Source: Mesorhizobium sp. J428
GTDB lineage: Bacteria > Pseudomonadota > Alphaproteobacteria > Rhizobiales > Rhizobiaceae
Assembly: GCF_024699925.1 (NCBI RefSeq)
Contig: NZ_JAJOMX010000001.1
Location: 1,116,001 to 1,180,000 of the forward strand
Length of the DNA stretch: 64,000 nucleotides
Direction: 5' to 3'
Shown here: piece by piece, positions 1 to 64,000 of the stretch
Layout of the letters: each line of letters starts with the position of its first letter
Numbering within the stretch: position 1 is the stretch's first letter
Notes under the pieces: model-generated
The model's input: only the letters and a program-made list of their open reading frames with translations
Databases searched by the model: none
What the model was told of the DNA's origin: nothing
Translations under genes and position numbers: made by a program

Positions 1-960
1 CAGAGCGATCTGCGCAAGTTCGGGGCCGATCTCCCGGGCATTCCAGCGCATCACATAGGGCATGAGGCAGGCGACGCCTGCTCCGTGAGCGGTGTGCGTC
101 AGGGCTCCGACGGGATACTGGATCGCATGCGCTGCTGCGGTTCCGGCTACACCGAACGCCAAGCCGGCCAGCGTTGCGCCCATCATCACCCTTTCCCGTG
201 CCACCCTGTTGGAACCGTCATTGCAGGCAGTCTCAAGGCCCTGCCAAAGCAGTCCGATCGCGCGCAGCGCGAAATGATCGGAAAACTCGTTCTTGCCGAC
301 GAAGACGCGCTCCTGCGCGATACCGGGCTCCGGGGCGCGGCGGATCGCGGTGAAGGCTTCTATCGCATGAGTAAGCGCATCCGCGCCCGCGACCGCCGTC
401 AGGCCGCGCGGACACGTCAGGGTAAGATCCGGATCGCAGATCGATGCCGTCGGTACGATGTACGGACTGGATATCCCGACCTTGAGGCTGCGCTCAGCGT
501 CGGACAGGACCGCGACAGGCGTGACTTCCGATCCGGTGCCCGCCGTGGTCGGGATGGCGATGACCGGCATCACCCGGCCCGGCACGTTGTGTTCGCCGTA
601 ATAGTCCTGCGGGCGGCCGCCATGGGTCAGCAGTGCGGCGACGCATTTGGCCATGTCGAGACAGGAGCCACCGCCGACGCCGACAACCAGATCTGGCGCA
701 AAGCCCCGTGCGGCTTCGGCGCTCCGGACAGCAGACTCGATCGGGACGTCCGGCAAGGTCGAACCGTCGATGCGTATGGAGAGGCCAGCTTCCTCCATCT
801 GCTCTGTCATTTCGAGAAAATCAGCATCGGCCGCCATTCGCGAATCCGTCACGACCAGCGCCCGCCGCCCTAGTTTGCCTGCGATGCGGCTCAAGGAGTG
901 CCGCTGGCCTGAGCCGAAGACCAGTTCCCGCGGCGCCCTGATCGTGCCGAACAGTTTCAT
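1..960 (-). CDS. Iron-containing alcohol dehydrogenase (C-terminus beyond window)
   Basis: This minus-strand gene starts at the ATG ending at 960 and runs off the left edge, so about 320 N-terminal and central residues are visible. It is a group III (iron-activated) alcohol dehydrogenase. Visible marks are the nucleotide-binding GVGGGSCLDMAK, the PTTAGTGSEVT loop, the metal-binding ADALTHAIEA segment and a later AHAIQYPVGALTHTAHG stretch that supplies further histidine ligands. The family oxidises alcohols or reduces aldehydes and maleylacetate-type ketones with NAD(P). The substrate cannot be told here. It is divergent from the GntR gene at 1169 and probably controlled by it. It is not close enough to the maleylacetate reductase at 21429 to assume the same reaction. 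Confidence 0.85.
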   Translation of the reverse strand, partial: MKLFGTIRAPRELVFGSGQRHSLSRIAGKLGRRALVVTDSRMAADADFLEMTEQMEEAGLSIRIDGSTLPDVPIESAVRSAEAARGFAPDLVVGVGGGSCLDMAKCVAALLTHGGRPQDYYGEHNVPGRVMPVIAIPTTAGTGSEVTPVAVLSDAERSLKVGISSPYIVPTASICDPDLTLTCPRGLTAVAGADALTHAIEAFTAIRRAPEPGIAQERVFVGKNEFSDHFALRAIGLLWQGLETACNDGSNRVARERVMMGATLAGLAFGVAGTAAAHAIQYPVGALTHTAHGAGVACLMPYVMRWNAREIGPELAQIAL

Positions 961-1073
961 GTGATGTTCCTCCACAAGAGTTTCAGGCGCCAGCAAGGGC
1001 CGAGAGAGCATCGGAAAGGGTAACGAGCCGATCGAGTCCGGCCGACTTAACACAGTTTCCATCCCCAAATCCT

Positions 1074-1094
1074 ATATCAGATCGTATATGATAT
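1074..1094. promoter_or_regulatory. Probable GntR operator (imperfect palindrome)
   Basis: A 21-bp imperfect palindrome, ATATCA-N9-TGATAT with extra symmetric bases inside, lies between the divergent alcohol dehydrogenase and GntR genes. FadR-subfamily GntR proteins bind short A/T-rich palindromes in such positions. Assigning it to the adjacent regulator is inference. Confidence 0.45.
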
Positions 1095-1168
1095 TCTATT
1101 TGACATCGGATACCCTATCTGCAACACATCGCGCCGTGTCAACAAGGACGTCGTCGGGAGGGGGTGAC

Positions 1169-1855
1169 GTGGCATTCGCAGCCGAGCGGGAAAGCAGGCC
1201 GGCCAACATCAGGCCAAGCAGCATCGTCGATGGCGTCTACGACAACATCTACCATCGGCTGATGTCGCTGGAGATCGCGCCGGGCGCCCGTATCCCGATC
1301 GACGTGCTTGCACGCGACGTTGGCGTGTCACAGACCCCCGTGCGCGAGGCGTTGAGCCGACTGGAGCGTGAAGGACTGGTGCGCAAGGAGCACCTGATCG
1401 GCTACAGCGCGGCGCCGCAATGGACGCGCAGGCAGTTCGAGGACCTCTATGTGTTCCGCCTGTTGCTGGAGCCGGAAGCGGCGCGGCTGGCGGCGCTCAA
1501 GATGACGCCCGAGGCTCTGCATGGGCTGGAGAATGCGGCCGCGGACATGGGGCACGGCGAAACGCCGCTGGATCGCAACACACGTTATTCACGCTTTGCA
1601 CGCGCTGACGCGCACTTCCACGACGACATCATGAGGATTGCCGGAAACGAGGTGATCCGCAGCACTCTCTTCAATCAGCATGTCCACCTGCACATCTTTC
1701 GGCGGATGTTCCACACCCGCGTGACGCAGGAGGCGCTTGAAGAGCACGAGAGCCTGCTCGCCGCATTCCGTGCGGGCAATCCGGACGCTGCTTTCAAGGC
1801 AATGCACGAACACATCGAGTGTTCGCGCGATCGACTGCTTTCGGCTTTCGAATGA
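1169..1855 (+). CDS. GntR family transcriptional regulator, FadR/FCD subfamily
   Basis: A regulator of about 228 residues. The N-terminal winged helix contains DVGVSQTPVREALSRLEREGLV. The C-terminal all-helical FCD ligand domain has the usual metal-site histidines (DAHFHDDI, HEHIECS). I chose the GTG at 1169 because a strong ribosome site (GGGAGGGGG) lies just upstream. The ATG at 1088 would place the operator palindrome inside the gene. It is divergent from the iron alcohol dehydrogenase and likely represses it and itself in response to a small acid, as is usual in this subfamily. Confidence 0.85.
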   Translation: MAFAAERESRPANIRPSSIVDGVYDNIYHRLMSLEIAPGARIPIDVLARDVGVSQTPVREALSRLEREGLVRKEHLIGYSAAPQWTRRQFEDLYVFRLLLEPEAARLAALKMTPEALHGLENAAADMGHGETPLDRNTRYSRFARADAHFHDDIMRIAGNEVIRSTLFNQHVHLHIFRRMFHTRVTQEALEEHESLLAAFRAGNPDAAFKAMHEHIECSRDRLLSAFE

Positions 1856-1957
1856 CCATGGTGCAAACCAGCTCTACTCCCCCGCTTCCCCGTTCTGATA
1901 ACCAGGCGATGCCGGAGAGCCGGATGTCGCTTCCACCTCAAGACACAGGAGACACAG

Positions 1958-2545
1958 ATGAGCGGCAAGAAAATCCTCATGCTGACAGGCGAATTCACCG
2001 AGGAATACGAGATCTTCGTTTTCCAGCAAGGCATGGAAGCCGTCGGTCACACCGTTCATGTTGTTTGCCCCGATAAGAAGGCCGGCGATCGCATCAAGAC
2101 CTCACTGCACGATTTCGAAGGTGACCAGACCTACACTGAGAAAGTCGGTCATTATGCCGACATCAACAAGACCTTCTCCGAAGTGAAGGTCGAAGACTAT
2201 GACGCCGTCTATGCAGCCGGTGGGCGTGGTCCGGAATACATTCGCACCGACAAACGCGTGCAAGCCATGGTTCGTCATTTTCATGACACCGGCAAGCCGA
2301 TCTTCACCATCTGCCACGGCGTTCAGATTCTGATGGCGGTGCCCGGTGTTCTGAAGGGCCGTAAGGTTGCAGGGCTTGCAGCCTGCGAGCCAGAGGTCAC
2401 GGCCGTCGGCGGGACCTATATCGACGTCAAGCCGACAGAGGCCTTTGTCGACGGAAATATGGTTTCGGCTAAGGGCTGGACCGGACTCGCCGCCTTCATG
2501 CGCGAGTGCCTCAAGGTGCTCGGCACAAAAATCTCGCACGCCTGA
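1958..2545 (+). CDS. DJ-1/PfpI family protein
   Basis: A 195-residue single-domain protein of the DJ-1/PfpI (class I glutamine amidotransferase-like) superfamily. It has the conserved start KKILMLTGEFTEEYE, the AAGGRGPEYIR loop and the nucleophile-elbow cysteine in FTICHGVQIL. Relatives act as glyoxalase III/deglycase-type enzymes, peptidases or isonitrile hydratases; the exact activity cannot be read from sequence. An AGGAG ribosome site precedes the ATG. It sits about 100 bp downstream of the GntR gene on the same strand and may be co-transcribed with it. Confidence 0.85.
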   Translation: MSGKKILMLTGEFTEEYEIFVFQQGMEAVGHTVHVVCPDKKAGDRIKTSLHDFEGDQTYTEKVGHYADINKTFSEVKVEDYDAVYAAGGRGPEYIRTDKRVQAMVRHFHDTGKPIFTICHGVQILMAVPGVLKGRKVAGLAACEPEVTAVGGTYIDVKPTEAFVDGNMVSAKGWTGLAAFMRECLKVLGTKISHA

Positions 2546-2563
2546 CCTGTGCAGGCTGCAAAT

Positions 2564-2596
2564 GGCCGGCGGGCATCGATCTTATGCACGCCGGCC
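2564..2596 (+). repeat. Short perfect inverted repeat after the PfpI gene
   Basis: GGCCGGCG and CGCCGGCC (8 bp each, perfect) flank a 17-base loop just after the stop at 2545. It could form a hairpin that ends or stabilises the transcript, but there is no T-run after it, so it is not a clear intrinsic terminator. The rest of the stretch up to the IS element shows no gene. Confidence 0.35.
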
Positions 2597-2778
2597 GTCT
2601 CCACATGCCCATGGTGATGTCGTCAAAGAGGCTCGCTCGGTCCGAGCCGGGGTGAGCATTGGGTTTCCGCATCGGGCGCGGCGCCAATGGTGGCCTTCGT
2701 GGCCGGATGCAGCAGGTTTGCACTGTCTGCATGCGTCTGAGTTAGATCGACCGCTCTTCGGTCGAGACACATACGTTT

Positions 2779-2804
2779 TGAACCGCGCCGGGTTGATCGG
2801 AGGC
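2779..2804. repeat. Left terminal inverted repeat of the IS3 element
   Basis: Starts TGAACCGCGCCGGGTT and matches the right end in reverse complement at 23 of 26 positions. Transposase binding and cleavage end of the element. Confidence 0.85.
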
Positions 2805-2828
2805 TCCAATCCTTGAGAAGGTGGAGCC

Positions 2829-3158
2829 ATGACAAGCAAGACAACGAACAGGTTTTCTCCCGAGGTCCGTGCCCGCGCGGTGCGGCTGGTTCTGGATCAC
2901 GAAGGCGAGCACACCTCGCGGTGGGCGGCGGTGTCGTCGATCGCCGCCAAGATCGGCTGCACGGCGCAGACGTTGCATGAGTGGGTGAAGAAGGCCGAGC
3001 GCGATAGCGGCGTTCGCGCCGGTGTGCCTACGGATGTGGCGACGAAGCTCAAGGCTCTGGAACGCGAGAACCGCGAGCTTCGGCAAGCCAACGAGATCCT
3101 GCGCAAGGCGAGCGCGTATTTTGCCCAGGCGGAGCTCGACCGCCGGTTCAGGCCATGA
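2829..3158 (+). CDS. IS3-family transposase OrfA (helix-turn-helix)
   Basis: A 109-residue OrfA with the N-terminal transposase helix-turn-helix ([18 protein letters not shown], then [13 protein letters not shown]) and a C-terminal leucine-zipper-like coiled coil ([22 protein letters not shown]). It overlaps OrfB by 4 bp. OrfB lies in the -1 frame, as expected for IS3 elements that make an OrfAB fusion by programmed -1 frameshifting. OrfA binds the inverted repeats and usually regulates transposition. Confidence 0.92.
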
Positions 3159-4060
3159 TCGCGTTCATCGACGATCATCGTGGGGCGCATGGGGTCGAGC
3201 CGATCTGCAAGGTGCTGCCGATTGCCCCGTCGACCTACCATGACCGTGTCGCCAAGCGCGTCGATCCCTCCCGGCTGTCGGTTCGGGCAAGACGGGATGC
3301 AGCCTTGAAGGATGAGGTTCGCCGCGTGTTCGAGGCTAACTTCCGCGTCTACGGCGTTCGCAAGGTCTGGCGCCAGTTGCAGCGCGAGGGCTTCGATGTT
3401 GCCCGCTGCACGGTTGCCCGCCTGATGAAGGCCATGGGTCTCGAAGGCATCATCCGCGGCAAGCCGCTCCGCACCACGGTGAGCGACAAGGCCGCACCTT
3501 GTCCGCTCGATCACGTCAATCGCCAGTTCCATGCCCCGGCACCGAACATGCTGTGGGTCTCCGACTTCACCTACGTCGCGACCTGGACCGGCTTCGTCTA
3601 TGTCGCCTTTGTCATCGACACTTATGCGAGAAGGATCGTCGGCTGGCGGGTGAGCCGGACGGCGCATGCGAGCTTCGTCCTGGACGCTCTGGAACAGGCT
3701 CTCCACGATCGGCGGCCAATCCATCGCGGTGGGCTCGTGCACCATAGTGATAGAGGCAGCCAATACGTCAGCATTCGATACACCGAGCGCCTGGCGGAAG
3801 CCGGCGTCGAGCCGTCGGTCGGCAGCGTCGGCGACAGCTATGACAACGCTCTCGCCGAAACCATCAACGGTCTCTACAAGGCCGAGGTGATCCACCGACG
3901 CGGACCATGGCGCTCATTCGAGGCAGTCGAGTTCGCGACGTTGGAATGGGTGGACTGGTTCAACAATCGCCGGCTGCTGGAGCCCATCGGCAACATCCCG
4001 CCGGCGGAAGCCGAGGAACGCTACTACGCCATGCTGGTAGAACCAGCCATGGCCGCGTGA
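3155..4060 (+). CDS. IS3-family transposase OrfB (DDE catalytic domain)
   Basis: A 301-residue catalytic subunit. The integrase-type DDE triad is visible: D in WVSDFTYV, D in HHSDRGSQY, and E in [15 protein letters not shown]. An HTH_21 region ([17 protein letters not shown]) precedes the core. It is full length and shows no internal stop. The start overlaps the OrfA stop, and the functional transposase is probably the OrfAB frameshift product. Confidence 0.93.
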
Positions 4061-4073
4061 CTCAAACGAAACG

Positions 4074-4099
4074 GCCTCCGGAAAACCCGGCGCGGTTCA
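4074..4099. repeat. Right terminal inverted repeat of the IS3 element
   Basis: Reverse complement begins TGAACCGCGCCGGGTT, identical to the left tip, and it is followed by the TTT duplication at 4100-4102. Confidence 0.85.
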
Positions 4100-4204
4100 T
4101 TTCCCGGTTCTCTGCTAGGAATTTGCTTCGTAGACGATCCCTACGAGCTTTATTTGGGCACGGTCTGAGTCTAGTTTTTCCAGGCCTTCCAGATGGGATA
4201 TGTC

Positions 4205-5716
4205 ATGGAGCCAGCGACCACCGAACAAAGGAAGCTAAGTCGAAGTTGGGGCTCTGGTCGATGGCTCACCCAGTCAGAACCGCTCGATCGAACCATCGGA
4301 AATCTGCATATTCAGACAGTGCAAATTGTCCTTGCCGCGATCAAGCGGCAGAGGATCCCCGAAGGCGCGCGAATGCCGTCAACACGCGCTATAGCGGAAA
4401 GCCTGGGTATCAGCCGCAACACTGCAAAGCGCGCGGTCGAGATTCTGGTTGAACAAGGCGTTCTGGCCAGCCGCAACAGGTCCGGCACCTACCTTGCCTC
4501 ATCCGCACATCCGGAATTTGCAGAAGATACGTCCGATGACAGTGACGATATCGTGGAGTGGCCCCGCCGTTTTACCCTCAAGCTGAATTCTGAGTCCGAG
4601 CTCCCCACGATAAGGCCAACGTACGCAAGCTTCCTATACGGGCAGTTCGACGCGTCCATATTCCCCATCGGGCGCTGGAGGGAATGCGAACGTTCGGCAC
4701 TGAGTGTTTCCGAGATCCAAAACTGGGGCAAGGACGTCGTCGACGAAGACGATTCCTTGTTGATCGAACAACTTCGCTCGGAGGTTCTGCCCCGACATGG
4801 CATCCTGGCCCGACCCGAGAACATTCTGATCACGCTTGGCGGTCAGCAGGGCCGCTACCTGGTGAGCCAGCTGTTCGGAGGCGCAGAAACGATATCCGGA
4901 ATCGAGCACCCTGGAATGCCCGACATGGCGAAGATGCTCGACCTTTCCAGGACCCGAGTCAGGCCACTCGCCCTCGACGAAGACGGCGTGATCCTTGGCG
5001 AACAGATGCGCGGCTGCAATACGGTCTTCCTGACCTGTGGACACCAGTGCCCGACAACGGCGGTGATGTCGCACGAGCGAAGAGCTGCGCTTCTCGATCA
5101 GGCGCACCGCGACGACTTCATCGTGGTCGAGGACACGTTCGAGACGGAGATCTTCGCCGAAGGAAAATATCCTCCCGCCATGAAATCGCTGCCCGGTTCG
5201 GAGCGGGTCATCCATATAGCCAGCCTATCGAAGCTGATAGCTCCCGGCCTGCGGATCGGCTACGTGATCGCCCACCCTTCGGTCATCGCCAAAATGCGGG
5301 CCTTGCGTCGGCTGATCCATCGGCACCCGCCCGGCAACAATCAGAGAGCCCTCGCGATCTTCATCGAGCGGGGCTACTACCGCGCCTTCCTGCGACGTGC
5401 CCAGGCCGTCATGTCGGAGCGGCAGGATGCGATGGCGACTGCGCTGCGTCGCCACTTCCCTGGTGCCGACTGGCGGCATTGCGACGGTGCGTCAACCTTC
5501 TGGATGAAGGTGCCAGATGGCGTGGGTTCCAGAGCCCTGGCAGCGAGCGCCGCCGCGCGGGGCGTGCTCGTCGAACCGGGGGGCCGATACTTTCACAAGG
5601 AAGACGGCAGGGACGATTGGGTTCGTCTGTCGGTGTCCAGCATCGTCGCGTCGCGTATAGAAGACGGGATCCGACGCTTTGCCGAAGCCCACCGTGATTG
5701 TGTGTCCCGGCTCTAG
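4205..5716 (+). CDS. MocR/PdxR-type GntR regulator with aminotransferase domain
   Basis: About 503 residues. The N-terminal GntR winged helix (PSTRAIAESLGISRNTAKRAVEIL) is joined to a fold-type I aminotransferase-like domain. The PLP lysine is in HIASLSKLIAPGLRIGYV and the typical FIVVEDTFETEI aspartate region is present. MocR proteins sense PLP-amino acid adducts and control vitamin B6, GABA, taurine or amino-sugar genes. The ATG at 4205 has GGGA at good spacing; an in-frame ATG at 4193 is the alternative. Its stop overlaps the stop of the convergent aldolase gene by 4 bp. It may regulate the neighbouring operon, but the link is unproven. Confidence 0.88.
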   Translation: MEPATTEQRKLSRSWGSGRWLTQSEPLDRTIGNLHIQTVQIVLAAIKRQRIPEGARMPSTRAIAESLGISRNTAKRAVEILVEQGVLASRNRSGTYLASSAHPEFAEDTSDDSDDIVEWPRRFTLKLNSESELPTIRPTYASFLYGQFDASIFPIGRWRECERSALSVSEIQNWGKDVVDEDDSLLIEQLRSEVLPRHGILARPENILITLGGQQGRYLVSQLFGGAETISGIEHPGMPDMAKMLDLSRTRVRPLALDEDGVILGEQMRGCNTVFLTCGHQCPTTAVMSHERRAALLDQAHRDDFIVVEDTFETEIFAEGKYPPAMKSLPGSERVIHIASLSKLIAPGLRIGYVIAHPSVIAKMRALRRLIHRHPPGNNQRALAIFIERGYYRAFLRRAQAVMSERQDAMATALRRHFPGADWRHCDGASTFWMKVPDGVGSRALAASAAARGVLVEPGGRYFHKEDGRDDWVRLSVSSIVASRIEDGIRRFAEAHRDCVSRL

Positions 5717-6342
5717 CCGTAGCTGGCGTAACGCATGTTCGCTGATCGCATATGCTCGGCCGACAGCGTTTTGACGACGCCAGCCTGGCGGGCCAGCACA
5801 TACTGCATGCACAGCATCTCCAGCCGAAGTGCGGCGTTGAATGCGGCCTGCAGCGACTTTCCGTGGGAGATCATGCCGTGGTTACCAAGCAGGCACGCGG
5901 TGCGCCCTTCCAGCGCAACCACGGCGGCTTTCGCTAGCTCGGACGTCGCCCAGGGCACGTAGGGTGTGCAGCGAACGTCGTCGCCGCCAAAGGCGGCCAC
6001 CATGTAGTGGAACGCCGGAAGCGGCTCGCCGGTGGCGGCCATCGCGACACAGTAGTTGGAATGCGTGTGAACCACCGCCTGAGCATGCGGGAACGCTTCG
6101 TAGATGGCAGAATGCATTGCCCACTCGCTTGAGGGTTTCCCGTCGGTTGCTCTGCCGGACAAGTCGCATTCGACGAATGCCTCGGGCGTTATCGAGGCGA
6201 CCGAAGCCCCTGCCGGCGATATGAGCATGCCGTCGCCCTGGCGTGCGCTGACATTGCCGGCGGCGAGGAAAATCAGGCCGGAGCTGCCCATCGCTATATA
6301 GGTCTGGCAAAGCTCGCGACGTATCTGGTGTAGGCTGTTCAT
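5713..6342 (-). CDS. Class II aldolase/adducin family protein (fuculose-phosphate aldolase-like)
   Basis: A 209-residue zinc-dependent class II aldolase of the fuculose/ribulose-phosphate aldolase type. Visible are the AAGNVSAR phosphate loop, the SSEWAMH glutamate, the zinc pair in VVHTHSNYC and the third histidine in GNHGMISHG. Relatives split ketose-1-phosphates into DHAP and an aldehyde. It is the last gene of the nucleoside operon; its ATG overlaps the amidohydrolase stop (ATGA) and follows a strong GGAAGGAGGAG site. Beside an MtnA-like isomerase it most plausibly cleaves ribulose-1-P or a 5-modified analogue (inference). Confidence 0.9.
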   Translation of the reverse strand: MNSLHQIRRELCQTYIAMGSSGLIFLAAGNVSARQGDGMLISPAGASVASITPEAFVECDLSGRATDGKPSSEWAMHSAIYEAFPHAQAVVHTHSNYCVAMAATGEPLPAFHYMVAAFGGDDVRCTPYVPWATSELAKAAVVALEGRTACLLGNHGMISHGKSLQAAFNAALRLEMLCMQYVLARQAGVVKTLSAEHMRSANMRYASYG

Positions 6343-7868
6343 GGTGTGTCTCCTCCTTCCAGGCGAGCCTTGTTCAGGCGGCGATGTGGGCCGCCACAAT
6401 GCGGGCATGCCAGCCCCGCAAAGGTCTTGTTGCTCCAGTCGTCATAACTGCCGACGATATGCTTCAGGGCAGCCCTGCCCTCTTCGGACGATGCGCGTAG
6501 ATCGATGGCATGCTGTTCAGCGTCTGCAATGACGGCGGCCTCGTCGAACACCGTCACCTGACGGTCGCGCAGCAGCCATTGACCGTCCACCATCAGGTCG
6601 CGAACGGCGCGCGGGTCACCGTGGCTGACTATGCTTGCTGGCGAAATCGCCGAGGCAGCCAGTGTCACCGAGCGGAAGTCGAGGACCAGCAAATCGGCAC
6701 GCGCGCCCGCGGCCAGTCTTGCCGGCCCTTGCCCGAGCGCTGCCCAGCCGTCCTGCGACGCAGCAGCCAGGGCCTCATCGGCCCGGATCCATCCACCGTG
6801 CCAGCTGCCGGGGTCCCGCCCGGAGACGAGCATCTGCCGCATGGTCTCGAACATGTCGTGGCGGCCTGCCGTGTTGGAACAATCGGTGCCCAGTCCCAGC
6901 CTGATGTTCGCGTCGAGCATCCTGCGGACAGGCATGGCGCCGGAACCGAGCATCTGGTTGCTGAGAGGATTGTGGATCGCCGTGGCGCCATGCCTGGCCA
7001 AGGTCTCGCGTGCCGTGTCGTCGAGCCAAATCGCGTGCGCGAGCGAAGTGCGGCCGTCAAGCAGTCCGAGCCGCTCGAGCTCCGACACCGCCCCACCAGG
7101 CCAACGCGCCTGCGCGAGCCGATGCTGCGGATAGGTTTCGAGTAGATGCGTGTGGCTGCCGAGATCGTGGCGCGCCGCAAGTTCGGCCCACAGTTCGAGC
7201 AGGGGCTGCGAGCACCGCTGGGGCGCGTTCGGGCCGAGCAGAGGCGTAATGCGCGCGTCGCGCGTCCACGCCAATCGCTCGGTCCTGAGACGCAGCGCAT
7301 CATGGTCCGACATGGGGCCCTGCGCCTGCGCCTCAAGGGTCGTGCGATCCAGCGGCATGTCGAGGATGTCCTCGTCGCGCAGATCGGCGAAGAACGGGGC
7401 GAAACCGACGCGCAGGCCGCTCTGGCGGTGGACATGAAGGGCATCGTCCATGAACTGGGCGGGAGGGAAGTGGTCGATGTAGCCGCCGATACCCGCCCGG
7501 ATCATCTCGATAGCGGTCAGTCGCAGCGCCGCACGGATCGAGGCGGCCGTGGAGCCCCGACCGTAGCATATGGCCCAGAGCGACCAGAGCTCCAGCGGAT
7601 AGCTGTTCTCGGTGCCCCGGAACAGCGTTGAGGACGAATGCACATGACCATTGAAGAAGGGCGGAATCACCGCGCAGCCGGTCGCGCCGACGGTCGGAAC
7701 GTCCCGCCCGCTCGCCTCTCCAGGAGCGACGATCGCCTCGATCGAACCACCGGCGAGCAGGATGTCGGCGCGTCGAAAGGCTCCGTCGGTCCAGACCGTG
7801 GCGTTGGTTATCAGGGTTCCGTCGACCGCTGTCTCGCCCACCTCAGCCGAACCGCCCGGCAAGCTCAT
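6339..7868 (-). CDS. Amidohydrolase, AtzA/SsnA/MtaD-type (nucleoside or base deaminase-like)
   Basis: About 509 residues of the metal-dependent hydrolase (TIM-barrel) superfamily, cytosine-deaminase-like branch. The metal HxH is in FFNGHVHSSST, a further histidine is in GSHTHLLET, another is in SLAHAIWLDD, and the catalytic aspartate is in LGTDCSNTAG. The C-terminal beta-sandwich is followed by an unusual tail containing CPHCGGPH, a possible small zinc ribbon. Relatives deaminate MTA/SAH, guanine, cytosine or triazines. The ATG at 7868 lies 26 bp inside the end of the MtnA-like gene; a GTG just past that stop is an alternative start. Likely a deaminase feeding the adjacent phosphorylase (inference). 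Confidence 0.85.
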   Translation of the reverse strand: MSLPGGSAEVGETAVDGTLITNATVWTDGAFRRADILLAGGSIEAIVAPGEASGRDVPTVGATGCAVIPPFFNGHVHSSSTLFRGTENSYPLELWSLWAICYGRGSTAASIRAALRLTAIEMIRAGIGGYIDHFPPAQFMDDALHVHRQSGLRVGFAPFFADLRDEDILDMPLDRTTLEAQAQGPMSDHDALRLRTERLAWTRDARITPLLGPNAPQRCSQPLLELWAELAARHDLGSHTHLLETYPQHRLAQARWPGGAVSELERLGLLDGRTSLAHAIWLDDTARETLARHGATAIHNPLSNQMLGSGAMPVRRMLDANIRLGLGTDCSNTAGRHDMFETMRQMLVSGRDPGSWHGGWIRADEALAAASQDGWAALGQGPARLAAGARADLLVLDFRSVTLAASAISPASIVSHGDPRAVRDLMVDGQWLLRDRQVTVFDEAAVIADAEQHAIDLRASSEEGRAALKHIVGSYDDWSNKTFAGLACPHCGGPHRRLNKARLEGGDTP

Positions 7869-8859
7869 GCGCCTGGAAGACGCCCTCTTGGGTCGCATAG
7901 GCCGTGACGAAATCAGGAGGGGTGATATCGAAGGCCGGATACCATCCCTTCGCCAGCGGCGTCGCTGTGCGCTGCCCCATGCAGTAGAGCGACTCGTCGC
8001 CATCCCGCATCTCGAGTTCTACCGCCGCGGGCTGGGGTGCCAGGCGATCCGGCTTCAGCACCATCGCGATGTACGGCACGCCGAGCGCCTTGGCGGCGGT
8101 GGCGATCTGGAATGTTCCAACCTTGTTGAACACGTGGCCCGACAACGTGACCCGATCCGCCGCGGTCATGTACCGAGAGACCATTCCGCTCGCCATGGCG
8201 TGGGCGGCCATGCCGTCAGTGATCACCGTCGCGGGCAGTCCCATCTCGGCCACCGAATGGGCGGTAAGGCGAGCGCCCTGGAGGTATGGCCGCGTCTCCG
8301 TACAGATGACGGAGACTTTCTTGCCGCTCTCGATGCATACGGCGAGAGTATCCACCAGGCTCGTTTCTGCCCAGCAGTGGGTGAGGATCGTGTCGCCGTC
8401 CTCTATCAAGCCCGCAGCCGCAGTCCCCAGACGCCTGCTGTTCTGCAAGCGCATGTCCCACTGTCGCCGAACCAATGCATCGACGGCCTCTACGAAATCG
8501 TCGCGGCTGGCGATCTCGGGCAGGCTCGCCTTCACTGCGGCAACGATGTCGCGGATGTTGTTGTTGGTCGGCCGCGTTCTGAGCAGCCTGTCCGCCGCCG
8601 CGGTCATCACTGCCATGCGCCCGTCCGCATCGGCGCCGGCAGAGCTTTCAGCCGCCAGGGCGAGCGCGGCGCCGGCCACCTTGCCCGGGCCGGCGCTCTG
8701 CGTGACCATCTCCTCGATCGCCCTGGCGCAGGATTCGACGTCGGGACAGTCGACAAACTCGATGCTGTGAGGAAAGACCCTGCGGTCGAGGATGCGCACC
8801 AACCCAGGCTCACGCAGGACGCTATCGCGGATGATCGTTGGTATGACAGCCGTATTCAT
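7843..8859 (-). CDS. MtnA-like aldose-1-phosphate isomerase (eIF2B-related)
   Basis: About 338 residues of the MtnA/ribose-1,5-bisphosphate isomerase/eIF2B-alpha family. The catalytic cysteine is in ILTHCWAETSL, where methylthioribose-1-P isomerases usually have THCNAG. Also present are the ETRPYLQGARLTA loop, the catalytic aspartate in VITDGMAAHAM, NKVGTFQIA and FDITPPDFVTAYATQEG. The family opens an aldose-1-phosphate to the 1-phosphoketose. The changed cysteine loop and a uridine-phosphorylase-like neighbour argue for ribose-1-P or another pentose-1-P rather than strictly methylthioribose-1-P. I chose the ATG at 8859, 22 bp after the phosphorylase stop. Confidence 0.87.
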   Translation of the reverse strand: MNTAVIPTIIRDSVLREPGLVRILDRRVFPHSIEFVDCPDVESCARAIEEMVTQSAGPGKVAGAALALAAESSAGADADGRMAVMTAAADRLLRTRPTNNNIRDIVAAVKASLPEIASRDDFVEAVDALVRRQWDMRLQNSRRLGTAAAGLIEDGDTILTHCWAETSLVDTLAVCIESGKKVSVICTETRPYLQGARLTAHSVAEMGLPATVITDGMAAHAMASGMVSRYMTAADRVTLSGHVFNKVGTFQIATAAKALGVPYIAMVLKPDRLAPQPAAVELEMRDGDESLYCMGQRTATPLAKGWYPAFDITPPDFVTAYATQEGVFQAHELAGRFG

Positions 8860-8881
8860 GGGGAATGCTCTCTCTGGAATG

Positions 8882-9721
8882 TCACGCAGACGCCGCGAGA
8901 TGGGCCGCAACGAGCGGCGCCTTGCCGTGGCCGCCGCGCCGTTCGTCCCACTGCGACAGCCGCACGAGCGCCTCTGCGCCGGTCATGCAGGCCTTGGCGA
9001 CTCCGCCGCTGTCCGCCCACACGCCGGTGCGTCGGTTGGCGATGACGGAGCACACCACGCCAGCACGGAAACCGAAGATGCGCGCAAACGTAAGCAGCGA
9101 CGCCGCCTCCATCTCGAAGTTGAGGACGCCCAGACCTGCCATTTCCTCGAGCACGGTCTCACTGTGCTTCGACATGAAACCGTTCAAGGCCGGGCGGCCC
9201 TGTCCGGTCAGGAAGGAGCCTGCCGTGCAGCCGGTACCGATCCGAAACGAATGGCCGAGTGCGGCAGCGGAGTCCGACAGCGCGAGCGTCGCCTCGTGAG
9301 AGGCCGTCGCCGGAAATTCCGGCCGGGCGTAGAAATGGGTCGTCCCATCCAGCCTGACCGCTGCGTCGTTGATGATAAGGGACCCGGTTTCGATATCGGC
9401 ATGCAACGTGCCGCAGGTGCCGACGCGTATGAAGGTGTGGACGCCCAGCCGCGCCAGATCCGTGAAAACGTTCTCCAGGGACGGCGCCCCGATCGCCGTC
9501 GACATCGCGCCGATCCGCACCCCGCGATAGACGCCCGTCGCCGCCTTGTAGCCGCGGGGCAGCGTTACGACGGTCGCGTCCTCCCATTGCGAGGCCATTA
9601 TATCGACGCGGTCGGGATCGCCCGGCAGGAGCACGTAGCCGGGCAGATCGATCTCACCCAGCTGTTGGATGCGGCGCTGGTCGCCCATCGTTGCGGGCGA
9701 GTTGGTAGCGGTCGTGTTCAT
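8882..9721 (-). CDS. Nucleoside phosphorylase, uridine phosphorylase-like (NP-I family)
   Basis: A 279-residue hexameric NP-I family phosphorylase. Motifs are VLLPGDPDRVD (phosphate and purine/pyrimidine loop), FIRVGTCGTLH and the ribose-binding NFEMEAASLLTFA, all close to Udp. It cleaves a nucleoside with phosphate to free base and (deoxy)ribose-1-P. A GGAGGA site sits right before the ATG at 9721; a TTG three bases upstream is in frame. It lies between the importer genes and the MtnA-like isomerase, so its sugar-1-P product has an obvious next step. Base preference cannot be fixed from sequence. Confidence 0.88.
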   Translation of the reverse strand: MNTTATNSPATMGDQRRIQQLGEIDLPGYVLLPGDPDRVDIMASQWEDATVVTLPRGYKAATGVYRGVRIGAMSTAIGAPSLENVFTDLARLGVHTFIRVGTCGTLHADIETGSLIINDAAVRLDGTTHFYARPEFPATASHEATLALSDSAAALGHSFRIGTGCTAGSFLTGQGRPALNGFMSKHSETVLEEMAGLGVLNFEMEAASLLTFARIFGFRAGVVCSVIANRRTGVWADSGGVAKACMTGAEALVRLSQWDERRGGHGKAPLVAAHLAASA

Positions 9722-9754
9722 CAAGTCCTCCGTATGGGCATGTTGGTGCGGCGC

Positions 9755-10495
9755 TCAGCTGGTGCGCCAGCGAACGATGAATGTCTCGGCGATGACCACG
9801 ATGGTGAACATGCAAAGCGCAAGCAGGGAGGACGTCGCAATCGCGGCGTAGAGAAGCTCGGTGCGGTAGTCGAAGGTCGTCTGAATGATCAGCACGCCAA
9901 GTCCCAATTCCGCGCCGATCCATTCCGCTACGATGGCACCGATCACACTCGCAGTCGCCGATATGCGCAGCGCCGCAAACAGGAACGGCACGGAGCGCGG
10001 CAGCCTCAGCCTGAAGAATACTTCCCGGCGCGATGCCGACATCACCCGCATCAGTTCGAATTCCGACGGAGAGACCGACTCGAAGCCGCGGATCATGTTC
10101 ACCAGCATCGGGAAGAAGCAGACAATAGCCGACACCATGATCTTGGAGGTGATCCCGAGGCCAAAGATCAGGATTAGCACTGGTGCGAGCGCGATGATCG
10201 GGATGGTGTTGAAGAACACTGCGACCGGCAGGTAGATTTCGCGCACGCGGGTCCAGTGCACGAAGACGGTGGCAATGCAGATGGCGGCGAAATTGCCGAT
10301 CAGAAAACCGCCCACGGCCGCCTGCATCGTCGGAACAAGGTTCTTGAAGAGGATGCCAAAGTTGGTGCCGAACGCCTTGGCCACGCCGATGGGGCCGGGC
10401 GAGATGTAGTTTGGCACGTCGAAGAGCCAGACCGCGAGCGCCCAGGCGAGTACCAGCGACGACAGGCCGAGGATAGGGCGCAGGATGGTCATCAT
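9755..10495 (-). CDS. ABC transporter permease, SsuC/TauC/ThiX type
   Basis: A 246-residue inner-membrane permease with about six hydrophobic helices and the EAA loop (AALRISATASVIGAIVAEW). The type matches importers of taurine, sulfonates, nitrate, pyrimidine precursors and riboflavin that use NMT1/SsuA-like binding proteins. It follows the ATPase gene by one base. Together with the two upstream genes it forms a complete importer. Confidence 0.88.
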   Translation of the reverse strand: MMTILRPILGLSSLVLAWALAVWLFDVPNYISPGPIGVAKAFGTNFGILFKNLVPTMQAAVGGFLIGNFAAICIATVFVHWTRVREIYLPVAVFFNTIPIIALAPVLILIFGLGITSKIMVSAIVCFFPMLVNMIRGFESVSPSEFELMRVMSASRREVFFRLRLPRSVPFLFAALRISATASVIGAIVAEWIGAELGLGVLIIQTTFDYRTELLYAAIATSSLLALCMFTIVVIAETFIVRWRTS

Positions 10496-10496
10496 G

Positions 10497-11273
10497 TCAG
10501 GCCATCCCTTCCGCTGTCTCGAGGTGCCGTCGGAGGTTCGAGGTGATATCGAAGAACCTGCTCGAGCCGCGATCGATGGCGCCGGCGGGTTTCTCGCCTT
10601 CCAGATTGATGATCCTAGACATACGACCAGGATGCGCCGCCATGACCGCGACCGACTGGCCTAGGAAAGCGGCCTCGGACAGGCTGTGCGTGACGAAGAC
10701 GATGGTGGTCCCCGTCTCCTGCCAGATCTTCAGCATCTCGTCGTTTAGGCGTTCGCGCGTGATTTCGTCGAGCGCCCCGAAGGGTTCGTCCATCAGCAGG
10801 ACATCGGGCCGCGTGACGAGGGCGCGCGCGATGGCTACACGCTGGCGCTGGCCACCCGACAGCTGATGGGGCAGCGCCGCTTCCCGGCCGCCGAGCCCGA
10901 CCAGCTTCACGAGCTCGTTCGGATCGCGATGTGGCCTGCCAGCCGACTTCCAGTTACCGACCTGGAGCGGCAGGCGGACATTATCGATGACGCTCCGCCA
11001 AGGCAGCAGCGTCGCCTCCTGAAAGACAAACGATATCCGCCGCGCGTGGCGTGCCTCGGCGGGATTGCCGCCGAACACCTGAACCTCGCCCCGGTCAGGT
11101 GCCTGCAGATCGGCGATGACTCTCAGCAACGTCGACTTGCCGCAACCGGAAGGCCCGATCAGCACGCAGAACTGTCCTTCCGCGATGTCGATGGCAATGT
11201 CGTCGAGGGCCCGGATCGGCCCCGAGGCGGTGGTGAACGTGACCGCCACCCCCGATACCCGGATTGCCGACAT
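10497..11273 (-). CDS. ABC transporter ATP-binding protein, SsuB/TauB type
   Basis: A 258-residue ATPase with Walker A GPSGCGKST, Q-loop FVFQEATLLPW, signature LSGGQRQRV, Walker B VLLMDEPFGALDE and H-loop VFVTHSLSEA. The ATLLPW variant is typical of the sulfonate/taurine/NMT1 group. Its ATG overlaps the stop of the binding protein (TGATG), so translation is coupled. Confidence 0.92.
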   Translation of the reverse strand: MSAIRVSGVAVTFTTASGPIRALDDIAIDIAEGQFCVLIGPSGCGKSTLLRVIADLQAPDRGEVQVFGGNPAEARHARRISFVFQEATLLPWRSVIDNVRLPLQVGNWKSAGRPHRDPNELVKLVGLGGREAALPHQLSGGQRQRVAIARALVTRPDVLLMDEPFGALDEITRERLNDEMLKIWQETGTTIVFVTHSLSEAAFLGQSVAVMAAHPGRMSRIINLEGEKPAGAIDRGSSRFFDITSNLRRHLETAEGMA

Positions 11274-12329
11274 CAGCCGAGCCTTGGACGAACATCGGCG
11301 GTGGCGTCGAGGATCGCGTGTGAAGAGACCTCGCTGAGCACCGGCTTTCGCACTTCGAAGGCCTTTGCTTTGTCGAACGTGTCGATCTGCATCTGCAGCT
11401 TGTCATTGTCGAACCAGCCCCAGCCATTGGCCTTGGTATCGGGCCCGAAGGCGATGCTCATGACAGTGTCGACGGTCGCGTGCTCGACCGCGCGGTCGAG
11501 GTTCGGCAGGGCGTCGCACATCAGGTCGACGGCTTCCTTTCGATTCTCGAAGGCCCAGCCCCAGCCCTTGCTGCAGGCGCGGATGAACTTCACCAGACTA
11601 TCCTGCTCCGAGGCGAAGACCTCAGGCGTGGTGAGATAGGCGTTGGCATAACCGAGAGCCCCTGCAGATTCGGCGGTCATCACCACGCGATCCTCGCCGA
11701 GCACCGCAAGCGCCGTGGTATTGGTGAGGAAGCCCGTCACGGCATCGGCCTGGCCCACCAGCAGCGCGGTCATGTCTGCGCCCTGAGTGATCGTCTTGAC
11801 GCTGGCCGGGTCGATGTTGTGCAGGCTCATGATGATCTGCAGTGTCAGGCGGCCATTGGGATTGAGTGCGACGGTCTTGCCGACGAGGTCCTGGGGCGTG
11901 CGGATCGGGGAGGACGGCTTCGAGATGTAGGCGTAGGGGGTACTGATATCCGCAGGCGAACAGCATGACCGGACGGCCGGCGCCATGCGCGAGAACGGTC
12001 TGTGAACTTGTCATCTGCGCCGCGGTTGCCTGGCCGGCCAGCAGCGGCGGAATTGTCTGGGCGTTGGGGCCTCCGCCGCCCAGCGTGACGTCGAGACCTT
12101 CCTCGGCGAAGTAGCCCTTGGCCTTTGCGACGATGTCGCCAATCTGGCCGTTGCCGAGCAGCCAGTCATATTGCACCAGCATGGCCTTAGTGCCGGCGGC
12201 TCGCGCCGGCCCGAAGCTGACGAAGGCGCCGGCCATCGCCGAGCCGCTCGCTATCGTTACGGCCGAAGAACGAAGAAAATCACGGCGGCTCATGCCATCG
12301 GATCGATCGAGTATTTTTCCCATTGTCAT
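11273..12329 (-). pseudogene. ABC importer substrate-binding protein, NMT1/SsuA-like (frameshifted)
   Basis: A Tat-type signal (SRRDFLRSSAV, then a hydrophobic stretch ending near ARAAG) leads an NMT1/THI5/SsuA-like periplasmic binding domain. The reading frame breaks at the GGGGG run at 11936-11940. Upstream of it the protein reads ...MLFACGYQYP; downstream similarity continues in another frame as PYAYISKPSSPIRTPQDLVGK to the stop at 11273. Removing one G restores a 351-residue protein of normal length. It is the first gene of the importer operon. Such proteins bind pyrimidine-like or sulfonate ligands; a nucleoside or base fits the neighbours. Consensus error or recent inactivation are both possible. 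Confidence 0.85.
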
Positions 12330-12639
12330 GATGTCGGTTCCCGTTGTTGCGTCTGATGCGCGTTGCCCGAAAGGCACCACCGACATGGGTTCCACGCAAC
12401 CAACCAGTTATCCGCAAAGAGGGGATCCAGTTTGCGCCAAGGTGCAACCTGACGCAGCGATGTTCGAGAGCCGTCACATCGATGCATGCCCCCTTACTGC
12501 TGTCTCTGTGGGAGTCCGTTATCCGGTTTTGGGAGATACGATCCTGGGGCCCTGATCGCGGAAATCCGACAAGGTCAACGATCCCAACCGTTTCCGTTTG
12601 ATGTGGCAGCCCGCTGCCGATGAACCTTGAAATTCTGTT
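12330..12639. promoter_or_regulatory. Intergenic region upstream of the nucleoside operon
   Basis: These 310 bp separate the stop of the GntR gene from the first gene of the importer operon, both on the minus strand. I see no credible gene. It must hold the operon promoter. A partly symmetric segment around the GGGGCCC core near 12545-12560 is the only local structure I noticed, and I could not assign an operator. Confidence 0.4.
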
Positions 12640-13374
12640 TTAGGACGGAGACAGGGCTGACAGTGCGGCCTTGAGGGATGTCGTCGCGCCTTGGCGGAGG
12701 TCTAGGTCGGCCTCGATGTGATCGATGTGGCGCAGGACGAGCGCCTGCGCAGCGGCGGCATCCCGACGCTCCAGCGCAGCGACGATCCCGTCATGCTCGT
12801 CATGGCCGCAGCTTGAAGCGCCCGATCGCCCGTAGAGTGCGATCACCAGGGAGGAGCGTGCGATCAGTTCCTCCATGAAGCGGTGCATGATCTGGTTGCC
12901 TGCTGCGGCGGCGAGCAGGAGGTGGAACTCGCCCGACGCCTTGATCTCGGCACGCCGTGCATTCGGGCCGCGCAGATCCATGTGCCTTCGCTCGTCGGTG
13001 AGATGCGCGCGCAGCCGGGCAAGGTCACGCGGCGTCGCCCGGGCACAGGCCTCCGACGCGATGCCGGGCTCGACCAGCCGCCGGGCGGCGAAGACCTGCC
13101 GCGCCTCTTCCGGATCCGGATTGGCGACGAAGGCACCACGGTTGCGCTCGATCCGCACGAGACCTTCAAACGAGAGCATCTGCAGCGCCGAGCGCGCCAT
13201 CGTGCGGCTGACATTGAACAGCGAGCCGACCTCGACCTCCGTCAATTTCATGCCGGGCGCCAGCCGCCGATCGACGATCGCGTCGCGCAGGTGATCGCGG
13301 ATCGCCTGCGTGCGGTCTTCGGCCGCCTGTGGGCTGTCAGGTTCCTGGGTTGCGACGAGGGACATGGAGGTCAT
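12640..13374 (-). CDS. GntR family transcriptional regulator, FCD subfamily
   Basis: About 244 residues. The winged helix (LTEVEVGSLFNVSRTMARSALQMLSFEGLVRIE) is followed by an FCD domain with the expected histidines (EFHLLLAAAAGN, HIDHIEADL). The ATG at 13374 is preferred over a TTG three bases upstream. The gene is divergent from the PotA-like importer and also lies upstream of the nucleoside operon on the same strand, so it could control either. Divergence makes the polyamine-type importer the more natural target. Confidence 0.87.
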   Translation of the reverse strand: MTSMSLVATQEPDSPQAAEDRTQAIRDHLRDAIVDRRLAPGMKLTEVEVGSLFNVSRTMARSALQMLSFEGLVRIERNRGAFVANPDPEEARQVFAARRLVEPGIASEACARATPRDLARLRAHLTDERRHMDLRGPNARRAEIKASGEFHLLLAAAAGNQIMHRFMEELIARSSLVIALYGRSGASSCGHDEHDGIVAALERRDAAAAQALVLRHIDHIEADLDLRQGATTSLKAALSALSPS

Positions 13375-13613
13375 CAAGATATCTGTTCCCTTCTAGCGGA
13401 ATCCGCGCCCAAGGGAAGATGGGAACCGCTACAATCTGATTGCAAGATCGCATACAATATTTGCATATGATTGCTCACAATCGCCTATGATTTGTGCACT
13501 GCAAAAGTCCGAGGCAGGCGCAAAACGCGCTCAAAGACACAGAATCAACCGTTTAGCGCCGGAAAGCCAATTGGCACGCATTCTGCATCGCTCTTCCCGA
13601 ACGGGAGATGCGC
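13375..13613. promoter_or_regulatory. Divergent promoter region between GntR and the PotA-like gene
   Basis: A 239-bp divergent region with a strikingly A/T-rich core at about 13430-13500. It contains repeated TGATTGC/TATGATT elements and a near-palindromic TTTGCATATGATT. This is the likely GntR operator and the promoters for both directions. No gene is seen in it. Confidence 0.5.
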
Positions 13614-14702
13614 ATGAGCAAGGCCGCAACGATCGACATCGCTTCTGTTTCCAAGGTGTACGGCCAGACGACGGCCGTCCACGCGATCAGTCTCAAGGTT
13701 CCGGCCGGCAGCTATTGCTGCCTTCTCGGCCCCTCCGGCTGCGGCAAGTCGACGACGCTGAGGATGATCGCCGGCCACGAGAGCATCTCCTCGGGCGACA
13801 TCCGCCTCGGCAATTCGGTCGTCACCGACCTGCCGCCAGCCAGGCGCGGCACAGCGATGATGTTCCAGTCCTATGCGCTGTTTCCGCATATCGACGTCAC
13901 GGACAACGTCGCTTTCAGCCTGAAGATGAAGGGCGTCCCCAAGGACGAGCGCCGTGCCAAGGCGCTGGACATGCTGAAGCTGGTCCAGATGGAACCCTAC
14001 GCGACGCGGCGCCCGGCACAGCTCTCCGGCGGCCAGCAGCAACGCGTGGCGCTGGCCCGCGCGCTGATCACCGACCCGGAAGCGCTGCTGCTCGACGAGC
14101 CGCTGTCGGCGCTTGACCCGTTCCTCAAGATCCGGATGCGCGCTGAGCTGAAGCGCCTGCAGACGACGCTTGGCATCACCTTCGTCCATGTCACGCACAG
14201 CCAGGAAGAGGCGATGGCGCTGGCCGACCTGATCGTGGTGATGAACGACGGGCGCATCGAGCAGGCAGCACATCCGCGCGAGGTGTTCGAACGGCCGGCC
14301 ACCGCCTTCGTCGCCCGCTTCATGGGCGACCACAACGTGATCTCAGGCAGGGTCACCGCCGCGAGCGAGAGCGGTGTGACGGTCGCGGTGCCGAGTGGCG
14401 GCGAATTCTCCGCGACCGGCGGCCTGCGCGAGGTCGGCGAGAGCATCGACATCGCGGTGCGCACCGACAAGGTGCGGATCGGCGAGCCGGACGCCCCTGG
14501 CCTCGGCTTCACCGGCATCGTCGACAACATCGAGTACCGCGGCGCCTCGGTGAAGCTCACCGTCAGCGGCGCCGGCGTGCAGGACTTCACCGCGATCGTC
14601 AGCGACGCGGCCTTCTTCGCAGCACCGGTCAAGGTCGGCGACGCGGTGTCCCTCGCCTGGGGCCCCGAAGACTCGATCGTCCTCGGCCGGCTCGATTCCT
14701 GA
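13614..14702 (+). CDS. ABC transporter ATP-binding protein, PotA-like
   Basis: About 362 residues. The ATPase domain has Walker A GPSGCGKST, signature LSGGQQQRVALAR, Walker B LLLDEPLSALDP and H-loop HVTHSQEEA. It is followed by a TOBE-type regulatory domain (about residues 280-360) as in PotA/PotG and YdcT. I use the ATG at 13614 because GGGAG lies seven bases upstream; an ATG two codons earlier also exists. First gene of a complete polyamine/opine-type importer. Confidence 0.92.
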   Translation: MSKAATIDIASVSKVYGQTTAVHAISLKVPAGSYCCLLGPSGCGKSTTLRMIAGHESISSGDIRLGNSVVTDLPPARRGTAMMFQSYALFPHIDVTDNVAFSLKMKGVPKDERRAKALDMLKLVQMEPYATRRPAQLSGGQQQRVALARALITDPEALLLDEPLSALDPFLKIRMRAELKRLQTTLGITFVHVTHSQEEAMALADLIVVMNDGRIEQAAHPREVFERPATAFVARFMGDHNVISGRVTAASESGVTVAVPSGGEFSATGGLREVGESIDIAVRTDKVRIGEPDAPGLGFTGIVDNIEYRGASVKLTVSGAGVQDFTAIVSDAAFFAAPVKVGDAVSLAWGPEDSIVLGRLDS

Positions 14703-14734
14703 CGACAGAAACCGACAACATAGGGGAACTGGAC

Positions 14735-16025
14735 ATGACACAGACGACGAAAAAGCCCGCCGGCATCTCCCGCCGCTCGCTGATCAAGACCGGCGGCGCG
14801 GCCCTTGGCCTCGCGGCCGGGTCCGGCGCGATCACCGGCTTCCCGACCATCTGGGCGCAGAACCCGATCACGCTGCGCCAGTTCGGCACCGGCGTGTCGA
14901 ATCTCAACGCCATTGCCGACAAGTGCAAGGAAGACCTCGGCATCACGCTGGAAATGACGGCAACCGATTCCGACGCCGCCGCTCAGCGCGCCGTGACGCA
15001 GCCCGACAGCTACGACATCGCCGACATCGAATACTGGATCCTGAAGAAGGTATTCCCGGCCGGCGTCATCCAGCCGATGGATACCAAGAAGCTGACCTAC
15101 TACGACCAGATCGTGCCGCTGTTCAAAACCGGCAAGCTGACGCCGGACAGCGTCATCGCGCAGGGCACCGCGCCGCACACGGTCGGCTTCGTCGAAAAAC
15201 CCGGCGACAAGACTTTCGCCGCCGCCGAGACGCAGTATTTCACGATGGTTCCGACCATCTATAACGCCGACACCCTCGGTATCCGCCCTGACCTCGTCGG
15301 CCGCGAGATCACGACCTGGGCCGACATCATGGACCCGGCCTTCAAGGGCAAGACCTCGATCCTCAACATCCCCTCGATTGGCATCATGGACGCGGCCATG
15401 ATCATGGAGGCGATGGGCAACATCAAATATGCCGACAAGGGCAACATGACCAAGGAGGAGATCGACAAGACGGTCGACTTCTTGATCAAGGCCAAGCAGG
15501 ACGGCCAGTTCCGCGCCTTCTGGAAGTCGTTCGACGAGAGCGTCAACCTGATGGCGTCGGGCGAGGTCGTCATCCAGTCGATGTGGTCGCCGGCCGTGGC
15601 CGCCGTCCGCTCCAAGGGCATCGCCTGCAAATACCAGCCGCTCAAGGAAGGCTACCGCTCCTGGGGCGGCGGCCTGGGCCTCGCCGCCCACCTCGAAGGT
15701 GCCAAGCTCGATGCGGCCTACGAATACATCAACTGGGCACACGTCCGGCTGGGTCGGCGGCTATCTCAACCGCCAGGGCTACTATTCGGCGGCCATGGAG
15801 ACGGCGAAGAAGTTCATGTCCGACGATGAGTGGGGCTACTGGATCGAGGGCAAGCCGGCGCAGGGCGATATCAAGGACCCGACCGGCAAGGTCATGGAGA
15901 AGGCGGGCGCGGTGCGCGACGGTGGTTCCTTCGAGGAGCGCATGGGCAAGGTCGCCTGCTGGAACTCGGTCATGGACGAGGACCGCTATATGGTTCGCCG
16001 CTGGAACGAGTTTATCGCGGCCTGA
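14735..16025 (+). pseudogene. PotD-like substrate-binding protein (frameshifted)
   Basis: A Tat-type leader (SRRSLIKTGGAALGLAAGSG) precedes a PotD-like extracellular binding domain. The frame is lost at the GGG at 15735-15737. The first frame ends AAYEYINWAH and the second continues SGWVGGYLNRQGYYSAAME to RRWNEFIAA at 16025. Deleting one G restores 429 residues in one frame with no other defect. It lies between the ATPase and the two permeases, as in pot operons. The ligand is unknown: a polyamine, an amino-acid derivative, or something linked to the racemase downstream. Confidence 0.87.
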
Positions 16026-16100
16026 CGACCGATCTGCCTCCCCTGGCCATCGCCGGGGGAGGCATCCGCTGCAACCCCAATCGCGAGCAGGGTCTTCCAG

Positions 16101-17018
16101 ATGACCGCAGCCATTGACGAGATGATCGCCGAACCTGCGGCCGCAGGCCGGAGCCGCGTCCGGGCCTCGGTCTTCGCGCGCTTTTCCGCTTATCTGCAGG
16201 CGGCGCCGCTGGCGCTCATCCTCGGCGCATTCCTGCTCCTGCCGATCCTGATGATCGCGATCGTGTCCTTCTGGGACTACGACTTTGCCGCGATGTATCC
16301 CGATTTCATCACCCTCAACTATGCCGAGACGCTCGGCTCCTGGGTGACATGGAAAACCTATCTCAACACGCTGAAATACGCGGCCATCGTCTGGGCGCTG
16401 ACCATCTTCATCGGCTTCTGGGTCGCCTACTACCTCGCCTTCCACATCCGCACGACGACGATGCAGATGGTGCTCTTCCTCGTCTGCACGGTGCCGTTCC
16501 TGACCTCCAACATCATCCGGATGATCTCGTGGATCCCCGTGCTCGGCCGAAACGGCCTGGTGAACTCGGCGCTGGTCTCCTCGGGCATCGTCCCTGCCCC
16601 GATCGAATGGCTGCTCTATTCGGACTTTGCCGTCGTGCTGGCCATGGTCCATCTCTACACGCTGTTCATGGTGACGCCGATTTTCAACACGCTGATGCGC
16701 ATCGACCGGTCGCTGGTCGAGGCCGCGCGCGACGCCGGCGCCACGAGCTGGCAGATCCTCACCAACGTCATCATCCCGCTCGCCAAGCCCGGCATGGCGA
16801 TCGGCACCATCTTCGTCGTCACCCTGGTGATGGCCGACTTCTCGACCGTGCAGGTCATGTCCGGTGGCCAAAGCGCCTCGGTCGCCCTGATGATGAAGAA
16901 CCAGATGTCGCTGCTGCAATATCCGGCCGCCGCCGCGAACGCGGTGGTGCTCTTGGTCCTCGTTCTCCTGATGGTCGCAGGCATCCTGCGCATCGTCGAC
17001 ATCCGCAAGGAGCTCTGA
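16101..17018 (+). CDS. ABC transporter permease, PotB-like
   Basis: A 305-residue inner-membrane permease with six predicted helices and the EAA loop (RSLVEAARDAGATSWQILTNVIIPLAKPG). The N-terminal cytosolic tail is typical of PotB/YdcU. It is followed three bases later by the PotC-like gene. Confidence 0.9.
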   Translation: MTAAIDEMIAEPAAAGRSRVRASVFARFSAYLQAAPLALILGAFLLLPILMIAIVSFWDYDFAAMYPDFITLNYAETLGSWVTWKTYLNTLKYAAIVWALTIFIGFWVAYYLAFHIRTTTMQMVLFLVCTVPFLTSNIIRMISWIPVLGRNGLVNSALVSSGIVPAPIEWLLYSDFAVVLAMVHLYTLFMVTPIFNTLMRIDRSLVEAARDAGATSWQILTNVIIPLAKPGMAIGTIFVVTLVMADFSTVQVMSGGQSASVALMMKNQMSLLQYPAAAANAVVLLVLVLLMVAGILRIVDIRKEL

Positions 17019-17021
17019 GCA

Positions 17022-17838
17022 ATGTCGCACGAGAAGCGCACTTTCGAATTCTACGTCCTGTCGACCTTCTTCATCCTGTTCGTGCTGTTCCTCTACGGCC
17101 CGCTTTCGGCGATCCTGATCCTGTCCTTTCAGGGCCCGAACGGCGGCCTCACCTTCCCGCTGAACGGCGTGTCGCTGCACTGGTTCGCCAACCTGTTCGA
17201 GCGGCAGGCGGTTGGCGACTTCGGTGGCAGTTTCCGCCGCTCCTTCACGCTCGGTCTGATGGTGATGATCGTCACGGTCGTCGTGTCGCTGCTGGCGGGC
17301 CTTGCCTTCCGCCGCAAGTTCGTCGGCGCGACCGCGTTGTTCTACCTGTCGGTCGCCAGCCTTGTCGTGCCCTCGATCATCATCTCGCTCGGCATCGGCG
17401 TGTTGTTCCAGCAGGTCGGGATCAAGCCCTCCTGGTATGGCTCGGCCTTCGGCGCGCATCTCACCTGGACGCTGCCCTTCGGCGTGCTGATCATGTTCGC
17501 CGTCTTCAACCGTTTCTCGCCGTCCTATGAGGAGGCCGCCCGCGACCTCGGCGCCACCTCCTGGCAGACCTTCGCCCACGTGCTGCTGCCGATGATCGCG
17601 CCGAGCCTCATCGGCGTCGGCCTGTTCGGGTTCACGCTGTCTTACGACGAGTTCGCCCGTACGCTGATGACCGCAGGCACTTTCAACACGCTGCCGCTGG
17701 AAATCTACGGCATGACCACCAACGTCACGACGCCGGTCCTACGCGCTCGGCACCGTGACGACGCTCTTTTCCTTCCTGGTGATTGCGGCTACGCTCGGCA
17801 TCATCGTCTGGCTCGGACGACGACGGACTCGCGGCTGA
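17022..17838 (+). pseudogene. ABC transporter permease, PotC-like (frameshifted near C-terminus)
   Basis: A PotC/YdcV-type permease with hydrophobic helices and the EAA loop (YEEAARDLGATSWQTFAHVLLPMIAPS). The frame breaks around 17737-17740 after NVTTPV. The normal last helix (YALGTVTTLFSFLVIAATLG) is encoded in the +1 frame and ends at the stop at 17836-17838. Removing one C gives 271 residues. As read, the last helix is replaced by unrelated sequence that runs into the racemase gene. Confidence 0.85.
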
Positions 17839-17844
17839 TCCTGC

Positions 17845-18582
17845 ATGCGCATTCTCGTCGTCAACCCGAACACCACCGCCTCGATGACCAAGACCATCGA
17901 GGCGGCCGCGGCCGCGGCCGCGGCCAGGGGAACCATGATCGAGGCGGCGACATCAGGCATGGGACCGGTATCGATCGAAGGCTATTACGACGAGGTCTTT
18001 GCGATGCCTGGCCTGCTCGCCGAGATCCGGCGTGGCGAGGCCGGCGGCGCGCAGGCGGCGGTGATTGCCTGCTTCGACGACACGGGGCTGGATGCCGCGC
18101 GTTCGATGGCCTCGATCCCGGTCATCGGCATCTGCGAGGCTGCACTTACGCTGGCTTCCTTTGTCGCGTCCCGCTTCACCGTAGTGACCACCAGTGAACG
18201 CTCGCGCGTGCCGGTGGAGGAACTGGTCCGCCGCTACGGCTTTGCCTCGCGCGCCAAGGTGCGCGTCGCGGGCGTGCCGGTGCTGGCGCTGGAGGACCCG
18301 ACCTCGGGCGCGGTTGCGAAGCTCAAGGTGGAGATCGCCCGCGCGCTGGACGACGATCACGCCGAGGCGATCGTGCTCGGCTGCGCCGGCATGGCCGACC
18401 TCGCGGCGGCCATGCAGCGGGAATTCGGCCTGCCAGTTATCGACGGGGTCGGCGCGGCGGTGAAGCAGGCCGAGGCGCTGATCGCGCTTGGTCTGACGAC
18501 CGGCAAGCGCGGCGCCTACGCCCCGCCGCTGCCCAAACGCTTCGCCGGCATGCTCGCCGATTTCGCTCCGCCGGTCACGTGA
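17845..18582 (+). CDS. Asp/Glu/hydantoin racemase family protein
   Basis: A 245-residue member of the cofactor-independent aspartate/glutamate/hydantoin racemase family. It starts MRILVVNPNTTASMT as hydantoin racemases do, and the two catalytic cysteines are in VIACFDDTGLD and IVLGCAGMAD. A run of eight alanines near residue 20 is encoded by a GGCCGC repeat. It follows the importer at short spacing, so the imported compound probably has a stereocentre that needs inversion (hydantoin, allantoin-like or amino acid derivative; inference). Confidence 0.88.
   Translation: MRILVVNPNTTASMTKTIEAAAAAAAARGTMIEAATSGMGPVSIEGYYDEVFAMPGLLAEIRRGEAGGAQAAVIACFDDTGLDAARSMASIPVIGICEAALTLASFVASRFTVVTTSERSRVPVEELVRRYGFASRAKVRVAGVPVLALEDPTSGAVAKLKVEIARALDDDHAEAIVLGCAGMADLAAAMQREFGLPVIDGVGAAVKQAEALIALGLTTGKRGAYAPPLPKRFAGMLADFAPPVT
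17904..17925. repeat. GGCCGC tandem repeat inside the racemase gene
   Basis: About three and a half copies of GGCCGC encode most of an eight-alanine run. A slippage-prone microsatellite with overlapping NotI-type sequences; each unit is two codons, so unit gain or loss keeps the frame. Confidence 0.7.
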
Positions 18583-19415
18583 TGGCCAGCGCTCCGGAAA
18601 TCAAACCCCTGTCGCCGGCCGAGGTGGAGACGCTCGTCGGCTGGGCGGCAGGCGAAGGCTGGAACCCGGGTCTTGGCGATGCCGCCGCCTTCCGCATCGC
18701 CGACCCCGAAGGTTTCCTCGGCGCCTTCGTCGGCGGCGAGATGGTCGCCGGCATCGCGGCGATCGCCTACGGCGACGATTTCGGCTTCATCGGCCTCTAC
18801 ATCTGCCGGCCCGACCAGCGCGGAAAAGGCTACGGCAAGGCCGTGTGGGACGCGGGCATGGCGCGGCTTTCGGGCCGCACGATCGGTCTCGACGGCGTGC
18901 CGGCGCAGCAGGCAAACTATCGGAGCATGGGCTTCGAACCGGCCTACCGCACGCTGCGCTTCAGCGGCCGGGTTGCTGCATCCGCCATATCCGACACTCG
19001 CCCTGTCACACCCGATCTGTCCGCCGCGATACACGAATTCGACCGCATGTGTTTCCCGGCCGAACGGGACGATTTCCTGGCCGCCTGGCTGGGCCCGCCG
19101 CGGCTCTCGATGGCATCTGTTGCGAACGGGATCGTCCGGGGCTTCGGCGTGGCCCGCGCCTGCGGCGAGGGACACAAGATCGGCCCGCTGTTCGCGCGCG
19201 ATGACGAGACCGCCGCGGCACTGCTTGCCTCACTCGCAACGACCTGCGGGAGCGAAGTTCACATCGATGTTCCCGACGCGCGATCCGGCTTCATAAATGG
19301 CCTCGTCGCCCTCGGTTTCACCTCCGGCTTCGAAACCGCGCGTATGTACAGTGGGACTTCTCCAACCTACCGGGACGATCTCGTGTTCGGCGTAACGTGT
19401 CTTGAGCTTGGATGA
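18582..19415 (+). CDS. GNAT family N-acetyltransferase with C-terminal second domain
   Basis: About 277 residues. The N-terminal GNAT fold shows the acetyl-CoA loop in YICRPDQRGKGYGKAVWDAG and the YRSMGFEPAYRTLR C-terminal strand. A second, weaker acetyltransferase-like half occupies about residues 145-277, as in YitI-like double-GNAT proteins. The ATG overlaps the racemase stop (TGATG), so it belongs to the importer operon. It probably acetylates the imported amine or amino acid (inference). Confidence 0.83.
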   Translation: MASAPEIKPLSPAEVETLVGWAAGEGWNPGLGDAAAFRIADPEGFLGAFVGGEMVAGIAAIAYGDDFGFIGLYICRPDQRGKGYGKAVWDAGMARLSGRTIGLDGVPAQQANYRSMGFEPAYRTLRFSGRVAASAISDTRPVTPDLSAAIHEFDRMCFPAERDDFLAAWLGPPRLSMASVANGIVRGFGVARACGEGHKIGPLFARDDETAAALLASLATTCGSEVHIDVPDARSGFINGLVALGFTSGFETARMYSGTSPTYRDDLVFGVTCLELG

Positions 19416-19608
19416 GGCATCGGGTGCCCGTCCCACATCGGCGCTGTCGTGTTTGATGCCGCGCACGGTAAGCCAATGTCCACTATCGAGTTGAAGACCG
19501 GTCGACTCTGATCCAGATCCGCTGCCGGTTGACGGCAAAATGGTACAGGCGCGTCGTGTTACATCACGCCTGCCTTCGACGAATCCACTGCCGTCGGAAG
19601 CCTCCGTC

Positions 19609-21366
19609 TTATCGACCCAGCACGTGTCGCAGCACGCGCAAAAGGTCAGCCTTGGGGTTCTCGGCCATTGCGGTTGCGCGCCAGGCGACATGATGGTCGG
19701 GCCGCACCAACAGGCAGCCATTGTCCCGGATTTCCGAGACCCTCGCCCACTCTCCGCTATGGTCTATATAGAACTGGCGCGGACCGATGACATGCGCGAC
19801 GAGGTCGAGGCCGAGTTCTGCCCGAATCTCCTTTGCGGCCTCGGCCCAGGCTTCGCCGCCCAGCCCGGTCAGTATGGCAAAACGGCCATGGCCGCAGATA
19901 TCGAGCGTTGAAACCTCTGCTCCGTCATCATGGCGGTAGAGCCACACATGAGGAAGCCGGGCGCCCGGCCAGGTTGTTGGCTGGTAGTGCAGATCGGCGT
20001 CGAGTTGGAAGGATGGCTCGATCTGTCCGTCTGTGACCACGGCATTCGAACTATAGCGCTGGTTCATCTCGACACCATGCGCGTCGAACTCATACTTCTT
20101 GAAGGCGATAGCCTTGCGGATCGCCTCGCGCTGCGCTTCGGCCGCCGGCGTCCCGCCGGTGCGGGCTGCAAGATTTGCCTGCATCTGTTCCGGACTGACA
20201 CCCTCGGCCATCCCGAGCGCCGCAAAGATCGGCCCCGTTTCACCGATGGATTGATTGGCGCGGGTGACGATCTGCTTTGCGATCGGCGCGCGCTCCGCAT
20301 TGTAGCTGTCGAGCAGGCGTTCGCCCGCCTGCTCCTTCAGCACCAGCGCCAGTTTCCAGCACAGGTTGAAAGAGTCCTGGATGGAGGTGTTGGAGCCGAG
20401 TCCGTTCGACGGCGGATGGCGATGGATTGCGTCGCCGACGCAGAACACCCGGCCATTCGAGATCGACGTGGCGTAGTAATTGTTCACTGTCCAGGTGTTG
20501 GCGGAAAGCAGCTCGATCTCCAGCTCGGGGTCGCCGACGAGCTGGCGCGCCACGCCGGTGGCGAACTCGGGTGTAACCTCGGGCTCCGGCCCGTTGATGT
20601 CGTAGCCCCAGACGATCAGCCACTCGTTCCATGGCCGCACCATGCGCACGAGCCCCATGCCGATGCCGCCGACATCGGCGCCGGGCTGCATGACCCAATA
20701 GAGAACCGACGGGCGGTGCGCGACATATTTGGACAGATCGGCCTTGAACAGGATATTCATCGAGCCGCCGACGCCCATCTTGCCTTCGAACGGCAAGCCG
20801 GCATGCTCGGCCACCAGCGATTTGCCGCCGTCCGCGCCGATCAGATATTTCGAGCGGATGGTGAATTCCTTGCCCGTCAGGCGGTCGAGGCAGGTCGTCG
20901 TGACCCCCGCTGTATCCTGCACATGCGACAGATATTCGGTCGACATGCGCGCCTGCGTGCCACGCGAACAGGCCGTCTTGAACAACAGCGGCTCCATGAA
21001 GGTCTGCGGCAGGTCGTTCATCTGCGTCGGCGACGACATCAGGTGTTCCGCCTTGGAAAGCGGATGGTTGCCCCAGGCCTTCATGCGACCGATCTCTTCG
21101 CCCGCGAGGCTCTCGCAAAAGATGTTCTCGCCCATCAGTTCCTGATGCGTCGCGAACATATAGGCTTCGTCCTCGACTTCGCGTCCGAGGTCGCGCAGCA
21201 CCTCCATGGCGCGCTGGTTGGTGATATGGGCGCGCGGCGTGTTCGCCAGCCAGCGATAGCGGTTCACCGCCATGTTGGCGATGCCGTAGGTGGACAGAAG
21301 AGCCGCCGCCGCAGAACCTGCGGGGCCGGTGCCGATGATCAAAACATCGGTCGTGATATCAGCCAT
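19609..21366 (-). CDS. FAD-dependent phenol hydroxylase, TfdB/PheA-like
   Basis: A 585-residue class A flavoprotein monooxygenase. The Rossmann FAD motif is at the N-terminus (VLIIGTGPAGSAAAALL), the second FAD/NADPH motif is around YLIGADGGKS, and the ribityl-binding GDAIHRHPPSNGLGSN is present. A thioredoxin-like C-terminal domain completes the length usual for 2,4-dichlorophenol and phenol hydroxylases. The family adds an ortho hydroxyl to a phenol. With maleylacetate reductase just upstream and hydroxyquinol dioxygenase nearby, a resorcinol- or substituted-phenol-type substrate is likely. Confidence 0.9.
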   Translation of the reverse strand: MADITTDVLIIGTGPAGSAAAALLSTYGIANMAVNRYRWLANTPRAHITNQRAMEVLRDLGREVEDEAYMFATHQELMGENIFCESLAGEEIGRMKAWGNHPLSKAEHLMSSPTQMNDLPQTFMEPLLFKTACSRGTQARMSTEYLSHVQDTAGVTTTCLDRLTGKEFTIRSKYLIGADGGKSLVAEHAGLPFEGKMGVGGSMNILFKADLSKYVAHRPSVLYWVMQPGADVGGIGMGLVRMVRPWNEWLIVWGYDINGPEPEVTPEFATGVARQLVGDPELEIELLSANTWTVNNYYATSISNGRVFCVGDAIHRHPPSNGLGSNTSIQDSFNLCWKLALVLKEQAGERLLDSYNAERAPIAKQIVTRANQSIGETGPIFAALGMAEGVSPEQMQANLAARTGGTPAAEAQREAIRKAIAFKKYEFDAHGVEMNQRYSSNAVVTDGQIEPSFQLDADLHYQPTTWPGARLPHVWLYRHDDGAEVSTLDICGHGRFAILTGLGGEAWAEAAKEIRAELGLDLVAHVIGPRQFYIDHSGEWARVSEIRDNGCLLVRPDHHVAWRATAMAENPKADLLRVLRHVLGR

Positions 21367-21428
21367 GAAAACTCCTCCCAGAAACTCAGATCCCAGAACT
21401 CAGGCGGGTTCCTCCCCGCATGCTTGAT

Positions 21429-22502
21429 TCAGCCGGTGGGCGCCTCGCCCGCCCACGCTGCCTGTAACAGCGCCAAAATCGCTTCCCGCTCGATCAGGCG
21501 CGGATTCCAGTATGGGTTGGCCGTGGCCAGATCGGCGGCACGGCCAAGGTCCTCCGGCTTCATCCCAAGCTCGCGCAACGTCATCGGCGAGCCCGCGTTC
21601 TTCGCGAAGGTCCACAGCGCGAGGCCGGGCGGCCCGCCGCCGAACAGTTCCGCGACGGGCGCCAGAAGCTCCGGTACAGCCGCAGCGTTGTAGGCAATGG
21701 CGTGTGGCAGGATCACAGCATGCGTCTCCGCATGCGGCAGGTCGAAGCTCCCGCCCAGCGTGTGGCAGAGCTTGTGGTGCAGCGCCATGCCCACCTGCCC
21801 GAGCACGGTGCCGCACAGCCACGCGCCATAAAGCGTCTCTCCGCGCGTTGCCGGATCGGCAGGCGTTTCGATCACTTTTGGCAGGCTGTCGCGAAAGGCG
21901 CGCATACCCTCCACGGCCATCAAGGACGTGATGGGCGAACGGTCGCGCGCGTAAAGCCCCTCCGCCGCATGCGCCATGGCGTTCATTGCCGAGGTGACGG
22001 TCATACCGACGGGCAGGGTCGCGACAAGCTCGGCGTCGTAAATGATAATCTCGGGCTGCACCTTGGGGCTCGTCAGCGTCGTCTTCACGCCGTTTTCCGT
22101 CTGACCCAGAATGCCTGTAGCCTCCGACCCGGCATAGGTTGTCGGCACAACGATCTGCGGCAGATCTGTGCGCAGCGCTATGGCCTTGCCGAGACCGGTG
22201 GTGGAGCCGCCACCCACCGCGATGACGACATCGGCCTGCAGCTCTCGAGCGTACGCGGTGGCCTCCTCTGAAATGTCGACCGGCGTATGCATCGCCGCCT
22301 TGGTATAGCTGCCGACCGCACGGCCGGCGCAATAGGTCGAAAATTCTTCCGCCAGGGATTGCTGGTGCGGAGTAGTCAGAATCAAGGCGCGCTTGGCACC
22401 GAGCTCTTCGATTTCCGCGCCAATGGTTTTGCGCGCGCCAGCCCCGAACCGCACGCGAACGGCAGCACTGCGCGCCGTGAACTCCTCACGGAAGAACGAC
22501 AT
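21429..22502 (-). CDS. Maleylacetate reductase
   Basis: A 357-residue iron-alcohol-dehydrogenase-family protein of the MacA/TfdF/GraC type. Motifs are VIAVGGGSTTGLGKAIAL, VPTTYAGSEATGILG, SAMNAMAHAAEGLYA, HHKLCHTLGG and HAETHAVILPHA. It reduces maleylacetate to 3-oxoadipate with NAD(P)H, the last step of the hydroxyquinol and chlorocatechol pathways. It lies upstream of the TfdB-like gene on the same strand and is divergent from a LysR gene, the usual arrangement for its control. Confidence 0.93.
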   Translation of the reverse strand: MSFFREEFTARSAAVRVRFGAGARKTIGAEIEELGAKRALILTTPHQQSLAEEFSTYCAGRAVGSYTKAAMHTPVDISEEATAYARELQADVVIAVGGGSTTGLGKAIALRTDLPQIVVPTTYAGSEATGILGQTENGVKTTLTSPKVQPEIIIYDAELVATLPVGMTVTSAMNAMAHAAEGLYARDRSPITSLMAVEGMRAFRDSLPKVIETPADPATRGETLYGAWLCGTVLGQVGMALHHKLCHTLGGSFDLPHAETHAVILPHAIAYNAAAVPELLAPVAELFGGGPPGLALWTFAKNAGSPMTLRELGMKPEDLGRAADLATANPYWNPRLIEREAILALLQAAWAGEAPTG

Positions 22503-22547
22503 CCGACTCCTCCCTTATGCTGTACACGCTATATCGAAACTGCAGGG

Positions 22548-22589
22548 ATATTGATCGGATGATGCCAATATAATATCGCATTCCGTTAT
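22548..22589. promoter_or_regulatory. LysR-type operators in the macA/lysR divergent promoter
   Basis: Two T-N11-A type sites lie side by side. One is the perfect inverted pair ATATTG-N12-CAATAT (22548-22571). The other is ATATCGCATTCCGTTAT (22573-22589), an ATA-N11-TAT motif that overlaps the LysR start codon. Near-identical or same-spacing copies of the second motif occur at 28159 and 37613. They probably act as recognition and activation sites for the adjacent LysR protein. Confidence 0.6.
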
Positions 22590-23538
22590 GAAACTGGACA
22601 GCGAGCATCTGGAGATACTGGCGGTCATCGTCGAAAAGGGCGGATTGACCGAAGGAGCTGATGTGCTTGGCAAGTCGCAGCCATCGGTTTCGCGCAGCAT
22701 GGCGCTTCTGGAAGAGCGCGTCGGGATGCCGCTGTTTGAGCCCGGCCGGCGGCCGCTGCGACCGACCGAACTGGGCGCCAGTCTGGCGCGGCTCGGTGCG
22801 CGCATCCGCGCTGCCAATCAGGAAGCGAGCCTTCTCGTGCGTCGCTTCCGGCAGGGGCTGGCCGGGCGACTGCGCGTTGGCGGCTCGCCGATCTTCATGG
22901 ACGGCGTGGTAGCAACCATGATTGCCGAATTCCAGTTTCGCCATTCGGACGTGCAGATCGACCAGTCCTACGGCTATCTCGATACGCTGGAGGTAGGCCT
23001 GCGCAATGGCGGGCTGGATGTCGCCATCCTGCCGCTGCATCCCAGTCGCATCCCGCCCGACATGGAGTTCACGCCACTGCTGTCGGGCAACAATGTGATA
23101 GCCTGTCGCGCTGCCCACCCACTGACTCGCGCACGTGCGATCACGTTGAACGACATCGCACCCTTTGCCTGGATCGCGCCACCGGCGAACAGCCCACTCT
23201 ATCGCGATCTCGAACGGGCGCTGAAATCCATCGGCCAGGAAGATTTCCGGGTGAACTTTTCCGGCGGCACGCTGGCATCGATCCAGTCTGTTCTGGCGGG
23301 TTCCGACTCTCTGACTGTCCTGCCTTATTCCGTCGTCTTCCTGTCGCGCAACACGGTACCGCTGGAAGCGCTGCCGCTGAAGATAGACCACCCCGACCGC
23401 CAACTCGGATTGCTGACCGTGAAGGATCGTCAGGGTCCTCCGGCCGTGCGTCAGTTCAACACTTTCCTGCAGGCGGAATGCCAGCGGCTGCAAGCGCGCA
23501 TGGATCATGAGCAGCAGGTTACCCGGCGACGCGGCTAG
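22588..23538 (+). CDS. LysR family transcriptional regulator
   Basis: A 316-residue LysR regulator. The N-terminal helix-turn-helix (LTEGADVLGKSQPSVSRSMALLEERVGMPLFE) is followed by a two-lobed inducer-binding domain. It is divergent from maleylacetate reductase and sits inside the aromatic cluster, so an aromatic or ring-cleavage intermediate is the likely inducer. The ATG lies within an ATA-N11-TAT operator, which suggests autorepression. It is clearly paralogous to the LysR gene at 41637: both begin with MKL, use the same GxLxEGAxxLGxxQPxVSRSxAxLE pattern, and later share IFMD/FFMD plus QSY motifs. Confidence 0.92.
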   Translation: MKLDSEHLEILAVIVEKGGLTEGADVLGKSQPSVSRSMALLEERVGMPLFEPGRRPLRPTELGASLARLGARIRAANQEASLLVRRFRQGLAGRLRVGGSPIFMDGVVATMIAEFQFRHSDVQIDQSYGYLDTLEVGLRNGGLDVAILPLHPSRIPPDMEFTPLLSGNNVIACRAAHPLTRARAITLNDIAPFAWIAPPANSPLYRDLERALKSIGQEDFRVNFSGGTLASIQSVLAGSDSLTVLPYSVVFLSRNTVPLEALPLKIDHPDRQLGLLTVKDRQGPPAVRQFNTFLQAECQRLQARMDHEQQVTRRRG

Positions 23539-23553
23539 CAGGATGGGTGCGGC

Positions 23554-23886
23554 TCATTTCAGCGCAACATAGGTTTCCGCGTCCAGCGTCGCGATACGCA
23601 CCGCAACATGCTGCCCGGTCGCCTTATGGACGCTATCGCGCGTCTTCTTCGCCACGGCCAGAACCGCCTCTCGTGTCCGCTCCGGCCGCGGCAGGACATG
23701 CATCTCGACATTGATGGCCGGCTGGTCCGGCAGCCCTACCACCGGGATCACGGCAAACTGGGTAGCAGCGAGATCTACCGAGAGCGCTTCGCAAAGCTGC
23801 GTCCGCAGGTCGGGCAGAATGCTCGCCAAGTCCTCCTGCACGGCGCGAAACCGGGTTTCGTCGACGAATATCTTCACATTGGGCAT
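23554..23886 (-). CDS. Tautomerase-like small protein
   Basis: A 110-residue protein starting MPNVKIFVDE. After Met removal Pro1 would be N-terminal, as in the 4-oxalocrotonate tautomerase/CHMI superfamily. The beta-alpha-beta layout (INVEMHVLPRPERTREAVLAV, then the ending VAVRIATLDAETYVALK) is compatible with a two-repeat tautomerase. The gene lies 7 bp downstream of the hydroxyquinol dioxygenase on the same strand. It could isomerise a ring-cleavage product such as a maleylacetate tautomer (inference). Family assignment is by pattern, not strong motifs. Confidence 0.65.
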   Translation of the reverse strand: MPNVKIFVDETRFRAVQEDLASILPDLRTQLCEALSVDLAATQFAVIPVVGLPDQPAINVEMHVLPRPERTREAVLAVAKKTRDSVHKATGQHVAVRIATLDAETYVALK

Positions 23887-23893
23887 TGGAGCC

Positions 23894-24754
23894 TCAGATC
23901 GGAACCAGCACGAAGTCGAAAGGCGAGCGCCACAGCGTGTCGCCGTTCGTAACGTGCTCATAGGGCGCGATGAGTGTGTTCTTGACGCCGAACACCGCAT
24001 CCGAGGAGAGGTATTCGTCGCCGCCGACGAAAGTGTGGGTGACGAGCTTCTGGTAGCCCGGCGCTGTGACGAGATAGTGCATATGCGCCGGCCGGTAAGG
24101 GTGGCGGCCGAGATGGCCGAGCATCTGGCCGACAGGGCCGTCATCGGGAATGGGATAGCTGACCGGCTTGATGCCGCGGAAGCTGTAGCGCCCGTCGGCC
24201 CCCGTGAAGAAGCGGCCACGATTGTTCCACTTCGGCTGGATGCCGGGCTGCTGCACGTCGTAGAATCCGTCCGCGTTGTCGGACCAAACGTCGACGCAGG
24301 CGCCCTCGATCGGCTTGCCGTCGAGGGCGAGCACACGGCCTTCGAACAGACAGCTTTCGCCCTTGCCGTCGAGAGTGATGTTGTCGCCCATCTGCCGGAT
24401 CGGCGCATCATCGACGTGGAACGGCCCGAAGACAGTGTTCTCCGTCGCTCCCGGAGGTCGGCGGTTGTTGATTGCGTCGACGAGCATCGACATGCCCAGC
24501 ACGTCGGAGAGAAGGATGAACTCCTGCCGCTCGGCTGAACAGATCTGCCCTGTGCGGGTAAGAAAGCCGATGCCGTATTCCCATTCGGCTTGTGTAAGCT
24601 GTGTCTCCTTGGCGAAGTCGTGCAGATGCCTGACCAAACTGGACATGACTTCGGCGAGGCGAGCATCTGTGTCTTTGCCCATGCGGCCGTTTACCGTGGC
24701 GATGGAATTGGCTTCGGTGAAGTAGCTCAACGTTTTTCCTTCCTCGAACATCAT
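23894..24754 (-). CDS. Hydroxyquinol 1,2-dioxygenase-like intradiol dioxygenase
   Basis: A 286-residue intradiol ring-cleavage dioxygenase. An N-terminal helical dimerisation domain (to about residue 100) precedes the Fe(III) domain. Ligand candidates are the tyrosine in ADGFYDVQ, the tyrosine in PVSYPIPDDGPVG, and the two histidines of PAHMHYLV. The segment DDGPVGQMLGHLGRHPYRPAHMH is typical of hydroxyquinol and chlorocatechol enzymes. It opens hydroxyquinol to maleylacetate, the substrate of the nearby reductase. The ATG overlaps the LivM stop (ATGA), so it is expressed together with the importer. Confidence 0.9.
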   Translation of the reverse strand: MMFEEGKTLSYFTEANSIATVNGRMGKDTDARLAEVMSSLVRHLHDFAKETQLTQAEWEYGIGFLTRTGQICSAERQEFILLSDVLGMSMLVDAINNRRPPGATENTVFGPFHVDDAPIRQMGDNITLDGKGESCLFEGRVLALDGKPIEGACVDVWSDNADGFYDVQQPGIQPKWNNRGRFFTGADGRYSFRGIKPVSYPIPDDGPVGQMLGHLGRHPYRPAHMHYLVTAPGYQKLVTHTFVGGDEYLSSDAVFGVKNTLIAPYEHVTNGDTLWRSPFDFVLVPI

Positions 24755-25770
24755 GAGACGGGATCGGATTTTGGCGCAGCATGGCCGAGCGGCAGCGGAT
24801 CGAAGCCGATACGCTGGATGAAGCTGCCCCACAGGCCGTGGCGCGCGAACAGCATGATTGTGATGCCGATGACGCCGAGCATGATCAGATAGACCGTGCC
24901 GTAGTCGGACAGCAGCCGCTCGAGCGCGAAGAAAACCAGCACGCCGACAATAGGACCGGGCAGCGTGCCGATGCCCCCTATGACCACGATGAAGATGACG
25001 AAGGCGGTCCAGTCCAGCAGTGAGAAAGCAGCGTCCGGCGAGATTCGACCGATCTGGATGAAGATCAGCGCACCACAGATGCCGGTGCCGAAAGCCGTCA
25101 GCAGGAACACCAGCGCCTTGAGCCGCGTCGGGTCGACGCCCACCGAGCGCGCCGCGACCGGGTTGTCGCGCACCGCCTGCAGGCCGAGCCCCATGCGTGA
25201 GCGCAGGAAGGCCCAGCTCGACACCAGCAGAGCGACCACCAGCGCCAGTACCAGCCAGTAGGTCATGACGTCCACCGCGGCCGCCCTGGACAAGCCAAGC
25301 ATGGCGCGCACCGAGTCAACGCCGAACATATTCTGCGCCGCGCCCTTGGGCAGCGAGGTGCCCGTGCCGCCGCCGAGTGCTTTCCACTGGCTGAAGGAAA
25401 GCCGCGCGATATCGGCGACGGCCCAGGTCCCAATGGCGAAGTAGGCGCCGTTCAACCTGAATGTGAAGAACGCCATCGGCACCGACAGCGCCATGGCGAC
25501 GACGCCGCCAAGCAGCACACCGAGCAGCGGATCGAGCCCGCCGAGGATGACGGCGGCGAACATGGTGTAGGCGCCGATTCCAACGAACGCCTGCTGGCCG
25601 ACCGAGACAAGCCCGGCGAAGCCGGCCAGCATGTTCCAGTTCAGCGCCAGGACCAGGAGGCACATGATCATGAACAGGTCTTGCACCATGGCCCGCGTGC
25701 CGATGACGAGTACCGCGGCCAGAAGCAGCAGGAGAGCAATCAGGCAGAGTGGCAGGAGAAGCTTCATCAT
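24751..25770 (-). CDS. Branched-chain-type ABC permease LivM, set 1
   Basis: A 339-residue LivM-family inner-membrane permease. It has many hydrophobic helices, the VSVGQQAFVGIGAYT segment and the LRSRMGLGLQAVRDNPVAARSVGVD loop. The ATG at 25770 follows the LivH stop by 7 bp. The Liv family also serves aromatic acids and phenylpropanoids; the gene neighbours suggest an aromatic ligand. Confidence 0.9.
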   Translation of the reverse strand: MMKLLLPLCLIALLLLLAAVLVIGTRAMVQDLFMIMCLLVLALNWNMLAGFAGLVSVGQQAFVGIGAYTMFAAVILGGLDPLLGVLLGGVVAMALSVPMAFFTFRLNGAYFAIGTWAVADIARLSFSQWKALGGGTGTSLPKGAAQNMFGVDSVRAMLGLSRAAAVDVMTYWLVLALVVALLVSSWAFLRSRMGLGLQAVRDNPVAARSVGVDPTRLKALVFLLTAFGTGICGALIFIQIGRISPDAAFSLLDWTAFVIFIVVIGGIGTLPGPIVGVLVFFALERLLSDYGTVYLIMLGVIGITIMLFARHGLWGSFIQRIGFDPLPLGHAAPKSDPVS

Positions 25771-25777
25771 GCCGGCC

Positions 25778-26641
25778 TCAGTCGTTCGCACGTGGAAAGA
25801 GGCCACGCGGACGCACGAGAAGCACCGCCACGAAGGCAAGGTGGCCGGCGAGGATCTGCCATTCCGGGCTGAGCGCCGCGCCGAGCGCCTGCGCGACCCC
25901 GATAACCAGCCCGCCGGCCAGCGTGCCCCAGAGGCTGCCTAGACCACCGATGATGACGGCCTCGAAGGCATAGAGCAGGCGCGCCGGCCCGATAGAGGGA
26001 TCGAAGGTTGCGCGCGCGCCCAGATAGAGCGCGGCGATGGTAGCGACAACAAGCGCGATGCCGGTCGCCACCGCGAAGACTCGCTGCGGGCGGATGCCCA
26101 TGAGCTGCGCCGTGACGGGGTCGTCGGAGGTGGCGCGGAAGGCGCGTCCGAGCGCAGTGCGGTAGAACAGCCAGTTCAGGCAGAGGATCACGCCGATGGC
26201 CGAGGCAAAGGTGATGACCGGCATCACGCCGACCGACACCGGCCCCAGCGCGATCGATTGCGCCTCGAGCGCGCCGACCGGCAGCTTTCGACTGTCGGCC
26301 GTGAAACCCTGCAGCAGCGCATTCTGAATGACGACGGAGAGGCCGAAGGTGACGAGCAGCGGCGGCAGTATGTCATCGCCCAGAACCCGGTTGAGCAGCG
26401 ACGTCTGCAACAGCCATCCGAATGCGAACATCAGCGGCAGTGCCAGCAGCGCTGCGACAAACGGGTTCAGCCCCGTCGCCGTGCAGATGCCGAGGATCAG
26501 ATAGGCGGCGAGCACGATCAGGTCGCCATGCGCAAGATTGACCAGGCGCATGATGCCGAAGACGAGGCTGAGCCCGCCCGCGAACAACGCGTAGAGTCCC
26601 CCCAGCAAAAGCCCCTGTACGAGTGTGTCGAACCAGATCAT
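25778..26641 (-). CDS. Branched-chain-type ABC permease LivH, set 1
   Basis: A 287-residue LivH-family permease with the conserved YALFAGGLSLVFGIMRLVNLAHGD start, LPPLLVTFGLSVVIQN, and AFEAVIIGGLGSLWGTLAGG. The start codon overlaps the LivF stop by 4 bp. Partner of LivM in the membrane channel. Confidence 0.91.
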   Translation of the reverse strand: MIWFDTLVQGLLLGGLYALFAGGLSLVFGIMRLVNLAHGDLIVLAAYLILGICTATGLNPFVAALLALPLMFAFGWLLQTSLLNRVLGDDILPPLLVTFGLSVVIQNALLQGFTADSRKLPVGALEAQSIALGPVSVGVMPVITFASAIGVILCLNWLFYRTALGRAFRATSDDPVTAQLMGIRPQRVFAVATGIALVVATIAALYLGARATFDPSIGPARLLYAFEAVIIGGLGSLWGTLAGGLVIGVAQALGAALSPEWQILAGHLAFVAVLLVRPRGLFPRAND

Positions 26642-27351
26642 GCGTGGCTCACCCCGAAATAGGCGTCGTGGATGGCCTCGCGCGACAATTCGCTTGGATG
26701 ACCGGACAGCGTGATGCGGCCCTCCATCATGCAATGCACCCGGTCCGCTACCTTCAGCGCCTGCCCGATATCCTGTTCCACAAGCATGATCGCGGTGCCG
26801 CTTTCACGGATCGTCGGGAAGGCCGCGTAGATCTCCTTGATCACTACAGGCGCCAGTCCGAGGCTCAATTCGTCGCACAGCAGGACCGACGGGTTTGACA
26901 TCAGAGCGCGTCCGATCGCGACCATCTGCTGCTGCCCACCGGACAAGGCCGTGCCCGGCTGGGCGCGCCGCTCGCGCAGGATGGGGAACAACTCGAAGAT
27001 CCGTTCAAGGCCCCAGAAGCCATTGCCCTTGCGGGCATGCGCGCCGATCCGCAAGTTCTCTTCCACGGACAGGCTGGGGAACAGGCGCCGGCCTTCCGGC
27101 ACCATGGCGATGCCGGCGCACAGAATATCCGGCGCGGCGAGGCTGTGGATCGGTTTGCCATCCAGTTCGACGCTGCCGTCAGTCACGCGGGCAATACCGG
27201 TGATAGCCCGCATCAGCGTCGTCTTGCCGGCGCCATTCGCGCCGATGATCGCCATCGTCTGGCCGCGCTCAAGCCGAAGATCGACACCGAACAACGCCTG
27301 GAAGTCGCCGTAGTGAGCGGTAAGCCCCCGTATGTCCAGGAGTGCGCTCAT
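26638..27351 (-). CDS. Branched-chain-type ABC ATPase LivF, set 1
   Basis: A 237-residue ATPase with Walker A GANGAGKTT, PEGRRLFPSLSVEENL, signature LSGGQQQMVAIGRAL, Walker B LLCDELSLGLAP and H-loop MLVEQDIGQA. LivF features are clear. The ATG overlaps the LivG stop by 4 bp. Confidence 0.92.
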   Translation of the reverse strand: MSALLDIRGLTAHYGDFQALFGVDLRLERGQTMAIIGANGAGKTTLMRAITGIARVTDGSVELDGKPIHSLAAPDILCAGIAMVPEGRRLFPSLSVEENLRIGAHARKGNGFWGLERIFELFPILRERRAQPGTALSGGQQQMVAIGRALMSNPSVLLCDELSLGLAPVVIKEIYAAFPTIRESGTAIMLVEQDIGQALKVADRVHCMMEGRITLSGHPSELSREAIHDAYFGVSHA

Positions 27352-28067
27352 GCCTCGATGCCCAGGTAGATCTCGCGTACCTCGCGCGTCGCCATTACCT
27401 CGTCGGGCTGACCGATCGTCAGTATCCTTCCAAAGTTCAGCACCATCAGCCGCGTCACCACCGAGGTCAGCGCGTGCAGCACATGCTCGATCCAGATGAC
27501 CGCCATGCCCTGCGCATGGATGGCACGGACCGTCCCCACCAGTTCGCCGCATTCGGCCTCCGTTAGGCCGCCAGCGATCTCGTCCAGCAGGATGACCCGC
27601 GGACGTGTCGCCATGGCGCGTGCAAGTTCCAGCCGCTTGCGGCTGAGCAGCGGCAGCCCACCTGCCGCGCGATCCGCAACATGGGCAAGCCCCGTGCGGC
27701 GCAGGATATCCATCGCAGCATGCGGCGCCTCGGCGGCGGACATGCCGCCGCCGAAACGGGCAGCGACCAAAAGGTTCTCATAGACCGACAAATGGTCGAA
27801 AGGCTGCGGGATCTGGAACGAGCGGCCGATTCCGCTGGCGCAGCGCTGCATCGGGCTCTCGCCAGTGATGTCTCGACCATCGAGAAACACCCTTCCCGAA
27901 TCCGGCCGCAAATTGCCGGTGATGAGGTTGAACAGGGTCGACTTGCCCGCGCCGTTCGGACCGATGATGCCAAGCGCCTCGCCCGGCTCCAACGAGAAGC
28001 CGATCTCATCGGCGACTTTAAGCGCCCCGAAACTCTTCGATACGCCCTGCAAGGACAGGATCGTCAT
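27348..28067 (-). CDS. Branched-chain-type ABC ATPase LivG, set 1
   Basis: A 239-residue LivG ATPase. Walker A is GPNGAGKST, the RSFQIPQPF segment is present, the signature region is the degenerate LSRKRLELARAMA seen in LivG proteins, Walker B is VILLDEIAGGL and the H-loop is IWIEHVLHA. It is the first gene of a LivGFHM-dioxygenase-tautomerase operon and has a GGGAGGA ribosome site. No binding protein is encoded in this operon, so it may share LivK from 35232 or 37688. Confidence 0.92.
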   Translation of the reverse strand: MTILSLQGVSKSFGALKVADEIGFSLEPGEALGIIGPNGAGKSTLFNLITGNLRPDSGRVFLDGRDITGESPMQRCASGIGRSFQIPQPFDHLSVYENLLVAARFGGGMSAAEAPHAAMDILRRTGLAHVADRAAGGLPLLSRKRLELARAMATRPRVILLDEIAGGLTEAECGELVGTVRAIHAQGMAVIWIEHVLHALTSVVTRLMVLNFGRILTIGQPDEVMATREVREIYLGIEA

Positions 28068-28158
28068 CAGTTCCTCCCACCGCTCTCCTCAGCGGCACGT
28101 CTGCTTCTGTCATCCTAGGCGCAAATAGGCGTGAAGTTGATCGTATCACTCAGCAACA

Positions 28159-28175
28159 ATATCGCTTTCCGTTAT
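28159..28175. promoter_or_regulatory. ATA-N11-TAT motif upstream of the LivG operon
   Basis: ATATCGCTTTCCGTTAT differs by one base from the motif at the LysR start at 22573-22589. It lies about 90 bp upstream of LivG, between that operon and the end of the flavin reductase gene. It is probably a binding site of the same LysR protein, coupling import and ring cleavage to maleylacetate reduction. Confidence 0.55.
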
Positions 28176-28200
28176 GAATTCACCGACGCGGGCGGGGGCC

Positions 28201-28764
28201 TCAGCGGAACACATCGCGGTATTCCATGTCCATCGGCATCAGGCTGGCGACACCATCCTGCGTCTCACGCAGGCGATGCCAGCGTCGGTCGAGATAGATC
28301 AGCGATTCCAGTTCCGGCGCGTGAGTATTTTCACCTTCCGTGTTGCCTTCTAGGAGTTCGGCAATCACCACCGTTGCCCCTTCGACGGGCAGGGTTCCAC
28401 TGATGCGCGCACGAAACCAGGTTGCGACATCCGTGTAGCGCGGCTCGCCGGTCGGCAGCCGGTCCCAGGCGATACCCTGTCCAAAGCGGTCGACGCCGGG
28501 CGTCGCGCCCAGCCGGGCCAATGCGAGGTCGGAATAGCGCAGCAGATGGATCAGCATGGTGCCGGCCGCCAGCACAGGCTGCGTCGAGCCTGAGCGCGAT
28601 GAAAGAGAGAACGCGACCGTAGGCGGGTCGGCACTGACGGAGATCAGCGACGAGACGGTCATCGCCACCGGATTACTGCCGGGATCGGCGGTAATGACGG
28701 CGACACCGGCGGGATGGCAGCGGAACGCCTCGCGAAAGGCCGTCTGCAGCGGAGTTGTGGTCAT
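28201..28764 (-). CDS. Flavin reductase (HpaC/GraD-like component)
   Basis: A 187-residue FMN-binding split-barrel flavin:NAD(P)H reductase. It shows the family start FREAFRCHPAGVAVITAD, the flavin loop AMTVSSLISVSADPPTVAFSLS, and a C-terminal loop. The ATG at 28764 has a GGAAGAG site. The gene directly follows an oxygenase of the FADH2-dependent type, so it most likely supplies reduced flavin to it, as GraD does for GraA in resorcinol hydroxylase. Confidence 0.88.
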   Translation of the reverse strand: MTTTPLQTAFREAFRCHPAGVAVITADPGSNPVAMTVSSLISVSADPPTVAFSLSSRSGSTQPVLAAGTMLIHLLRYSDLALARLGATPGVDRFGQGIAWDRLPTGEPRYTDVATWFRARISGTLPVEGATVVIAELLEGNTEGENTHAPELESLIYLDRRWHRLRETQDGVASLMPMDMEYRDVFR

Positions 28765-28815
28765 GTCGCTCTTCCCGGCCGCCGGGGCGATCCTCACCGC
28801 CCCGGCCAGCCGGCC

Positions 28816-30036
28816 TCATTTCTTCTCGATCAGATCGTAGAACTGCCAGACCCGGTCACTCCAAAGGCCGCCAAGGTCGCGGCCGGCGGATGTGACGATG
28901 GACGGCGCGATGGTGAAGTGGTTGGCAGCCACCATCATGTCGCGGAATGTGCGCTGGATGACACCGGCACGCAGGCCTGCGCCGCCTGACGCGCGATAGG
29001 CGAAATTGCAGAGATCGACGCCCGCTTCGTGGATCTGCGCTTTGGCGAGATGTACGAGGCTGATATTCCGTGTGGTCATCATCTTGCCGGCCTCGGCAGT
29101 CGCCTCGATGTCGCCCCACACCTCCATGACGAAGGCGCGCGCGGCGCGGTAGGAAGCCTCAGCCCGACCGTAGTCGTACCAGAACTTCTCGCTCTCCCCG
29201 AGCATGCCGGCGCGGCCGGATTTGCTGCGCGCGAACTTGGCGATCTCGTCCAGCATGCGGCGGCCCGCGCCCATGGCCCAGCCGGTGTGGCCGATGGCGG
29301 CCAGCCCGACGATGCCGAGGCTGAACAGCTCTTTGAGGCGCTGTGGCGGCGCCGTCAGGATCGGAAACACCAGGTCCTCGGCGATGAAGACGTCTTCGGC
29401 GGAATAGTCGATCGACCCCGTGCCCTTCAGCCCGAGCACGTCCCAGTTGCCGAGTTGCTTGTGCTCGGGGATGGGTGCGTGTGCGCACATCACGATGACG
29501 TTGCCGTCGGCATCCTTGGCAGGCTTTCCTGTGCCGTCATCCAGGAAGCAGGCGGAGTGCGACCAGGTGGCGTGAGAGAAGCCGGAGCCGTAGCTCCACT
29601 TGCCGGTCAAAGTGTAACCGCCGTCGACTTTCTTCAGCATGCCGAGCGGCGCGCCCTGCCCCGAGAAGCGGTTTTCGGTCCCCGGCCCGAACAGACGCTC
29701 CACCGCCGAGTCTGGCAGGAACGCTGCCGACATGGCGCCGATACAGCAATGCACCATGGACACCCAGCCGGCCGAACCGGACCACCATGTGACCGCCTCG
29801 ATCAGTTGCAGCACCTCGGTCGGCCGCATTTGGGCACCGCCAAGCTGTTCTGTGGCCAAAAGATGCGAAAAACGCAGCGGCCTGAGCAGTTCGAAACTCT
29901 CCGTCGTCAGCTCGCCAGCAGCCTCATCGGCGGCGGCATTGGCTTCCAGTCGCGGACCGATCTCGGCAATCTTCTTCAAGACTTCCTTATGATCGACCGT
30001 ATTGCCCCAATAGCCGTGCTTCATGGGCTTGTTCAT
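28816..30036 (-). CDS. FADH2-dependent aromatic hydroxylase, acyl-CoA dehydrogenase fold (GraA/HsaA-like)
   Basis: A 406-residue group D flavin monooxygenase of the acyl-CoA-dehydrogenase-like fold. The N-terminal helical domain is followed by the middle beta domain (GGYTLTGKWSYGSGFSHATW, then LGLKGTGSIDY) and the C-terminal bundle ending near FRDMMVAANHFTIAP. Relatives (HsaA, GraA, TftD) ortho- or para-hydroxylate phenols with FADH2 from a partner reductase, which is the next gene. The ATG at 30036 has GGAG eight bases upstream; one at 30051 is possible. Resorcinol to hydroxyquinol is the best guess from context. Confidence 0.87.
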   Translation of the reverse strand: MNKPMKHGYWGNTVDHKEVLKKIAEIGPRLEANAAADEAAGELTTESFELLRPLRFSHLLATEQLGGAQMRPTEVLQLIEAVTWWSGSAGWVSMVHCCIGAMSAAFLPDSAVERLFGPGTENRFSGQGAPLGMLKKVDGGYTLTGKWSYGSGFSHATWSHSACFLDDGTGKPAKDADGNVIVMCAHAPIPEHKQLGNWDVLGLKGTGSIDYSAEDVFIAEDLVFPILTAPPQRLKELFSLGIVGLAAIGHTGWAMGAGRRMLDEIAKFARSKSGRAGMLGESEKFWYDYGRAEASYRAARAFVMEVWGDIEATAEAGKMMTTRNISLVHLAKAQIHEAGVDLCNFAYRASGGAGLRAGVIQRTFRDMMVAANHFTIAPSIVTSAGRDLGGLWSDRVWQFYDLIEKK

Positions 30037-30065
30037 GGCTGTGTTCTCCATTGGACAGGTACGAT

Positions 30066-30854
30066 TCACGCGGCGAGGAAATCGCCGATCTTCTTCAGCG
30101 TTTCGGGTTTTTCCTGCATGACGAAATGGCCCGCGTCGGACACGGTCAGCAGACGGGCATCGGGCAGCGCATCGACCCAGAGCTGCGCCTGGCTGGCCGG
30201 CAGGAGCCGGTCCTCCGTGCCCCATACGACAAGCGTCGGATTGGCGATCCGCGCCAGGAAACGGCGCAGGTTAGGATGCCCCATCCCAAAGGGGGCCAGA
30301 ACGCGCGCGGCCGTCTCGCCTTCACGGGCGCGATCCGCACCGAAGGCCTCGGCAAACCCGGCGTCGGACCCATCCGGAAAATAGCGCAGTGCAACAGACA
30401 CGTCGTGCGCCAGGTAGCTCGGCAGATCTTGCGGCGCGACTGCGCCCAGATTGGTTGCCGGATGCGAGGGGTCATTCAGCCCGGCCGGCGCGATCAGCAC
30501 CACCTTGTCGAACTTCTCGCGGGCGAGGCCGGCAAGCTCGGTGGCCATCCAGCCGCCCATGGAGAAGCCGATCAGATGCGGCTTTTCGGTCAGATTCAGC
30601 ACGTCGAGCAGGTTCAGGTAGTGCACGATAAGATCGCTCATGCCCGCAAGATGTGGCGCCGCGCCTGAAAACCCCCAGCCCGGGTGGCTTGGGCATAGCA
30701 CGCGAAACCTGTCCGCCAGCCCCTCGGCAAAATCGAAGCCTTCGAGCGTCGAGATGCCGTGCAGGAAGAGTATCGGCTTGCCCTTGCCGATTGCCTTCAC
30801 AACGGTTTTGACGCCGCCGATGTCGTATTCAAGAGTTTCGAACTTCATGGCCAT
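30066..30854 (-). CDS. Alpha/beta hydrolase
   Basis: A 262-residue alpha/beta hydrolase. The oxyanion motif is ILFLHGIS, the nucleophile elbow is LIGFSMGGWMA, the acid is probably in WGTEDRLLP, and the catalytic histidine is in SDAGHFVMQEKP. Similar enzymes hydrolyse meta-cleavage products or enol-lactones of aromatic pathways. It follows the ADH gene by 12 bp and precedes the hydroxylase on the same strand. A strong GGAGGG site precedes the ATG. Confidence 0.87.
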   Translation of the reverse strand: MAMKFETLEYDIGGVKTVVKAIGKGKPILFLHGISTLEGFDFAEGLADRFRVLCPSHPGWGFSGAAPHLAGMSDLIVHYLNLLDVLNLTEKPHLIGFSMGGWMATELAGLAREKFDKVVLIAPAGLNDPSHPATNLGAVAPQDLPSYLAHDVSVALRYFPDGSDAGFAEAFGADRAREGETAARVLAPFGMGHPNLRRFLARIANPTLVVWGTEDRLLPASQAQLWVDALPDARLLTVSDAGHFVMQEKPETLKKIGDFLAA

Positions 30855-30866
30855 GATGGACCCTCC

Positions 30867-31883
30867 TCAGGCAACCTCCGGTTGGATCAGCACCTTGCAT
30901 TGCGTGGTACGCTGACGCAGTCCCTCGAAGACCTGCGGCACAAGCGAAAGGTCGATCCTGTCGGTGATGATCTGTTGCGGCGCAAAGGGGCCGCCGGACA
31001 GGGCGTCCAGCGCTACGCCGAATTCGTTCTTCTGGTGGAAGAACACCGAGAAGATCAGGTCGATCTCCTTGGAGAGCGCCACGAAGGGATCCCACTCGTC
31101 TCCCCCGATGCACAGCCCGACGCCGATGACCCTGCCCTGAAGTCGCACCGCTTCGGTAGCTGCCTGGAGCAATCCGCGCTTGCCGACGCATTCGAACACG
31201 ATGTCGGGCGGGCCGCCGCAAAGGTCGGCGATATTCTGCGACAACCTCTCGTTCGACAGGGCGAAATCCGTCGCGCCAAGTGCGAGCGCCCGATCGCGCT
31301 GGTAGGTATGCCTGTCCGCCATGACCACGCGGCTTGCGCCCATGCGACGCGCCCAGAAGGCAACCAGCAGACCGATCGGGCCGGCACCGAGGACCGCAAC
31401 CCTGTCCCCCGGCTGCATGCCGGAGCGCACGATGCAGTGGAGCGCTACAGAGAGCGGCTCCGCCAGCGCTGCGTCCGCTACCGATATGCCGTCCGGCACC
31501 ACACGGCACTGGCGCGCTGCGACGGTGACGTATTCGGCATAGCCGCCGCCGATGAGGACCAATTCGGCGCAGCGTGCCGGATCGCCGTCGACGCAGCGGG
31601 AGCAGCGACCACAGCCGCGCATGGGCACGACGGCCACCCTGTCGCCGCGCTGCAGATCATGCACATCCTTGCCTGTGGCCACGACTTCGCCGGCGATCTC
31701 ATGGCCAAGAACGAAGCCGCCGCTCACCCCGAACGGCGCGGGATCCTCAGTGATGTGCAGATCGCTGCCGCAGATGCCGCACGCGGCGGTGCGCAGCACG
31801 ACCTCGTCTGCGCCCGGCGAAGGATCCGGCACGTCGCCCACGCGAAGCGGGCTGCCTGTTGCGTCGAATATGACCGCCCTCAT
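30867..31883 (-). CDS. Zinc-dependent alcohol dehydrogenase (MDR family)
   Basis: A 338-residue medium-chain dehydrogenase. The catalytic zinc site is CGICGSDLH with GHEIAGEV, the structural zinc cysteines are in CGRCSRCVDGDPARC, and the nucleotide motif is VLGAGPIGLLVAFWA. It oxidises an alcohol or polyol with NAD(P). The ATG overlaps the stop of LivM set 2 by 4 bp, so its substrate or product is probably linked to the imported compound. Confidence 0.9.
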   Translation of the reverse strand: MRAVIFDATGSPLRVGDVPDPSPGADEVVLRTAACGICGSDLHITEDPAPFGVSGGFVLGHEIAGEVVATGKDVHDLQRGDRVAVVPMRGCGRCSRCVDGDPARCAELVLIGGGYAEYVTVAARQCRVVPDGISVADAALAEPLSVALHCIVRSGMQPGDRVAVLGAGPIGLLVAFWARRMGASRVVMADRHTYQRDRALALGATDFALSNERLSQNIADLCGGPPDIVFECVGKRGLLQAATEAVRLQGRVIGVGLCIGGDEWDPFVALSKEIDLIFSVFFHQKNEFGVALDALSGGPFAPQQIITDRIDLSLVPQVFEGLRQRTTQCKVLIQPEVA

Positions 31884-32908
31884 GGCTTTGCCTCCGTCAC
31901 CTGAACGAGATGGCGCCGGATTGGGAACCAGGGGGCATCCCATCGCTTGGAGATCATCCCCCAGATGCCGCCACGGGCATAAAGCGCAACGAGCACGGTC
32001 ATGACCCCAAGCACGACGAAGTAGCTCGCGCCGTAGGCACCGAACCAGCGCTCGGCCACGAAGTAGATCAAAGCGCCGATCAGCACGCCTTCGATGGAGG
32101 CGATCCCGCCAACCATGACGATGAAGATCGCGATGTTCGACCACATCGGATCGAAGGCGGATGGCGGATTGATGCGCAACTGCGCCATGAAATAAACGGC
32201 GCCTGCAAGGCCGCAACCGATCGCCGACGCGACATAGATCATGAAGCGCAGGCGGCGAACATCGACGCCCTGGCTCGCCGCCGCCACCGGATTGTCACGC
32301 ATGGCGATCAACGCCAGTCCGAAACGCGAACGCAGGAACCAGTAGCTGCCGCCTATCGTCACCAGGATCATCAGCGCGCAAAGAAGCGACATCGCCACGT
32401 TGCGCTCGAAGGCCGAATACTCTCGCATGACGCCGAGCGACATGCCGGAGCCGGCGTTTACGAAAGTGAGGTTCGAGGCAGCCAACCGGAAGACTTCCGC
32501 CACGACCCAGGTCCCGATGGCGAAGTAGGGCCCGTCCAGCCGGTGCAGCAGCAGATAGCAGGGCACCGCCAGGACGGCGGGCACGAGCAGCGACAGAAAT
32601 ATCGCGACGAACGGATTAACGCCAAAGGTTTGCGCCAGCACGAACAATGCATAACCGGCGGTGCCGACGAACGCCTGTTGGCCCACGGAGACGAGCCCCG
32701 CATATCCGGCCATCATGTTCCACATCTGAGCGACAGCGATGTAGCAGCACAATTCGACGATCATGCGGATGGTGCCGGGCTTGGCCCACCAAGGCATCAG
32801 CACCAGGCCGATAACGGCGAAAACGAACACAGCCAGAGCCAGGCGCCCCGACAGAGTTTGCCGGCGAACAAGCACCGCGGGCAGTCCGGCAGCGGATGTC
32901 GAGCTCAT
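31880..32908 (-). CDS. Branched-chain-type ABC permease LivM, set 2
   Basis: A 342-residue LivM permease with VSVGQQAFVGTAGYAL, the LRSRFGLALIAMRDNPVAAASQGVD loop and multiple hydrophobic helices. The ATG at 32908 is preferred; a TTG two codons upstream is in frame. It is distinct from set 1 in sequence, so this is not a recent duplication. Confidence 0.9.
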   Translation of the reverse strand: MSSTSAAGLPAVLVRRQTLSGRLALAVFVFAVIGLVLMPWWAKPGTIRMIVELCCYIAVAQMWNMMAGYAGLVSVGQQAFVGTAGYALFVLAQTFGVNPFVAIFLSLLVPAVLAVPCYLLLHRLDGPYFAIGTWVVAEVFRLAASNLTFVNAGSGMSLGVMREYSAFERNVAMSLLCALMILVTIGGSYWFLRSRFGLALIAMRDNPVAAASQGVDVRRLRFMIYVASAIGCGLAGAVYFMAQLRINPPSAFDPMWSNIAIFIVMVGGIASIEGVLIGALIYFVAERWFGAYGASYFVVLGVMTVLVALYARGGIWGMISKRWDAPWFPIRRHLVQVTEAKP

Positions 32909-32910
32909 GG

Positions 32911-33768
32911 TCAACCCTTTCCCGAAAGGCCTTGTGGGCGCATGGCCAACACAAGGAGGAATACGAGATGGCCCGCCAGCACGCCGAAGCCGGGGTTGAT
33001 GCGAAAGCCGATCGCTTGCGTAATCCCAAGCACCATCGAGCCGAGGAAGGCGCCCCAGATGGAGCCCATGCCGCCGATGATGACTGCCTCGAAGGCATAG
33101 ATAAGCTGCGCGCCACCATCGGCAGGGGCCACGGTTGACCGCAGCGACTGGAACACGGCCGCAAAACCCAGGATGCCTACCGCGATGGCGGTGGCGAAAG
33201 CATAGACGCCCTTCGGATTGATGCCGGTCATCGCCGCCGCCTCCACATCCGCGGAAGCGGCGCGCAGCGAGCGGCCAAAGCGCGTGCGCTTCAGCATCAG
33301 ATCCAAACCCCAGGTGAGGCCGGTAGCGAACACCAGGACTATGATGGGCAGAAGACCGACATAGATGCCACCGATCTCCACCGAGCGGCTTTCGAGCCCT
33401 CCGCCCGGCAACGAGCGACTGTTGGCCGACCAGATCTGCAGCATCAGGTTCTGCAGCGCCAACGACAGGCCGAACGTGGCGATCAGCGACGGCAGAGGAT
33501 CGTCACCCACGACCTTGTTCAGCAGCGCCTTCTGCAAAAGCCAGCCCATCGCAACAGCTAGCGGCACGAGTGCAGCCATCACGGTGAACGGCCCCAATCC
33601 CCAGGCGCCGGCTATCGAGATACCGATCAGCGAGAGCAGGATGACCAGATCGCCATGGCTGACATTGACGATGCGCATCACGCCGAACATCAACGCCATG
33701 CCGAGCGCGTATTGCGCGTACATGCCGCCCAGCAGGACGCCTTGGATGAGCGCATCAAGCCACTGCAT
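32911..33768 (-). CDS. Branched-chain-type ABC permease LivH, set 2
   Basis: A 285-residue LivH permease with YALGMALMFGVMRIVNVSHGD, LPSLIATFGLSLALQN and AFEAVIIGGMGSIWGAFLGS. It overlaps the end of LivF by 14 bp. Second complete Liv set in the cluster. Confidence 0.91.
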   Translation of the reverse strand: MQWLDALIQGVLLGGMYAQYALGMALMFGVMRIVNVSHGDLVILLSLIGISIAGAWGLGPFTVMAALVPLAVAMGWLLQKALLNKVVGDDPLPSLIATFGLSLALQNLMLQIWSANSRSLPGGGLESRSVEIGGIYVGLLPIIVLVFATGLTWGLDLMLKRTRFGRSLRAASADVEAAAMTGINPKGVYAFATAIAVGILGFAAVFQSLRSTVAPADGGAQLIYAFEAVIIGGMGSIWGAFLGSMVLGITQAIGFRINPGFGVLAGHLVFLLVLAMRPQGLSGKG

Positions 33769-34483
33769 GACTGGCTCCGAAGTAAGCTTGGCTGATCTGC
33801 TCGCGCGTCACGTCGCGGGATCGGCCGGTCAGTGTCACGCGGCCTTCGAGCACGCAGTAGAGGCGGTCGGTCGCCGTCTGGGCGAGGCCGACATCCTGTT
33901 CAACCACGACCATCGCCGTGCCCTGGTTGCGAATTTCGGGGAGCACCGCGTAAATCTCACGGATCACCTTCGGCGCGAGTCCGAGACTGATCTCGTCGCA
34001 GAGCAGAATCCGCGGCTGGCAGAGCAGTGCGCGGCCTATGGCGACCATCTGCTGCTGACCGCCGGAAAGGCTTTGCACCGGCGTGCGGGCCTTTTCCTTC
34101 AGAATGGGAAACAGCGTGTGCAGCCGTGCCAGCGACCAGCCCCCGGTGCGGCCGAGATATTCGGCGCGATCGATGGCGACACGCAGATTGTCTTCCACCG
34201 TCATGCCGTTGAACAGGCGACGACCCTCGGGCACGATGGCGATGCCTTTCTGCACCATGCGGTCCGTGGGCGTGCCGCCGATTGGCTGGCCGTCGAGGCG
34301 CACCATGTCAGGCGCCACCGGCAACAGGCCCATTATGGCACGCAGAAAGGTAGATTTGCCCGCGCCGTTGGCACCGATCAACGCAACCGCCTCCCCCTCG
34401 CCCACCTCGGCGTCGATGCCATAGAGAGCCTGGAAATCGCCATATCGCGCCACCAGGCCGTGTGTGGAGAGAGCAGCGCTCAT
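33755..34483 (-). CDS. Branched-chain-type ABC ATPase LivF, set 2
   Basis: A 242-residue LivF ATPase with Walker A GANGAGKST, PEGRRLFNGMTVEDNL, signature LSGGQQQMVAIGRAL, Walker B LLCDEISLGLAP and H-loop VVVEQDVGLA. Its ATG overlaps the LivG stop by 4 bp. Confidence 0.92.
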   Translation of the reverse strand: MSAALSTHGLVARYGDFQALYGIDAEVGEGEAVALIGANGAGKSTFLRAIMGLLPVAPDMVRLDGQPIGGTPTDRMVQKGIAIVPEGRRLFNGMTVEDNLRVAIDRAEYLGRTGGWSLARLHTLFPILKEKARTPVQSLSGGQQQMVAIGRALLCQPRILLCDEISLGLAPKVIREIYAVLPEIRNQGTAMVVVEQDVGLAQTATDRLYCVLEGRVTLTGRSRDVTREQISQAYFGASHAVA

Positions 34484-35208
34484 GTCTCGATCCCCATATA
34501 GACTCGCCGCACCTCGGGGTTCGCGATCACCGCGTCCGGTAACCCCTCGGCGATCTTCTCGCCGAAGTTCAGCACCATCAGCCGGTCTGCTACGGCCAGG
34601 AGCGCGTGAAGCACGTGCTCGATCCAGATGATGGTGATGCCGCGGTCGCGAATGCGCCGCACCAGCGCGACCAGGTCCTTCGACTCTTCGTCGGTCAGGC
34701 CGCCAGCGATCTCATCCAGAAGGAGAAGCTTTGGATCGGAGGCCAGGGCGCGGGCGAGTTCGAGCCGTTTGCGATCGAGAAGCGTAAGGGCGCCCGCCTG
34801 CCTGTTCGCCTTTTCCCAGAGTTCGCATTCGCGCAAGACGTCGGCGCAGAAGGCGTAGCTTTCCTGCTCCGATTTGCCGGCGCCAAATGTCGAAGCGACA
34901 AGCAGGTTCTCGAAAGTTGTCATGCCTGAATAGGGGCGTGGAATCTGGTAGGTGCGGCCGATGCCCATCTTGCAGCGACGGAAGGGCGGTTCGCCCTTCA
35001 GCGTCTCTCCGCCCAGGCGGATCTCGCCGCCTGAGCTCTTCAGATCGCCGCTGATCATGTTGAACAGCGTCGTCTTGCCTGCCCCGTTGGGGCCAAGGAT
35101 GCCGAGCAGTTCGCCGCGATAGACATCGAAGCTTACCGCATGGAGGACCCGCACCGCGCCGAAGCTTTTCGACACGTCGCTGGCGCGAAGCAAGATTTCG
35201 CGGTTCAT
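34480..35208 (-). CDS. Branched-chain-type ABC ATPase LivG, set 2
   Basis: A 242-residue LivG ATPase with Walker A GPNGAGKTT, GIGRTYQIPRPY, the degenerate signature LLDRKRLELARALA, Walker B LLLLDEIAGGL and H-loop IWIEHVLHAL. It follows the binding-protein gene by 23 bp, and the set LivK-LivG-LivF-LivH-LivM is complete here. Confidence 0.92.
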   Translation of the reverse strand: MNREILLRASDVSKSFGAVRVLHAVSFDVYRGELLGILGPNGAGKTTLFNMISGDLKSSGGEIRLGGETLKGEPPFRRCKMGIGRTYQIPRPYSGMTTFENLLVASTFGAGKSEQESYAFCADVLRECELWEKANRQAGALTLLDRKRLELARALASDPKLLLLDEIAGGLTDEESKDLVALVRRIRDRGITIIWIEHVLHALLAVADRLMVLNFGEKIAEGLPDAVIANPEVRRVYMGIET

Positions 35209-35231
35209 CCCGGGCTACACCGTTGCAAAGT

Positions 35232-36527
35232 TCACCAGCCGATCGCGACGATCTTCTGTTCGGGCTCGAACAGCTTGTTAACCGTGTTGTCGACGATCTT
35301 CAGGTCGTACATCCACTTCTCGCCCTTGACCCACTGCCCACCGAAGATCGGCGTCGTGGAGACGTTCTTGTGCGGTTTGCCGGCAAACTTGATCGGCCCC
35401 ACGACGGTGTTGATGTCGGTCGCGGCCAGCGAAACGCGGTTGGCCTCGCGGTCGAGCGGGTCAGTCGACCGCTTCAGGACGTCGATCACCACCTCGAGGA
35501 GCGCATGGGAATAGCCCAAAGGCTGTGTCCACTGCCGCTTCTGATCCTTCTCCCACTGGTCTGCCAGATCGCGGCTGACCTGCCCGGTCAGCGTCGACGG
35601 GAACGGGAAGGCCGGCGTCCACCATACCTCGGACGACATGCCGTTGCCGAGCGGACCCATCGCTTCCACGCCACTGGGAAACAGCAGCGCAGCGGCAACG
35701 GTGACTGCCTTGGGCTTGAAGCCCTGCTGGTTGCACTGGGTGACGAAGGTCTTCAGGTCGTCCGGATAGGTGATGCCCCCGACGATCTCGCAATTGTTCT
35801 TCTTGAATTCGGCGATCTGGGCCGAGAAGTCATTGGTCCGCGGCTGGAAGTAGCCGGGGATCGTCACATCGTAGCCCGCTTTCTTGGTCGGCACCGGCAG
35901 GCCGTATTGGTCGTTGCCCCAGGTCTCGCCGTCGATGTTCTGCGGGAACAGCATGCCGACCTTCTTGTTTGTGTCGAGCCCGTTCCACAGGCCGACGAAG
36001 GTGTTCAGCGCCTCGTCGAGGCCCCAGAAGAAGTGATAGGTCCAGCTGAACTCGCCGCCGCCGCGCGGCATGATGACCGCCTGCCATGGCGCACCCGCCG
36101 AGACGCAGGGCGTTTCGTTAAGCTCCGACTGTTCCATGACCGGAAGGATCGTATCTGTCGTGGAGGCAGGAGCCATCAGATGCACCTCCTCGTTCAGGAT
36201 CAGATCGCCGGCAATTTCCGCGGCCTTATTGGGGTTCGATTGAGTGTCGCGCTCCAGGATTTCGATCTCGTAGGTATTTCCGTTGGCGCAGGTCAGCTTG
36301 CCGCCGAGGAATTGCCTGATCTTCTGGACGGTGTAGCCGTCCGTCTCGCCAAACAGGCCAAGCGGCCCGGTGGCGGGTGTCAGGTAGCCAACCTTGATCT
36401 TTCCTGCGGTCTGCGCGCGCAGATAGGTCGGCATGCCGACGGTGCTCGCCACGACGCCCGCACCCAACCCGCGCAACACGGTGCGACGGCTGATGCCTGC
36501 CTTCACCAACTTATTATAGTAGGTCAT
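35232..36527 (-). CDS. Liv-type periplasmic substrate-binding protein, set 2
   Basis: A 431-residue type I periplasmic binding protein. A Tat-like leader (SRRTVLRGLGAGVVASTVG) is followed by IKVGYLTPATGPLGLFGE, SNPNKAAEIAGDLI and the two-lobe fold. It belongs to the long Liv-type subgroup with aromatic-rich segments (TYHFFWGLDEALNTFVGLW) found near aromatic catabolism genes, and is paralogous to the protein at 37688. A strong GGGAGGA site precedes the ATG at 36527. Confidence 0.9.
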   Translation of the reverse strand: MTYYNKLVKAGISRRTVLRGLGAGVVASTVGMPTYLRAQTAGKIKVGYLTPATGPLGLFGETDGYTVQKIRQFLGGKLTCANGNTYEIEILERDTQSNPNKAAEIAGDLILNEEVHLMAPASTTDTILPVMEQSELNETPCVSAGAPWQAVIMPRGGGEFSWTYHFFWGLDEALNTFVGLWNGLDTNKKVGMLFPQNIDGETWGNDQYGLPVPTKKAGYDVTIPGYFQPRTNDFSAQIAEFKKNNCEIVGGITYPDDLKTFVTQCNQQGFKPKAVTVAAALLFPSGVEAMGPLGNGMSSEVWWTPAFPFPSTLTGQVSRDLADQWEKDQKRQWTQPLGYSHALLEVVIDVLKRSTDPLDREANRVSLAATDINTVVGPIKFAGKPHKNVSTTPIFGGQWVKGEKWMYDLKIVDNTVNKLFEPEQKIVAIGW

Positions 36528-36595
36528 CACATTTCCTCCCTTGTGTTGACCGTCCGCCCCGCGTTCCTCCCGCTTCGGGCATTCGGATGAAAATC

Positions 36596-37414
36596 TCACG
36601 TCATGCGATTGAGCGAACCGCCGTCGATGACGATCAGCGAGCCGGTGAAATAGGCACCAGCAGGTGACGCCAGCAGCAGCGCCAGGCCCTTGATGTCTTC
36701 GACGTCGCCGATGCGGCCGATGAGCGACTGGCTTTCGAAGGCGGCGCGGTCGGCCTTGTTGCGCAGACGGCCGCCGGCAATGTTGGTGATGAAAGGCCCC
36801 GGCAGGATCGCGTTGACACGAATGCCGTATGCGCCGAGTTCCATCGCCATGTGACGCACGAAATGGTTCACCGCTGCCTTGGCAGGCATATAGCTGGTGC
36901 CGACGATGCTCTCGCAGATTTCCGAGGCGATGGAAGAGGTTACAATGATTTCGCCGCCGCCCTTCGGCTTCATGTGCCGCACCGAATTCTTCACCGTGGT
37001 GTAGACTGAGGTGAGGTTGATCTCGATGCCACGGTCCCACTGCTCGTCGGGAATGTTCTCGATGGCGCCTTCGGGGTTGCGTTCGCCGGTCGGCGTGTTG
37101 AAGCCCGGGCCAGGGTCGATACCGGCATTGGCGAAGACGGTGTCGATACGGCCGTGCTTTGCAGCCACCGTGTCGAACGCCTCGGCCATGGCAGGGCGGT
37201 CGCCGACATCGACCACCCGCCCCCAGACATCGCCGCCGCCGGCGACCAGATCGGCTACAGTCTTCTCCAACCCGACCGGATCGAGATCGAGGATGCACAC
37301 CCGCGCACCTTGCTGAGCCATGATCTCGGCATAGGCGCGGCCGATGCCGCTGGCACCGCCAGTGACGATCACCGACTTGCCGCGCACGTCGAACATTGCC
37401 TCAAGGCTTGGCAT
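36596..37414 (-). CDS. Short-chain dehydrogenase/reductase
   Basis: A 272-residue classical SDR. The nucleotide motif is VTGGASGIGRAYAEI, the core is FANAGID, the catalytic serine is in TSSIASE, the YxxxK pair is in SYMPAKAAVNHF, and the PG motif is ILPGPFITNIAGG. It oxidises or reduces a hydroxyl with NAD(P). It lies between two binding-protein genes and has a GGGAGGA ribosome site. Substrate unknown, presumably an aromatic or alicyclic intermediate. Confidence 0.9.
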   Translation of the reverse strand: MPSLEAMFDVRGKSVIVTGGASGIGRAYAEIMAQQGARVCILDLDPVGLEKTVADLVAGGGDVWGRVVDVGDRPAMAEAFDTVAAKHGRIDTVFANAGIDPGPGFNTPTGERNPEGAIENIPDEQWDRGIEINLTSVYTTVKNSVRHMKPKGGGEIIVTSSIASEICESIVGTSYMPAKAAVNHFVRHMAMELGAYGIRVNAILPGPFITNIAGGRLRNKADRAAFESQSLIGRIGDVEDIKGLALLLASPAGAYFTGSLIVIDGGSLNRMT

Positions 37415-37687
37415 TGTTTCCTCCCAGCCAATGCTATCCGAAAGTCCGCGCACCCTTGGTGGCGGGCAGCAGCCCTCAGCCCCGGAACAGGCCCAGGCGT
37501 AATGGCGCATGTCTTCGGAAAGGCTCCAGATACCTCCCAGCAGATGGAGCCGATTGAGAAGCATAACGCTTCGTGTTCGCCTGCAAGTCAAATGCGGAAA
37601 GCACACCTTTATATATCATTCGGGCATATTTTCCGGCGATCCCAGGCACAGATTATGTGCGGCCGAGCATGCCTGCCGCACACGACA
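37415..37687. promoter_or_regulatory. Intergenic region with an ATA-N11-TAT motif at 37613-37629
   Basis: These 273 bp separate the SDR gene from the upstream binding-protein gene, both on the minus strand. No gene is seen. ATATCATTCGGGCATAT at 37613-37629 has the same ATA-N11-TAT spacing as the motifs at 22573 and 28159, although only part of its spacer matches. It lies in an A/T-rich patch and may mark an internal promoter for the SDR-LivK-LivGFHM transcript. Confidence 0.45.
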
Positions 37688-38959
37688 TCAGGAGAGCGCC
37701 TCCATTTTGCCGCCGGTGGGAATCTCGGGCGCCGCGCCGTTCTCGACGATGACGAGGTCGTAGCCGCCCTCCTTCTTGCGCCACTGGCCTCCGGTCAGCG
37801 GTGTCTTGCAGACATTCTTCGCGGCAAAAGGCGGCACGTTCACGCCGTTCCACGCTACCTTGCCGACCACGGTCGCCATATCCGTCGCTGCGACGGCTGC
37901 CGCCACGGCGTCGCCGTCCGACGGGTCGCTGACGCGGCCCATGACATTGGCCGCGACCTCGAAAAGGGAATGAACGAAGCCGATTGGCTGCGTCCACGGG
38001 CGGCCCGATTTTGCAGTGAAATCCGCCGCCAGTTCGGCCGAGCTTTTGCCGGTCAGGCTGGACTTGAAGGGGTGCGACGGCGTCCACCACACCTCGGACG
38101 ACAGATTGTGACCGGCCTCGCCGAGGGTTTCCACAGATTGCGGGAACAGCAATGCCTTCGCCACGGTCACCACCTTCGGCTTCAGGCCCTGCTGCCGCAG
38201 CTGGCTCCAGAAAGTGCCGAAGTCCGGCGGGATGAGGACACCGGTGATGATATCAGTGTTGGCAGCCTTGAAGGCATTGATCTGTGCCGAGAAATCGTCG
38301 GTGAGATTGTGGAAGCTGCCGGGGTTTGTCAGTGCGTAGCCCTGCTCCGCCAGGCCAGGGCGCAGGCCGCGGTCCGGATCGCCCCAGGCATTGCCGTCCG
38401 CGTCGTTCGGGAACAGGCCGCCCACCGCCTTGTTGGTCGAGAGCTGGTTCCACATCGCGGTGTAGACCTTGATGACGTCTTCCATGCCCCAGAAATAGTG
38501 GAAGGCATAGTCGAAGCTCTGCCAGCTCGAAGGATCGCCGGGGTTGCCCTGCTGGCCGATGAACCACGGCTGCCAGGGCGCCACGGTCGAGATGCAGGGC
38601 ACGCCTTCACCCTCGCAGACACCGGCCACCGGATTGGTGGTTTCCGGCGTCGAGGCGACGAGCATCAGCTTCACCTCGTCCTTCAGGATCAGTTCCTTCG
38701 CCACCTCGGCGGCGCGGTTCGGGTTGGACTGGCTGTCCTTCACGACAACCTCGAAATTCGCGCCATGCTCCGAAGCCAGGAAGGCCGCAATGTTGTAGGC
38801 GTCGCTTTCCGCAAAGCCGGCGAGCGGGCCGGTTTGCGGCGAGACATAGCCGAGCTTGATTTTCGTACCCTGCGCGATGGCCGGCATGGCAAGGCCGGGC
38901 GCCGCGAGCGCCAGTCCCGTCGCCGCCGTTGACTGCATGAAAGTTCGTCTGGTGATCAT
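37688..38959 (-). CDS. Liv-type periplasmic substrate-binding protein (second)
   Basis: A 423-residue type I binding protein. The leader is TRRTFMQSTAATGLALAAPG with a cleavage site near AIAQG. It then shows IKLGYVSPQTGPLAGFAE, SNPNRAAEVAKELIL and the aromatic-rich AFHYFWGMEDVIKVYTAMW. It is a clear paralogue of the protein at 35232. It probably supplies a different ligand specificity to one of the two Liv membrane sets. Confidence 0.9.
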   Translation of the reverse strand: MITRRTFMQSTAATGLALAAPGLAMPAIAQGTKIKLGYVSPQTGPLAGFAESDAYNIAAFLASEHGANFEVVVKDSQSNPNRAAEVAKELILKDEVKLMLVASTPETTNPVAGVCEGEGVPCISTVAPWQPWFIGQQGNPGDPSSWQSFDYAFHYFWGMEDVIKVYTAMWNQLSTNKAVGGLFPNDADGNAWGDPDRGLRPGLAEQGYALTNPGSFHNLTDDFSAQINAFKAANTDIITGVLIPPDFGTFWSQLRQQGLKPKVVTVAKALLFPQSVETLGEAGHNLSSEVWWTPSHPFKSSLTGKSSAELAADFTAKSGRPWTQPIGFVHSLFEVAANVMGRVSDPSDGDAVAAAVAATDMATVVGKVAWNGVNVPPFAAKNVCKTPLTGGQWRKKEGGYDLVIVENGAAPEIPTGGKMEALS

Positions 38960-39027
38960 GTTTTCCTCCCTGTTTCCGATCTGCCGGCCTTTACGGCCCT
39001 CTCTTCACGACAGGCGTTGCACGCGGC

Positions 39028-39678
39028 CTACCGGGCGGCCGCCATTCCGATGTTCTGTCCGCCGGCAAGGTCCGCCAGCACGCTGCGCATCATATCGATC
39101 TCGGCATCCGAAACCTCGTGTCCGCGCCCCGGAAAGAGGTCCGCCCGCAGCTTCGCCCTGCCCCGTCCAAGCTCGAGCGCCGCCTCTGCGAAAGCTGTCA
39201 CGGGTATCCACGGATCGGCATCCGAACCCGTCAGATAGACGGGCAGGCCATTGCGAAGGCTGGCCGGCCGATCGTCTGACGCACGTCCCACCCGGCAGCC
39301 CGTGAAAGCGATGAGGGCATCGACGCCGGACAGTCCCGCAAAGGCATACTCAAGCGACAGGCAGGCTCCCTGCGAGAAACCGGCAAGCAATAGGGGCAGG
39401 CCCGGATACGCAGCCTTCGCTTCCTCGACGTCGGCCTCGAGCTGGTTGAGCGCGGCGCCCAGTGCAGCGCGGGTTCCCGACGTGAGCGGGTCGACCGCCT
39501 TGGCTGCGTACCATGCCCCTTTGGCCGCACGTGGCAACACGAAAGCAACGTCCGGCGCGTCGAGCCGCGCCAGAATGTGCGACTGCATTTCCTCCGGCGA
39601 TTGGCCACGGCCGTGAACGATGACGCAGCTTGCTTGCGCCTTCGTCCTTGGCCCCAGATGCAGCGCGCCGGACACCAT
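39028..39678 (-). CDS. Carboxylesterase/phospholipase family hydrolase (MhqD-like)
   Basis: A 216-residue alpha/beta hydrolase of the carboxylesterase/phospholipase group. The oxyanion motif is CVIVHGRGQSPEEM, the nucleophile is in LLAGFSQGACLSLEYA, the acid is in TGSDADPWIP and the histidine is in FPGRGHEVSD. Its ATG overlaps the stop of the dioxygenase gene (TGATG). The same pair, MhqO dioxygenase with MhqD hydrolase, occurs in hydroquinone and quinone resistance or degradation loci, so a role on hydroquinone-derived esters or adducts is plausible. Confidence 0.85.
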   Translation of the reverse strand: MVSGALHLGPRTKAQASCVIVHGRGQSPEEMQSHILARLDAPDVAFVLPRAAKGAWYAAKAVDPLTSGTRAALGAALNQLEADVEEAKAAYPGLPLLLAGFSQGACLSLEYAFAGLSGVDALIAFTGCRVGRASDDRPASLRNGLPVYLTGSDADPWIPVTAFAEAALELGRGRAKLRADLFPGRGHEVSDAEIDMMRSVLADLAGGQNIGMAAAR

Positions 39679-40637
39679 CAGGCGAACTCGGCTTCTTCCA
39701 GTCCAGCGCGCAGTTCCGCTTCGCGGTCCTTGAACCACGGCGGGAATACCAGCGTCTTGCCGATGGCGCCCGGAGGCTCGTCGCGCGCCCAACCTTCCGG
39801 CGTCGTCCAGGCGAGCTCGAACAGCGCGCCGCCCGGCGAACGGACATAGCAGGACTTGAAATAGTTCCTGTCTTTTTGCTCCGAGATGTCGGTGAAGCCG
39901 AGCCCCTCGATATGGGCCCGAAGCTTCATCTGGTTTTCCTCGTTGCCGGTGTTCAGTGCCAGGTGGTGGATGGTACCGCCTGAAAGTGTCCACGTGCCCT
40001 GAGGCGAGACACGGTCCTCGACGACCTCTACGCGCTGGATGACGCCGTTGTCGTCCGGCACGCGATAGACGGTTCCTTCATGCGTATCGGCCTCCTTCGT
40101 CAGAGGCAGCGCGATGGTCATGAAGTCGTCCATCGAGGTACGGTCGAAGCAGGCGACGAGACCACCGTAGATGCCCTTGATGCCATGCGCCTTGCCAATT
40201 CCTTGTGCCGCGTTGACGATGGGCTCACGCTTGTCGCTGTCGCTCTCCACCAGTTCGTGCGGGATGCCGCTCGGATGCGCGAAGGCGACGCGGTCTGCGC
40301 CGAAGCGCGTGATCTTCTCGGCCTTGATGCCCTTGCCGTTCAGCCTGTCTACCCAGAAGCTGGCCGCTCCCATCGGAATGGCCTGCATGATGGTACGTGA
40401 CTGGTTCGTGCCGCGTCGGCCATAGACCCCGGGCTTGCGAAAGGGGAACGTGGTGATGATCGTCGAGGCGTCGCCGTTCGGTGAGCCATAGTAGAGGTGA
40501 TAGACAGGGATCACCCCGTCGAACAGGACAGTCCGCTTCACGGAATGCAGGCCGAGGGTCTTCGTATAGAAATCGAAGTCCTCCTGGGCTCCGTCGGTGG
40601 ACATTGTCAGATGATGATAGCCGCTGATCTGGTTCAT
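39678..40637 (-). CDS. VOC ring-cleavage dioxygenase, PcpA/LinE/MhqO-like
   Basis: A 319-residue two-module vicinal-oxygen-chelate dioxygenase. The metal ligands fit H in SGYHHLTM, H in TIHHLALNT and E in GALFELAW, as in PcpA-type (chloro)hydroquinone 1,2-dioxygenases. Length and spacing match that family. It would cleave hydroquinone-type para-diols with Fe(II), complementing the intradiol hydroxyquinol enzymes in the cluster. The gene lies 20 bp after the frameshifted intradiol gene on the same strand. Confidence 0.87.
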   Translation of the reverse strand: MNQISGYHHLTMSTDGAQEDFDFYTKTLGLHSVKRTVLFDGVIPVYHLYYGSPNGDASTIITTFPFRKPGVYGRRGTNQSRTIMQAIPMGAASFWVDRLNGKGIKAEKITRFGADRVAFAHPSGIPHELVESDSDKREPIVNAAQGIGKAHGIKGIYGGLVACFDRTSMDDFMTIALPLTKEADTHEGTVYRVPDDNGVIQRVEVVEDRVSPQGTWTLSGGTIHHLALNTGNEENQMKLRAHIEGLGFTDISEQKDRNYFKSCYVRSPGGALFELAWTTPEGWARDEPPGAIGKTLVFPPWFKDREAELRAGLEEAEFA

Positions 40638-40657
40638 GGTTTCCTCCGTTCGTTCAA

Positions 40658-41544
40658 TCAGTCTCGCCGCGTGCGGCAGAGCACCAGTTCCTGTTCGAGG
40701 GATCGCCCCTGCGCGCCTCCATCGCAGGAGTCCGCGCTGAAATGGGCCAGGAGTTCGGGTTTAACCCCGAAAATCGCGTCACGTCCGATGGCAGGATCCG
40801 ATATGTCGAATATATGCGTCGTCAGTGTCTCGTAGCCTTCGGCGGAGACGCGAAAGTGCAGATGCGCGGGCCGCTCCAGGGTGAGCCCGAGTGTCCTCAT
40901 AAGTCGCCCGACAGGTCCGTCCGAAGGCAGCGCATAGCCGCGTGGCATCACCGTGCGAAACGCGAAGCAGCCGAGCGCATCGGGCACGAAACCTGCCGCG
41001 CAGATTGTTCTCCGGCTGACGGTCCGGTTCCTGGTTCTCGTCACTTCCCGTCGCCATTGGCCTGCCAGACCTCGACCAGCGCGCCGGCGAGCGGCTCTCC
41101 CGAAAGGCCGACCACTCGGCCCGAAACGCTGAGTGGCTCGCCCTTGCCATCACGCGAGATGTTGGCTCCGGCCGGCATTTCCGGCACGTCGGCGCGATAG
41201 AATGGACCAGCGATCGTGTTTGGCGTAGCGCCCGCCGGGCGGCGATGGTTCAGATCCTCGATGTGTGAGGACAGGCCCAGGACATCCGCCAGCAGCACCC
41301 ATTCCTGGCGACGCGAATCGGCATAGTGGCCAACCTCGGTCAGAAAATCGGTCGCGGCATGGAATTCGGATGCGGTGAGGCCCAGTTCGTCGGCGAGGCG
41401 ATTGAGGCTGGCGACCAAGGCACCCACCGTCTCGCTAAGGCGTGACGCAGGGCGTGTCGCAAGACGGGCGGCAAAATCCTCCGAAGCCATCTGGCCCGTC
41501 GCCGAAGTGCCGCCACGATGGAGCCTGTGCTGATTGCCGTCCAT
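40658..41544 (-). pseudogene. Second hydroxyquinol-type intradiol dioxygenase (two frameshifts)
   Basis: The N-terminal dimerisation domain and first half of the Fe(III) domain read through VEVWQANGDGK and then stop. Similarity resumes in a second frame as ENQEPDRQPENNLRGRF, and in a third frame as PDALGCFAFRTVMPRGYA to the stop at 40658. Dropping one base near 41041-41044 and one near 40984-40988 gives a 294-residue protein with all ligands (Y in KYENQ, Y in PRGYALPS, HLH in PAHLHFRV). The start is uncertain: ATG at 41544 or 41490. It heads the long dioxygenase-transporter transcript and is divergent from LysR. As read it cannot make a functional enzyme. Confidence 0.85.
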
Positions 41545-41623
41545 CCTCCCAAGGGCCTCCCAACCCTCGATCTTGGGATAGCATGCGGCTTGGCGGGTTA
41601 GGTTGAGATATTCGGCCAATAGT

Positions 41624-41638
41624 ATAGCACTGTGCTAT
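41624..41638. promoter_or_regulatory. Perfect palindrome at the second LysR start
   Basis: ATAGCACTGTGCTAT is a 15-bp perfect palindrome that ends in the LysR start codon at 41637. It sits in the divergent promoter facing the intradiol dioxygenase gene. A nearby GATATT...CCAATA pair (41607-41621) resembles the GATATT...CCAATA pair upstream of the first LysR gene. Likely autoregulatory operator. Confidence 0.6.
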
Positions 41639-42608
41639 GAAGCTGAATGAACGCCACCTTATGCAGCTTGCGGCCGTGCTGGACGCGGGCGGTGTCTCTG
41701 AAGGCGCGGCAATGCTGGGCCTGACACAACCGGCGGTCAGTCGGTCGCTCGCCATGCTGGAGGCAAGGGTAGGCGAGCCGCTGTTCGTGAAGGGCCGCCG
41801 CCCGCTTCAGGCCACACCGCTGGGCATTCAGCTTGCTATACAGGGACGCAGCATCATCACCGCTTCCCGCCGCGCCTCCGACGCGGTGCAGGGCTTCGTG
41901 CGTGGCACAAAGGGGCTGGTGCGCGTGGGCGGCGTGCCCTTTTTCATGGACGCGATGATCAGCACCATGATCGGCACCTTCCAGAACCAGGAACCGGAAG
42001 TGACGATCGAGCAAAGCTACATGAATCAGCCCGAGATCGCGGCTGCTCTCGAGGCGAACCAGATTGACCTCGGCATCGTGCCCATCGGCGTCCTGAACCT
42101 TGGCAGCGGCTTCGAGTTCACCGAGATCCTGCCCGGCCGCAACATTGTTGCCTGCCGGCCCGACCACCCACTGATGCGCAAGCGCCCGCTCGAGGCGCAA
42201 GACCTGACCCGCTATCCGTGGGTGGGGCCGCTGCCGGGGTCGCCGCTGGCGTCCGACCTGCAGATGATCCTCATGTCCATCGGCATGTCCGACCTGCATA
42301 TCCGCTATTCGGGCGGCTCGCTGATGAGCGTCGTGAATGTGCTGGTCGAAACGGAATCGCTGGCCGTGCTGCCTTTTTCGGTGGTGTTCGCACAGCGGCG
42401 GGAAAATCGCATCGCCGTGCTACCTTATGAGATTCCGCAGCCCAACCGCTCGCTCGGCATTTTGCGACGCGCAAACAGCGCACGCTCACCTGCGGCGGAG
42501 CGCTTTGCGGGGCACATCATCGCCGCGTTCGAAGAACTGAAGCACGTCATCCGCCGCCACGAGCGCGCCGTGGTGTGGGGCACGACCGCCAGTGAGAGGC
42601 AGCGGTGA
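41637..42608 (+). CDS. LysR family transcriptional regulator (second)
   Basis: A 323-residue LysR regulator. The helix-turn-helix is VSEGAAMLGLTQPAVSRSLAMLEARVGEPLFV, followed by the inducer domain with RVGGVPFFMDAMISTMIG and EQSYMNQPE. It is paralogous to the gene at 22588 and divergent from the frameshifted dioxygenase, so it probably controls the 41544-31000 half of the aromatic cluster. The start codon lies within a palindromic operator. Confidence 0.92.
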   Translation: MKLNERHLMQLAAVLDAGGVSEGAAMLGLTQPAVSRSLAMLEARVGEPLFVKGRRPLQATPLGIQLAIQGRSIITASRRASDAVQGFVRGTKGLVRVGGVPFFMDAMISTMIGTFQNQEPEVTIEQSYMNQPEIAAALEANQIDLGIVPIGVLNLGSGFEFTEILPGRNIVACRPDHPLMRKRPLEAQDLTRYPWVGPLPGSPLASDLQMILMSIGMSDLHIRYSGGSLMSVVNVLVETESLAVLPFSVVFAQRRENRIAVLPYEIPQPNRSLGILRRANSARSPAAERFAGHIIAAFEELKHVIRRHERAVVWGTTASERQR

Positions 42609-42697
42609 CGGGTTGGGTGTCGGTGCAGGCGCGGCGGGCTCAACGAGCGCTGGTTATCAGTAAGCGAAATTGCTCCGTCACCTCGGAATTTGCGGGA

Positions 42698-42900
42698 CTA
42701 CACCATCATATTGAGGTCGGACCGGCCTTCAACCGCAAAGGTCGAGAACTCCAAGTCGATCGCTCCGAGGTCGGGGTGGTGGAGGCGCTTGATGCCCTCG
42801 CGGGTGCCTGTGATCTCGTTGTCGTTCCACATTCACGCATAGCCTCGGAACTGGCTGGCCAGGAACAGCTCGAAGCGGGCGTCAACCTCGGTGTGGTTCG
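42698..42900 (-). pseudogene. C-terminal remnant of an XRE/MmyB-type regulator
   Basis: Read on the minus strand, this stretch encodes GTREGIKRLHHPDLGAIDL followed by EFSTFAVEGRSDLNMMV and a stop at 42698. That is the characteristic end of the MmyB-like ligand domain of XRE regulators. Upstream, RFELFLASQFRGYA is followed by an in-frame stop at 42833-42835, and the helix-turn-helix half is absent. It is a decayed fragment. It abuts the plus-strand epimerase fragment, as if one deletion removed the facing N-termini of a divergent pair. Confidence 0.6.
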
Positions 42901-43327
42901 ACTTCCGCAGGTGCACGACACGGTAAGGCAGGGCCTTATCTCGCCCTATATCGAGATGGCCCGCCAAAAAGGCGTCGTGGCCTATGTCGACGAAGGCGCC
43001 AACCGCTGGGCCGCGGGCCACGTGAACGATGTGGCCAGGCTCTACGTTCTGGCGCTGGATCGCGCCGAGCCTGGCGCCCGCTTCAATGCCGTAGCCGAAG
43101 AGGGCGTCGCGGCACTAGATATCGCCGAAGTTGTCGCTGCCGGCCTCGGGCTGCCCGCCGTCTCGATCCCGCAAGATGAGGCTGAAACTCATTTTGGCTG
43201 GTTCGCAATGTTCGCCTCGATGGACATCACGGCTTCCAGCACGCAGACGCGGAAAAAACTTGGCTGGGAACCGAACGGGCCCAGTCTGCTCGACGACCTC
43301 AGGGCCATGAACTATTCGATGCCCTAG
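42893..43327 (+). pseudogene. C-terminal remnant of an NAD-dependent epimerase/SDR
   Basis: About 145 codons from VVRLPQVHD through GVVAYVDEGANRWAAGHVND, ARLYVLALDRAEPG and KKLGWEPNGPSLLDDL match the second half of atypical SDR/epimerase proteins. The NAD-binding N-terminal half with its GxxGxxG motif is missing. An open frame continues upstream to 42605 but encodes the antisense of the regulator remnant, not an SDR. It is therefore a truncated gene, not a real fusion. Confidence 0.7.
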
Positions 43328-43551
43328 GACTGAGCCTCATGTCACGCCCCGCCACGGGCCCAGCGCAACGTTCGATGACGACACGCTAGATTTGGCGTCG
43401 ACCGTCCGGAGAACCATGAGTCGGTCAGGCCAGGTTCTCACTCGCAGTGTCCCAGACGGCAATCCGTAATCGTCACCCCCATGAGCAGAGAGCACAGTAC
43501 ACGCTTGACGTGATTGCGGCGGTATCAAACGTCGCCAGAACGGAGGCTGCA
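43328..43551. other. Non-coding or degenerate sequence after the epimerase remnant
   Basis: No convincing gene is seen in these 224 bp. The stretch continues the scarred region that starts at 42690. Confidence 0.4.
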
Positions 43552-43779
43552 GTGACGGGACAGGCATCGACAACAACTCATTTGGCGAGCGCGATCCGAC
43601 GGCGTCGCGCCGCCTTCCTGGCGGGAAGCATGCTGGCCTTCGTCTCGGCCGTCCCGGCTACGGCGCAGACCGCTGTACCCGCACGGTCAACGCAGCAATC
43701 TATCTCCGTGCCGGCGGGTAACGGGCACTCGGCGTCCGAACCGATAGATTTTGGTCCGGTGGTCGTCATTCGCGACTGA
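43552..43779 (+). CDS. Small hypothetical exported protein or fragment
   Basis: A possible 75-residue protein starting at GTG 43552, six bases after CGGAGG. It shows a basic region and a signal-peptide-like stretch (RRRRAAFLAGSMLAFVSAVP, then ATAQ cleavage) followed by a short tail with ISVPAG, a motif reminiscent of the start of TonB-receptor signalling domains. It may be the surviving 5' end of a deleted receptor gene. I do not recognise a function, and the gene may not be real. Confidence 0.35.
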   Translation: MTGQASTTTHLASAIRRRRAAFLAGSMLAFVSAVPATAQTAVPARSTQQSISVPAGNGHSASEPIDFGPVVVIRD

Positions 43780-43970
43780 AAAGGCTGCCCAGCGAAGCCG
43801 GCCGGCCTCGACACCGGCACCATCGCACCGGAGGAGATCGCACTCCATCCTCGTCGAAATCGTCGTTGCGCGCCGGGCGTATTGAACCTTGCAATCGGGC
43901 CGGTTGTCCCCGAAGAGTTATGCGATCGATGCTGCGGCGATATTCTGCGAGCAACCGAGAAGGGTGACAG
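43780..43970. other. Intergenic region upstream of the DUF427 gene
   Basis: 191 bp without a recognisable gene. It likely contains the promoter of the DUF427-OCD-lyase operon. No clear operator was seen. Confidence 0.4.
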
Positions 43971-44345
43971 GTGACCGACCGAAAGATTCTTATTCCCAAC
44001 CCCGACCATCCCATTTCGATTGTCTCCAATCCGAAGCGGGTGGTGGTTCGAGCTGGTGACATCGTCATAGCCGACACGCGCAATGCGTTGGAGCTGCGCG
44101 AGGCTTCATACCCGCCGGTCCAATATATCCCGCGCAGCGACGTTGACATGGTGCAGTTGACGAAGAGCAGTCACGCGACCTATTGCCCCTACAAAGGGGA
44201 TGCTGGCTATTTCAGCATCGATCGTCTGGGCGAAGCTGGCGCGAACGCTGTCTGGACATATGAGGCGCCCTACCCTGCTGTCGCGGACATTTCGCAGCAT
44301 GTGGCCTTCTATCCGGACAAGGTCTCGATCAGTATCGAACCGTAG
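43971..44345 (+). CDS. DUF427 domain-containing protein
   Basis: A 124-residue single-domain DUF427 protein. Hallmarks are VVVRAGDIVIADTRNALELREA, the THxTYCPxKGDAxYFSI core (here SSHATYCPYKGDAGYFSI) and NAVWTYEAPYPAVADI. It starts with GTG after AAGGGTGACAG. The biochemical role of DUF427 is not established. It is the first gene of a short plus-strand operon with the ornithine-cyclodeaminase homologue and the lyase. Confidence 0.88.
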   Translation: MTDRKILIPNPDHPISIVSNPKRVVVRAGDIVIADTRNALELREASYPPVQYIPRSDVDMVQLTKSSHATYCPYKGDAGYFSIDRLGEAGANAVWTYEAPYPAVADISQHVAFYPDKVSISIEP

Positions 44346-44367
44346 CAGCCAGCATCAGGCCATTCGC

Positions 44368-45372
44368 ATGCAGCCAATCTATCTCACCTATCTGAACCGG
44401 TTCGACATCGAGGCAGCAATGCTAAGCGACGCCGAGATCCTGACGGCAATCGAGGCCAGTCTCGCCATGCAGGGGCGCGGCGAAACGGTGATCGAGCCGC
44501 GCATGCATCTTGAGCCTCGCGCAGGCGTAGAGGGTCATTTCAACGTGCTGCGCGGCTGGATCGGCGGTGAGATCGATGCAGCCGGTGTCAAAGTCGTCGG
44601 CGACTTCGTAGATAATTACAAGCACGGAATGCCGTCGGAATTCGCCGTGCTCAACCTCTTCGATCCGCGCACAGGCAAGCCGACGGCCATTCTCGACGCC
44701 AGCGGCATTACCGACATGCGCACCGGCGCGGTGACCGCCATCGGCGCGAAATATCTGGCTCGCAAAGGTTCCAAGGTTCTCGGCCACATCGGTGCGCGTG
44801 GGACCGCTTACTGGAATGTGCGACTGCTCGATCATCTCTTCGATTTTGATGAGATACGCGTGCATTCGCGCCGGCCGGAAAGCCGCACCGGCTTCGCCGA
44901 GCGGCTGACGCGCGACCTCGGCAAACCTGTGATTGCCACCGACGATTGGCGCTCCTGCGTCGAGGGCGCCGACATTGTCGTCGAGGCGTCGCGGCTCAGC
45001 AAACCGGAGCCGATGCTGAAGACGGAATGGATAAAGCCCGGCGCGCTGGTCGTTCCCTATGGCACCATGAGCGCAGTGGAGCTGTCGCTCACCGACATCA
45101 TGGCGAAACTGGTGGTCGACGATTGGGGCCAGTGCAAGGGTGGCAAGTTCGGCTCGCTGCGCGCCCACGTCGAAGCCGGCAAGCTGTCAGAGCAGACACT
45201 GCACGCCGAACTCGGACAGATCGTTGCCGGGGTGAAGCCTGGACGCCAGAGCGATGAGGAGACAAATCTGTTCTGGCATCGCGGCCTGTCGCTTTCGGAC
45301 ATCGCGCTCGGCCACGCTTTCCTTGCCAAGGCAGAGCAGCTCCGCATCGGGCATCGGTTGCGTTACGCCTGA
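44368..45372 (+). CDS. Ornithine cyclodeaminase/mu-crystallin family protein
   Basis: A 334-residue OCD/mu-crystallin family protein. N-terminal substrate-domain motifs are VIEPRMHLEPR and FNVLRGWIG, with KVVGDFVDNYKHGMPSEFAV and the DASGITDMRTGAVTAIGAKYLARK segment before the Rossmann domain. The nucleotide loop reads HIGARGTAYWNV, where most members have GxGxQA. The family includes ornithine cyclodeaminase, alanine and ketimine dehydrogenases. The substrate is unknown. It lies 23 bp after DUF427, and its stop overlaps the lyase ATG (TGATG), so the two enzymes are tightly coupled. Confidence 0.88.
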   Translation: MQPIYLTYLNRFDIEAAMLSDAEILTAIEASLAMQGRGETVIEPRMHLEPRAGVEGHFNVLRGWIGGEIDAAGVKVVGDFVDNYKHGMPSEFAVLNLFDPRTGKPTAILDASGITDMRTGAVTAIGAKYLARKGSKVLGHIGARGTAYWNVRLLDHLFDFDEIRVHSRRPESRTGFAERLTRDLGKPVIATDDWRSCVEGADIVVEASRLSKPEPMLKTEWIKPGALVVPYGTMSAVELSLTDIMAKLVVDDWGQCKGGKFGSLRAHVEAGKLSEQTLHAELGQIVAGVKPGRQSDEETNLFWHRGLSLSDIALGHAFLAKAEQLRIGHRLRYA

Positions 45373-46901
45373 TGCGCCTCGCGCTTGGCGACCAGCCCGT
45401 AACTATCGCCGACGTCGTCACTGCGTCTGGAGGCGGCGCTGAGGTGACCGCGACGTCAGCCGCGCGCGAGCGAATGGTGCGAGCCCGTCACGTATTGGAC
45501 GACTTCCTTGCGCGCGATATTCCGGTCTATGGCTTGAACACCGGCATGGGTGCGAACATCGGCCACCGTATCGAGCCGGCGCAGGCAGCTAGCATGCAAC
45601 GCGCGCTTATTCTGCCTCGCGCCGCCGCGGTCGGCGAGCCGCTGCCGCTGGAAACATGCCGAGCCGTGCTGTTTTGCCGACTGGCCGGACTGGCGCAAGG
45701 AGGCGCGGGCGTTTCGCTGCCCGTCTTCGACCACCTCTGTGCCATGTTTGCAAAGGATGTCATACCTGCGATCCCGCGCCACGGCTCCATAGGCGCCAGC
45801 GATCTCGTCCAGACAATGCACCTTGCCGCCGCCGCGATCGGCGAAGGCCAAGTTTACTACGACGGCAAGGTTTTAGACGCGCGTTCGGCGCTGGCGAAGG
45901 CCGGACTGGCGATTCCGCAACTCGCTCCGAAGGATGGGCTTTCGGTCGGAAGCGCATCATCGGTAACCGTCGGGGCCGCCGCGCTTGCCGTCGATGCGCT
46001 CGACGGCCTCATCGCAACCCACACCGTTGCCGCCGCGCTGGCCTGCCAGGGATTCGGAGCCAATCCATATCTGTTTGAACACCGGGCGACGGCGGCGCGG
46101 CCGTCGGCCGGGCAGGTGCGGGCCGCCGCCCTTTTCCGCCATGTCCTGGACGGCAGCAACTTCTTCGAACGTGCCCCTCGGAAGGTGCAGGATGCCATCT
46201 CATTTCGCGGGTTGCAGCAGATCACTGGCACCGCGATCGCAGCCATCGACAATGCACGCGATGAGACAGAGGTAGAACTGAACGCCGCTGCCGACAATCC
46301 GCTGGTCTTCGGCGACACAGGCGAGATCATGCCATCCGCGAACTTTCTGACGGTCTCGCTGGCGCTTGCCTTTGACAACCTCGCAATTGCTCTCGCCCAA
46401 CTGGGCACGGCCTCCGCCCAGCGTTCGATCAAGCTGATGACCGGACGGCTGTCCGGTTTGCCGAACTATCTTTCGCCTGTCGGCGGCGCATCCGCCGGAT
46501 TCGTTCCGATGCAGAAGACGATCGGCGCGCTGCAGTCCGAAATCCGCCTGCGCGCGACGCCGGCGAGCCTCGATGCGCTCGTCGTTTCGGATATGGTCGA
46601 AGACATCGGCGCCAACAGCCTGCTCGCTGTCTCGAAGCTGACGGAGCAGATGGAGCCGCTGCGTTGGCTGGTGTCAATCGAAGCCATGCTGGCGGCACAG
46701 GCTGTCGACCTTAGGCGCGGCGGTGGTGAAACCGTGTCGCTGTCTGCCGCCTCGGCCGGACTTTACAAGACCGTGCGCGCGGCGACGCCTGTTCTCGAAG
46801 CCGATCGCGCGACTGGTCCCGATGTGCAGGCGGTGCATCGTCAGCTGTGGTCGCGATCCAGCGTGGCCGCGATGCGCGCCATCGCCTATGGCCGCAGCTG
46901 A
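45372..46901 (+). CDS. Histidine/aromatic ammonia-lyase fold enzyme lacking the MIO triad
   Basis: A 509-residue member of the HAL/PAL family over its whole length: VYGLNTGMGANIG around Tyr53, then RHGSIGASDL, and ending VRAATPVLEADRATGPD. In classical enzymes Ala-Ser-Gly cyclises to the MIO electrophile. Here residues 142-144 are Ala-Ser-Asp, with the glycine missing from GASGDL. The INGT asparagine region reads SVGSAS, and the usual QDxYSxR tyrosine is isoleucine (QDAISFR). A normal MIO-dependent ammonia elimination is therefore unlikely. MIO-less relatives that expel trimethylamine from betaines (ergothionase type) are a possible parallel. It is coupled to the OCD gene and overlaps the end of the convergent hydratase gene by 16 bp. 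Confidence 0.85.
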   Translation: MRLALGDQPVTIADVVTASGGGAEVTATSAARERMVRARHVLDDFLARDIPVYGLNTGMGANIGHRIEPAQAASMQRALILPRAAAVGEPLPLETCRAVLFCRLAGLAQGGAGVSLPVFDHLCAMFAKDVIPAIPRHGSIGASDLVQTMHLAAAAIGEGQVYYDGKVLDARSALAKAGLAIPQLAPKDGLSVGSASSVTVGAAALAVDALDGLIATHTVAAALACQGFGANPYLFEHRATAARPSAGQVRAAALFRHVLDGSNFFERAPRKVQDAISFRGLQQITGTAIAAIDNARDETEVELNAAADNPLVFGDTGEIMPSANFLTVSLALAFDNLAIALAQLGTASAQRSIKLMTGRLSGLPNYLSPVGGASAGFVPMQKTIGALQSEIRLRATPASLDALVVSDMVEDIGANSLLAVSKLTEQMEPLRWLVSIEAMLAAQAVDLRRGGGETVSLSAASAGLYKTVRAATPVLEADRATGPDVQAVHRQLWSRSSVAAMRAIAYGRS

Positions 46902-47641
46902 AGCACGACGTCGCCAAAGGGCGTGATCTCAACCCTGATCACGCCAGGAGAGGTGATGGCCCGGCCCGGCAGATGCGCGCCTGTCAGAACCACCATTCCC
47001 GGCTCCAGGGCTTTGCCATCGCGAGCCAATGCGCTCACCAGCCAGTTCAGCGCCTCAAGCGGCTGCTGCGGGGCGGCGTTCCGCGCCTCGCCCGCAACCG
47101 TACCGTCTATGGACAGGCGTACGGCAGTGTCGGCGCTCGCGACGAATGGGACAGGGGTTCCCAACACCGCCCCCTCACTGTGAATGCGTTGCGCGACGGC
47201 CGCCGCCGCGCTCGGATCGTGGGCAAACGCGCCTCGTGCATCCATGATCTCGATCGCTGGCAACGCCTCGACGGCGTGCTCCAGATCCTTGACGCTGGTT
47301 GCCGTTTCAACTGGCGCGATGAGGCGCAGGGCGATCTCGGGCTCGATCACCAGATCGACAAATCCCGCCAGAGCCAACTCTGCGCCTGAGGCGTGAACCT
47401 GATCGGAAAAGAGAGGCGCATAGCATGACTCGCTCAGGCCATAATAATCCATCGAAGACCGGCGGTTGAAGGCGATCTTGTAGCCCACGATGCGCCGGCC
47501 CGGAGCGCCCTTGATCAGTTTGTCATTGACCTCCCGCTGCACTTCATAGGCGTGCGTCAGCCCTTTGATCTCGTCCTCACGCGGCGCGAAGGGCCGCAAG
47601 CCGACTATGTCGTCGACTATCCGCCGTGCCAGATCGCTCAT
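46886..47641 (-). CDS. 2-oxopent-4-enoate hydratase/fumarylacetoacetase-related protein (MhpD-like)
   Basis: A 251-residue member of the 2-keto-4-pentenoate hydratase/4-oxalocrotonate decarboxylase family. Visible are GYKIAFNRR, the metal-binding VDLVIEPEIALRL, EIMDARGAF, and the C-terminal GMVVLTGAHLPGRAITSPG. The family hydrates or decarboxylates 2-oxo-dienoates with Mg. Its ATG overlaps the upstream monooxygenase stop (ATGA), and it is the last gene of the importer operon. Confidence 0.85.
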   Translation of the reverse strand: MSDLARRIVDDIVGLRPFAPREDEIKGLTHAYEVQREVNDKLIKGAPGRRIVGYKIAFNRRSSMDYYGLSESCYAPLFSDQVHASGAELALAGFVDLVIEPEIALRLIAPVETATSVKDLEHAVEALPAIEIMDARGAFAHDPSAAAAVAQRIHSEGAVLGTPVPFVASADTAVRLSIDGTVAGEARNAAPQQPLEALNWLVSALARDGKALEPGMVVLTGAHLPGRAITSPGVIRVEITPFGDVVLQLRP

Positions 47642-48900
47642 GCCGGCGCGATTCCCAGATTGGCGCGCAGGGTCGCGCCTTCGTATGCGGTGCGAAACAG
47701 CCCGCGCCGCTGCAGTTCGGGAATGACCCGGTCGACGAAACTGGTCAACTCGCCAGGAAAATAGGCGGCCAGCACATTGAAGCCGTCGCACCCGCCGCCA
47801 AGGAACCAGGCTTCCATCTCGTCGGCGACGTCGCTCGCTGTTCCGACAAGTCGCCAATGGCCGCGCGCGCCGGCAAAATGCTGCGCCACCTGCCGGATGC
47901 TCAGGCCATCGCGACGCGACTGGTCTATGACCAGCTGCTGGCGGCTCTGCATTCCCTCGCCGACCTTGATGTCCGGCAGCGGCCCATCCAGCGGCAAGCC
48001 GTCGAGCGCATTGGTCGAGAGATAACTTGCAAGCAGCGCCAGCCCGACCTCGTCGGGGATCAATGCCTGCAACTCGTCGAATTTCTCCTGCGCCTCGGCG
48101 CGAGTTTCACCGACCACAGGCGAGACGCCGGGCAGTATCTTGATGGCTTCGGGACGGCGCCCCGCTCGCTCGGTCCGCGCCTTCACATCGTCATAGAACG
48201 ACTTGGCGTCCTTCAGCGTCTGCGTCGCGACGAACACGACGTCCGCCGTGCGCGCGGCAAGATCGCGCCCCACATCGGACGAACCCGCCTGCACCATGAC
48301 GGGCGCGCCTTGGGGCGATGCAGGAATTCCGAGGCCCTGCCGCACGGCGAAATTCTCACCCTGATGCTCCACCACCCCGAACCGTGAAGACGGCTCCCAG
48401 AGGCGGCTGACGACTTCGGCAAATTCTTTGGCGCGAACATAGCGGTCGCCATGGGCGCGCAGGCCTTGGGCGCCGAAATTCGCCGCCTCGATCTCGCTTG
48501 CAGAGGTCACCAGGTTCCAGCCGGCGCGACCGTCGCTGACGAGGTCCAGCGTGGCGAAGGCACGCGCCAAGGCATAGGGTTCGTTGTAGGATGTCGACGC
48601 TGTCGCCACCAGACCAATCGTGTGCGTGTTGGCGGCCAGCGCCGCCAGCAGGCTGATTGGCTCGAAACCGATCGACCGCGACGTCTGAGCCGCCAATTCC
48701 ACCCGCGCCTCGCGTACGCCGGCGGCGTCTTCGAAGAAGATCAGATCGAAAAGTCCTCGCTCGGCAATCTGGGCAAGTTCGATCATATGTCCGACATTGA
48801 CGCCCGCATCGGCGACGGCGTTTGGATGCCGCCACGCCGCGATGTGGTGACCGGTGGGCATCAGGAATGCACCGAGTTTCATCTGCCCGGCCATCGTCAT
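47638..48900 (-). CDS. NtaA/SnaA/DszA-family FMN-dependent monooxygenase
   Basis: A 420-residue luciferase-like monooxygenase of the NtaA/SnaA/DszA/SoxA group. Visible are LGAFLMPTGHHIAAWRHP, the active-site segment LIFFEDAAG, TASTSYNEPYALARAFATLD, DGRAGWNLVTSA and GLRAHGDRYVRAKEF. Members use FMNH2 and O2 to cleave C-N or C-S bonds. The ATG overlaps the stop of the shorter homologue upstream (ATGA). No flavin reductase is encoded in this operon. Confidence 0.9.
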   Translation of the reverse strand: MTMAGQMKLGAFLMPTGHHIAAWRHPNAVADAGVNVGHMIELAQIAERGLFDLIFFEDAAGVREARVELAAQTSRSIGFEPISLLAALAANTHTIGLVATASTSYNEPYALARAFATLDLVSDGRAGWNLVTSASEIEAANFGAQGLRAHGDRYVRAKEFAEVVSRLWEPSSRFGVVEHQGENFAVRQGLGIPASPQGAPVMVQAGSSDVGRDLAARTADVVFVATQTLKDAKSFYDDVKARTERAGRRPEAIKILPGVSPVVGETRAEAQEKFDELQALIPDEVGLALLASYLSTNALDGLPLDGPLPDIKVGEGMQSRQQLVIDQSRRDGLSIRQVAQHFAGARGHWRLVGTASDVADEMEAWFLGGGCDGFNVLAAYFPGELTSFVDRVIPELQRRGLFRTAYEGATLRANLGIAPA

Positions 48901-49550
48901 GCCTCTCCCAGCAACGCCAATACCGCACGGACGCTGGCGACGGGTACCGCGTCGGCGAGATCGCTCGCATGGAGCAAGGCCGGCACGCCTGTAGGCGCGC
49001 GCATCACGTTCAGCGGACCTTTCACCGAGAAGTGTGCGCCATTGTGGCTGAGCAGGTGCATGGCCTCGTGCTTGAAGAACTGCCCAGCGGCTTTGTCGAG
49101 CGTCAACGCATCCGCGTCCCAGCTTTGCCAGAGGCCGCGCACGATGGCTTCGAACTCCTCTTCACGCTCGCCGAGGTCCTGGCCTGCCAGCCGAAACGCG
49201 CCGCTGAAAGCGGCTATGGCGTCCTCGACCTGCCCCTCTTCCACCGCCCAGCCGGCACGGCCACCGCTGATCAGATCTAGCGACGCCAACCGCCGAGCCA
49301 GATTGTAGGGCTGGTGTCCGAGGCTCGAGACTCTGCCAATCAGGCGAATGCGATGGGTCGCCGGCGCCAGCCAGCCGATCAGGATCAGCGCATCCGGCCA
49401 GGCTTCGCCGCCGCCGGCCGGAGCTATGACATCAGGCAGGACGATTGCTTCGACGCCCATCTCATCGGCGCGACGCGCAACGTCCCGCAGACCATCCAGG
49501 CTCCAATCGGAGAAGGGTCCGGTGATGGCGATAGATCGAGGAAAAGTCAT
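48897..49550 (-). CDS. Short luciferase-like monooxygenase family protein
   Basis: A 217-residue protein resembling the luciferase-like monooxygenase core (RRADEMGVEAIVLPDV, RIRLIGRVSSLGHQPYNLAR, LDLISGGRAGWAVEEG). It is about half the size of NtaA-type enzymes: strands and helices after the middle of the barrel are missing, and it ends in a clean ATGA overlap with the next gene. It may be a natural partner or an inactive paralogue of the longer enzyme. One base separates it from the ATPase gene. Confidence 0.78.
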   Translation of the reverse strand: MTFPRSIAITGPFSDWSLDGLRDVARRADEMGVEAIVLPDVIAPAGGGEAWPDALILIGWLAPATHRIRLIGRVSSLGHQPYNLARRLASLDLISGGRAGWAVEEGQVEDAIAAFSGAFRLAGQDLGEREEEFEAIVRGLWQSWDADALTLDKAAGQFFKHEAMHLLSHNGAHFSVKGPLNVMRAPTGVPALLHASDLADAVPVASVRAVLALLGEA

Positions 49551-49551
49551 T

Positions 49552-50481
49552 TCAGAAAGCCAGAATGGCTTCGCGTTTGATCGTTCCGATCACCGCTCCG
49601 GATTCGTTCGTCACCACGGCGGCGTCACTCTTGGCGGCCACGATGGTCGAGAGCGCGTCGCGCAGGTCGGCGTCATGGGCGATGCGGGGCAGCGACGACG
49701 ACGCCTCTCCAGGCACCATGATCTCGCTGACCGCAAACAGGCTGAGACGCTTCAGTGCCCTGTCCGCACCGACGAAATCTTCTACGAAGCCGTCGATTGG
49801 CCGGGAGAGAATTGTCTCCGGCGTATCATACTGGACGATCTTGCCGTCGCGCATGATGGCGATGCGGTCGCCAAGCCGCACTGCCTCGTCAATGTCGTGC
49901 GTCACCATGACGACGGTCTTTTTCACGCGCTTGAGGATTTGCTTGAATTCGTTCTGCAGCCGTGTGCGGGCGATCGGATCGATGGCGCCGAAGGGTTCGT
50001 CCATGAGAAGGACCGGCGGGTCGGCCGCGAGGGCACGCGCGACGCCGACGCGTTGGCGCTGCCCGCCCGACAGCTGTCGCGGATAGCGTGTCAACATCGA
50101 TGCGTCGAGACCGACAAGAGCCATCAACTCACGATTCCGGCTGTCGATTTTCGCGCGTTCCCAGCCGAGCAGGCGGGGAACCGAAGCAAGATTCTCCCAG
50201 ATCGTCATATGAGGGAACAAGCCGACCTGCTGGATGACATAGCCGATGTGGCGGCGCAGCTGCACCGGATCCGCTGCGCGCACATCCTGACCGCTGACGG
50301 TGATTTCGCCGCTGGTCGGCTCGATCAGGCGGTTGATCATGCGCATCGTCGTCGTCTTGCCGCAGCCTGAAGGACCGACCAGCGCCACCGTCACGCCGTC
50401 GGGCACTTCGAGGTCCAGATTGTCAACCGCCGGCGTGCCGCCCTCGCCGAAGCGTTTTGTAACGCTCTTCATCGTGATCAT
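49552..50481 (-). CDS. Quaternary-amine ABC transporter ATPase, OpuCA/ProV-like
   Basis: A 309-residue ATPase with Walker A GPSGCGKTT, Q-loop YVIQQVGLFPH, signature LSGGQRQRVGVARAL, Walker B VLLMDEPFGAIDP and H-loop MVTHDIDEA. A C-terminal CBS-type region (about residues 250-309, including IAHDADLRDALSTIV) is typical of osmoprotectant and glycine-betaine importers. The ATG overlaps the permease stop (ATGA). Confidence 0.92.
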   Translation of the reverse strand: MITMKSVTKRFGEGGTPAVDNLDLEVPDGVTVALVGPSGCGKTTTMRMINRLIEPTSGEITVSGQDVRAADPVQLRRHIGYVIQQVGLFPHMTIWENLASVPRLLGWERAKIDSRNRELMALVGLDASMLTRYPRQLSGGQRQRVGVARALAADPPVLLMDEPFGAIDPIARTRLQNEFKQILKRVKKTVVMVTHDIDEAVRLGDRIAIMRDGKIVQYDTPETILSRPIDGFVEDFVGADRALKRLSLFAVSEIMVPGEASSSLPRIAHDADLRDALSTIVAAKSDAAVVTNESGAVIGTIKREAILAF

Positions 50482-51125
50482 GCGGCGCGTCTTTCTCCGA
50501 ACAGCCAGCGCTCGGTGAGGCCGAGGGAGAACTCGGCCCCGAGCGCCAGCAACGCTATCGGCACGGCGCCCACCAGCAACCGTGACTGATCCATGCCGGC
50601 CACGCCGACGGCGATAAAGTCTCCAAGGCCGCCACCGCCGATGAAGGGCGCCAGCGTCGCGCCCGCCAGCACCTGCACTGTGGCAGTGCGCAAACCGGCA
50701 AACATCGCCGGCGCGGCGAGCGGAATGCGGATCTTGCGCAGGATCTGCCCGTTGCTCATGCCCATGCCGGTGGCAGCTTCGACAGCGTCCTGGTCGACAT
50801 CGCGCAGGCCGATATAGGCATTGATGAGGATTGGCGGCAGCGCCAGAATGGTCAGCGCCACGATCGAGGGCCACAACCCGATGCCGAGAAGCGGCATCAT
50901 GATCGCGAGGATGGCAAGGCTGGGCAGTGTGCGCAGGCCGTTGACGACATTGATCGCCGCCGCAGCCAGACCGCCGTGTCTGAGGATCACCACCGCAAGG
51001 GGCAATCCGATCGCCAGCGCGAAGGCCAGTGCGGCAAAGGACATGATCAGGTGCTGGCGCAGCGCCTGGTTGAAGTCACCGGGATTGGCGACGATCCAAT
51101 TGAAAGCCTCCGCCAGCAGGTTCAC
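50478..51125 (-). CDS. Quaternary-amine ABC permease, OpuCB/YehY-like
   Basis: A 215-residue permease with the OpuC/Yeh-type core GLRTLPSLAILAIM, LPPILINAYIGLRDVDQDAVEAATGMG and ATLAPFIGGGGLGDFI. It starts at GTG 51125 after GGAGGCAGGC, and that codon overlaps the upstream permease stop (GTGA). One of two permeases in a heterodimeric channel. Confidence 0.9.
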   Translation of the reverse strand: MNLLAEAFNWIVANPGDFNQALRQHLIMSFAALAFALAIGLPLAVVILRHGGLAAAAINVVNGLRTLPSLAILAIMMPLLGIGLWPSIVALTILALPPILINAYIGLRDVDQDAVEAATGMGMSNGQILRKIRIPLAAPAMFAGLRTATVQVLAGATLAPFIGGGGLGDFIAVGVAGMDQSRLLVGAVPIALLALGAEFSLGLTERWLFGERRAA

Positions 51126-51745
51126 GCCTGCCTCCAGCGCTGCAGCCGCCGCTCGAGCCAGGTCATCACCGTGTCGAAGAAGATGGCGATCAGCGCCGTA
51201 AGGCCGCCGCCGACGATGATCTTCTCGGGGAAGTTCTGGTCGATGCCGGCCAGGATGATCGATCCGAGCCCGCCTGCATCGATGAAGGCCGCGATCGTCG
51301 CAATGCCGATGACGGTGACCAGCGCGATCCTGACGCCCGAGACGATCAGCGGCAGGGCAAGCGGCAGTTCCACGCGGATCAGCCGCTGCCAACGACTGAA
51401 CCCCATTCCGTCGGCTGCATCGAGCAGTTCGTCGGGCACATTGCGCAATCCGGTGACGACGTTTCGCAACAGGATGAGCACGCAGTACGACGAAAGGCCG
51501 GTGATTGCAGGCTTCATTCCCAGTCCCATGACCGGGATCAGGAAGGCAAAAAGCGCCAGGCTGGGGATCACGAAGATGATCCCCGCCACGGTCAGGAAGA
51601 AGGCGTAGAGCCTCGGGCGCCGCGCCGAGATGATCCCGAGGATCAACGCGACGATGCCGCCAATGAGCACCGACAGGAAGGACAGCACCAGGTGCTGTCC
51701 GGCGGCATCAAGGATCAGACCAAGGTTCTTGGGCGCCCAGATCAC
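51122..51745 (-). CDS. Quaternary-amine ABC permease, OpuCD-like (second)
   Basis: A 207-residue permease with VIPSLALFAFLIPVMGLG, ILLRNVVTGLRNVPDELLDAADGMGFSR and FIDAGGLGSIILAGID. It starts with GTG at 51745, 19 bp after the restored stop of the binding protein, preceded by GGAAAG. Pairs with the previous permease. Confidence 0.9.
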   Translation of the reverse strand: MIWAPKNLGLILDAAGQHLVLSFLSVLIGGIVALILGIISARRPRLYAFFLTVAGIIFVIPSLALFAFLIPVMGLGMKPAITGLSSYCVLILLRNVVTGLRNVPDELLDAADGMGFSRWQRLIRVELPLALPLIVSGVRIALVTVIGIATIAAFIDAGGLGSIILAGIDQNFPEKIIVGGGLTALIAIFFDTVMTWLERRLQRWRQA

Positions 51746-51764
51746 GCGGGTCTTTCCAGGCCGG

Positions 51765-52645
51765 TCAGATACCCTCGGCCTTCAGGAACTCAGCCGCAAC
51801 CTCTGCCGGCTCCTTGCGGTCGCGCTCGACGGCCGCGTTCATGGTTCGCATCTTTTCGTTGGTGAGCAACGGCGCCAGCTTGTCGAGAACCTCGGCGATC
51901 TTCGGGTTGGCCTTCAGCGCATCCTGGCGCACGACGGGCACCAGATAATAGGGGGGAACAAACCCTTATCATCCTCCAGCACGGCGAGCTTGTTGTCCTC
52001 GATCTGCCAATCGGTTGCGAACCCGAACGAGACGTCGATCTGTTTGCTGGTCAAGGCGCTGTAGCGAATGCCAAGCTTCGCGAACTTCACGAACTCCTTG
52101 AACTTGATGCCGTACACCTTTTCCAGACCCGGCAAGCCGTCCTTGCGCTCGCCGAACGTGCCTTCGGCGCCAAAAGTCAGATCCTTCGAGACCGGGCCGA
52201 GATCCGTCAGCGTCTTCAGTTTGAACTCGGCGGCGCGGTCGGGAAGCATGATGATCGCATAGCCGTTGTTGATCGCGGTCGGCTTCAGCAGCGTCAGTTG
52301 AAGCTGGTCTTCATAGTGCTTTTTCACGTCGGTGTAGATCTGGTCCGGGTCGCTCGTCAGCTCTCCCTTCACCACGGCTGCAAGCGCGGTCCCGGTATAT
52401 TCCGGATAAAGGTCGATCTCGCCGCTGGTCAGCGCCGTGTGGGCGATCTGGGTGGCGCCGAGATTGAGACGCTTCTGGACTTCGATTCCGGCCTTTTCCA
52501 ACGCCTGGGCGTAAATCTCGGCGACGATGAACTGTTCGGTGAAGTTCTTGCTGCCGATTTTGACCGGCTCTGCGTGCGCGGCCAGAACTGAGGTGACAGC
52601 CGCCAAGCCGCTGATCGCAATGGACTTGAATAGGCGGGAAATCAT
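51765..52645 (-). pseudogene. Quaternary-amine substrate-binding protein, OpuCC/ProX-like (frameshifted)
   Basis: A signal peptide (MISRLFKSIAISGLAAVTSV, cleavage near HAEPV) precedes an OpuCC/YehZ-type domain: VKIGSKNFTEQFIVAEI, TSGEIDLYPEYTGTAL and SFGFATDWQIEDNKLAVLEDD. At the GGGGGG run 51951-51956 the frame shifts. Adding one base makes the protein continue LFPPYYLVPVVRQDALKANP to FLKAEGI at 51765, giving 293 residues of normal length. Binding proteins of this group hold glycine betaine, choline, carnitine or, in some bacteria, ergothioneine. It is the first gene of the import/oxidation operon. Confidence 0.87.
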
Positions 52646-53189
52646 AGAGGCGGCTCCGTTGTTGGGTCGAGAACTCGACTGGTCTGGCTTTCGCAATAGC
52701 GAAGAGTTGCACTAATTCGCCAGCGTCGCCATTCCAAAATCAGGGGAGCGCGCGAAAAAAACCAGACTGCTGACAGCGCTCCGAGATCTCGGTCGTGCAG
52801 TTGGTCGAGCGAACTCAGGAGACCAATCCGCACTGCTGGGGCACGCTCGACATCTCGGCTCGGCTTTCGCATAAGCCAGGCTCAGGACTCTTTCACCCCT
52901 GACGCAGAAGCGCGAACAGACTCTCCGAAAGCATCGCATTGCTGTGCCGTCCGCATTGCCGCGCTCCACCTTGAGAAGCACGGGCCCGACGTCGGCGAGT
53001 TTCAGCATCGGCATCTCGCCGACGCACAAGCCCGCACCACAAGCGACCGACAATGCGACGTGGTGCTTGAGACAGGTTCCAAAGGCGATCGACCCCCGAG
53101 AAGCCCGGGCAGTCCCGGGAGAACAGTCCCGCTGACGGAACGTTCAGGTCTCGCGAATCGGCGTCGGACCCGTCGGGGAAGCCGGTTTA
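52646..53189. other. Intergenic region between the quaternary-amine operon and the Fer cluster
   Basis: 544 bp with no gene I can support. It must contain the promoter of the binding-protein operon (near 52646-52720). A minus-strand open stretch near 52940-53050 (reading VACGAGLCVGEMPMLKLADV) has a coding-like composition but matches nothing I recognise and decays quickly. Confidence 0.4.
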
Positions 53190-54058
53190 TCAGCCCTCGC
53201 GCTTGTAGCTGCCGTGACCGGGCTGGTAGGTCTTCTCATCGAGAAACTGCGACAGGCCCTTGGCGCGGCCGCGCTCCGGGTCGACGAAGGTCGTCTGGTC
53301 GGCCTTGGCGGTGAGATATTCCGCCGATTCCTCCCAGGTCATTTCGCGAACGGCTTGTAAGCCATCCGCGCCTGGCGCAGCACTGTCGGGTTCTTCGCCA
53401 GCAGGACCCTGCAGAGCTCCACCGTGCGCTGGCGCAACCGGTCGGCGGGCACCGACTCGTTGACCAGGCCGAGCTGCTCCGCGACCTTGCCGCCGAACTG
53501 CTCGCCGGTCATCACGTAGTAGAGCGCCTTGCGGTCGTTCATCAGCGTCGAGATCGCCTTGGACACGACGCCGCCGGGGATGACGCCCCAGTTTATCTCC
53601 GACAGGCCGAACACGGCATCGTCGGACGCGATCGCCAGGTCGCAGCAGATCAGCGGCGTGAAGGCGCCGCCGAAGCACCAGCCGTTGACCATGGCGATGG
53701 TGGGCTTTGAATAGTGCATCAGCGTGCGCCACTGCCAGGCGCGGGTGGAGCGGTAGGCGCGCATCCGTTCGATGTCGCTGACGCCGTCGGTGGCGCGGAA
53801 AAAGTCCTTCAGATCCATGCCGGCGGAAAACGCCTCACCCATGCCGGTGAGCACGATGACGCCGCAGCGGTCGTCGATTTCGAGCGCATCGAGGACCCTG
53901 TTCATCTCCTCCGCGAGGCCGACGCTCATCGCGTTGCGCTTTTCCGGGCGGTTGAGCTTCACCCAGGCGATGCCCTCCTCGAACTCGACGAGCACGTCCT
54001 TACCCCACGGTTCGGGGCGGGTTTTGGCGGTCTTGTCCTGGGTCATCGAGGTGCTCAC
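53190..54058 (-). pseudogene. Feruloyl-CoA hydratase/lyase-like crotonase, FerB type (frameshifted)
   Basis: A crotonase with the hydroxycinnamoyl-CoA hydratase/lyase signature: GIAWVKLNRPEKRNAMS, the oxyanion loop AFSAGMDLKDFFR, MVNGWCFGGAFTPL and FGLSEINWGVIPGG. The frame breaks near 53352-53355 after LRQARMAYK. The normal C-terminus (AVREMTWEESAEYLTAK... to GSYKREG) lies in the next frame and ends at 53190. Adding one G restores 289 residues. The GTG at 54058 overlaps the ALDH stop (GTGA); an ATG at 54046 is the alternative. It converts feruloyl- or coumaroyl-CoA to the benzaldehyde plus acetyl-CoA. Confidence 0.87.
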
Positions 54059-55500
54059 GTCTGGCTGACAAACTTGGTGGTGAGATAGGCGTCCATGCCC
54101 TCGGTGCCGCCTTCGCTGCCGTAGCCGCTCTGCTTCACGCCGCCGAATGGCGTCTCGGGCATGTTGATGAAATTGTTGTTGAGGCCGACCATACCGGCCT
54201 CCAGCGCGTCCGCCACCATCGCCGCCGTCTTCGACGAGGTCGTGAAGGCATAGGAGGCGAGGCCGAAGGGCAGACGGTTGGCCTGCTCGATCACCTCGTC
54301 GAACGAGGAGAACGGCGAAGTGATCGCCATCGGCCCGAACGGCTCCTCGTTCATCGCGGCCGCCTCGACCGGCACGTTGGCGAGAACCGTCGGCTGGAAG
54401 AAGTAGCCGCGGTTGGCGCCGCGCTCCCCGCCGGCGACAAGCGTCGCGCCATGCCCGACAGCATCCGCCACGAGCCGCTCCATCGCCGCGATGCGGCGCG
54501 GATTGGCGAGCGGGCCCATTGCGGTGGAAGGGTCGAGCCCATCTCCGACCGTGATCGCCTTTACCGCATTCGCAAAACCGTCGACGAAGCGGTCGTGCAG
54601 GCTGTCGTGCACGTAGAACCGTGTCGGCGAAACGCAGACCTGGCCGGCATTGCGATATTTCGCGGCGACCATCGAGCGCACCGCGTGATCGAGATCGGCA
54701 TCCTCGAACACGAGCACCGGCGCATGCCCGCCGAGCTCCATCGTGGCGCGCTTGACGCCGGCCTCGGCCGCCAGCTTCGCCAGATGCTGCCCGACGACGG
54801 TCGAGCCGGTGAAGGTGATCTTGCGGATCGCCGGATGCGCGATCAGCTGCTCCGACACTGCGGAGGGAACGCCGTAGACGACGTTGAGCACGCCCTTCGG
54901 CAGGCCGGCATCATCGAGCGCCTGCGCCAGCTCGAGCACAGAAGCGGGAGTCTCCTCGGAGGGCTTGATCACCATCGTGCAGCCCACCGCCAGCGCCGCC
55001 GAGATCTTGCGCGCGGGGATCACGATCGGGATGTTCCAGGGCGTGAAGGCGGCGACCGGGCCGACCGGCTCTTTGGTCACCAGCCAGCGGGCGCCGGGCA
55101 TGCGCGACGGCACGATGCGGCCATAGGTGCGCCGGCCCTCGTCGGCCGTCCAGTCGAAGATGTCGGCGGCGGCGAGCACCTCCTGCCGCGCCTCCAGCAT
55201 CGGCTTGCCCTGCTCCAGCACGACCCGCGTGGCGATGTGCTCGACACGCTCGCGCAGCAGGTCCGCCGCCTTGCGGACAATTTTCGCACGATCGTAGGCT
55301 GGAAGGACCTTCCACGACTTGAACGTCCGTCCGGCAGCCAAGGCCGCCGCGTCGACGTCGTCGCCGCTGGCATGCGGCAGGGAAGCGATGGCGTCCCCGG
55401 TCGCCGGATTGATCACGTCCTCGGTGACGCGGTCGCCGGCATCGAGCCATTGTCCGTCGACAAAGAGCTGAAGCGTTCCGTACCGGGCATCCTGGGCCAT
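54055..55500 (-). CDS. Aldehyde dehydrogenase (vanillin/aromatic aldehyde or semialdehyde type)
   Basis: A 481-residue NAD(P)-dependent aldehyde dehydrogenase. Visible are FTPWNIPIVIPARKISAAL, the catalytic glutamate in MELGGHAPV, the catalytic cysteine in RNAGQVCVSPTRFYV, and NNNFINMPETPFGGVKQSGYG near the end. General homology is to succinate-semialdehyde and vanillin dehydrogenases. Its place between a feruloyl-CoA lyase and a CoA ligase makes oxidation of the released aromatic aldehyde the most likely role. Confidence 0.9.
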   Translation of the reverse strand: MAQDARYGTLQLFVDGQWLDAGDRVTEDVINPATGDAIASLPHASGDDVDAAALAAGRTFKSWKVLPAYDRAKIVRKAADLLRERVEHIATRVVLEQGKPMLEARQEVLAAADIFDWTADEGRRTYGRIVPSRMPGARWLVTKEPVGPVAAFTPWNIPIVIPARKISAALAVGCTMVIKPSEETPASVLELAQALDDAGLPKGVLNVVYGVPSAVSEQLIAHPAIRKITFTGSTVVGQHLAKLAAEAGVKRATMELGGHAPVLVFEDADLDHAVRSMVAAKYRNAGQVCVSPTRFYVHDSLHDRFVDGFANAVKAITVGDGLDPSTAMGPLANPRRIAAMERLVADAVGHGATLVAGGERGANRGYFFQPTVLANVPVEAAAMNEEPFGPMAITSPFSSFDEVIEQANRLPFGLASYAFTTSSKTAAMVADALEAGMVGLNNNFINMPETPFGGVKQSGYGSEGGTEGMDAYLTTKFVSQT

Positions 55501-55530
55501 GATCCCTCCCGTGCGGCAAAAGTCGCCGCG

Positions 55531-57663
55531 TCAGTCCTTCACGAACAGCGCATCGAGCGCGACTGCGCCCTCGGCGCCGACCATCAGCGGATTGATGTCG
55601 ACCTCAGCGATCGACGGGTCCGCCAGCATCAGCCGGCCGAGCTTCACCACGACGTCCGCAATCGCGCCGACGTCTCGCGCCGGCTGCCCGCGGAACGGCC
55701 CCAGCAGCGACGCCGCCTTGAGCTTGCCGAGTTCGGCGATGACGCGCTCACGGGTCGTCGTCGCCGGCAGCAGCCGGGCATCCTTCAGCGCCTCGATCCA
55801 GACGCCGCCGAGGCCGACCAGCACGACCGGCCCCCATTGCGCGTCGCGGCGGGCGCCGACCACCATCTCGAGGCCGGGCTTCGCCATCTCCTCGACCAGC
55901 ACGCCGTCCAGCACGAGGCCGGGTCTGGCCGCCGAGACGCTGCCGTGCAGCCGGTCCCACGCCGCGCGAAGTGCTGCCTCGTCGGCGATGTTGACGATGA
56001 CGCCACCGACGTCGCTCTTATGTGCGAGCGCGACAGCCTGCGCCTTGATGACGACGGGATAGCCGATGCGTGCGGCGGCGGCGATGGCTTCCTCGATGCT
56101 CGTCGCCATCTCGCCGCGCGGCACGGCGATGCCGAGATCGGCCAGCACGCGCTTGCCGGCATATTCTGGAACGACTCCGGAACCTGCGACCCTCGTCCGC
56201 ACAGGCGGGACCGTTTTCTGCTCGCTGACCGCGGCCCGCGCGTCGGCATATGCCGAGACCGCCGCCATCGCGCGCAGCGCTCGTTCCGGCGAACGGAAGA
56301 AGGGAATGCCGCTCGCGCGCACATCCGCCATGAAGCGCTCGTCGAGCGGATAGTCGTCGCCGACGATGTTGAGGATCACCGGCTTCGTCGCCGAGGCATA
56401 GACCGGGATGATCGCGTCGGACTTGGCGATCTGCATCTTCGGCGAGCCGCCGGCATAGGACAGGAGCGCCATGCCGACGTCCGGCTGCTTCAGCAGCACC
56501 GCGGCCGAGGTGCCGTAGATGGCGGGATTGGCGAAGCCGACCGTGCCGATGTCGAACGGGTTGTCGACGTGGACATAGGGCGGCACCAGCGTCTGCATCT
56601 CCGCCTCGATCTCGGGCGACAGGGTCGCCAGTTCGAGCCCGATGCGCTCGCAGAAGTCGAAGCAGAGGCCGCGGATGGCACCGGAATTCGTCACCACGCC
56701 GGCCTTGCCCGGCTTCGGCGTCGGGAAGCGCGACAGGATGGCGAGCACGTCGAACAGCTCGTCCGTCGTGTCCACCAGCGCGATGGCCTCGTTGCGCAGG
56801 ATGGTCTCCATCACCGCATGGTCGCCGGCGAGCGCGCCGGTGTGCGACTGGGCGGCGGCCCGGCCGCGGGCGCTGGAGCCGGGATGCAGCAGGACGATCG
56901 GGATGCCCTTCTCGCGCGCCCGCCGGGCCGCTGCGAGGAACAGGCCCGGATTGCGGATCTGCTCGACATAGACGCCGATCGCGGTGTTCTGGGGATCGCG
57001 GATCATCACGTCGATGAAGCGCTCCGCGCCCAGCGTCGCCTCGTTGCCGGTGGCGATGACGAGCGAGGTCTCAATGCCGCGCGCGTGCATGGCGAAGCGG
57101 ATGTTGGCGGCCGTCGCGCCGCTCTGCGCCACCACGGCGACGCGGCGTCCCGCGGCCGCAGGCTGCCGGACGTCGACCGGCTCGAAGGTGAGCGGGATGC
57201 CGGCGGAATAGTTCGTGTAGCCCATGCAGTTCGGGCCGAGCAGCGCGATGCCGTTGTCGGTGCACAGCCGCGCCAGCTCGTCCTGCTGCAGCCGGCCCTC
57301 GTCTCCCGCCTCCGCGAAGCCGGACGCGAACACGATCACCGCGCCGATGCCGCGCTCCGCGCAGGCGCGCACCGAGTCGAGGATCGCGCCCTGCGGCACG
57401 ATCAGCACCGCGACGTCGATGCCCTTCGGCAGGTCGCCGATCGCTTTGACGCAGGGCCGGCCGCGGATCTCGTCCTTCGAGCGGCTAACGAGGTGGATCC
57501 GGCCGGAATAGCCGAAGGCCTCGAGATTGGCGAGAACGCCGCCGCCGATCGAGGTCGGTTCCGGCTGCGCGCCGACGATCGCGACCGAGCGCGGCGTCAG
57601 CAGCCGGTCGAGGTCGATCGCCGCGTCGGACGAGACCGGCCGCGCGGCCTCAGCCACGATCAT
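55531..57663 (-). CDS. NDP-forming acyl-CoA synthetase, FerA-like (feruloyl-CoA synthetase)
   Basis: A 710-residue ADP-forming acyl-CoA synthetase with fused subunits. A CoA-binding domain (LLTPRSVAIVGAQPEPTSIG) leads a succinyl-CoA-ligase-like core with the phosphohistidine at about His274 in AAQSHTGALAGDHAV, then an ATP-grasp domain from about residue 500 (AVPRGEMATSIEEAIAAA, GYPVVIKAQAVALAHKSDVG, and EVDINPLMV). Sphingomonad FerA, a feruloyl-CoA synthetase, has this architecture rather than the AMP-forming one. Flanking FerB-like lyases support hydroxycinnamate activation. The ATG lies 14 bp inside the end of the second FerB gene. Confidence 0.88.
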   Translation of the reverse strand: MIVAEAARPVSSDAAIDLDRLLTPRSVAIVGAQPEPTSIGGGVLANLEAFGYSGRIHLVSRSKDEIRGRPCVKAIGDLPKGIDVAVLIVPQGAILDSVRACAERGIGAVIVFASGFAEAGDEGRLQQDELARLCTDNGIALLGPNCMGYTNYSAGIPLTFEPVDVRQPAAAGRRVAVVAQSGATAANIRFAMHARGIETSLVIATGNEATLGAERFIDVMIRDPQNTAIGVYVEQIRNPGLFLAAARRAREKGIPIVLLHPGSSARGRAAAQSHTGALAGDHAVMETILRNEAIALVDTTDELFDVLAILSRFPTPKPGKAGVVTNSGAIRGLCFDFCERIGLELATLSPEIEAEMQTLVPPYVHVDNPFDIGTVGFANPAIYGTSAAVLLKQPDVGMALLSYAGGSPKMQIAKSDAIIPVYASATKPVILNIVGDDYPLDERFMADVRASGIPFFRSPERALRAMAAVSAYADARAAVSEQKTVPPVRTRVAGSGVVPEYAGKRVLADLGIAVPRGEMATSIEEAIAAAARIGYPVVIKAQAVALAHKSDVGGVIVNIADEAALRAAWDRLHGSVSAARPGLVLDGVLVEEMAKPGLEMVVGARRDAQWGPVVLVGLGGVWIEALKDARLLPATTTRERVIAELGKLKAASLLGPFRGQPARDVGAIADVVVKLGRLMLADPSIAEVDINPLMVGAEGAVALDALFVKD

Positions 57664-58513
57664 AGGTTTCGAGCCCGGGCTTGAACGACTTGTCGTCGAG
57701 GAATTGCTTCATCCCCGTGTTGCGGCCGTTCTCGGGATCGCGGAACTCGGTCTGGTCCGACTTCGCCATCAGATAGTCGCCGGCCTGATCCCAGGTCAGA
57801 TCCTTGACGAAACGCGCCGCCGTCTTGGCCTGGCGCAGCACGTAGGGGTTCTTGTCCATCAGCGTCCTGGCCAGTTCGCGCGTCTTGTCCTTCAGTTCGG
57901 TCGCCGGAACCGCCTTATTCACGAGCTTCATGTCGGCCGCCTGGCGGCCGGTGAAGGTCTCTCCGGTCATGATGTAATACATCGCGTCGCGAAAGCTCAT
58001 CACCTCGACCACCGCCTTGGTGACGATGCCCGCCGGGATGATGCCCCAGTTGATCTCGGACAGGCCGAACACGGCGTCCTCGGAGGCAACGGCGAGGTCC
58101 GAGCCGATCAGGAACTGGAACGCGCCGCCGAAGCACCAGCCGTTGACCATCGAAATCGTCGGCTTCGGATACTGCATCATGCGGCGCCACTGCCACGCGG
58201 CATTGGCGCGGAACAGGCGCTCGCGCTCGATCGGCGGCACCTTGTCGGTGGCACGGAAATACTCCTTCAGGTCCATGCCGGCCGAGAAGGATTCGCCCGC
58301 GCCGGTCACCACCATCACCTTGCAGCGGTCGTCGGCTTCCAGCGCGTCCATGATCGCGTTCATCTCCCAGACGATGCCGGGATTGATCGCGTTGCGCCGC
58401 GCCGGGCGGTTGAGCGTCACCCACGCGATGCCGTCTTCGAACTCGACGGTGACGTTCTCGCCCCATGCCCCATTCTGTTTCGGGGCACTGGAAGCGGCTT
58501 CGGCGGTTTGCAT
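57650..58513 (-). CDS. Feruloyl-CoA hydratase/lyase-like crotonase, FerB2 type
   Basis: A 287-residue intact paralogue of the frameshifted gene at 53190. Visible are GIAWVTLNRPARRNAINPG, the oxyanion region SFSAGMDLKEYFR, MVNGWCFGGAFQFLIGSD, FGLSEINWGIIPAG and the C-terminal DQTEFRDPENGRNTGMKQFLDDKSFKP-type end. It follows the family of p-hydroxycinnamoyl-CoA hydratase/lyases closely. Because the other copy is frameshifted in this sequence, this one may carry the activity. ATG at 58513 with a GGAG site. Confidence 0.9.
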   Translation of the reverse strand: MQTAEAASSAPKQNGAWGENVTVEFEDGIAWVTLNRPARRNAINPGIVWEMNAIMDALEADDRCKVMVVTGAGESFSAGMDLKEYFRATDKVPPIERERLFRANAAWQWRRMMQYPKPTISMVNGWCFGGAFQFLIGSDLAVASEDAVFGLSEINWGIIPAGIVTKAVVEVMSFRDAMYYIMTGETFTGRQAADMKLVNKAVPATELKDKTRELARTLMDKNPYVLRQAKTAARFVKDLTWDQAGDYLMAKSDQTEFRDPENGRNTGMKQFLDDKSFKPGLETYDRG

Positions 58514-58581
58514 GGGACAACTCCGTGACTGTCGCGGCTGGATATCAGGTAGCCATATATTCGTCAACCTGACATGCCCGC

Positions 58582-59313
58582 TCAGCCCCGTCCCAGAAAC
58601 GGCATTCCGACCGGCAGCATCGTCGTCTCGAACAGGTTCACGTCGTCCGGCAGCGTCGCCATGATCAGTGCCACGCGAGCGACATCGGCCGGGTTCATCG
58701 AGTTCGGCCGCGGCCGGTCGGTGACGCCCGGCACCAGCATGCTCTGGGTCGAGCCAGGATGCAGCATCGACACGGCGATCCCGTGCTCGCGGCCGTCGAG
58801 CGCAAGGGAACGCGTCAGCCCTTCCAGCGCGAACTTGGAAGCGGTGTAACCGGCCGTGTGCTGCCGGGGCACCTTGGCCGAGATGCTGCCGATGTTGATG
58901 ATTCTACCCTTGCGCCGCGGGATCATGCTCCGCAGCGCAGCGCGGCTGCACAGGAAGACCGACGTGATGTTGATCCGCAGGATCTCGTCCCACCGCGCCA
59001 GCGTCATGTCGACCGTCGGCGTATGGTCGGCAATGCCGGCATTGTTCACCAGGATATCCGGATCGCCATAGGCCTCGCGGCAGCGGGAAAACAGCGCCTC
59101 GACCTGCGCCTCGTCGGTCACGTCGCAGGAAACGGCGAGCGCTGAACCGCCGGCCCGGGTTATCTCGCGCACAAGCTCATCCAGCTTCGCCGCGGTCCGC
59201 GCCGCCACTACCGTCTTCGCACCCGCCGCGGCATAGGCCTTCGCAATTTCCCAGCCGATGCCGGAGCTCGCTCCGGTGACGATCGCGACCTTGCCCGTGA
59301 GATCCGTTGCCAT
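58582..59313 (-). CDS. Short-chain dehydrogenase/reductase
   Basis: A 243-residue classical SDR with VTGASSGIGWEIAKAYA, NNAGIADHTP, the catalytic serine in NIGSISAKVP, YTASKFALEG and HPGSTQSML. It probably belongs to the hydroxycinnamate operon and is read right after the LuxR gene with 8 bp between. It could oxidise a beta-hydroxyacyl intermediate or reduce an aldehyde; the sequence does not decide. Confidence 0.88.
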   Translation of the reverse strand: MATDLTGKVAIVTGASSGIGWEIAKAYAAAGAKTVVAARTAAKLDELVREITRAGGSALAVSCDVTDEAQVEALFSRCREAYGDPDILVNNAGIADHTPTVDMTLARWDEILRINITSVFLCSRAALRSMIPRRKGRIINIGSISAKVPRQHTAGYTASKFALEGLTRSLALDGREHGIAVSMLHPGSTQSMLVPGVTDRPRPNSMNPADVARVALIMATLPDDVNLFETTMLPVGMPFLGRG

Positions 59314-59321
59314 GCTGTCCG

Positions 59322-60101
59322 TCAGTGCCTTTGGTCCAGTGACTGGAGGAAATCGGCCAGCCCGCGCCTGTCGCTCACGCAGAGCTTGCGGTAGGCGCGT
59401 CGTCGGTAGGTGATCACGCTGCTCAGCGCGATACCGGTGGCCGCCGAGATGTCCCGCTGCGTCCTGCCGAGAAACAGCGACGCCGCGACCGCGGCCTCCC
59501 GCTCGCTCAGCGCGTGGCCGCAGTCGAGAAGCCGCCGCGCGATCTCGTGCAGGGGTGCCGGTTGGCCCTCCGCCGGGCGCTGCGCCGTCTCCAGGTGCTT
59601 GGCCAGCAGCGCCATGACGAGCGGCGCGGCGCCCTCCAGCGCCTCCACCTCGGCGGCGCCGGAATGACCGCTCGCGCGTGTCCGGTAGGCGCTGGCGAAC
59701 AGCGGACGCGCGCCACCGGCATAGAGCGTCAGCCGTTCGACGATGCCGCCGCGCTCGTAGCAGGTACGCCGGTAGTCGGGGTCGGTGATGCCGTTCCAGG
59801 CCTGGCGGACGATCTGCACCGATCCGGCCGCCTGCGCCAACGCGCGCTGCGTGGCCCGGTCGCGCTGCCAGTAGTTTCGGGCATAGGCGAGCGACGCGCT
59901 TTCCGCGAAGTCAGGGATGTCGGGATGCCGCCCCGCCGAGAACAGGTAGCGCGGCGCGCCGTCCCCGACGAGTTCGAAGGCCGAACAAAGGTCCGCACCG
60001 GCCAGCCCCCGCAGCACGGCCAGGAACCGCTCCGGAAACTCCACCGCGCCGAGGGCTGCGACCGCCGCCGCCAGCGCGTCGTTAAGGGTTTGCGCGCTCA
60101 T
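59322..60101 (-). CDS. LuxR-type helix-turn-helix regulator
   Basis: About 259 residues. A poorly conserved N-terminal sensor-like region precedes a C-terminal LuxR/GerE helix-turn-helix (ALSEREAAVAASLFLGRTQR, then DISAATGIALSSVITYRRRA). The ATG at 60101 has GGGAGG eight bases upstream. It is the first gene of the SDR/Fer run and is divergent from the VOC gene, so it is the probable activator of hydroxycinnamate catabolism. MarR-type repressors are more common for this pathway. The effector is unknown. Confidence 0.85.
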   Translation of the reverse strand: MSAQTLNDALAAAVAALGAVEFPERFLAVLRGLAGADLCSAFELVGDGAPRYLFSAGRHPDIPDFAESASLAYARNYWQRDRATQRALAQAAGSVQIVRQAWNGITDPDYRRTCYERGGIVERLTLYAGGARPLFASAYRTRASGHSGAAEVEALEGAAPLVMALLAKHLETAQRPAEGQPAPLHEIARRLLDCGHALSEREAAVAASLFLGRTQRDISAATGIALSSVITYRRRAYRKLCVSDRRGLADFLQSLDQRH

Positions 60102-60211
60102 CGCAACTGCCTCCCGCTGACGTGTCCTCCCGCCGGGGGGATAGACCGCATCGCCCGACAGGCTAGCTTCGGGAACCGTCGCGCAGACGACGACCCAACG
60201 GAGGACCTGCC

Positions 60212-60748
60212 ATGACACCCGCCCCCAAGGTGAAGGGACTTTACCACTATTCCTTTCCGTGCCGCGACGGCGAGGAGACGCGGAAATTCTACGAGGATCT
60301 GCTCGGCCTGCCGCTGGTCAACTGCATGACCGCCGACAAGGTGCCGAGCACCGGCGAGGAAAAGCCCTACGCGCACTTCTTCTTCGAGATGGGCGACGGC
60401 TCCTACATGGCCTTCTTCGATCTTGGCGAGAACGAGATGCCGCTGCCTTCGCCCAACACGCCGGCCTGGGTGATGCACTTCGCCATGGAGGTGGAGTCGG
60501 TCGAGAAGGTGATGCAGATGAAGGAGCGCCTGCAGCAGGCGGGCGTGAAGACGACCGACGTGGTCGACCACGACTTCATCAACTCGATCTACTTCTTCGA
60601 CCCGAACGGCCTGCGCCTCGAGATCACGGCGCGAACCGAAGAGCCGGGCTATCTCGAGAAGGCTGCGCGCGAAGCGCACGCCCAGATGGCCGCGTGGACC
60701 GAGAAGAAGGCGAAGATGATCGCCGCCAAGAAAGGCAAGGCCGCCTGA
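60212..60748 (+). CDS. VOC/glyoxalase family protein
   Basis: A 178-residue vicinal-oxygen-chelate protein. Ligand candidates are His12 in LYHYSFP, the histidine in WVMHFAMEV, and the glutamate in LRLEITART, arranged as in extradiol-dioxygenase or glyoxalase modules. A lysine-rich C-terminal tail (TEKKAKMIAAKKGKAA) is unusual and may be a flexible extension. It is divergent from the LuxR gene with a CGGAGG ribosome site. Substrate unknown; an aromatic-pathway role is likely from context. Confidence 0.83.
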   Translation: MTPAPKVKGLYHYSFPCRDGEETRKFYEDLLGLPLVNCMTADKVPSTGEEKPYAHFFFEMGDGSYMAFFDLGENEMPLPSPNTPAWVMHFAMEVESVEKVMQMKERLQQAGVKTTDVVDHDFINSIYFFDPNGLRLEITARTEEPGYLEKAAREAHAQMAAWTEKKAKMIAAKKGKAA

Positions 60749-60768
60749 CATTTCGTATCCTCCCAAAC

Positions 60769-60800
60769 GCCGCAGGCGCCTCGGGCGCCTGCGGCCTTTT
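60769..60800 (+). terminator. Rho-independent terminator after the VOC gene
   Basis: A perfect 12-bp stem, GCCGCAGGCGCC / GGCGCCTGCGGC, with a TCG loop is followed by CTTTT. It lies 20 bp after the VOC stop and ends exactly at the stop of the convergent hydrolase gene. Confidence 0.9.
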
Positions 60801-61993
60801 CATGCCTCCAGAAGACCGTGCCGCCCGCTCCAGTCGGTCAGTGTGTCGAGACACAGCTTCAGTTGCTCGGGCTGGCCAAGATAGTAGTGCGTCGCGTGCG
60901 GGATCCGTAGGTATTCCTTGTCGGGCGTCGCCAGCGCCGCAGCGATCGTCGGGTTGTGCGTAGCCGGCACCGCCTCGTCGGCATTGTTCTCGATCTGTAG
61001 CACCGGCGTGCGGCGGATCAGCCGCGCGTTCATCGGCCCCTTCGCGTTCGATAGATCGTAGCTCCACTGGCTGAGCCATGAGCGCAGCGTCGTGTAGCGC
61101 GCCAGCCCCACCGGTCCGACATTCACGGTACGCGGGTCGCCCATGTAGCTCCAACCGGGTTTGCGGTCGTTCGGGTCGATCGAAGGGTCGAACCAGCGCA
61201 CGTCGCACATCGTGCGGTGAACGACAAAGGCGCGCTCCTGCTCGGGTCCGCCGCGCGTCCTGAGCCGGTCCAGTGTCGCCAGGCACCAGTCCGTGATCCT
61301 GCGGTTGCGCACGACCTGCGCGGCGCGGAATCGTGCGACGAACTCCGGCGTGTAGGGCGGCTGGTGTGGACAGTCCGGCGCATAGATGTCGAACTCGGGA
61401 TCGCGCCTGTCGGGGTCGAGCTCGTCGATCACCGATGGGTCGAGCCACTCAGTCAGCGTCTCCGCCCGCGACAGATGCGCGGCGATGAAGATCACCGCGT
61501 CGGCGGGCGTCAGCCCCGCCTCGACCAGATTGACCTCGTCGCCGGCCGGCGTATGCGTGACGGTCGGGTTTTCCGCCTGCGCCTGGTAAAACAGCGACAG
61601 CGAGCCGCCGCCCGACCAGCCAACGAGGACGACCTTGGCATAGCCCAGCTCGTTACGCGCGTAGTCCAGCCAACGGCCGAGATCGATCGCCACCTTCTCC
61701 ATAATCAGCGCACTGTCGTTCTTCGGATAGCGGCTTGCCGCACAGAGCACGTGCAGGCCGCGGTCAGCGAGCGCGGTCGGCATCGGCAGCAAGTGCAACG
61801 TCGAGGTCGGATGCATGAACACATAGACCGTCGAGGAAGGCTGTGCCGGGCGCAGCAGCTGGCCCTCGAGGTTAATCCGGCCGGAATTGCCCGCAAAGCC
61901 ATAGGTCTCAGTGAAGCGTGCCGTCTCCGGAAAGGAGATGATCAGCGGCACTCGCGCCCAGGCTTGGTCGGTCGCGGTCATGCGCTCGTTCAT
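60800..61993 (-). CDS. Alpha/beta hydrolase family protein
   Basis: A 397-residue alpha/beta hydrolase. The nucleophile elbow is VVLVGWSGGGSLSLFYQA, a probable acid is in IENNADEAVPATHNP, and the catalytic histidine is in IPHATHYYLGQPEQL. A long insert between the strand after the nucleophile and the acid (about residues 150-290) forms a lid. The start at 61993 overlaps the upstream dienelactone hydrolase stop (ATGA), so both hydrolases act in one pathway. No specific substrate can be named. Confidence 0.82.
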   Translation of the reverse strand: MNERMTATDQAWARVPLIISFPETARFTETYGFAGNSGRINLEGQLLRPAQPSSTVYVFMHPTSTLHLLPMPTALADRGLHVLCAASRYPKNDSALIMEKVAIDLGRWLDYARNELGYAKVVLVGWSGGGSLSLFYQAQAENPTVTHTPAGDEVNLVEAGLTPADAVIFIAAHLSRAETLTEWLDPSVIDELDPDRRDPEFDIYAPDCPHQPPYTPEFVARFRAAQVVRNRRITDWCLATLDRLRTRGGPEQERAFVVHRTMCDVRWFDPSIDPNDRKPGWSYMGDPRTVNVGPVGLARYTTLRSWLSQWSYDLSNAKGPMNARLIRRTPVLQIENNADEAVPATHNPTIAAALATPDKEYLRIPHATHYYLGQPEQLKLCLDTLTDWSGRHGLLEA

Positions 61994-62670
61994 GGCCGCG
62001 CGGTGCGGGCGTTGCTGAGGAAGCGTAGGGTGCGCTGCCACGCGATCGCCGCCTGTGCGGCGTCGGCTGTTCCCGGCGCGCCGCGGTTGAACCCGTGCCC
62101 GGCCGGATAGAGATGAATCTCCGCCTCGGGACATTTGACGCGCACGGTCTCGACATTGCTCAGCGGGATCGAACTGTCCGTCTCGCCATAGTGCATCATC
62201 ACCGGGCAAAGCGGCTTCGCGTCGGCGAACTTCGCGATCATGCCGCCGTAGTAGCAGACGGCAGCATCGAGACCGTCGCCCTGGGTCGCCGCCAGGAAAG
62301 CCAGCGATCCGCCGAGACAGAAGCCAACCAGCGACACGGCCTCCGTCTCCTGCCGCACGCGCTCGATCGCGGCGCGCGTGTCGAGCATCAGGGCGTCCCA
62401 ATCCAGCGATTTCAGGTAAGCGAGAGCCGCGGTGATCTCTTCCGGTGAATAGCCGGACGCGAAGTCCCGCGCGAAGCGATCGAACAGCGCCGGCGCGATG
62501 GCCACATAGCCTTCGGCCGCGAATGCGTCGCAGACGCCGCGGATATGGCTGTTGACCCCGAATATCTCCTGCAGCACCACGATGCCGCCGATCGGTGTCC
62601 CGGCCGGAGCGGCGCGATAGGCGCCGAGTTCATGACCGTCGGCAGCACGTAGCCGCAATAGTTCTCCCAT
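61990..62670 (-). CDS. Dienelactone hydrolase family protein
   Basis: A 226-residue dienelactone hydrolase. The cysteine nucleophile is in LVGFCLGGSLAFLAA, the aspartate in HYGETDSSIPL and the histidine in YPAGHGFNRGAPG; the typical VVLQEIFGVNSHIRGVCDAFA is present. Family members hydrolyse dienelactones of chlorocatechol pathways or similar lactones. It sits between the IclR gene and the second hydrolase. Confidence 0.9.
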   Translation of the reverse strand: MGELLRLRAADGHELGAYRAAPAGTPIGGIVVLQEIFGVNSHIRGVCDAFAAEGYVAIAPALFDRFARDFASGYSPEEITAALAYLKSLDWDALMLDTRAAIERVRQETEAVSLVGFCLGGSLAFLAATQGDGLDAAVCYYGGMIAKFADAKPLCPVMMHYGETDSSIPLSNVETVRVKCPEAEIHLYPAGHGFNRGAPGTADAAQAAIAWQRTLRFLSNARTARP

Positions 62671-62681
62671 GTCGAAATCCT

Positions 62682-63500
62682 TCAGGCTGATTTGCGGGTG
62701 TCGGCGGGTGGGTCGGCGAAGTCGTCGCGCAGTACGTCGGACGGACAGCCGAGTTTGCGGGACACTTCCGCCGCTGCAGTATGCACGCGCCGCGCGGTCC
62801 GTCCCTGCGGATCTATGTCGATGTCGTTCTTCATTCCGAGCGCGGTGACAGCGGCGGCGATCTCGCCGGCATAGTCGAAGATCGGCGCCGAAATCGACGC
62901 AAAGCCGGCATTGAGCTGGCTGTCGGAGAAGGCAAGCTGCCGCTGTCTGATCAGCGGCAGGCTCTCCTCGGCCCGCCGCTTCAGCGTCGCGTCAACAGGG
63001 CGCTCGCGGGCCTCGACATGCTGGATTGCCGAACGCGCCTTGTAGGCGAGATAAACCCGCCCCGTCGCCGCTTGATAGAGCGGCAGGACGTAACCAACGC
63101 GTACCGACACCAGCACCTCGACGGTGGCGTCGACCTTGGCGATAATAACCGGACCGCGATTGCCCCAGACGGTGAGGAAGACCAGCAACCCCGTCGCCGA
63201 CTGCAGGCTGTCGAGGGCCTCCCGAGAGACCTGCGCCACGTCGAGCTGGCGCATCGCCGCGGCGCCGAGCTGCAGCGCGTAGGGACCGAGCCCGTATCGC
63301 ATCGTAACCGGATCCTGCTCGACGAGACCGGCCTGGATGAAGCTTGCCATGTAGAGATGCGCCCTGCTGGCGGGCATGTCGGCGAGCTCTGCAATCCTGC
63401 TCAGCGGCAGCTTGCCGCTGGCCGCCTCGAGCACGCGGATGAGGCGGAAGCCGACATCGATCGACTGGATGCGGCGCTGGTTGCGAATCTTCTCCATCAT
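62682..63500 (-). CDS. IclR family transcriptional regulator
   Basis: A 272-residue IclR regulator. The winged helix (LPLSRIAELADMPASRAHLYMASFIQAGLVEQD) is followed by a GAF-like effector domain (QSATGLLVFLTVWGNRGPV, AATGRVYLAY, FASISAPIFDYAGEIAAAVTALG). The ATG at 63500 overlaps the monooxygenase stop (ATGA). IclR proteins of the PcaR/PobR/MhpR type control aromatic pathways, in keeping with the adjacent monooxygenase and dienelactone hydrolase. Confidence 0.9.
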   Translation of the reverse strand: MMEKIRNQRRIQSIDVGFRLIRVLEAASGKLPLSRIAELADMPASRAHLYMASFIQAGLVEQDPVTMRYGLGPYALQLGAAAMRQLDVAQVSREALDSLQSATGLLVFLTVWGNRGPVIIAKVDATVEVLVSVRVGYVLPLYQAATGRVYLAYKARSAIQHVEARERPVDATLKRRAEESLPLIRQRQLAFSDSQLNAGFASISAPIFDYAGEIAAAVTALGMKNDIDIDPQGRTARRVHTAAAEVSRKLGCPSDVLRDDFADPPADTRKSA

Positions 63501-64000
63501 TCCGCGCCTACCAGGTCCCTCGAGCGGTCCGCGGAGACCGGCACGCTCGTAGCGTCGTATGTGAACAGCCATTCATAGCGCTGCCGGACCTTGGATTCCT
63601 CCCATTCGGCATTGACATAGGCTTCCGCCAGCGCCGCGTCCGAGAGGGCGGGGTTGTGGAACCGGCCGAGATTGGCCTCCGCGCCCTTGACGATCTTCGC
63701 CGTGCGCTCGTTGCGCGCCGCCTCGTAGTGGCGGAACGCGGACTCGTGGTCGTCGCCGTTGGCGGCGAGCGCCCGAGCCAGGACGAAGCCGTCCTCGATC
63801 GCCATCACCGCGCCCTGCGCCAGGAAGGGCAATGTCGGGTGGCAAGCGTCGCCCAGCAGCGTGACGCGGCCTTGCGTCCAGTGCTCCATCGGCTGACGCA
63901 GCATCAGCGCCCACTTGTAGGGCGTGTCGATAGCCTTGATCAGCGTATGCACATCCTCGTGCCAGCCGTGATAGTCGGCCAGGCATTCCTCGACCGTGCC
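63497..64000 (-). CDS. FAD-dependent monooxygenase, salicylate/3-hydroxybenzoate hydroxylase-like (partial)
   Basis: The C-terminal 167 or so codons are in the window; the N-terminus lies beyond 64000. The ribityl/phosphate motif LLGDACHPTLPFLAQGAVMAIEDG is diagnostic of class A flavin hydroxylases such as NahG and 3-hydroxybenzoate 6-hydroxylase. The MRQPMEHWTQGRVTLL-type lead-in and the C-terminal helix ending in DLVGAE agree. Substrate choice needs the missing half. It is co-transcribed with IclR. Confidence 0.87.
   Translation of the reverse strand, partial: GTVEECLADYHGWHEDVHTLIKAIDTPYKWALMLRQPMEHWTQGRVTLLGDACHPTLPFLAQGAVMAIEDGFVLARALAANGDDHESAFRHYEAARNERTAKIVKGAEANLGRFHNPALSDAALAEAYVNAEWEESKVRQRYEWLFTYDATSVPVSADRSRDLVGAE

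Follow-up and report, generated by a model that had tools for sequence, protein, structure and literature searches.

A MIO-less ammonia-lyase-fold enzyme and its partner genes in Mesorhizobium sp. J428: a possible catabolic locus for a histidine-type betaine

INTRODUCTION

What does an enzyme with the fold of histidine ammonia-lyase (HAL) do when it lacks the MIO residue and its gene faces an operon for an OpuC-type importer? Such a locus occurs in Mesorhizobium sp. J428, within the stretch of 64,000 nucleotides that was analysed as a whole and is here called the window. A reading made from the letters alone (the sequence-only reading) had proposed that the locus imports an aromatic or amino-acid betaine, expels its amine with the lyase and oxidises the product. 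To our knowledge, ergothionase is the sole known MIO-less lyase of this fold. We therefore asked how the window lyase relates to ergothionase, and which substrate its neighbours point to.

RESULTS

Layout and conservation of the locus

On the plus strand, an accessory DUF427 protein (43971-44345; PF04248, 107 bits) precedes an ornithine-cyclodeaminase-family protein, OCD (44368-45372; PF02423, 188.4 bits), the core partner of the lyase, and then the lyase itself, a MIO-less C-N lyase of what we call the Arg83 type (45372-46901; PF00221, 407 bits). The OCD stop codon and the lyase ATG have one base in common (TGATG). The lyase gene overlaps tail to tail with an accessory gene for an MhpD/HpaH-like hydratase-fold protein (46886-47641, minus strand), beyond which the minus strand carries two luciferase-like monooxygenases, LLM1 (47638-48900; FMN-dependent, NtaA/DmoA family, TIGR03860 480.8 bits against a cut-off of 279.7) and its short partner LLM2 (48897-49550; 134.8 bits, under the same cut-off). 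The OpuC/ProU-type importer set follows in the same orientation and in one operon: an ATPase (49552-50481; proV-type, 322.2 bits, slightly under the cut-off of 326.6), two permeases (50478-51134 and 51122-51745; both PF00528, kept together with the block in relatives) and an OpuAC-type binding protein (51914-52645; PF04069, 161 bits). Reading frames and families were re-identified, and the arrangement of an OCD-lyase pair facing an importer and LLM operon stands as first read, except that in this assembly the binding protein has a reading-frame interruption near its end, with the tail in another frame (51765-51941); the orthologues in other genera are intact.

Both luciferase-like monooxygenases are there, LLM2 being short and below the family cut-off. 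The MhpD-like hydratase has weak matches only: the Pfam search gave no hit and its NCBIfam matches are far under cut-off (HpaH, 59 against 351.5 bits).

The earlier reading had proposed looking for the OCD-lyase pair beside OpuC genes in other genomes. The block of lyase, OCD, OpuC-type importer and LLM genes is indeed kept in six named taxa (Aquibium, Pseudaminobacter, Mesorhizobium zhangyense, Phyllobacterium, Rhizobium and Sinorhizobium). A search of 41 genomes, the window's own and close relatives, gave 24 with a match, and nothing in the rest exceeded 40% identity. Among 80 named loci, an OCD copy at least 60% identical is found in 68 and directly adjoins the lyase in 63, which bears out the pairing of the two. 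The importer is conserved in nine of these loci (ATPase 69-80% identical), an LLM1 copy at least 55% identical occurs in 11, and the MhpD-like protein, at 40% identity or more, in two (L033 and L035). DUF427 genes recur in related operons (L068/L074/L080 and L165; the L185 copy is 56% identical).

LLM1 is related to the NTA and EDTA monooxygenases. LLM2 has 217 aa in the window, 219 aa in Aquibium and 216 aa in Pseudaminobacter, so that the short form appears stable there; in other genera the protein has 290-360 aa. The pair resembles a solved heterodimer of two unequal LLM subunits, NtfO1-NtfO2 (7e36): the best match of LLM1 is chain B (354.9 bits), and for LLM2 chain A (112.1 bits) comes second to 3sdo (120.8). 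NtfO1-NtfO2 itself is a biosynthetic hydroxylase.

The OCD partner

Compared with archaeal alanine dehydrogenase, OCD has Arg for the second Gly of the dinucleotide motif GxGxxA and Met for the Asp of the GADGPGK segment, each change being shared by 97% or more of 65 copies; both elements have roles in the OCD family. The pairing with the lyase is not obligatory: 397 genomes included five with the lyase and no OCD and seven with OCD and no lyase, while the 18 genome stretches that were read included seven and five, respectively. In Rhodococcus (L199), OCD is paired with a MIO-containing HutH. Among the open-access papers searched, which are not all of print, none described a catabolic system of OCD and lyase.

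The lyase lacks the MIO residue

In the alignment, the G-A-S-G-D of HAL at the MIO site corresponds to G-A-S-D in the window lyase, one residue shorter. The Asn195 position is Ser, and that of Tyr280, which is catalytic in HAL, is Ile (each of the best 120 relatives among 1122 hits has Leu, Ile or Val there). The sequence-only reading had described an altered triad and replacement of the INGT asparagine and the QDxYS tyrosine, and these changes can now be specified as a missing residue, Ser and Ile. A frameshift or assembly slip was considered as the origin of the missing residue and rejected, because the same residue is absent from all of the best 120 of 1122 homologues. It is likewise absent from 120/120 relatives of ergothionase (best 120 of 1879).

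Tyr53, Lys386, Glu414 and Arg283 (HAL numbering), whose ergothionase counterparts have catalytic roles, are retained. The Lyase_aromatic fold is present, and the window lyase aligns with HutH over its length, but it lacks the MIO residue and Tyr280 and misses the curated hutH cut-off (345.7 against 539.15 bits). One structure was predicted, that of the lyase monomer, and Foldseek and VIA were applied to this model alone. The model shares its fold with both HAL and ergothionase, the two references proposed earlier for a structural alignment, and ergothionase is the nearest solved structure. The enzyme of Treponema denticola (PDB 6s7j/6s7q) likewise has the HAL fold, lacks the MIO residue, keeps the same four residues and has lost Tyr280. 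Ergothionase is described as MIO-less in PMC13405746. The earlier assignment as a MIO-less, ergothionase-like lyase is thus supported by the missing residue, the retained residues and the model.

The two enzymes also differ. The window lyase, about 30% identical to the T. denticola enzyme, has Arg83 for His83, Thr57 for Arg57 and Ala142 for Glu142. Arg83 is found in 118 of its best 120 relatives, whereas His83 occurs in 120/120 of the ergothionase relative set, in the five Ert-cluster lyases read (5/5) and in HAL, so that recognition of a plain imidazole is not obvious. In a quick tree of chosen rows, with SH-aLRT support only and no bootstrap, the window lyase falls in a sister branch (62 rows, SH-aLRT 97), off the ergothionase side (15 rows, SH-aLRT 95), which includes the Ert-cluster lyase L024.

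Histidine-utilisation genes beside relatives

The window itself contains no Hut gene and no urocanase-type enzyme. A case against imidazole chemistry built on the latter is not supported, since Hut genes are present elsewhere in the genome and Arg83 lyases have HutC, HutU or HutG as neighbours in four lineages (Rhizobium, Martelella, a Sulfitobacter MAG and genome G271); the HutU there is of the ordinary type. A Hut gene lies nearby in one of the 80 named loci (L072), 54 of which had full 10-kb flanks. The tie of the relatives' lyase and OCD to histidine breakdown suggests a histidine-betaine route distinct from the ergothioneine pathway as known.

The same neighbours bear on whether the lyase instead acts on a non-histidine aromatic betaine (of tyrosine, DOPA or tryptophan), with Arg83 binding the distal group of the ring and the cinnamate-type acid passing to the neighbouring hydroxycinnamate genes (53339-58513). 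Among these are an acyl-CoA synthetase, an aldehyde dehydrogenase and two genes for p-hydroxycinnamoyl-CoA hydratase/lyase that exceed the cut-off of 276 (413.4 and 339.8 bits); in R. leguminosarum and R. johnstonii, CoA-transferase, SDR and MaoC-type genes adjoin the Arg83 lyase. However, tblastn with the window's hydroxycinnamate genes detected no set of this kind next to the copies of the nearest named relatives, Aquibium and Pseudaminobacter, and we rejected these genes as part of the system. With the Hut-type neighbours also against it, this alternative is unlikely; of the aromatic or amino-acid betaine first proposed, a histidine-type compound is favoured over aromatic betaines at large.

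Other neighbourhoods were noted. PanB-like, Rieske ferredoxin and desaturase genes accompany the pair in Mesorhizobium, a setting that we take to resemble a rhizopine region, and the PanB-like gene recurs next to the OCD-lyase pair in Rhodobacteraceae M382. Desaturase genes neighbour 33 loci, mostly from Mesorhizobium, and these loci give no pointer to imidazole chemistry. Putative sulfur exporters of the YeiH family occur in L036, L043, L048, L164, L167, L170, L175, L176 and L200, and bifunctional sulfate-activation genes adjoin OCD in L188 and L192.

Relation to the ergothioneine pathway

The Ert cluster of Proteobacteria (thiourocanate hydratase, thiohydantoin desulfurase, ErtD and ErtE in NCBIfam) also has a MIO-less lyase, and of ten Ert stretches three (L217, L221 and L222) carry OpuC-type transport genes. 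These likenesses, and ergothionase as the nearest solved relative, would fit a plain ergothionase that converts ergothioneine to thiourocanate and trimethylamine by the known route. The window block, however, holds no Ert enzyme, and the window's genome has no thiourocanate hydratase over cut-off, its one match (686.6 against 930) being at the genome's HutU. Thiourocanate hydratase is present in only 4 of 24 genomes with a window-type lyase (p 0.08, with kinship of the genomes ignored). Three genomes (G305, G409 and G420) carry both an Ert cluster, which has a His83 lyase of its own, and, on another contig, an Arg83 lyase, so the two systems can occur together, and the window lyase is in the sister clade. 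Identification of the lyase with the ergothionase of a known Ert cluster was rejected, and we regard this alternative as improbable; the earlier statement that the locus differs from known ergothioneine pathways is upheld.

Importer specificity

Gly244 and Glu375 of the EgtU binding protein are named as ergothioneine determinants in PMC9732360. The window binding protein belongs to the same family, and its orthologues keep the cage and carboxylate residues but not these two: in nine intact orthologues, Gly244 is Phe, and Glu375 is Thr (three) or Gly (six). In Bosea and others, the importer beside the Arg83-type lyase is a peptide/opine-type ABC system, and MTTB, GbcA-like and FAO-GcvT genes neighbour Arg83-type loci. 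Alternatively, the MIO-less enzyme might expel a different leaving group (a secondary or tertiary amine, from N-substituted amino acids), with an NtaA-type LLM pair removing N-substituents. This would suit the Bosea-type importer and an LLM1 above the NtaA/DmoA cut-off, yet the cage residues and the MTTB, GbcA-like and FAO-GcvT neighbours make it an improbable reading.

DISCUSSION

We propose, at about even odds (roughly 0.5), that the locus forms a module for the catabolism of a histidine-derived betaine, an acid bearing a quaternary alpha-amine and an imidazole-type side chain; hercynine, S-oxidised ergothioneine or a relative are unproven candidates. The substrate, the identity of the amine, catalysis by the named residues, the order of reactions and the roles of OCD and the LLM proteins are what we infer from the comparisons above. 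The OpuC-type ABC importer would take up the betaine. The MIO-less lyase, with an active site presumably formed by Tyr53, Lys386, Glu414 and Arg283, would then remove a beta-proton and expel a tertiary amine, which from a trimethyl betaine would be trimethylamine. MIO would be dispensable here, quaternary amines being good leaving groups. The acid produced would enter the Hut pathway as urocanate, either directly or after conversion from a ring-modified form. OCD, together with the two FMN monooxygenases in the window subtype, may handle the feature that sets the substrate apart from plain hercynine; the likeliest such feature is a group at C2 of the imidazole.

Several observations count against the histidine-betaine reading: the window has no Hut gene, and L072 alone of the 80 named loci has one nearby; Arg83 and the Phe, Thr and Gly substitutions in the binding protein; the non-obligatory pair; the OCD-HutH combination in Rhodococcus; and the desaturase neighbours.

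A more specific form, which we put forward tentatively and consider rather unlikely, is a second, oxidative ergothioneine route in which S-oxidised ergothioneine (imidazole-2-sulfinic or -sulfonic acid betaine) is degraded to urocanate for Hut. The anionic C2 group would pair with Arg83 while the MIO-less lyase releases trimethylamine, and the C2 sulfur would be lost as sulfite, via the LLM pair or by OCD hydride addition to C2=N, giving urocanate. Such a route would account for the Hut neighbours with ordinary HutU, the YeiH-family exporters and the sulfate-activation genes by OCD.

The Arg83-type lyases, often labelled histidine ammonia-lyase in public records, form a second, broad clade of MIO-less HAL-fold lyases with an altered pocket and a conserved partner of their own. 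Within the OCD family, that partner marks out a subfamily whose cofactor motif is altered. For OpuC-type importers that are still uncharacterised, such as one encoded on plasmid pRL12 of R. johnstonii 3841, the locus offers a specific hypothesis. If the histidine-betaine reading is true, the module would give soil and root bacteria a further supply of amine and urocanate.

Gene content of the locus

Every gene named in the sequence-only reading was found where it had been placed in this 5.88 Mb genome (G000). The forward strand carries DUF427, an ornithine-cyclodeaminase-family protein (OCD, 44368-45372) and a HAL-family lyase lacking MIO (45372-46901), the last two genes having one base in common. 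Opposite them, an operon on the reverse strand encodes an MhpD-like protein and a pair of luciferase-like monooxygenases (LLM1 and LLM2), as well as an ATPase, two permeases and a binding protein of the OpuAC type. The binding-protein reading frame is broken in the present assembly of the window; intact orthologues occur in Aquibium, Pseudaminobacter, Mesorhizobium zhangyense and Phyllobacterium. By eye, a ring-cleaving-dioxygenase-like gene at 40658-41619(-) seems split across two frames, and a gene at 53339-54058(-) seems truncated, its remainder continuing in another frame. These three apparent breaks within ~13 kb suggest consensus errors in the assembly, and the break in the binding protein is likely assembly noise, a real lesion being possible.

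The window also holds a hydroxycinnamate-type cluster at 53339-58513(-), in which p-hydroxycinnamoyl-CoA hydratase/lyase is encoded twice (413.4 and 339.8 bits, against a cut-off of 276), one of the two being the seemingly truncated gene above, alongside an aldehyde dehydrogenase and an ADP-forming-type acyl-CoA synthetase. Two short neighbouring ORFs at 2880-4060(+) resemble, by eye, an IS3-type transposase pair.

Conservation of the OCD-lyase pair

Neighbourhoods were read at the best 80 named loci out of 185 encoded relatives, many from Mesorhizobium, with full 10-kb flanks in 54. An OCD copy at least 60% identical to that of the window was present in 68/80; in 63, OCD and lyase were immediate neighbours on one strand, with OCD before the lyase in 56 and after it in 7. 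Among 397 genomes of the order, with presence thresholds of E <= 1e-75 for the lyase and E <= 1e-90 for OCD, the lyase was found in 24, OCD in 26 and both in 19 (Fisher p 2e-22, kinship of the genomes ignored). In the OCD nucleotide motif the second Gly is Arg and the usual Asp is Met in at least 97% of 65 copies, substitutions from which the chemistry of OCD may be unusual. On a Rhodococcus qingshengii plasmid (L199) the same OCD family and a PhnD-like protein adjoin a true MIO-containing HutH (673.7 vs the hutH cut-off of 539.15), so the role of OCD is not confined to MIO-less lyases. PhnD-like proteins are a common additional neighbour of OCD; none lies within the window.

Lyase pocket and the known ergothioneine pathway

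The residue at HAL position 83, among the matches listed, is His in HAL and in 120/120 ergothionase relatives, and Arg in 118/120 of the set of the window's lyase. The switch is imperfect: the lyases of L178 and L179 (tree rows L135 and L136) belong to the window's clade by tree, yet keep His83. Arg57 and Glu142 of ergothionase are replaced by Thr and Ala in the window's lyase. On the ergothionase side of the tree, a MIO-less lyase of S. meliloti 1021 pSymA (L163, 170038-171612, in a record with an empty feature table) has Ala at the Lys386 position, elsewhere kept.

Models for the ergothioneine-utilisation (Ert) pathway were taken from NCBIfam. In P. denitrificans, a His83 lyase has as neighbours ErtD, ErtE, the desulfurase and a thiourocanate hydratase that scores 1045.7 (cut-off 930). 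Thiourocanate hydratase passed its cut-off in 28/397 genomes of the order, including 4 of the 24 with the lyase (p 0.08). The earlier claim that the locus departs from known ergothioneine pathways held: no thiourocanate hydratase in G000 passed the cut-off, and in the ten Ert stretches examined the five lyases within reach were all His83. The reading of the lyase as the ergothionase of a known Ert cluster was rejected. Three draft assemblies of one genus (G305, G409 and G420) have an Ert cluster with its own His83 lyase and the Arg83 lyase on a separate contig.

Hut-type genes beside the pair

In a Sulfitobacter MAG (L072), HutU, OCD and an Arg83 lyase follow one another with overlapping ends; this HutU is incomplete, lying at the end of its contig, and scores above the cut-off for urocanate hydratase (551 vs 375) and below that for thiourocanate hydratase (379 vs 930). 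HutC adjoins or overlaps the Arg83 lyase in Rhizobium (L167, L200), at a near-identical locus in two further genomes (L175, L176), and in Martelella (L193); in L192 the neighbour is HutG. OCD also occurs with ergothionase-type (His83) lyases: in Paracoccus saliphilus the two belong to a full hut cluster, and in Paraburkholderia (L196) they accompany HutC and a complete HutU (966.7 for urocanate hydratase, 687.8 for thiourocanate hydratase).

With HutC, F, I, G and U as queries, L072 was the only one of the 80 named loci with a Hut gene. Of 18 distinct plasmid-record regions, one was left out as an ordinary HutH-bearing hut operon (Priestia, L173); 7/17 of the remainder had a Hut gene (L167, L170, L193, L196, L198, L199, L200). 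Of these, L167 and L200 represent a single lineage, OCD in L198 has no lyase within reach, and the sole Hut gene counted in L199 is its lyase, the HutH with MIO. Genome stretches gave 3/18 (L175, L176, L192). HutC is not a commonplace neighbour, as only 1/28 GntR-type matches in G000 passed its cut-off. At 2.64 Mb, G000 carries its own HutU and HutC together with a HAL gene that bears MIO.

Importer and other neighbours

The importer is kept in 9/80 named loci and LLM1 in 11/80. Annotated plasmids of Rhizobium sp. CC-CFT758, R. acidisoli and Sinorhizobium sp. B11 carry this block as well. The pair does recur beside OpuC genes, as the sequence-only reading had proposed checking. In Bosea and Prosthecomicrobium it lies instead with peptide-type ABC genes, and in Polaromonas with a tripartite-type binding protein. 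Among solved structures, the intact binding protein matches OpuBC-derived sensors for acetylcholine and nicotine best (191-194 bits); lower matches include ProX (149) and EgtUC (147). The operon's binding-protein orthologues keep the carboxylate-holding lysine and arginine and the aromatic cage, and lack Gly244 and Glu375 of EgtU, pocket roles being those given in PMC9732360. The ligand is likely a carboxylated quaternary amine, and ergothioneine binding in the EgtU mode is not indicated.

A PanB-like gene is close to the pair in 31/80 loci (L067-L112, mostly Mesorhizobium), a Rieske ferredoxin in 29 and a desaturase-like gene in 33; in Rhodobacteraceae M382 (L195) the pair again has a PanB-like neighbour (34-38% identical), together with a desaturase that is a different one. 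Methylamine-type neighbours are MTTB (L188, L041, L056), GbcA-like Rieske proteins (L048, L055, L057; below the GbcA cut-off where scored) and FAO-GcvT proteins (L041, L056, L059, L062). Sulfur-type neighbours are bifunctional sulfate-activation proteins (L188, L192) and YeiH-family (PF03601) putative sulfate exporters, 'exporter' being annotation only (L036, L043, L048, L164, L167, L170, L175, L176, L200); the L043 protein is above the Pfam cut-off and below that of TIGR00698. G000 itself contains four intact MTTB-family genes and two broken ones in pieces, and matches a TMAO-demethylase model 12 times, each time below the cut-off and almost always within the GcvT part of the model, making the host rich in methylated-amine-type genes.

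Function of the module

A search of open-access literature turned up no name or description of the OCD-lyase module. This conserved module most likely serves a histidine-type betaine and would work like ergothionase, yet it falls outside the ergothionase clade and pathway.
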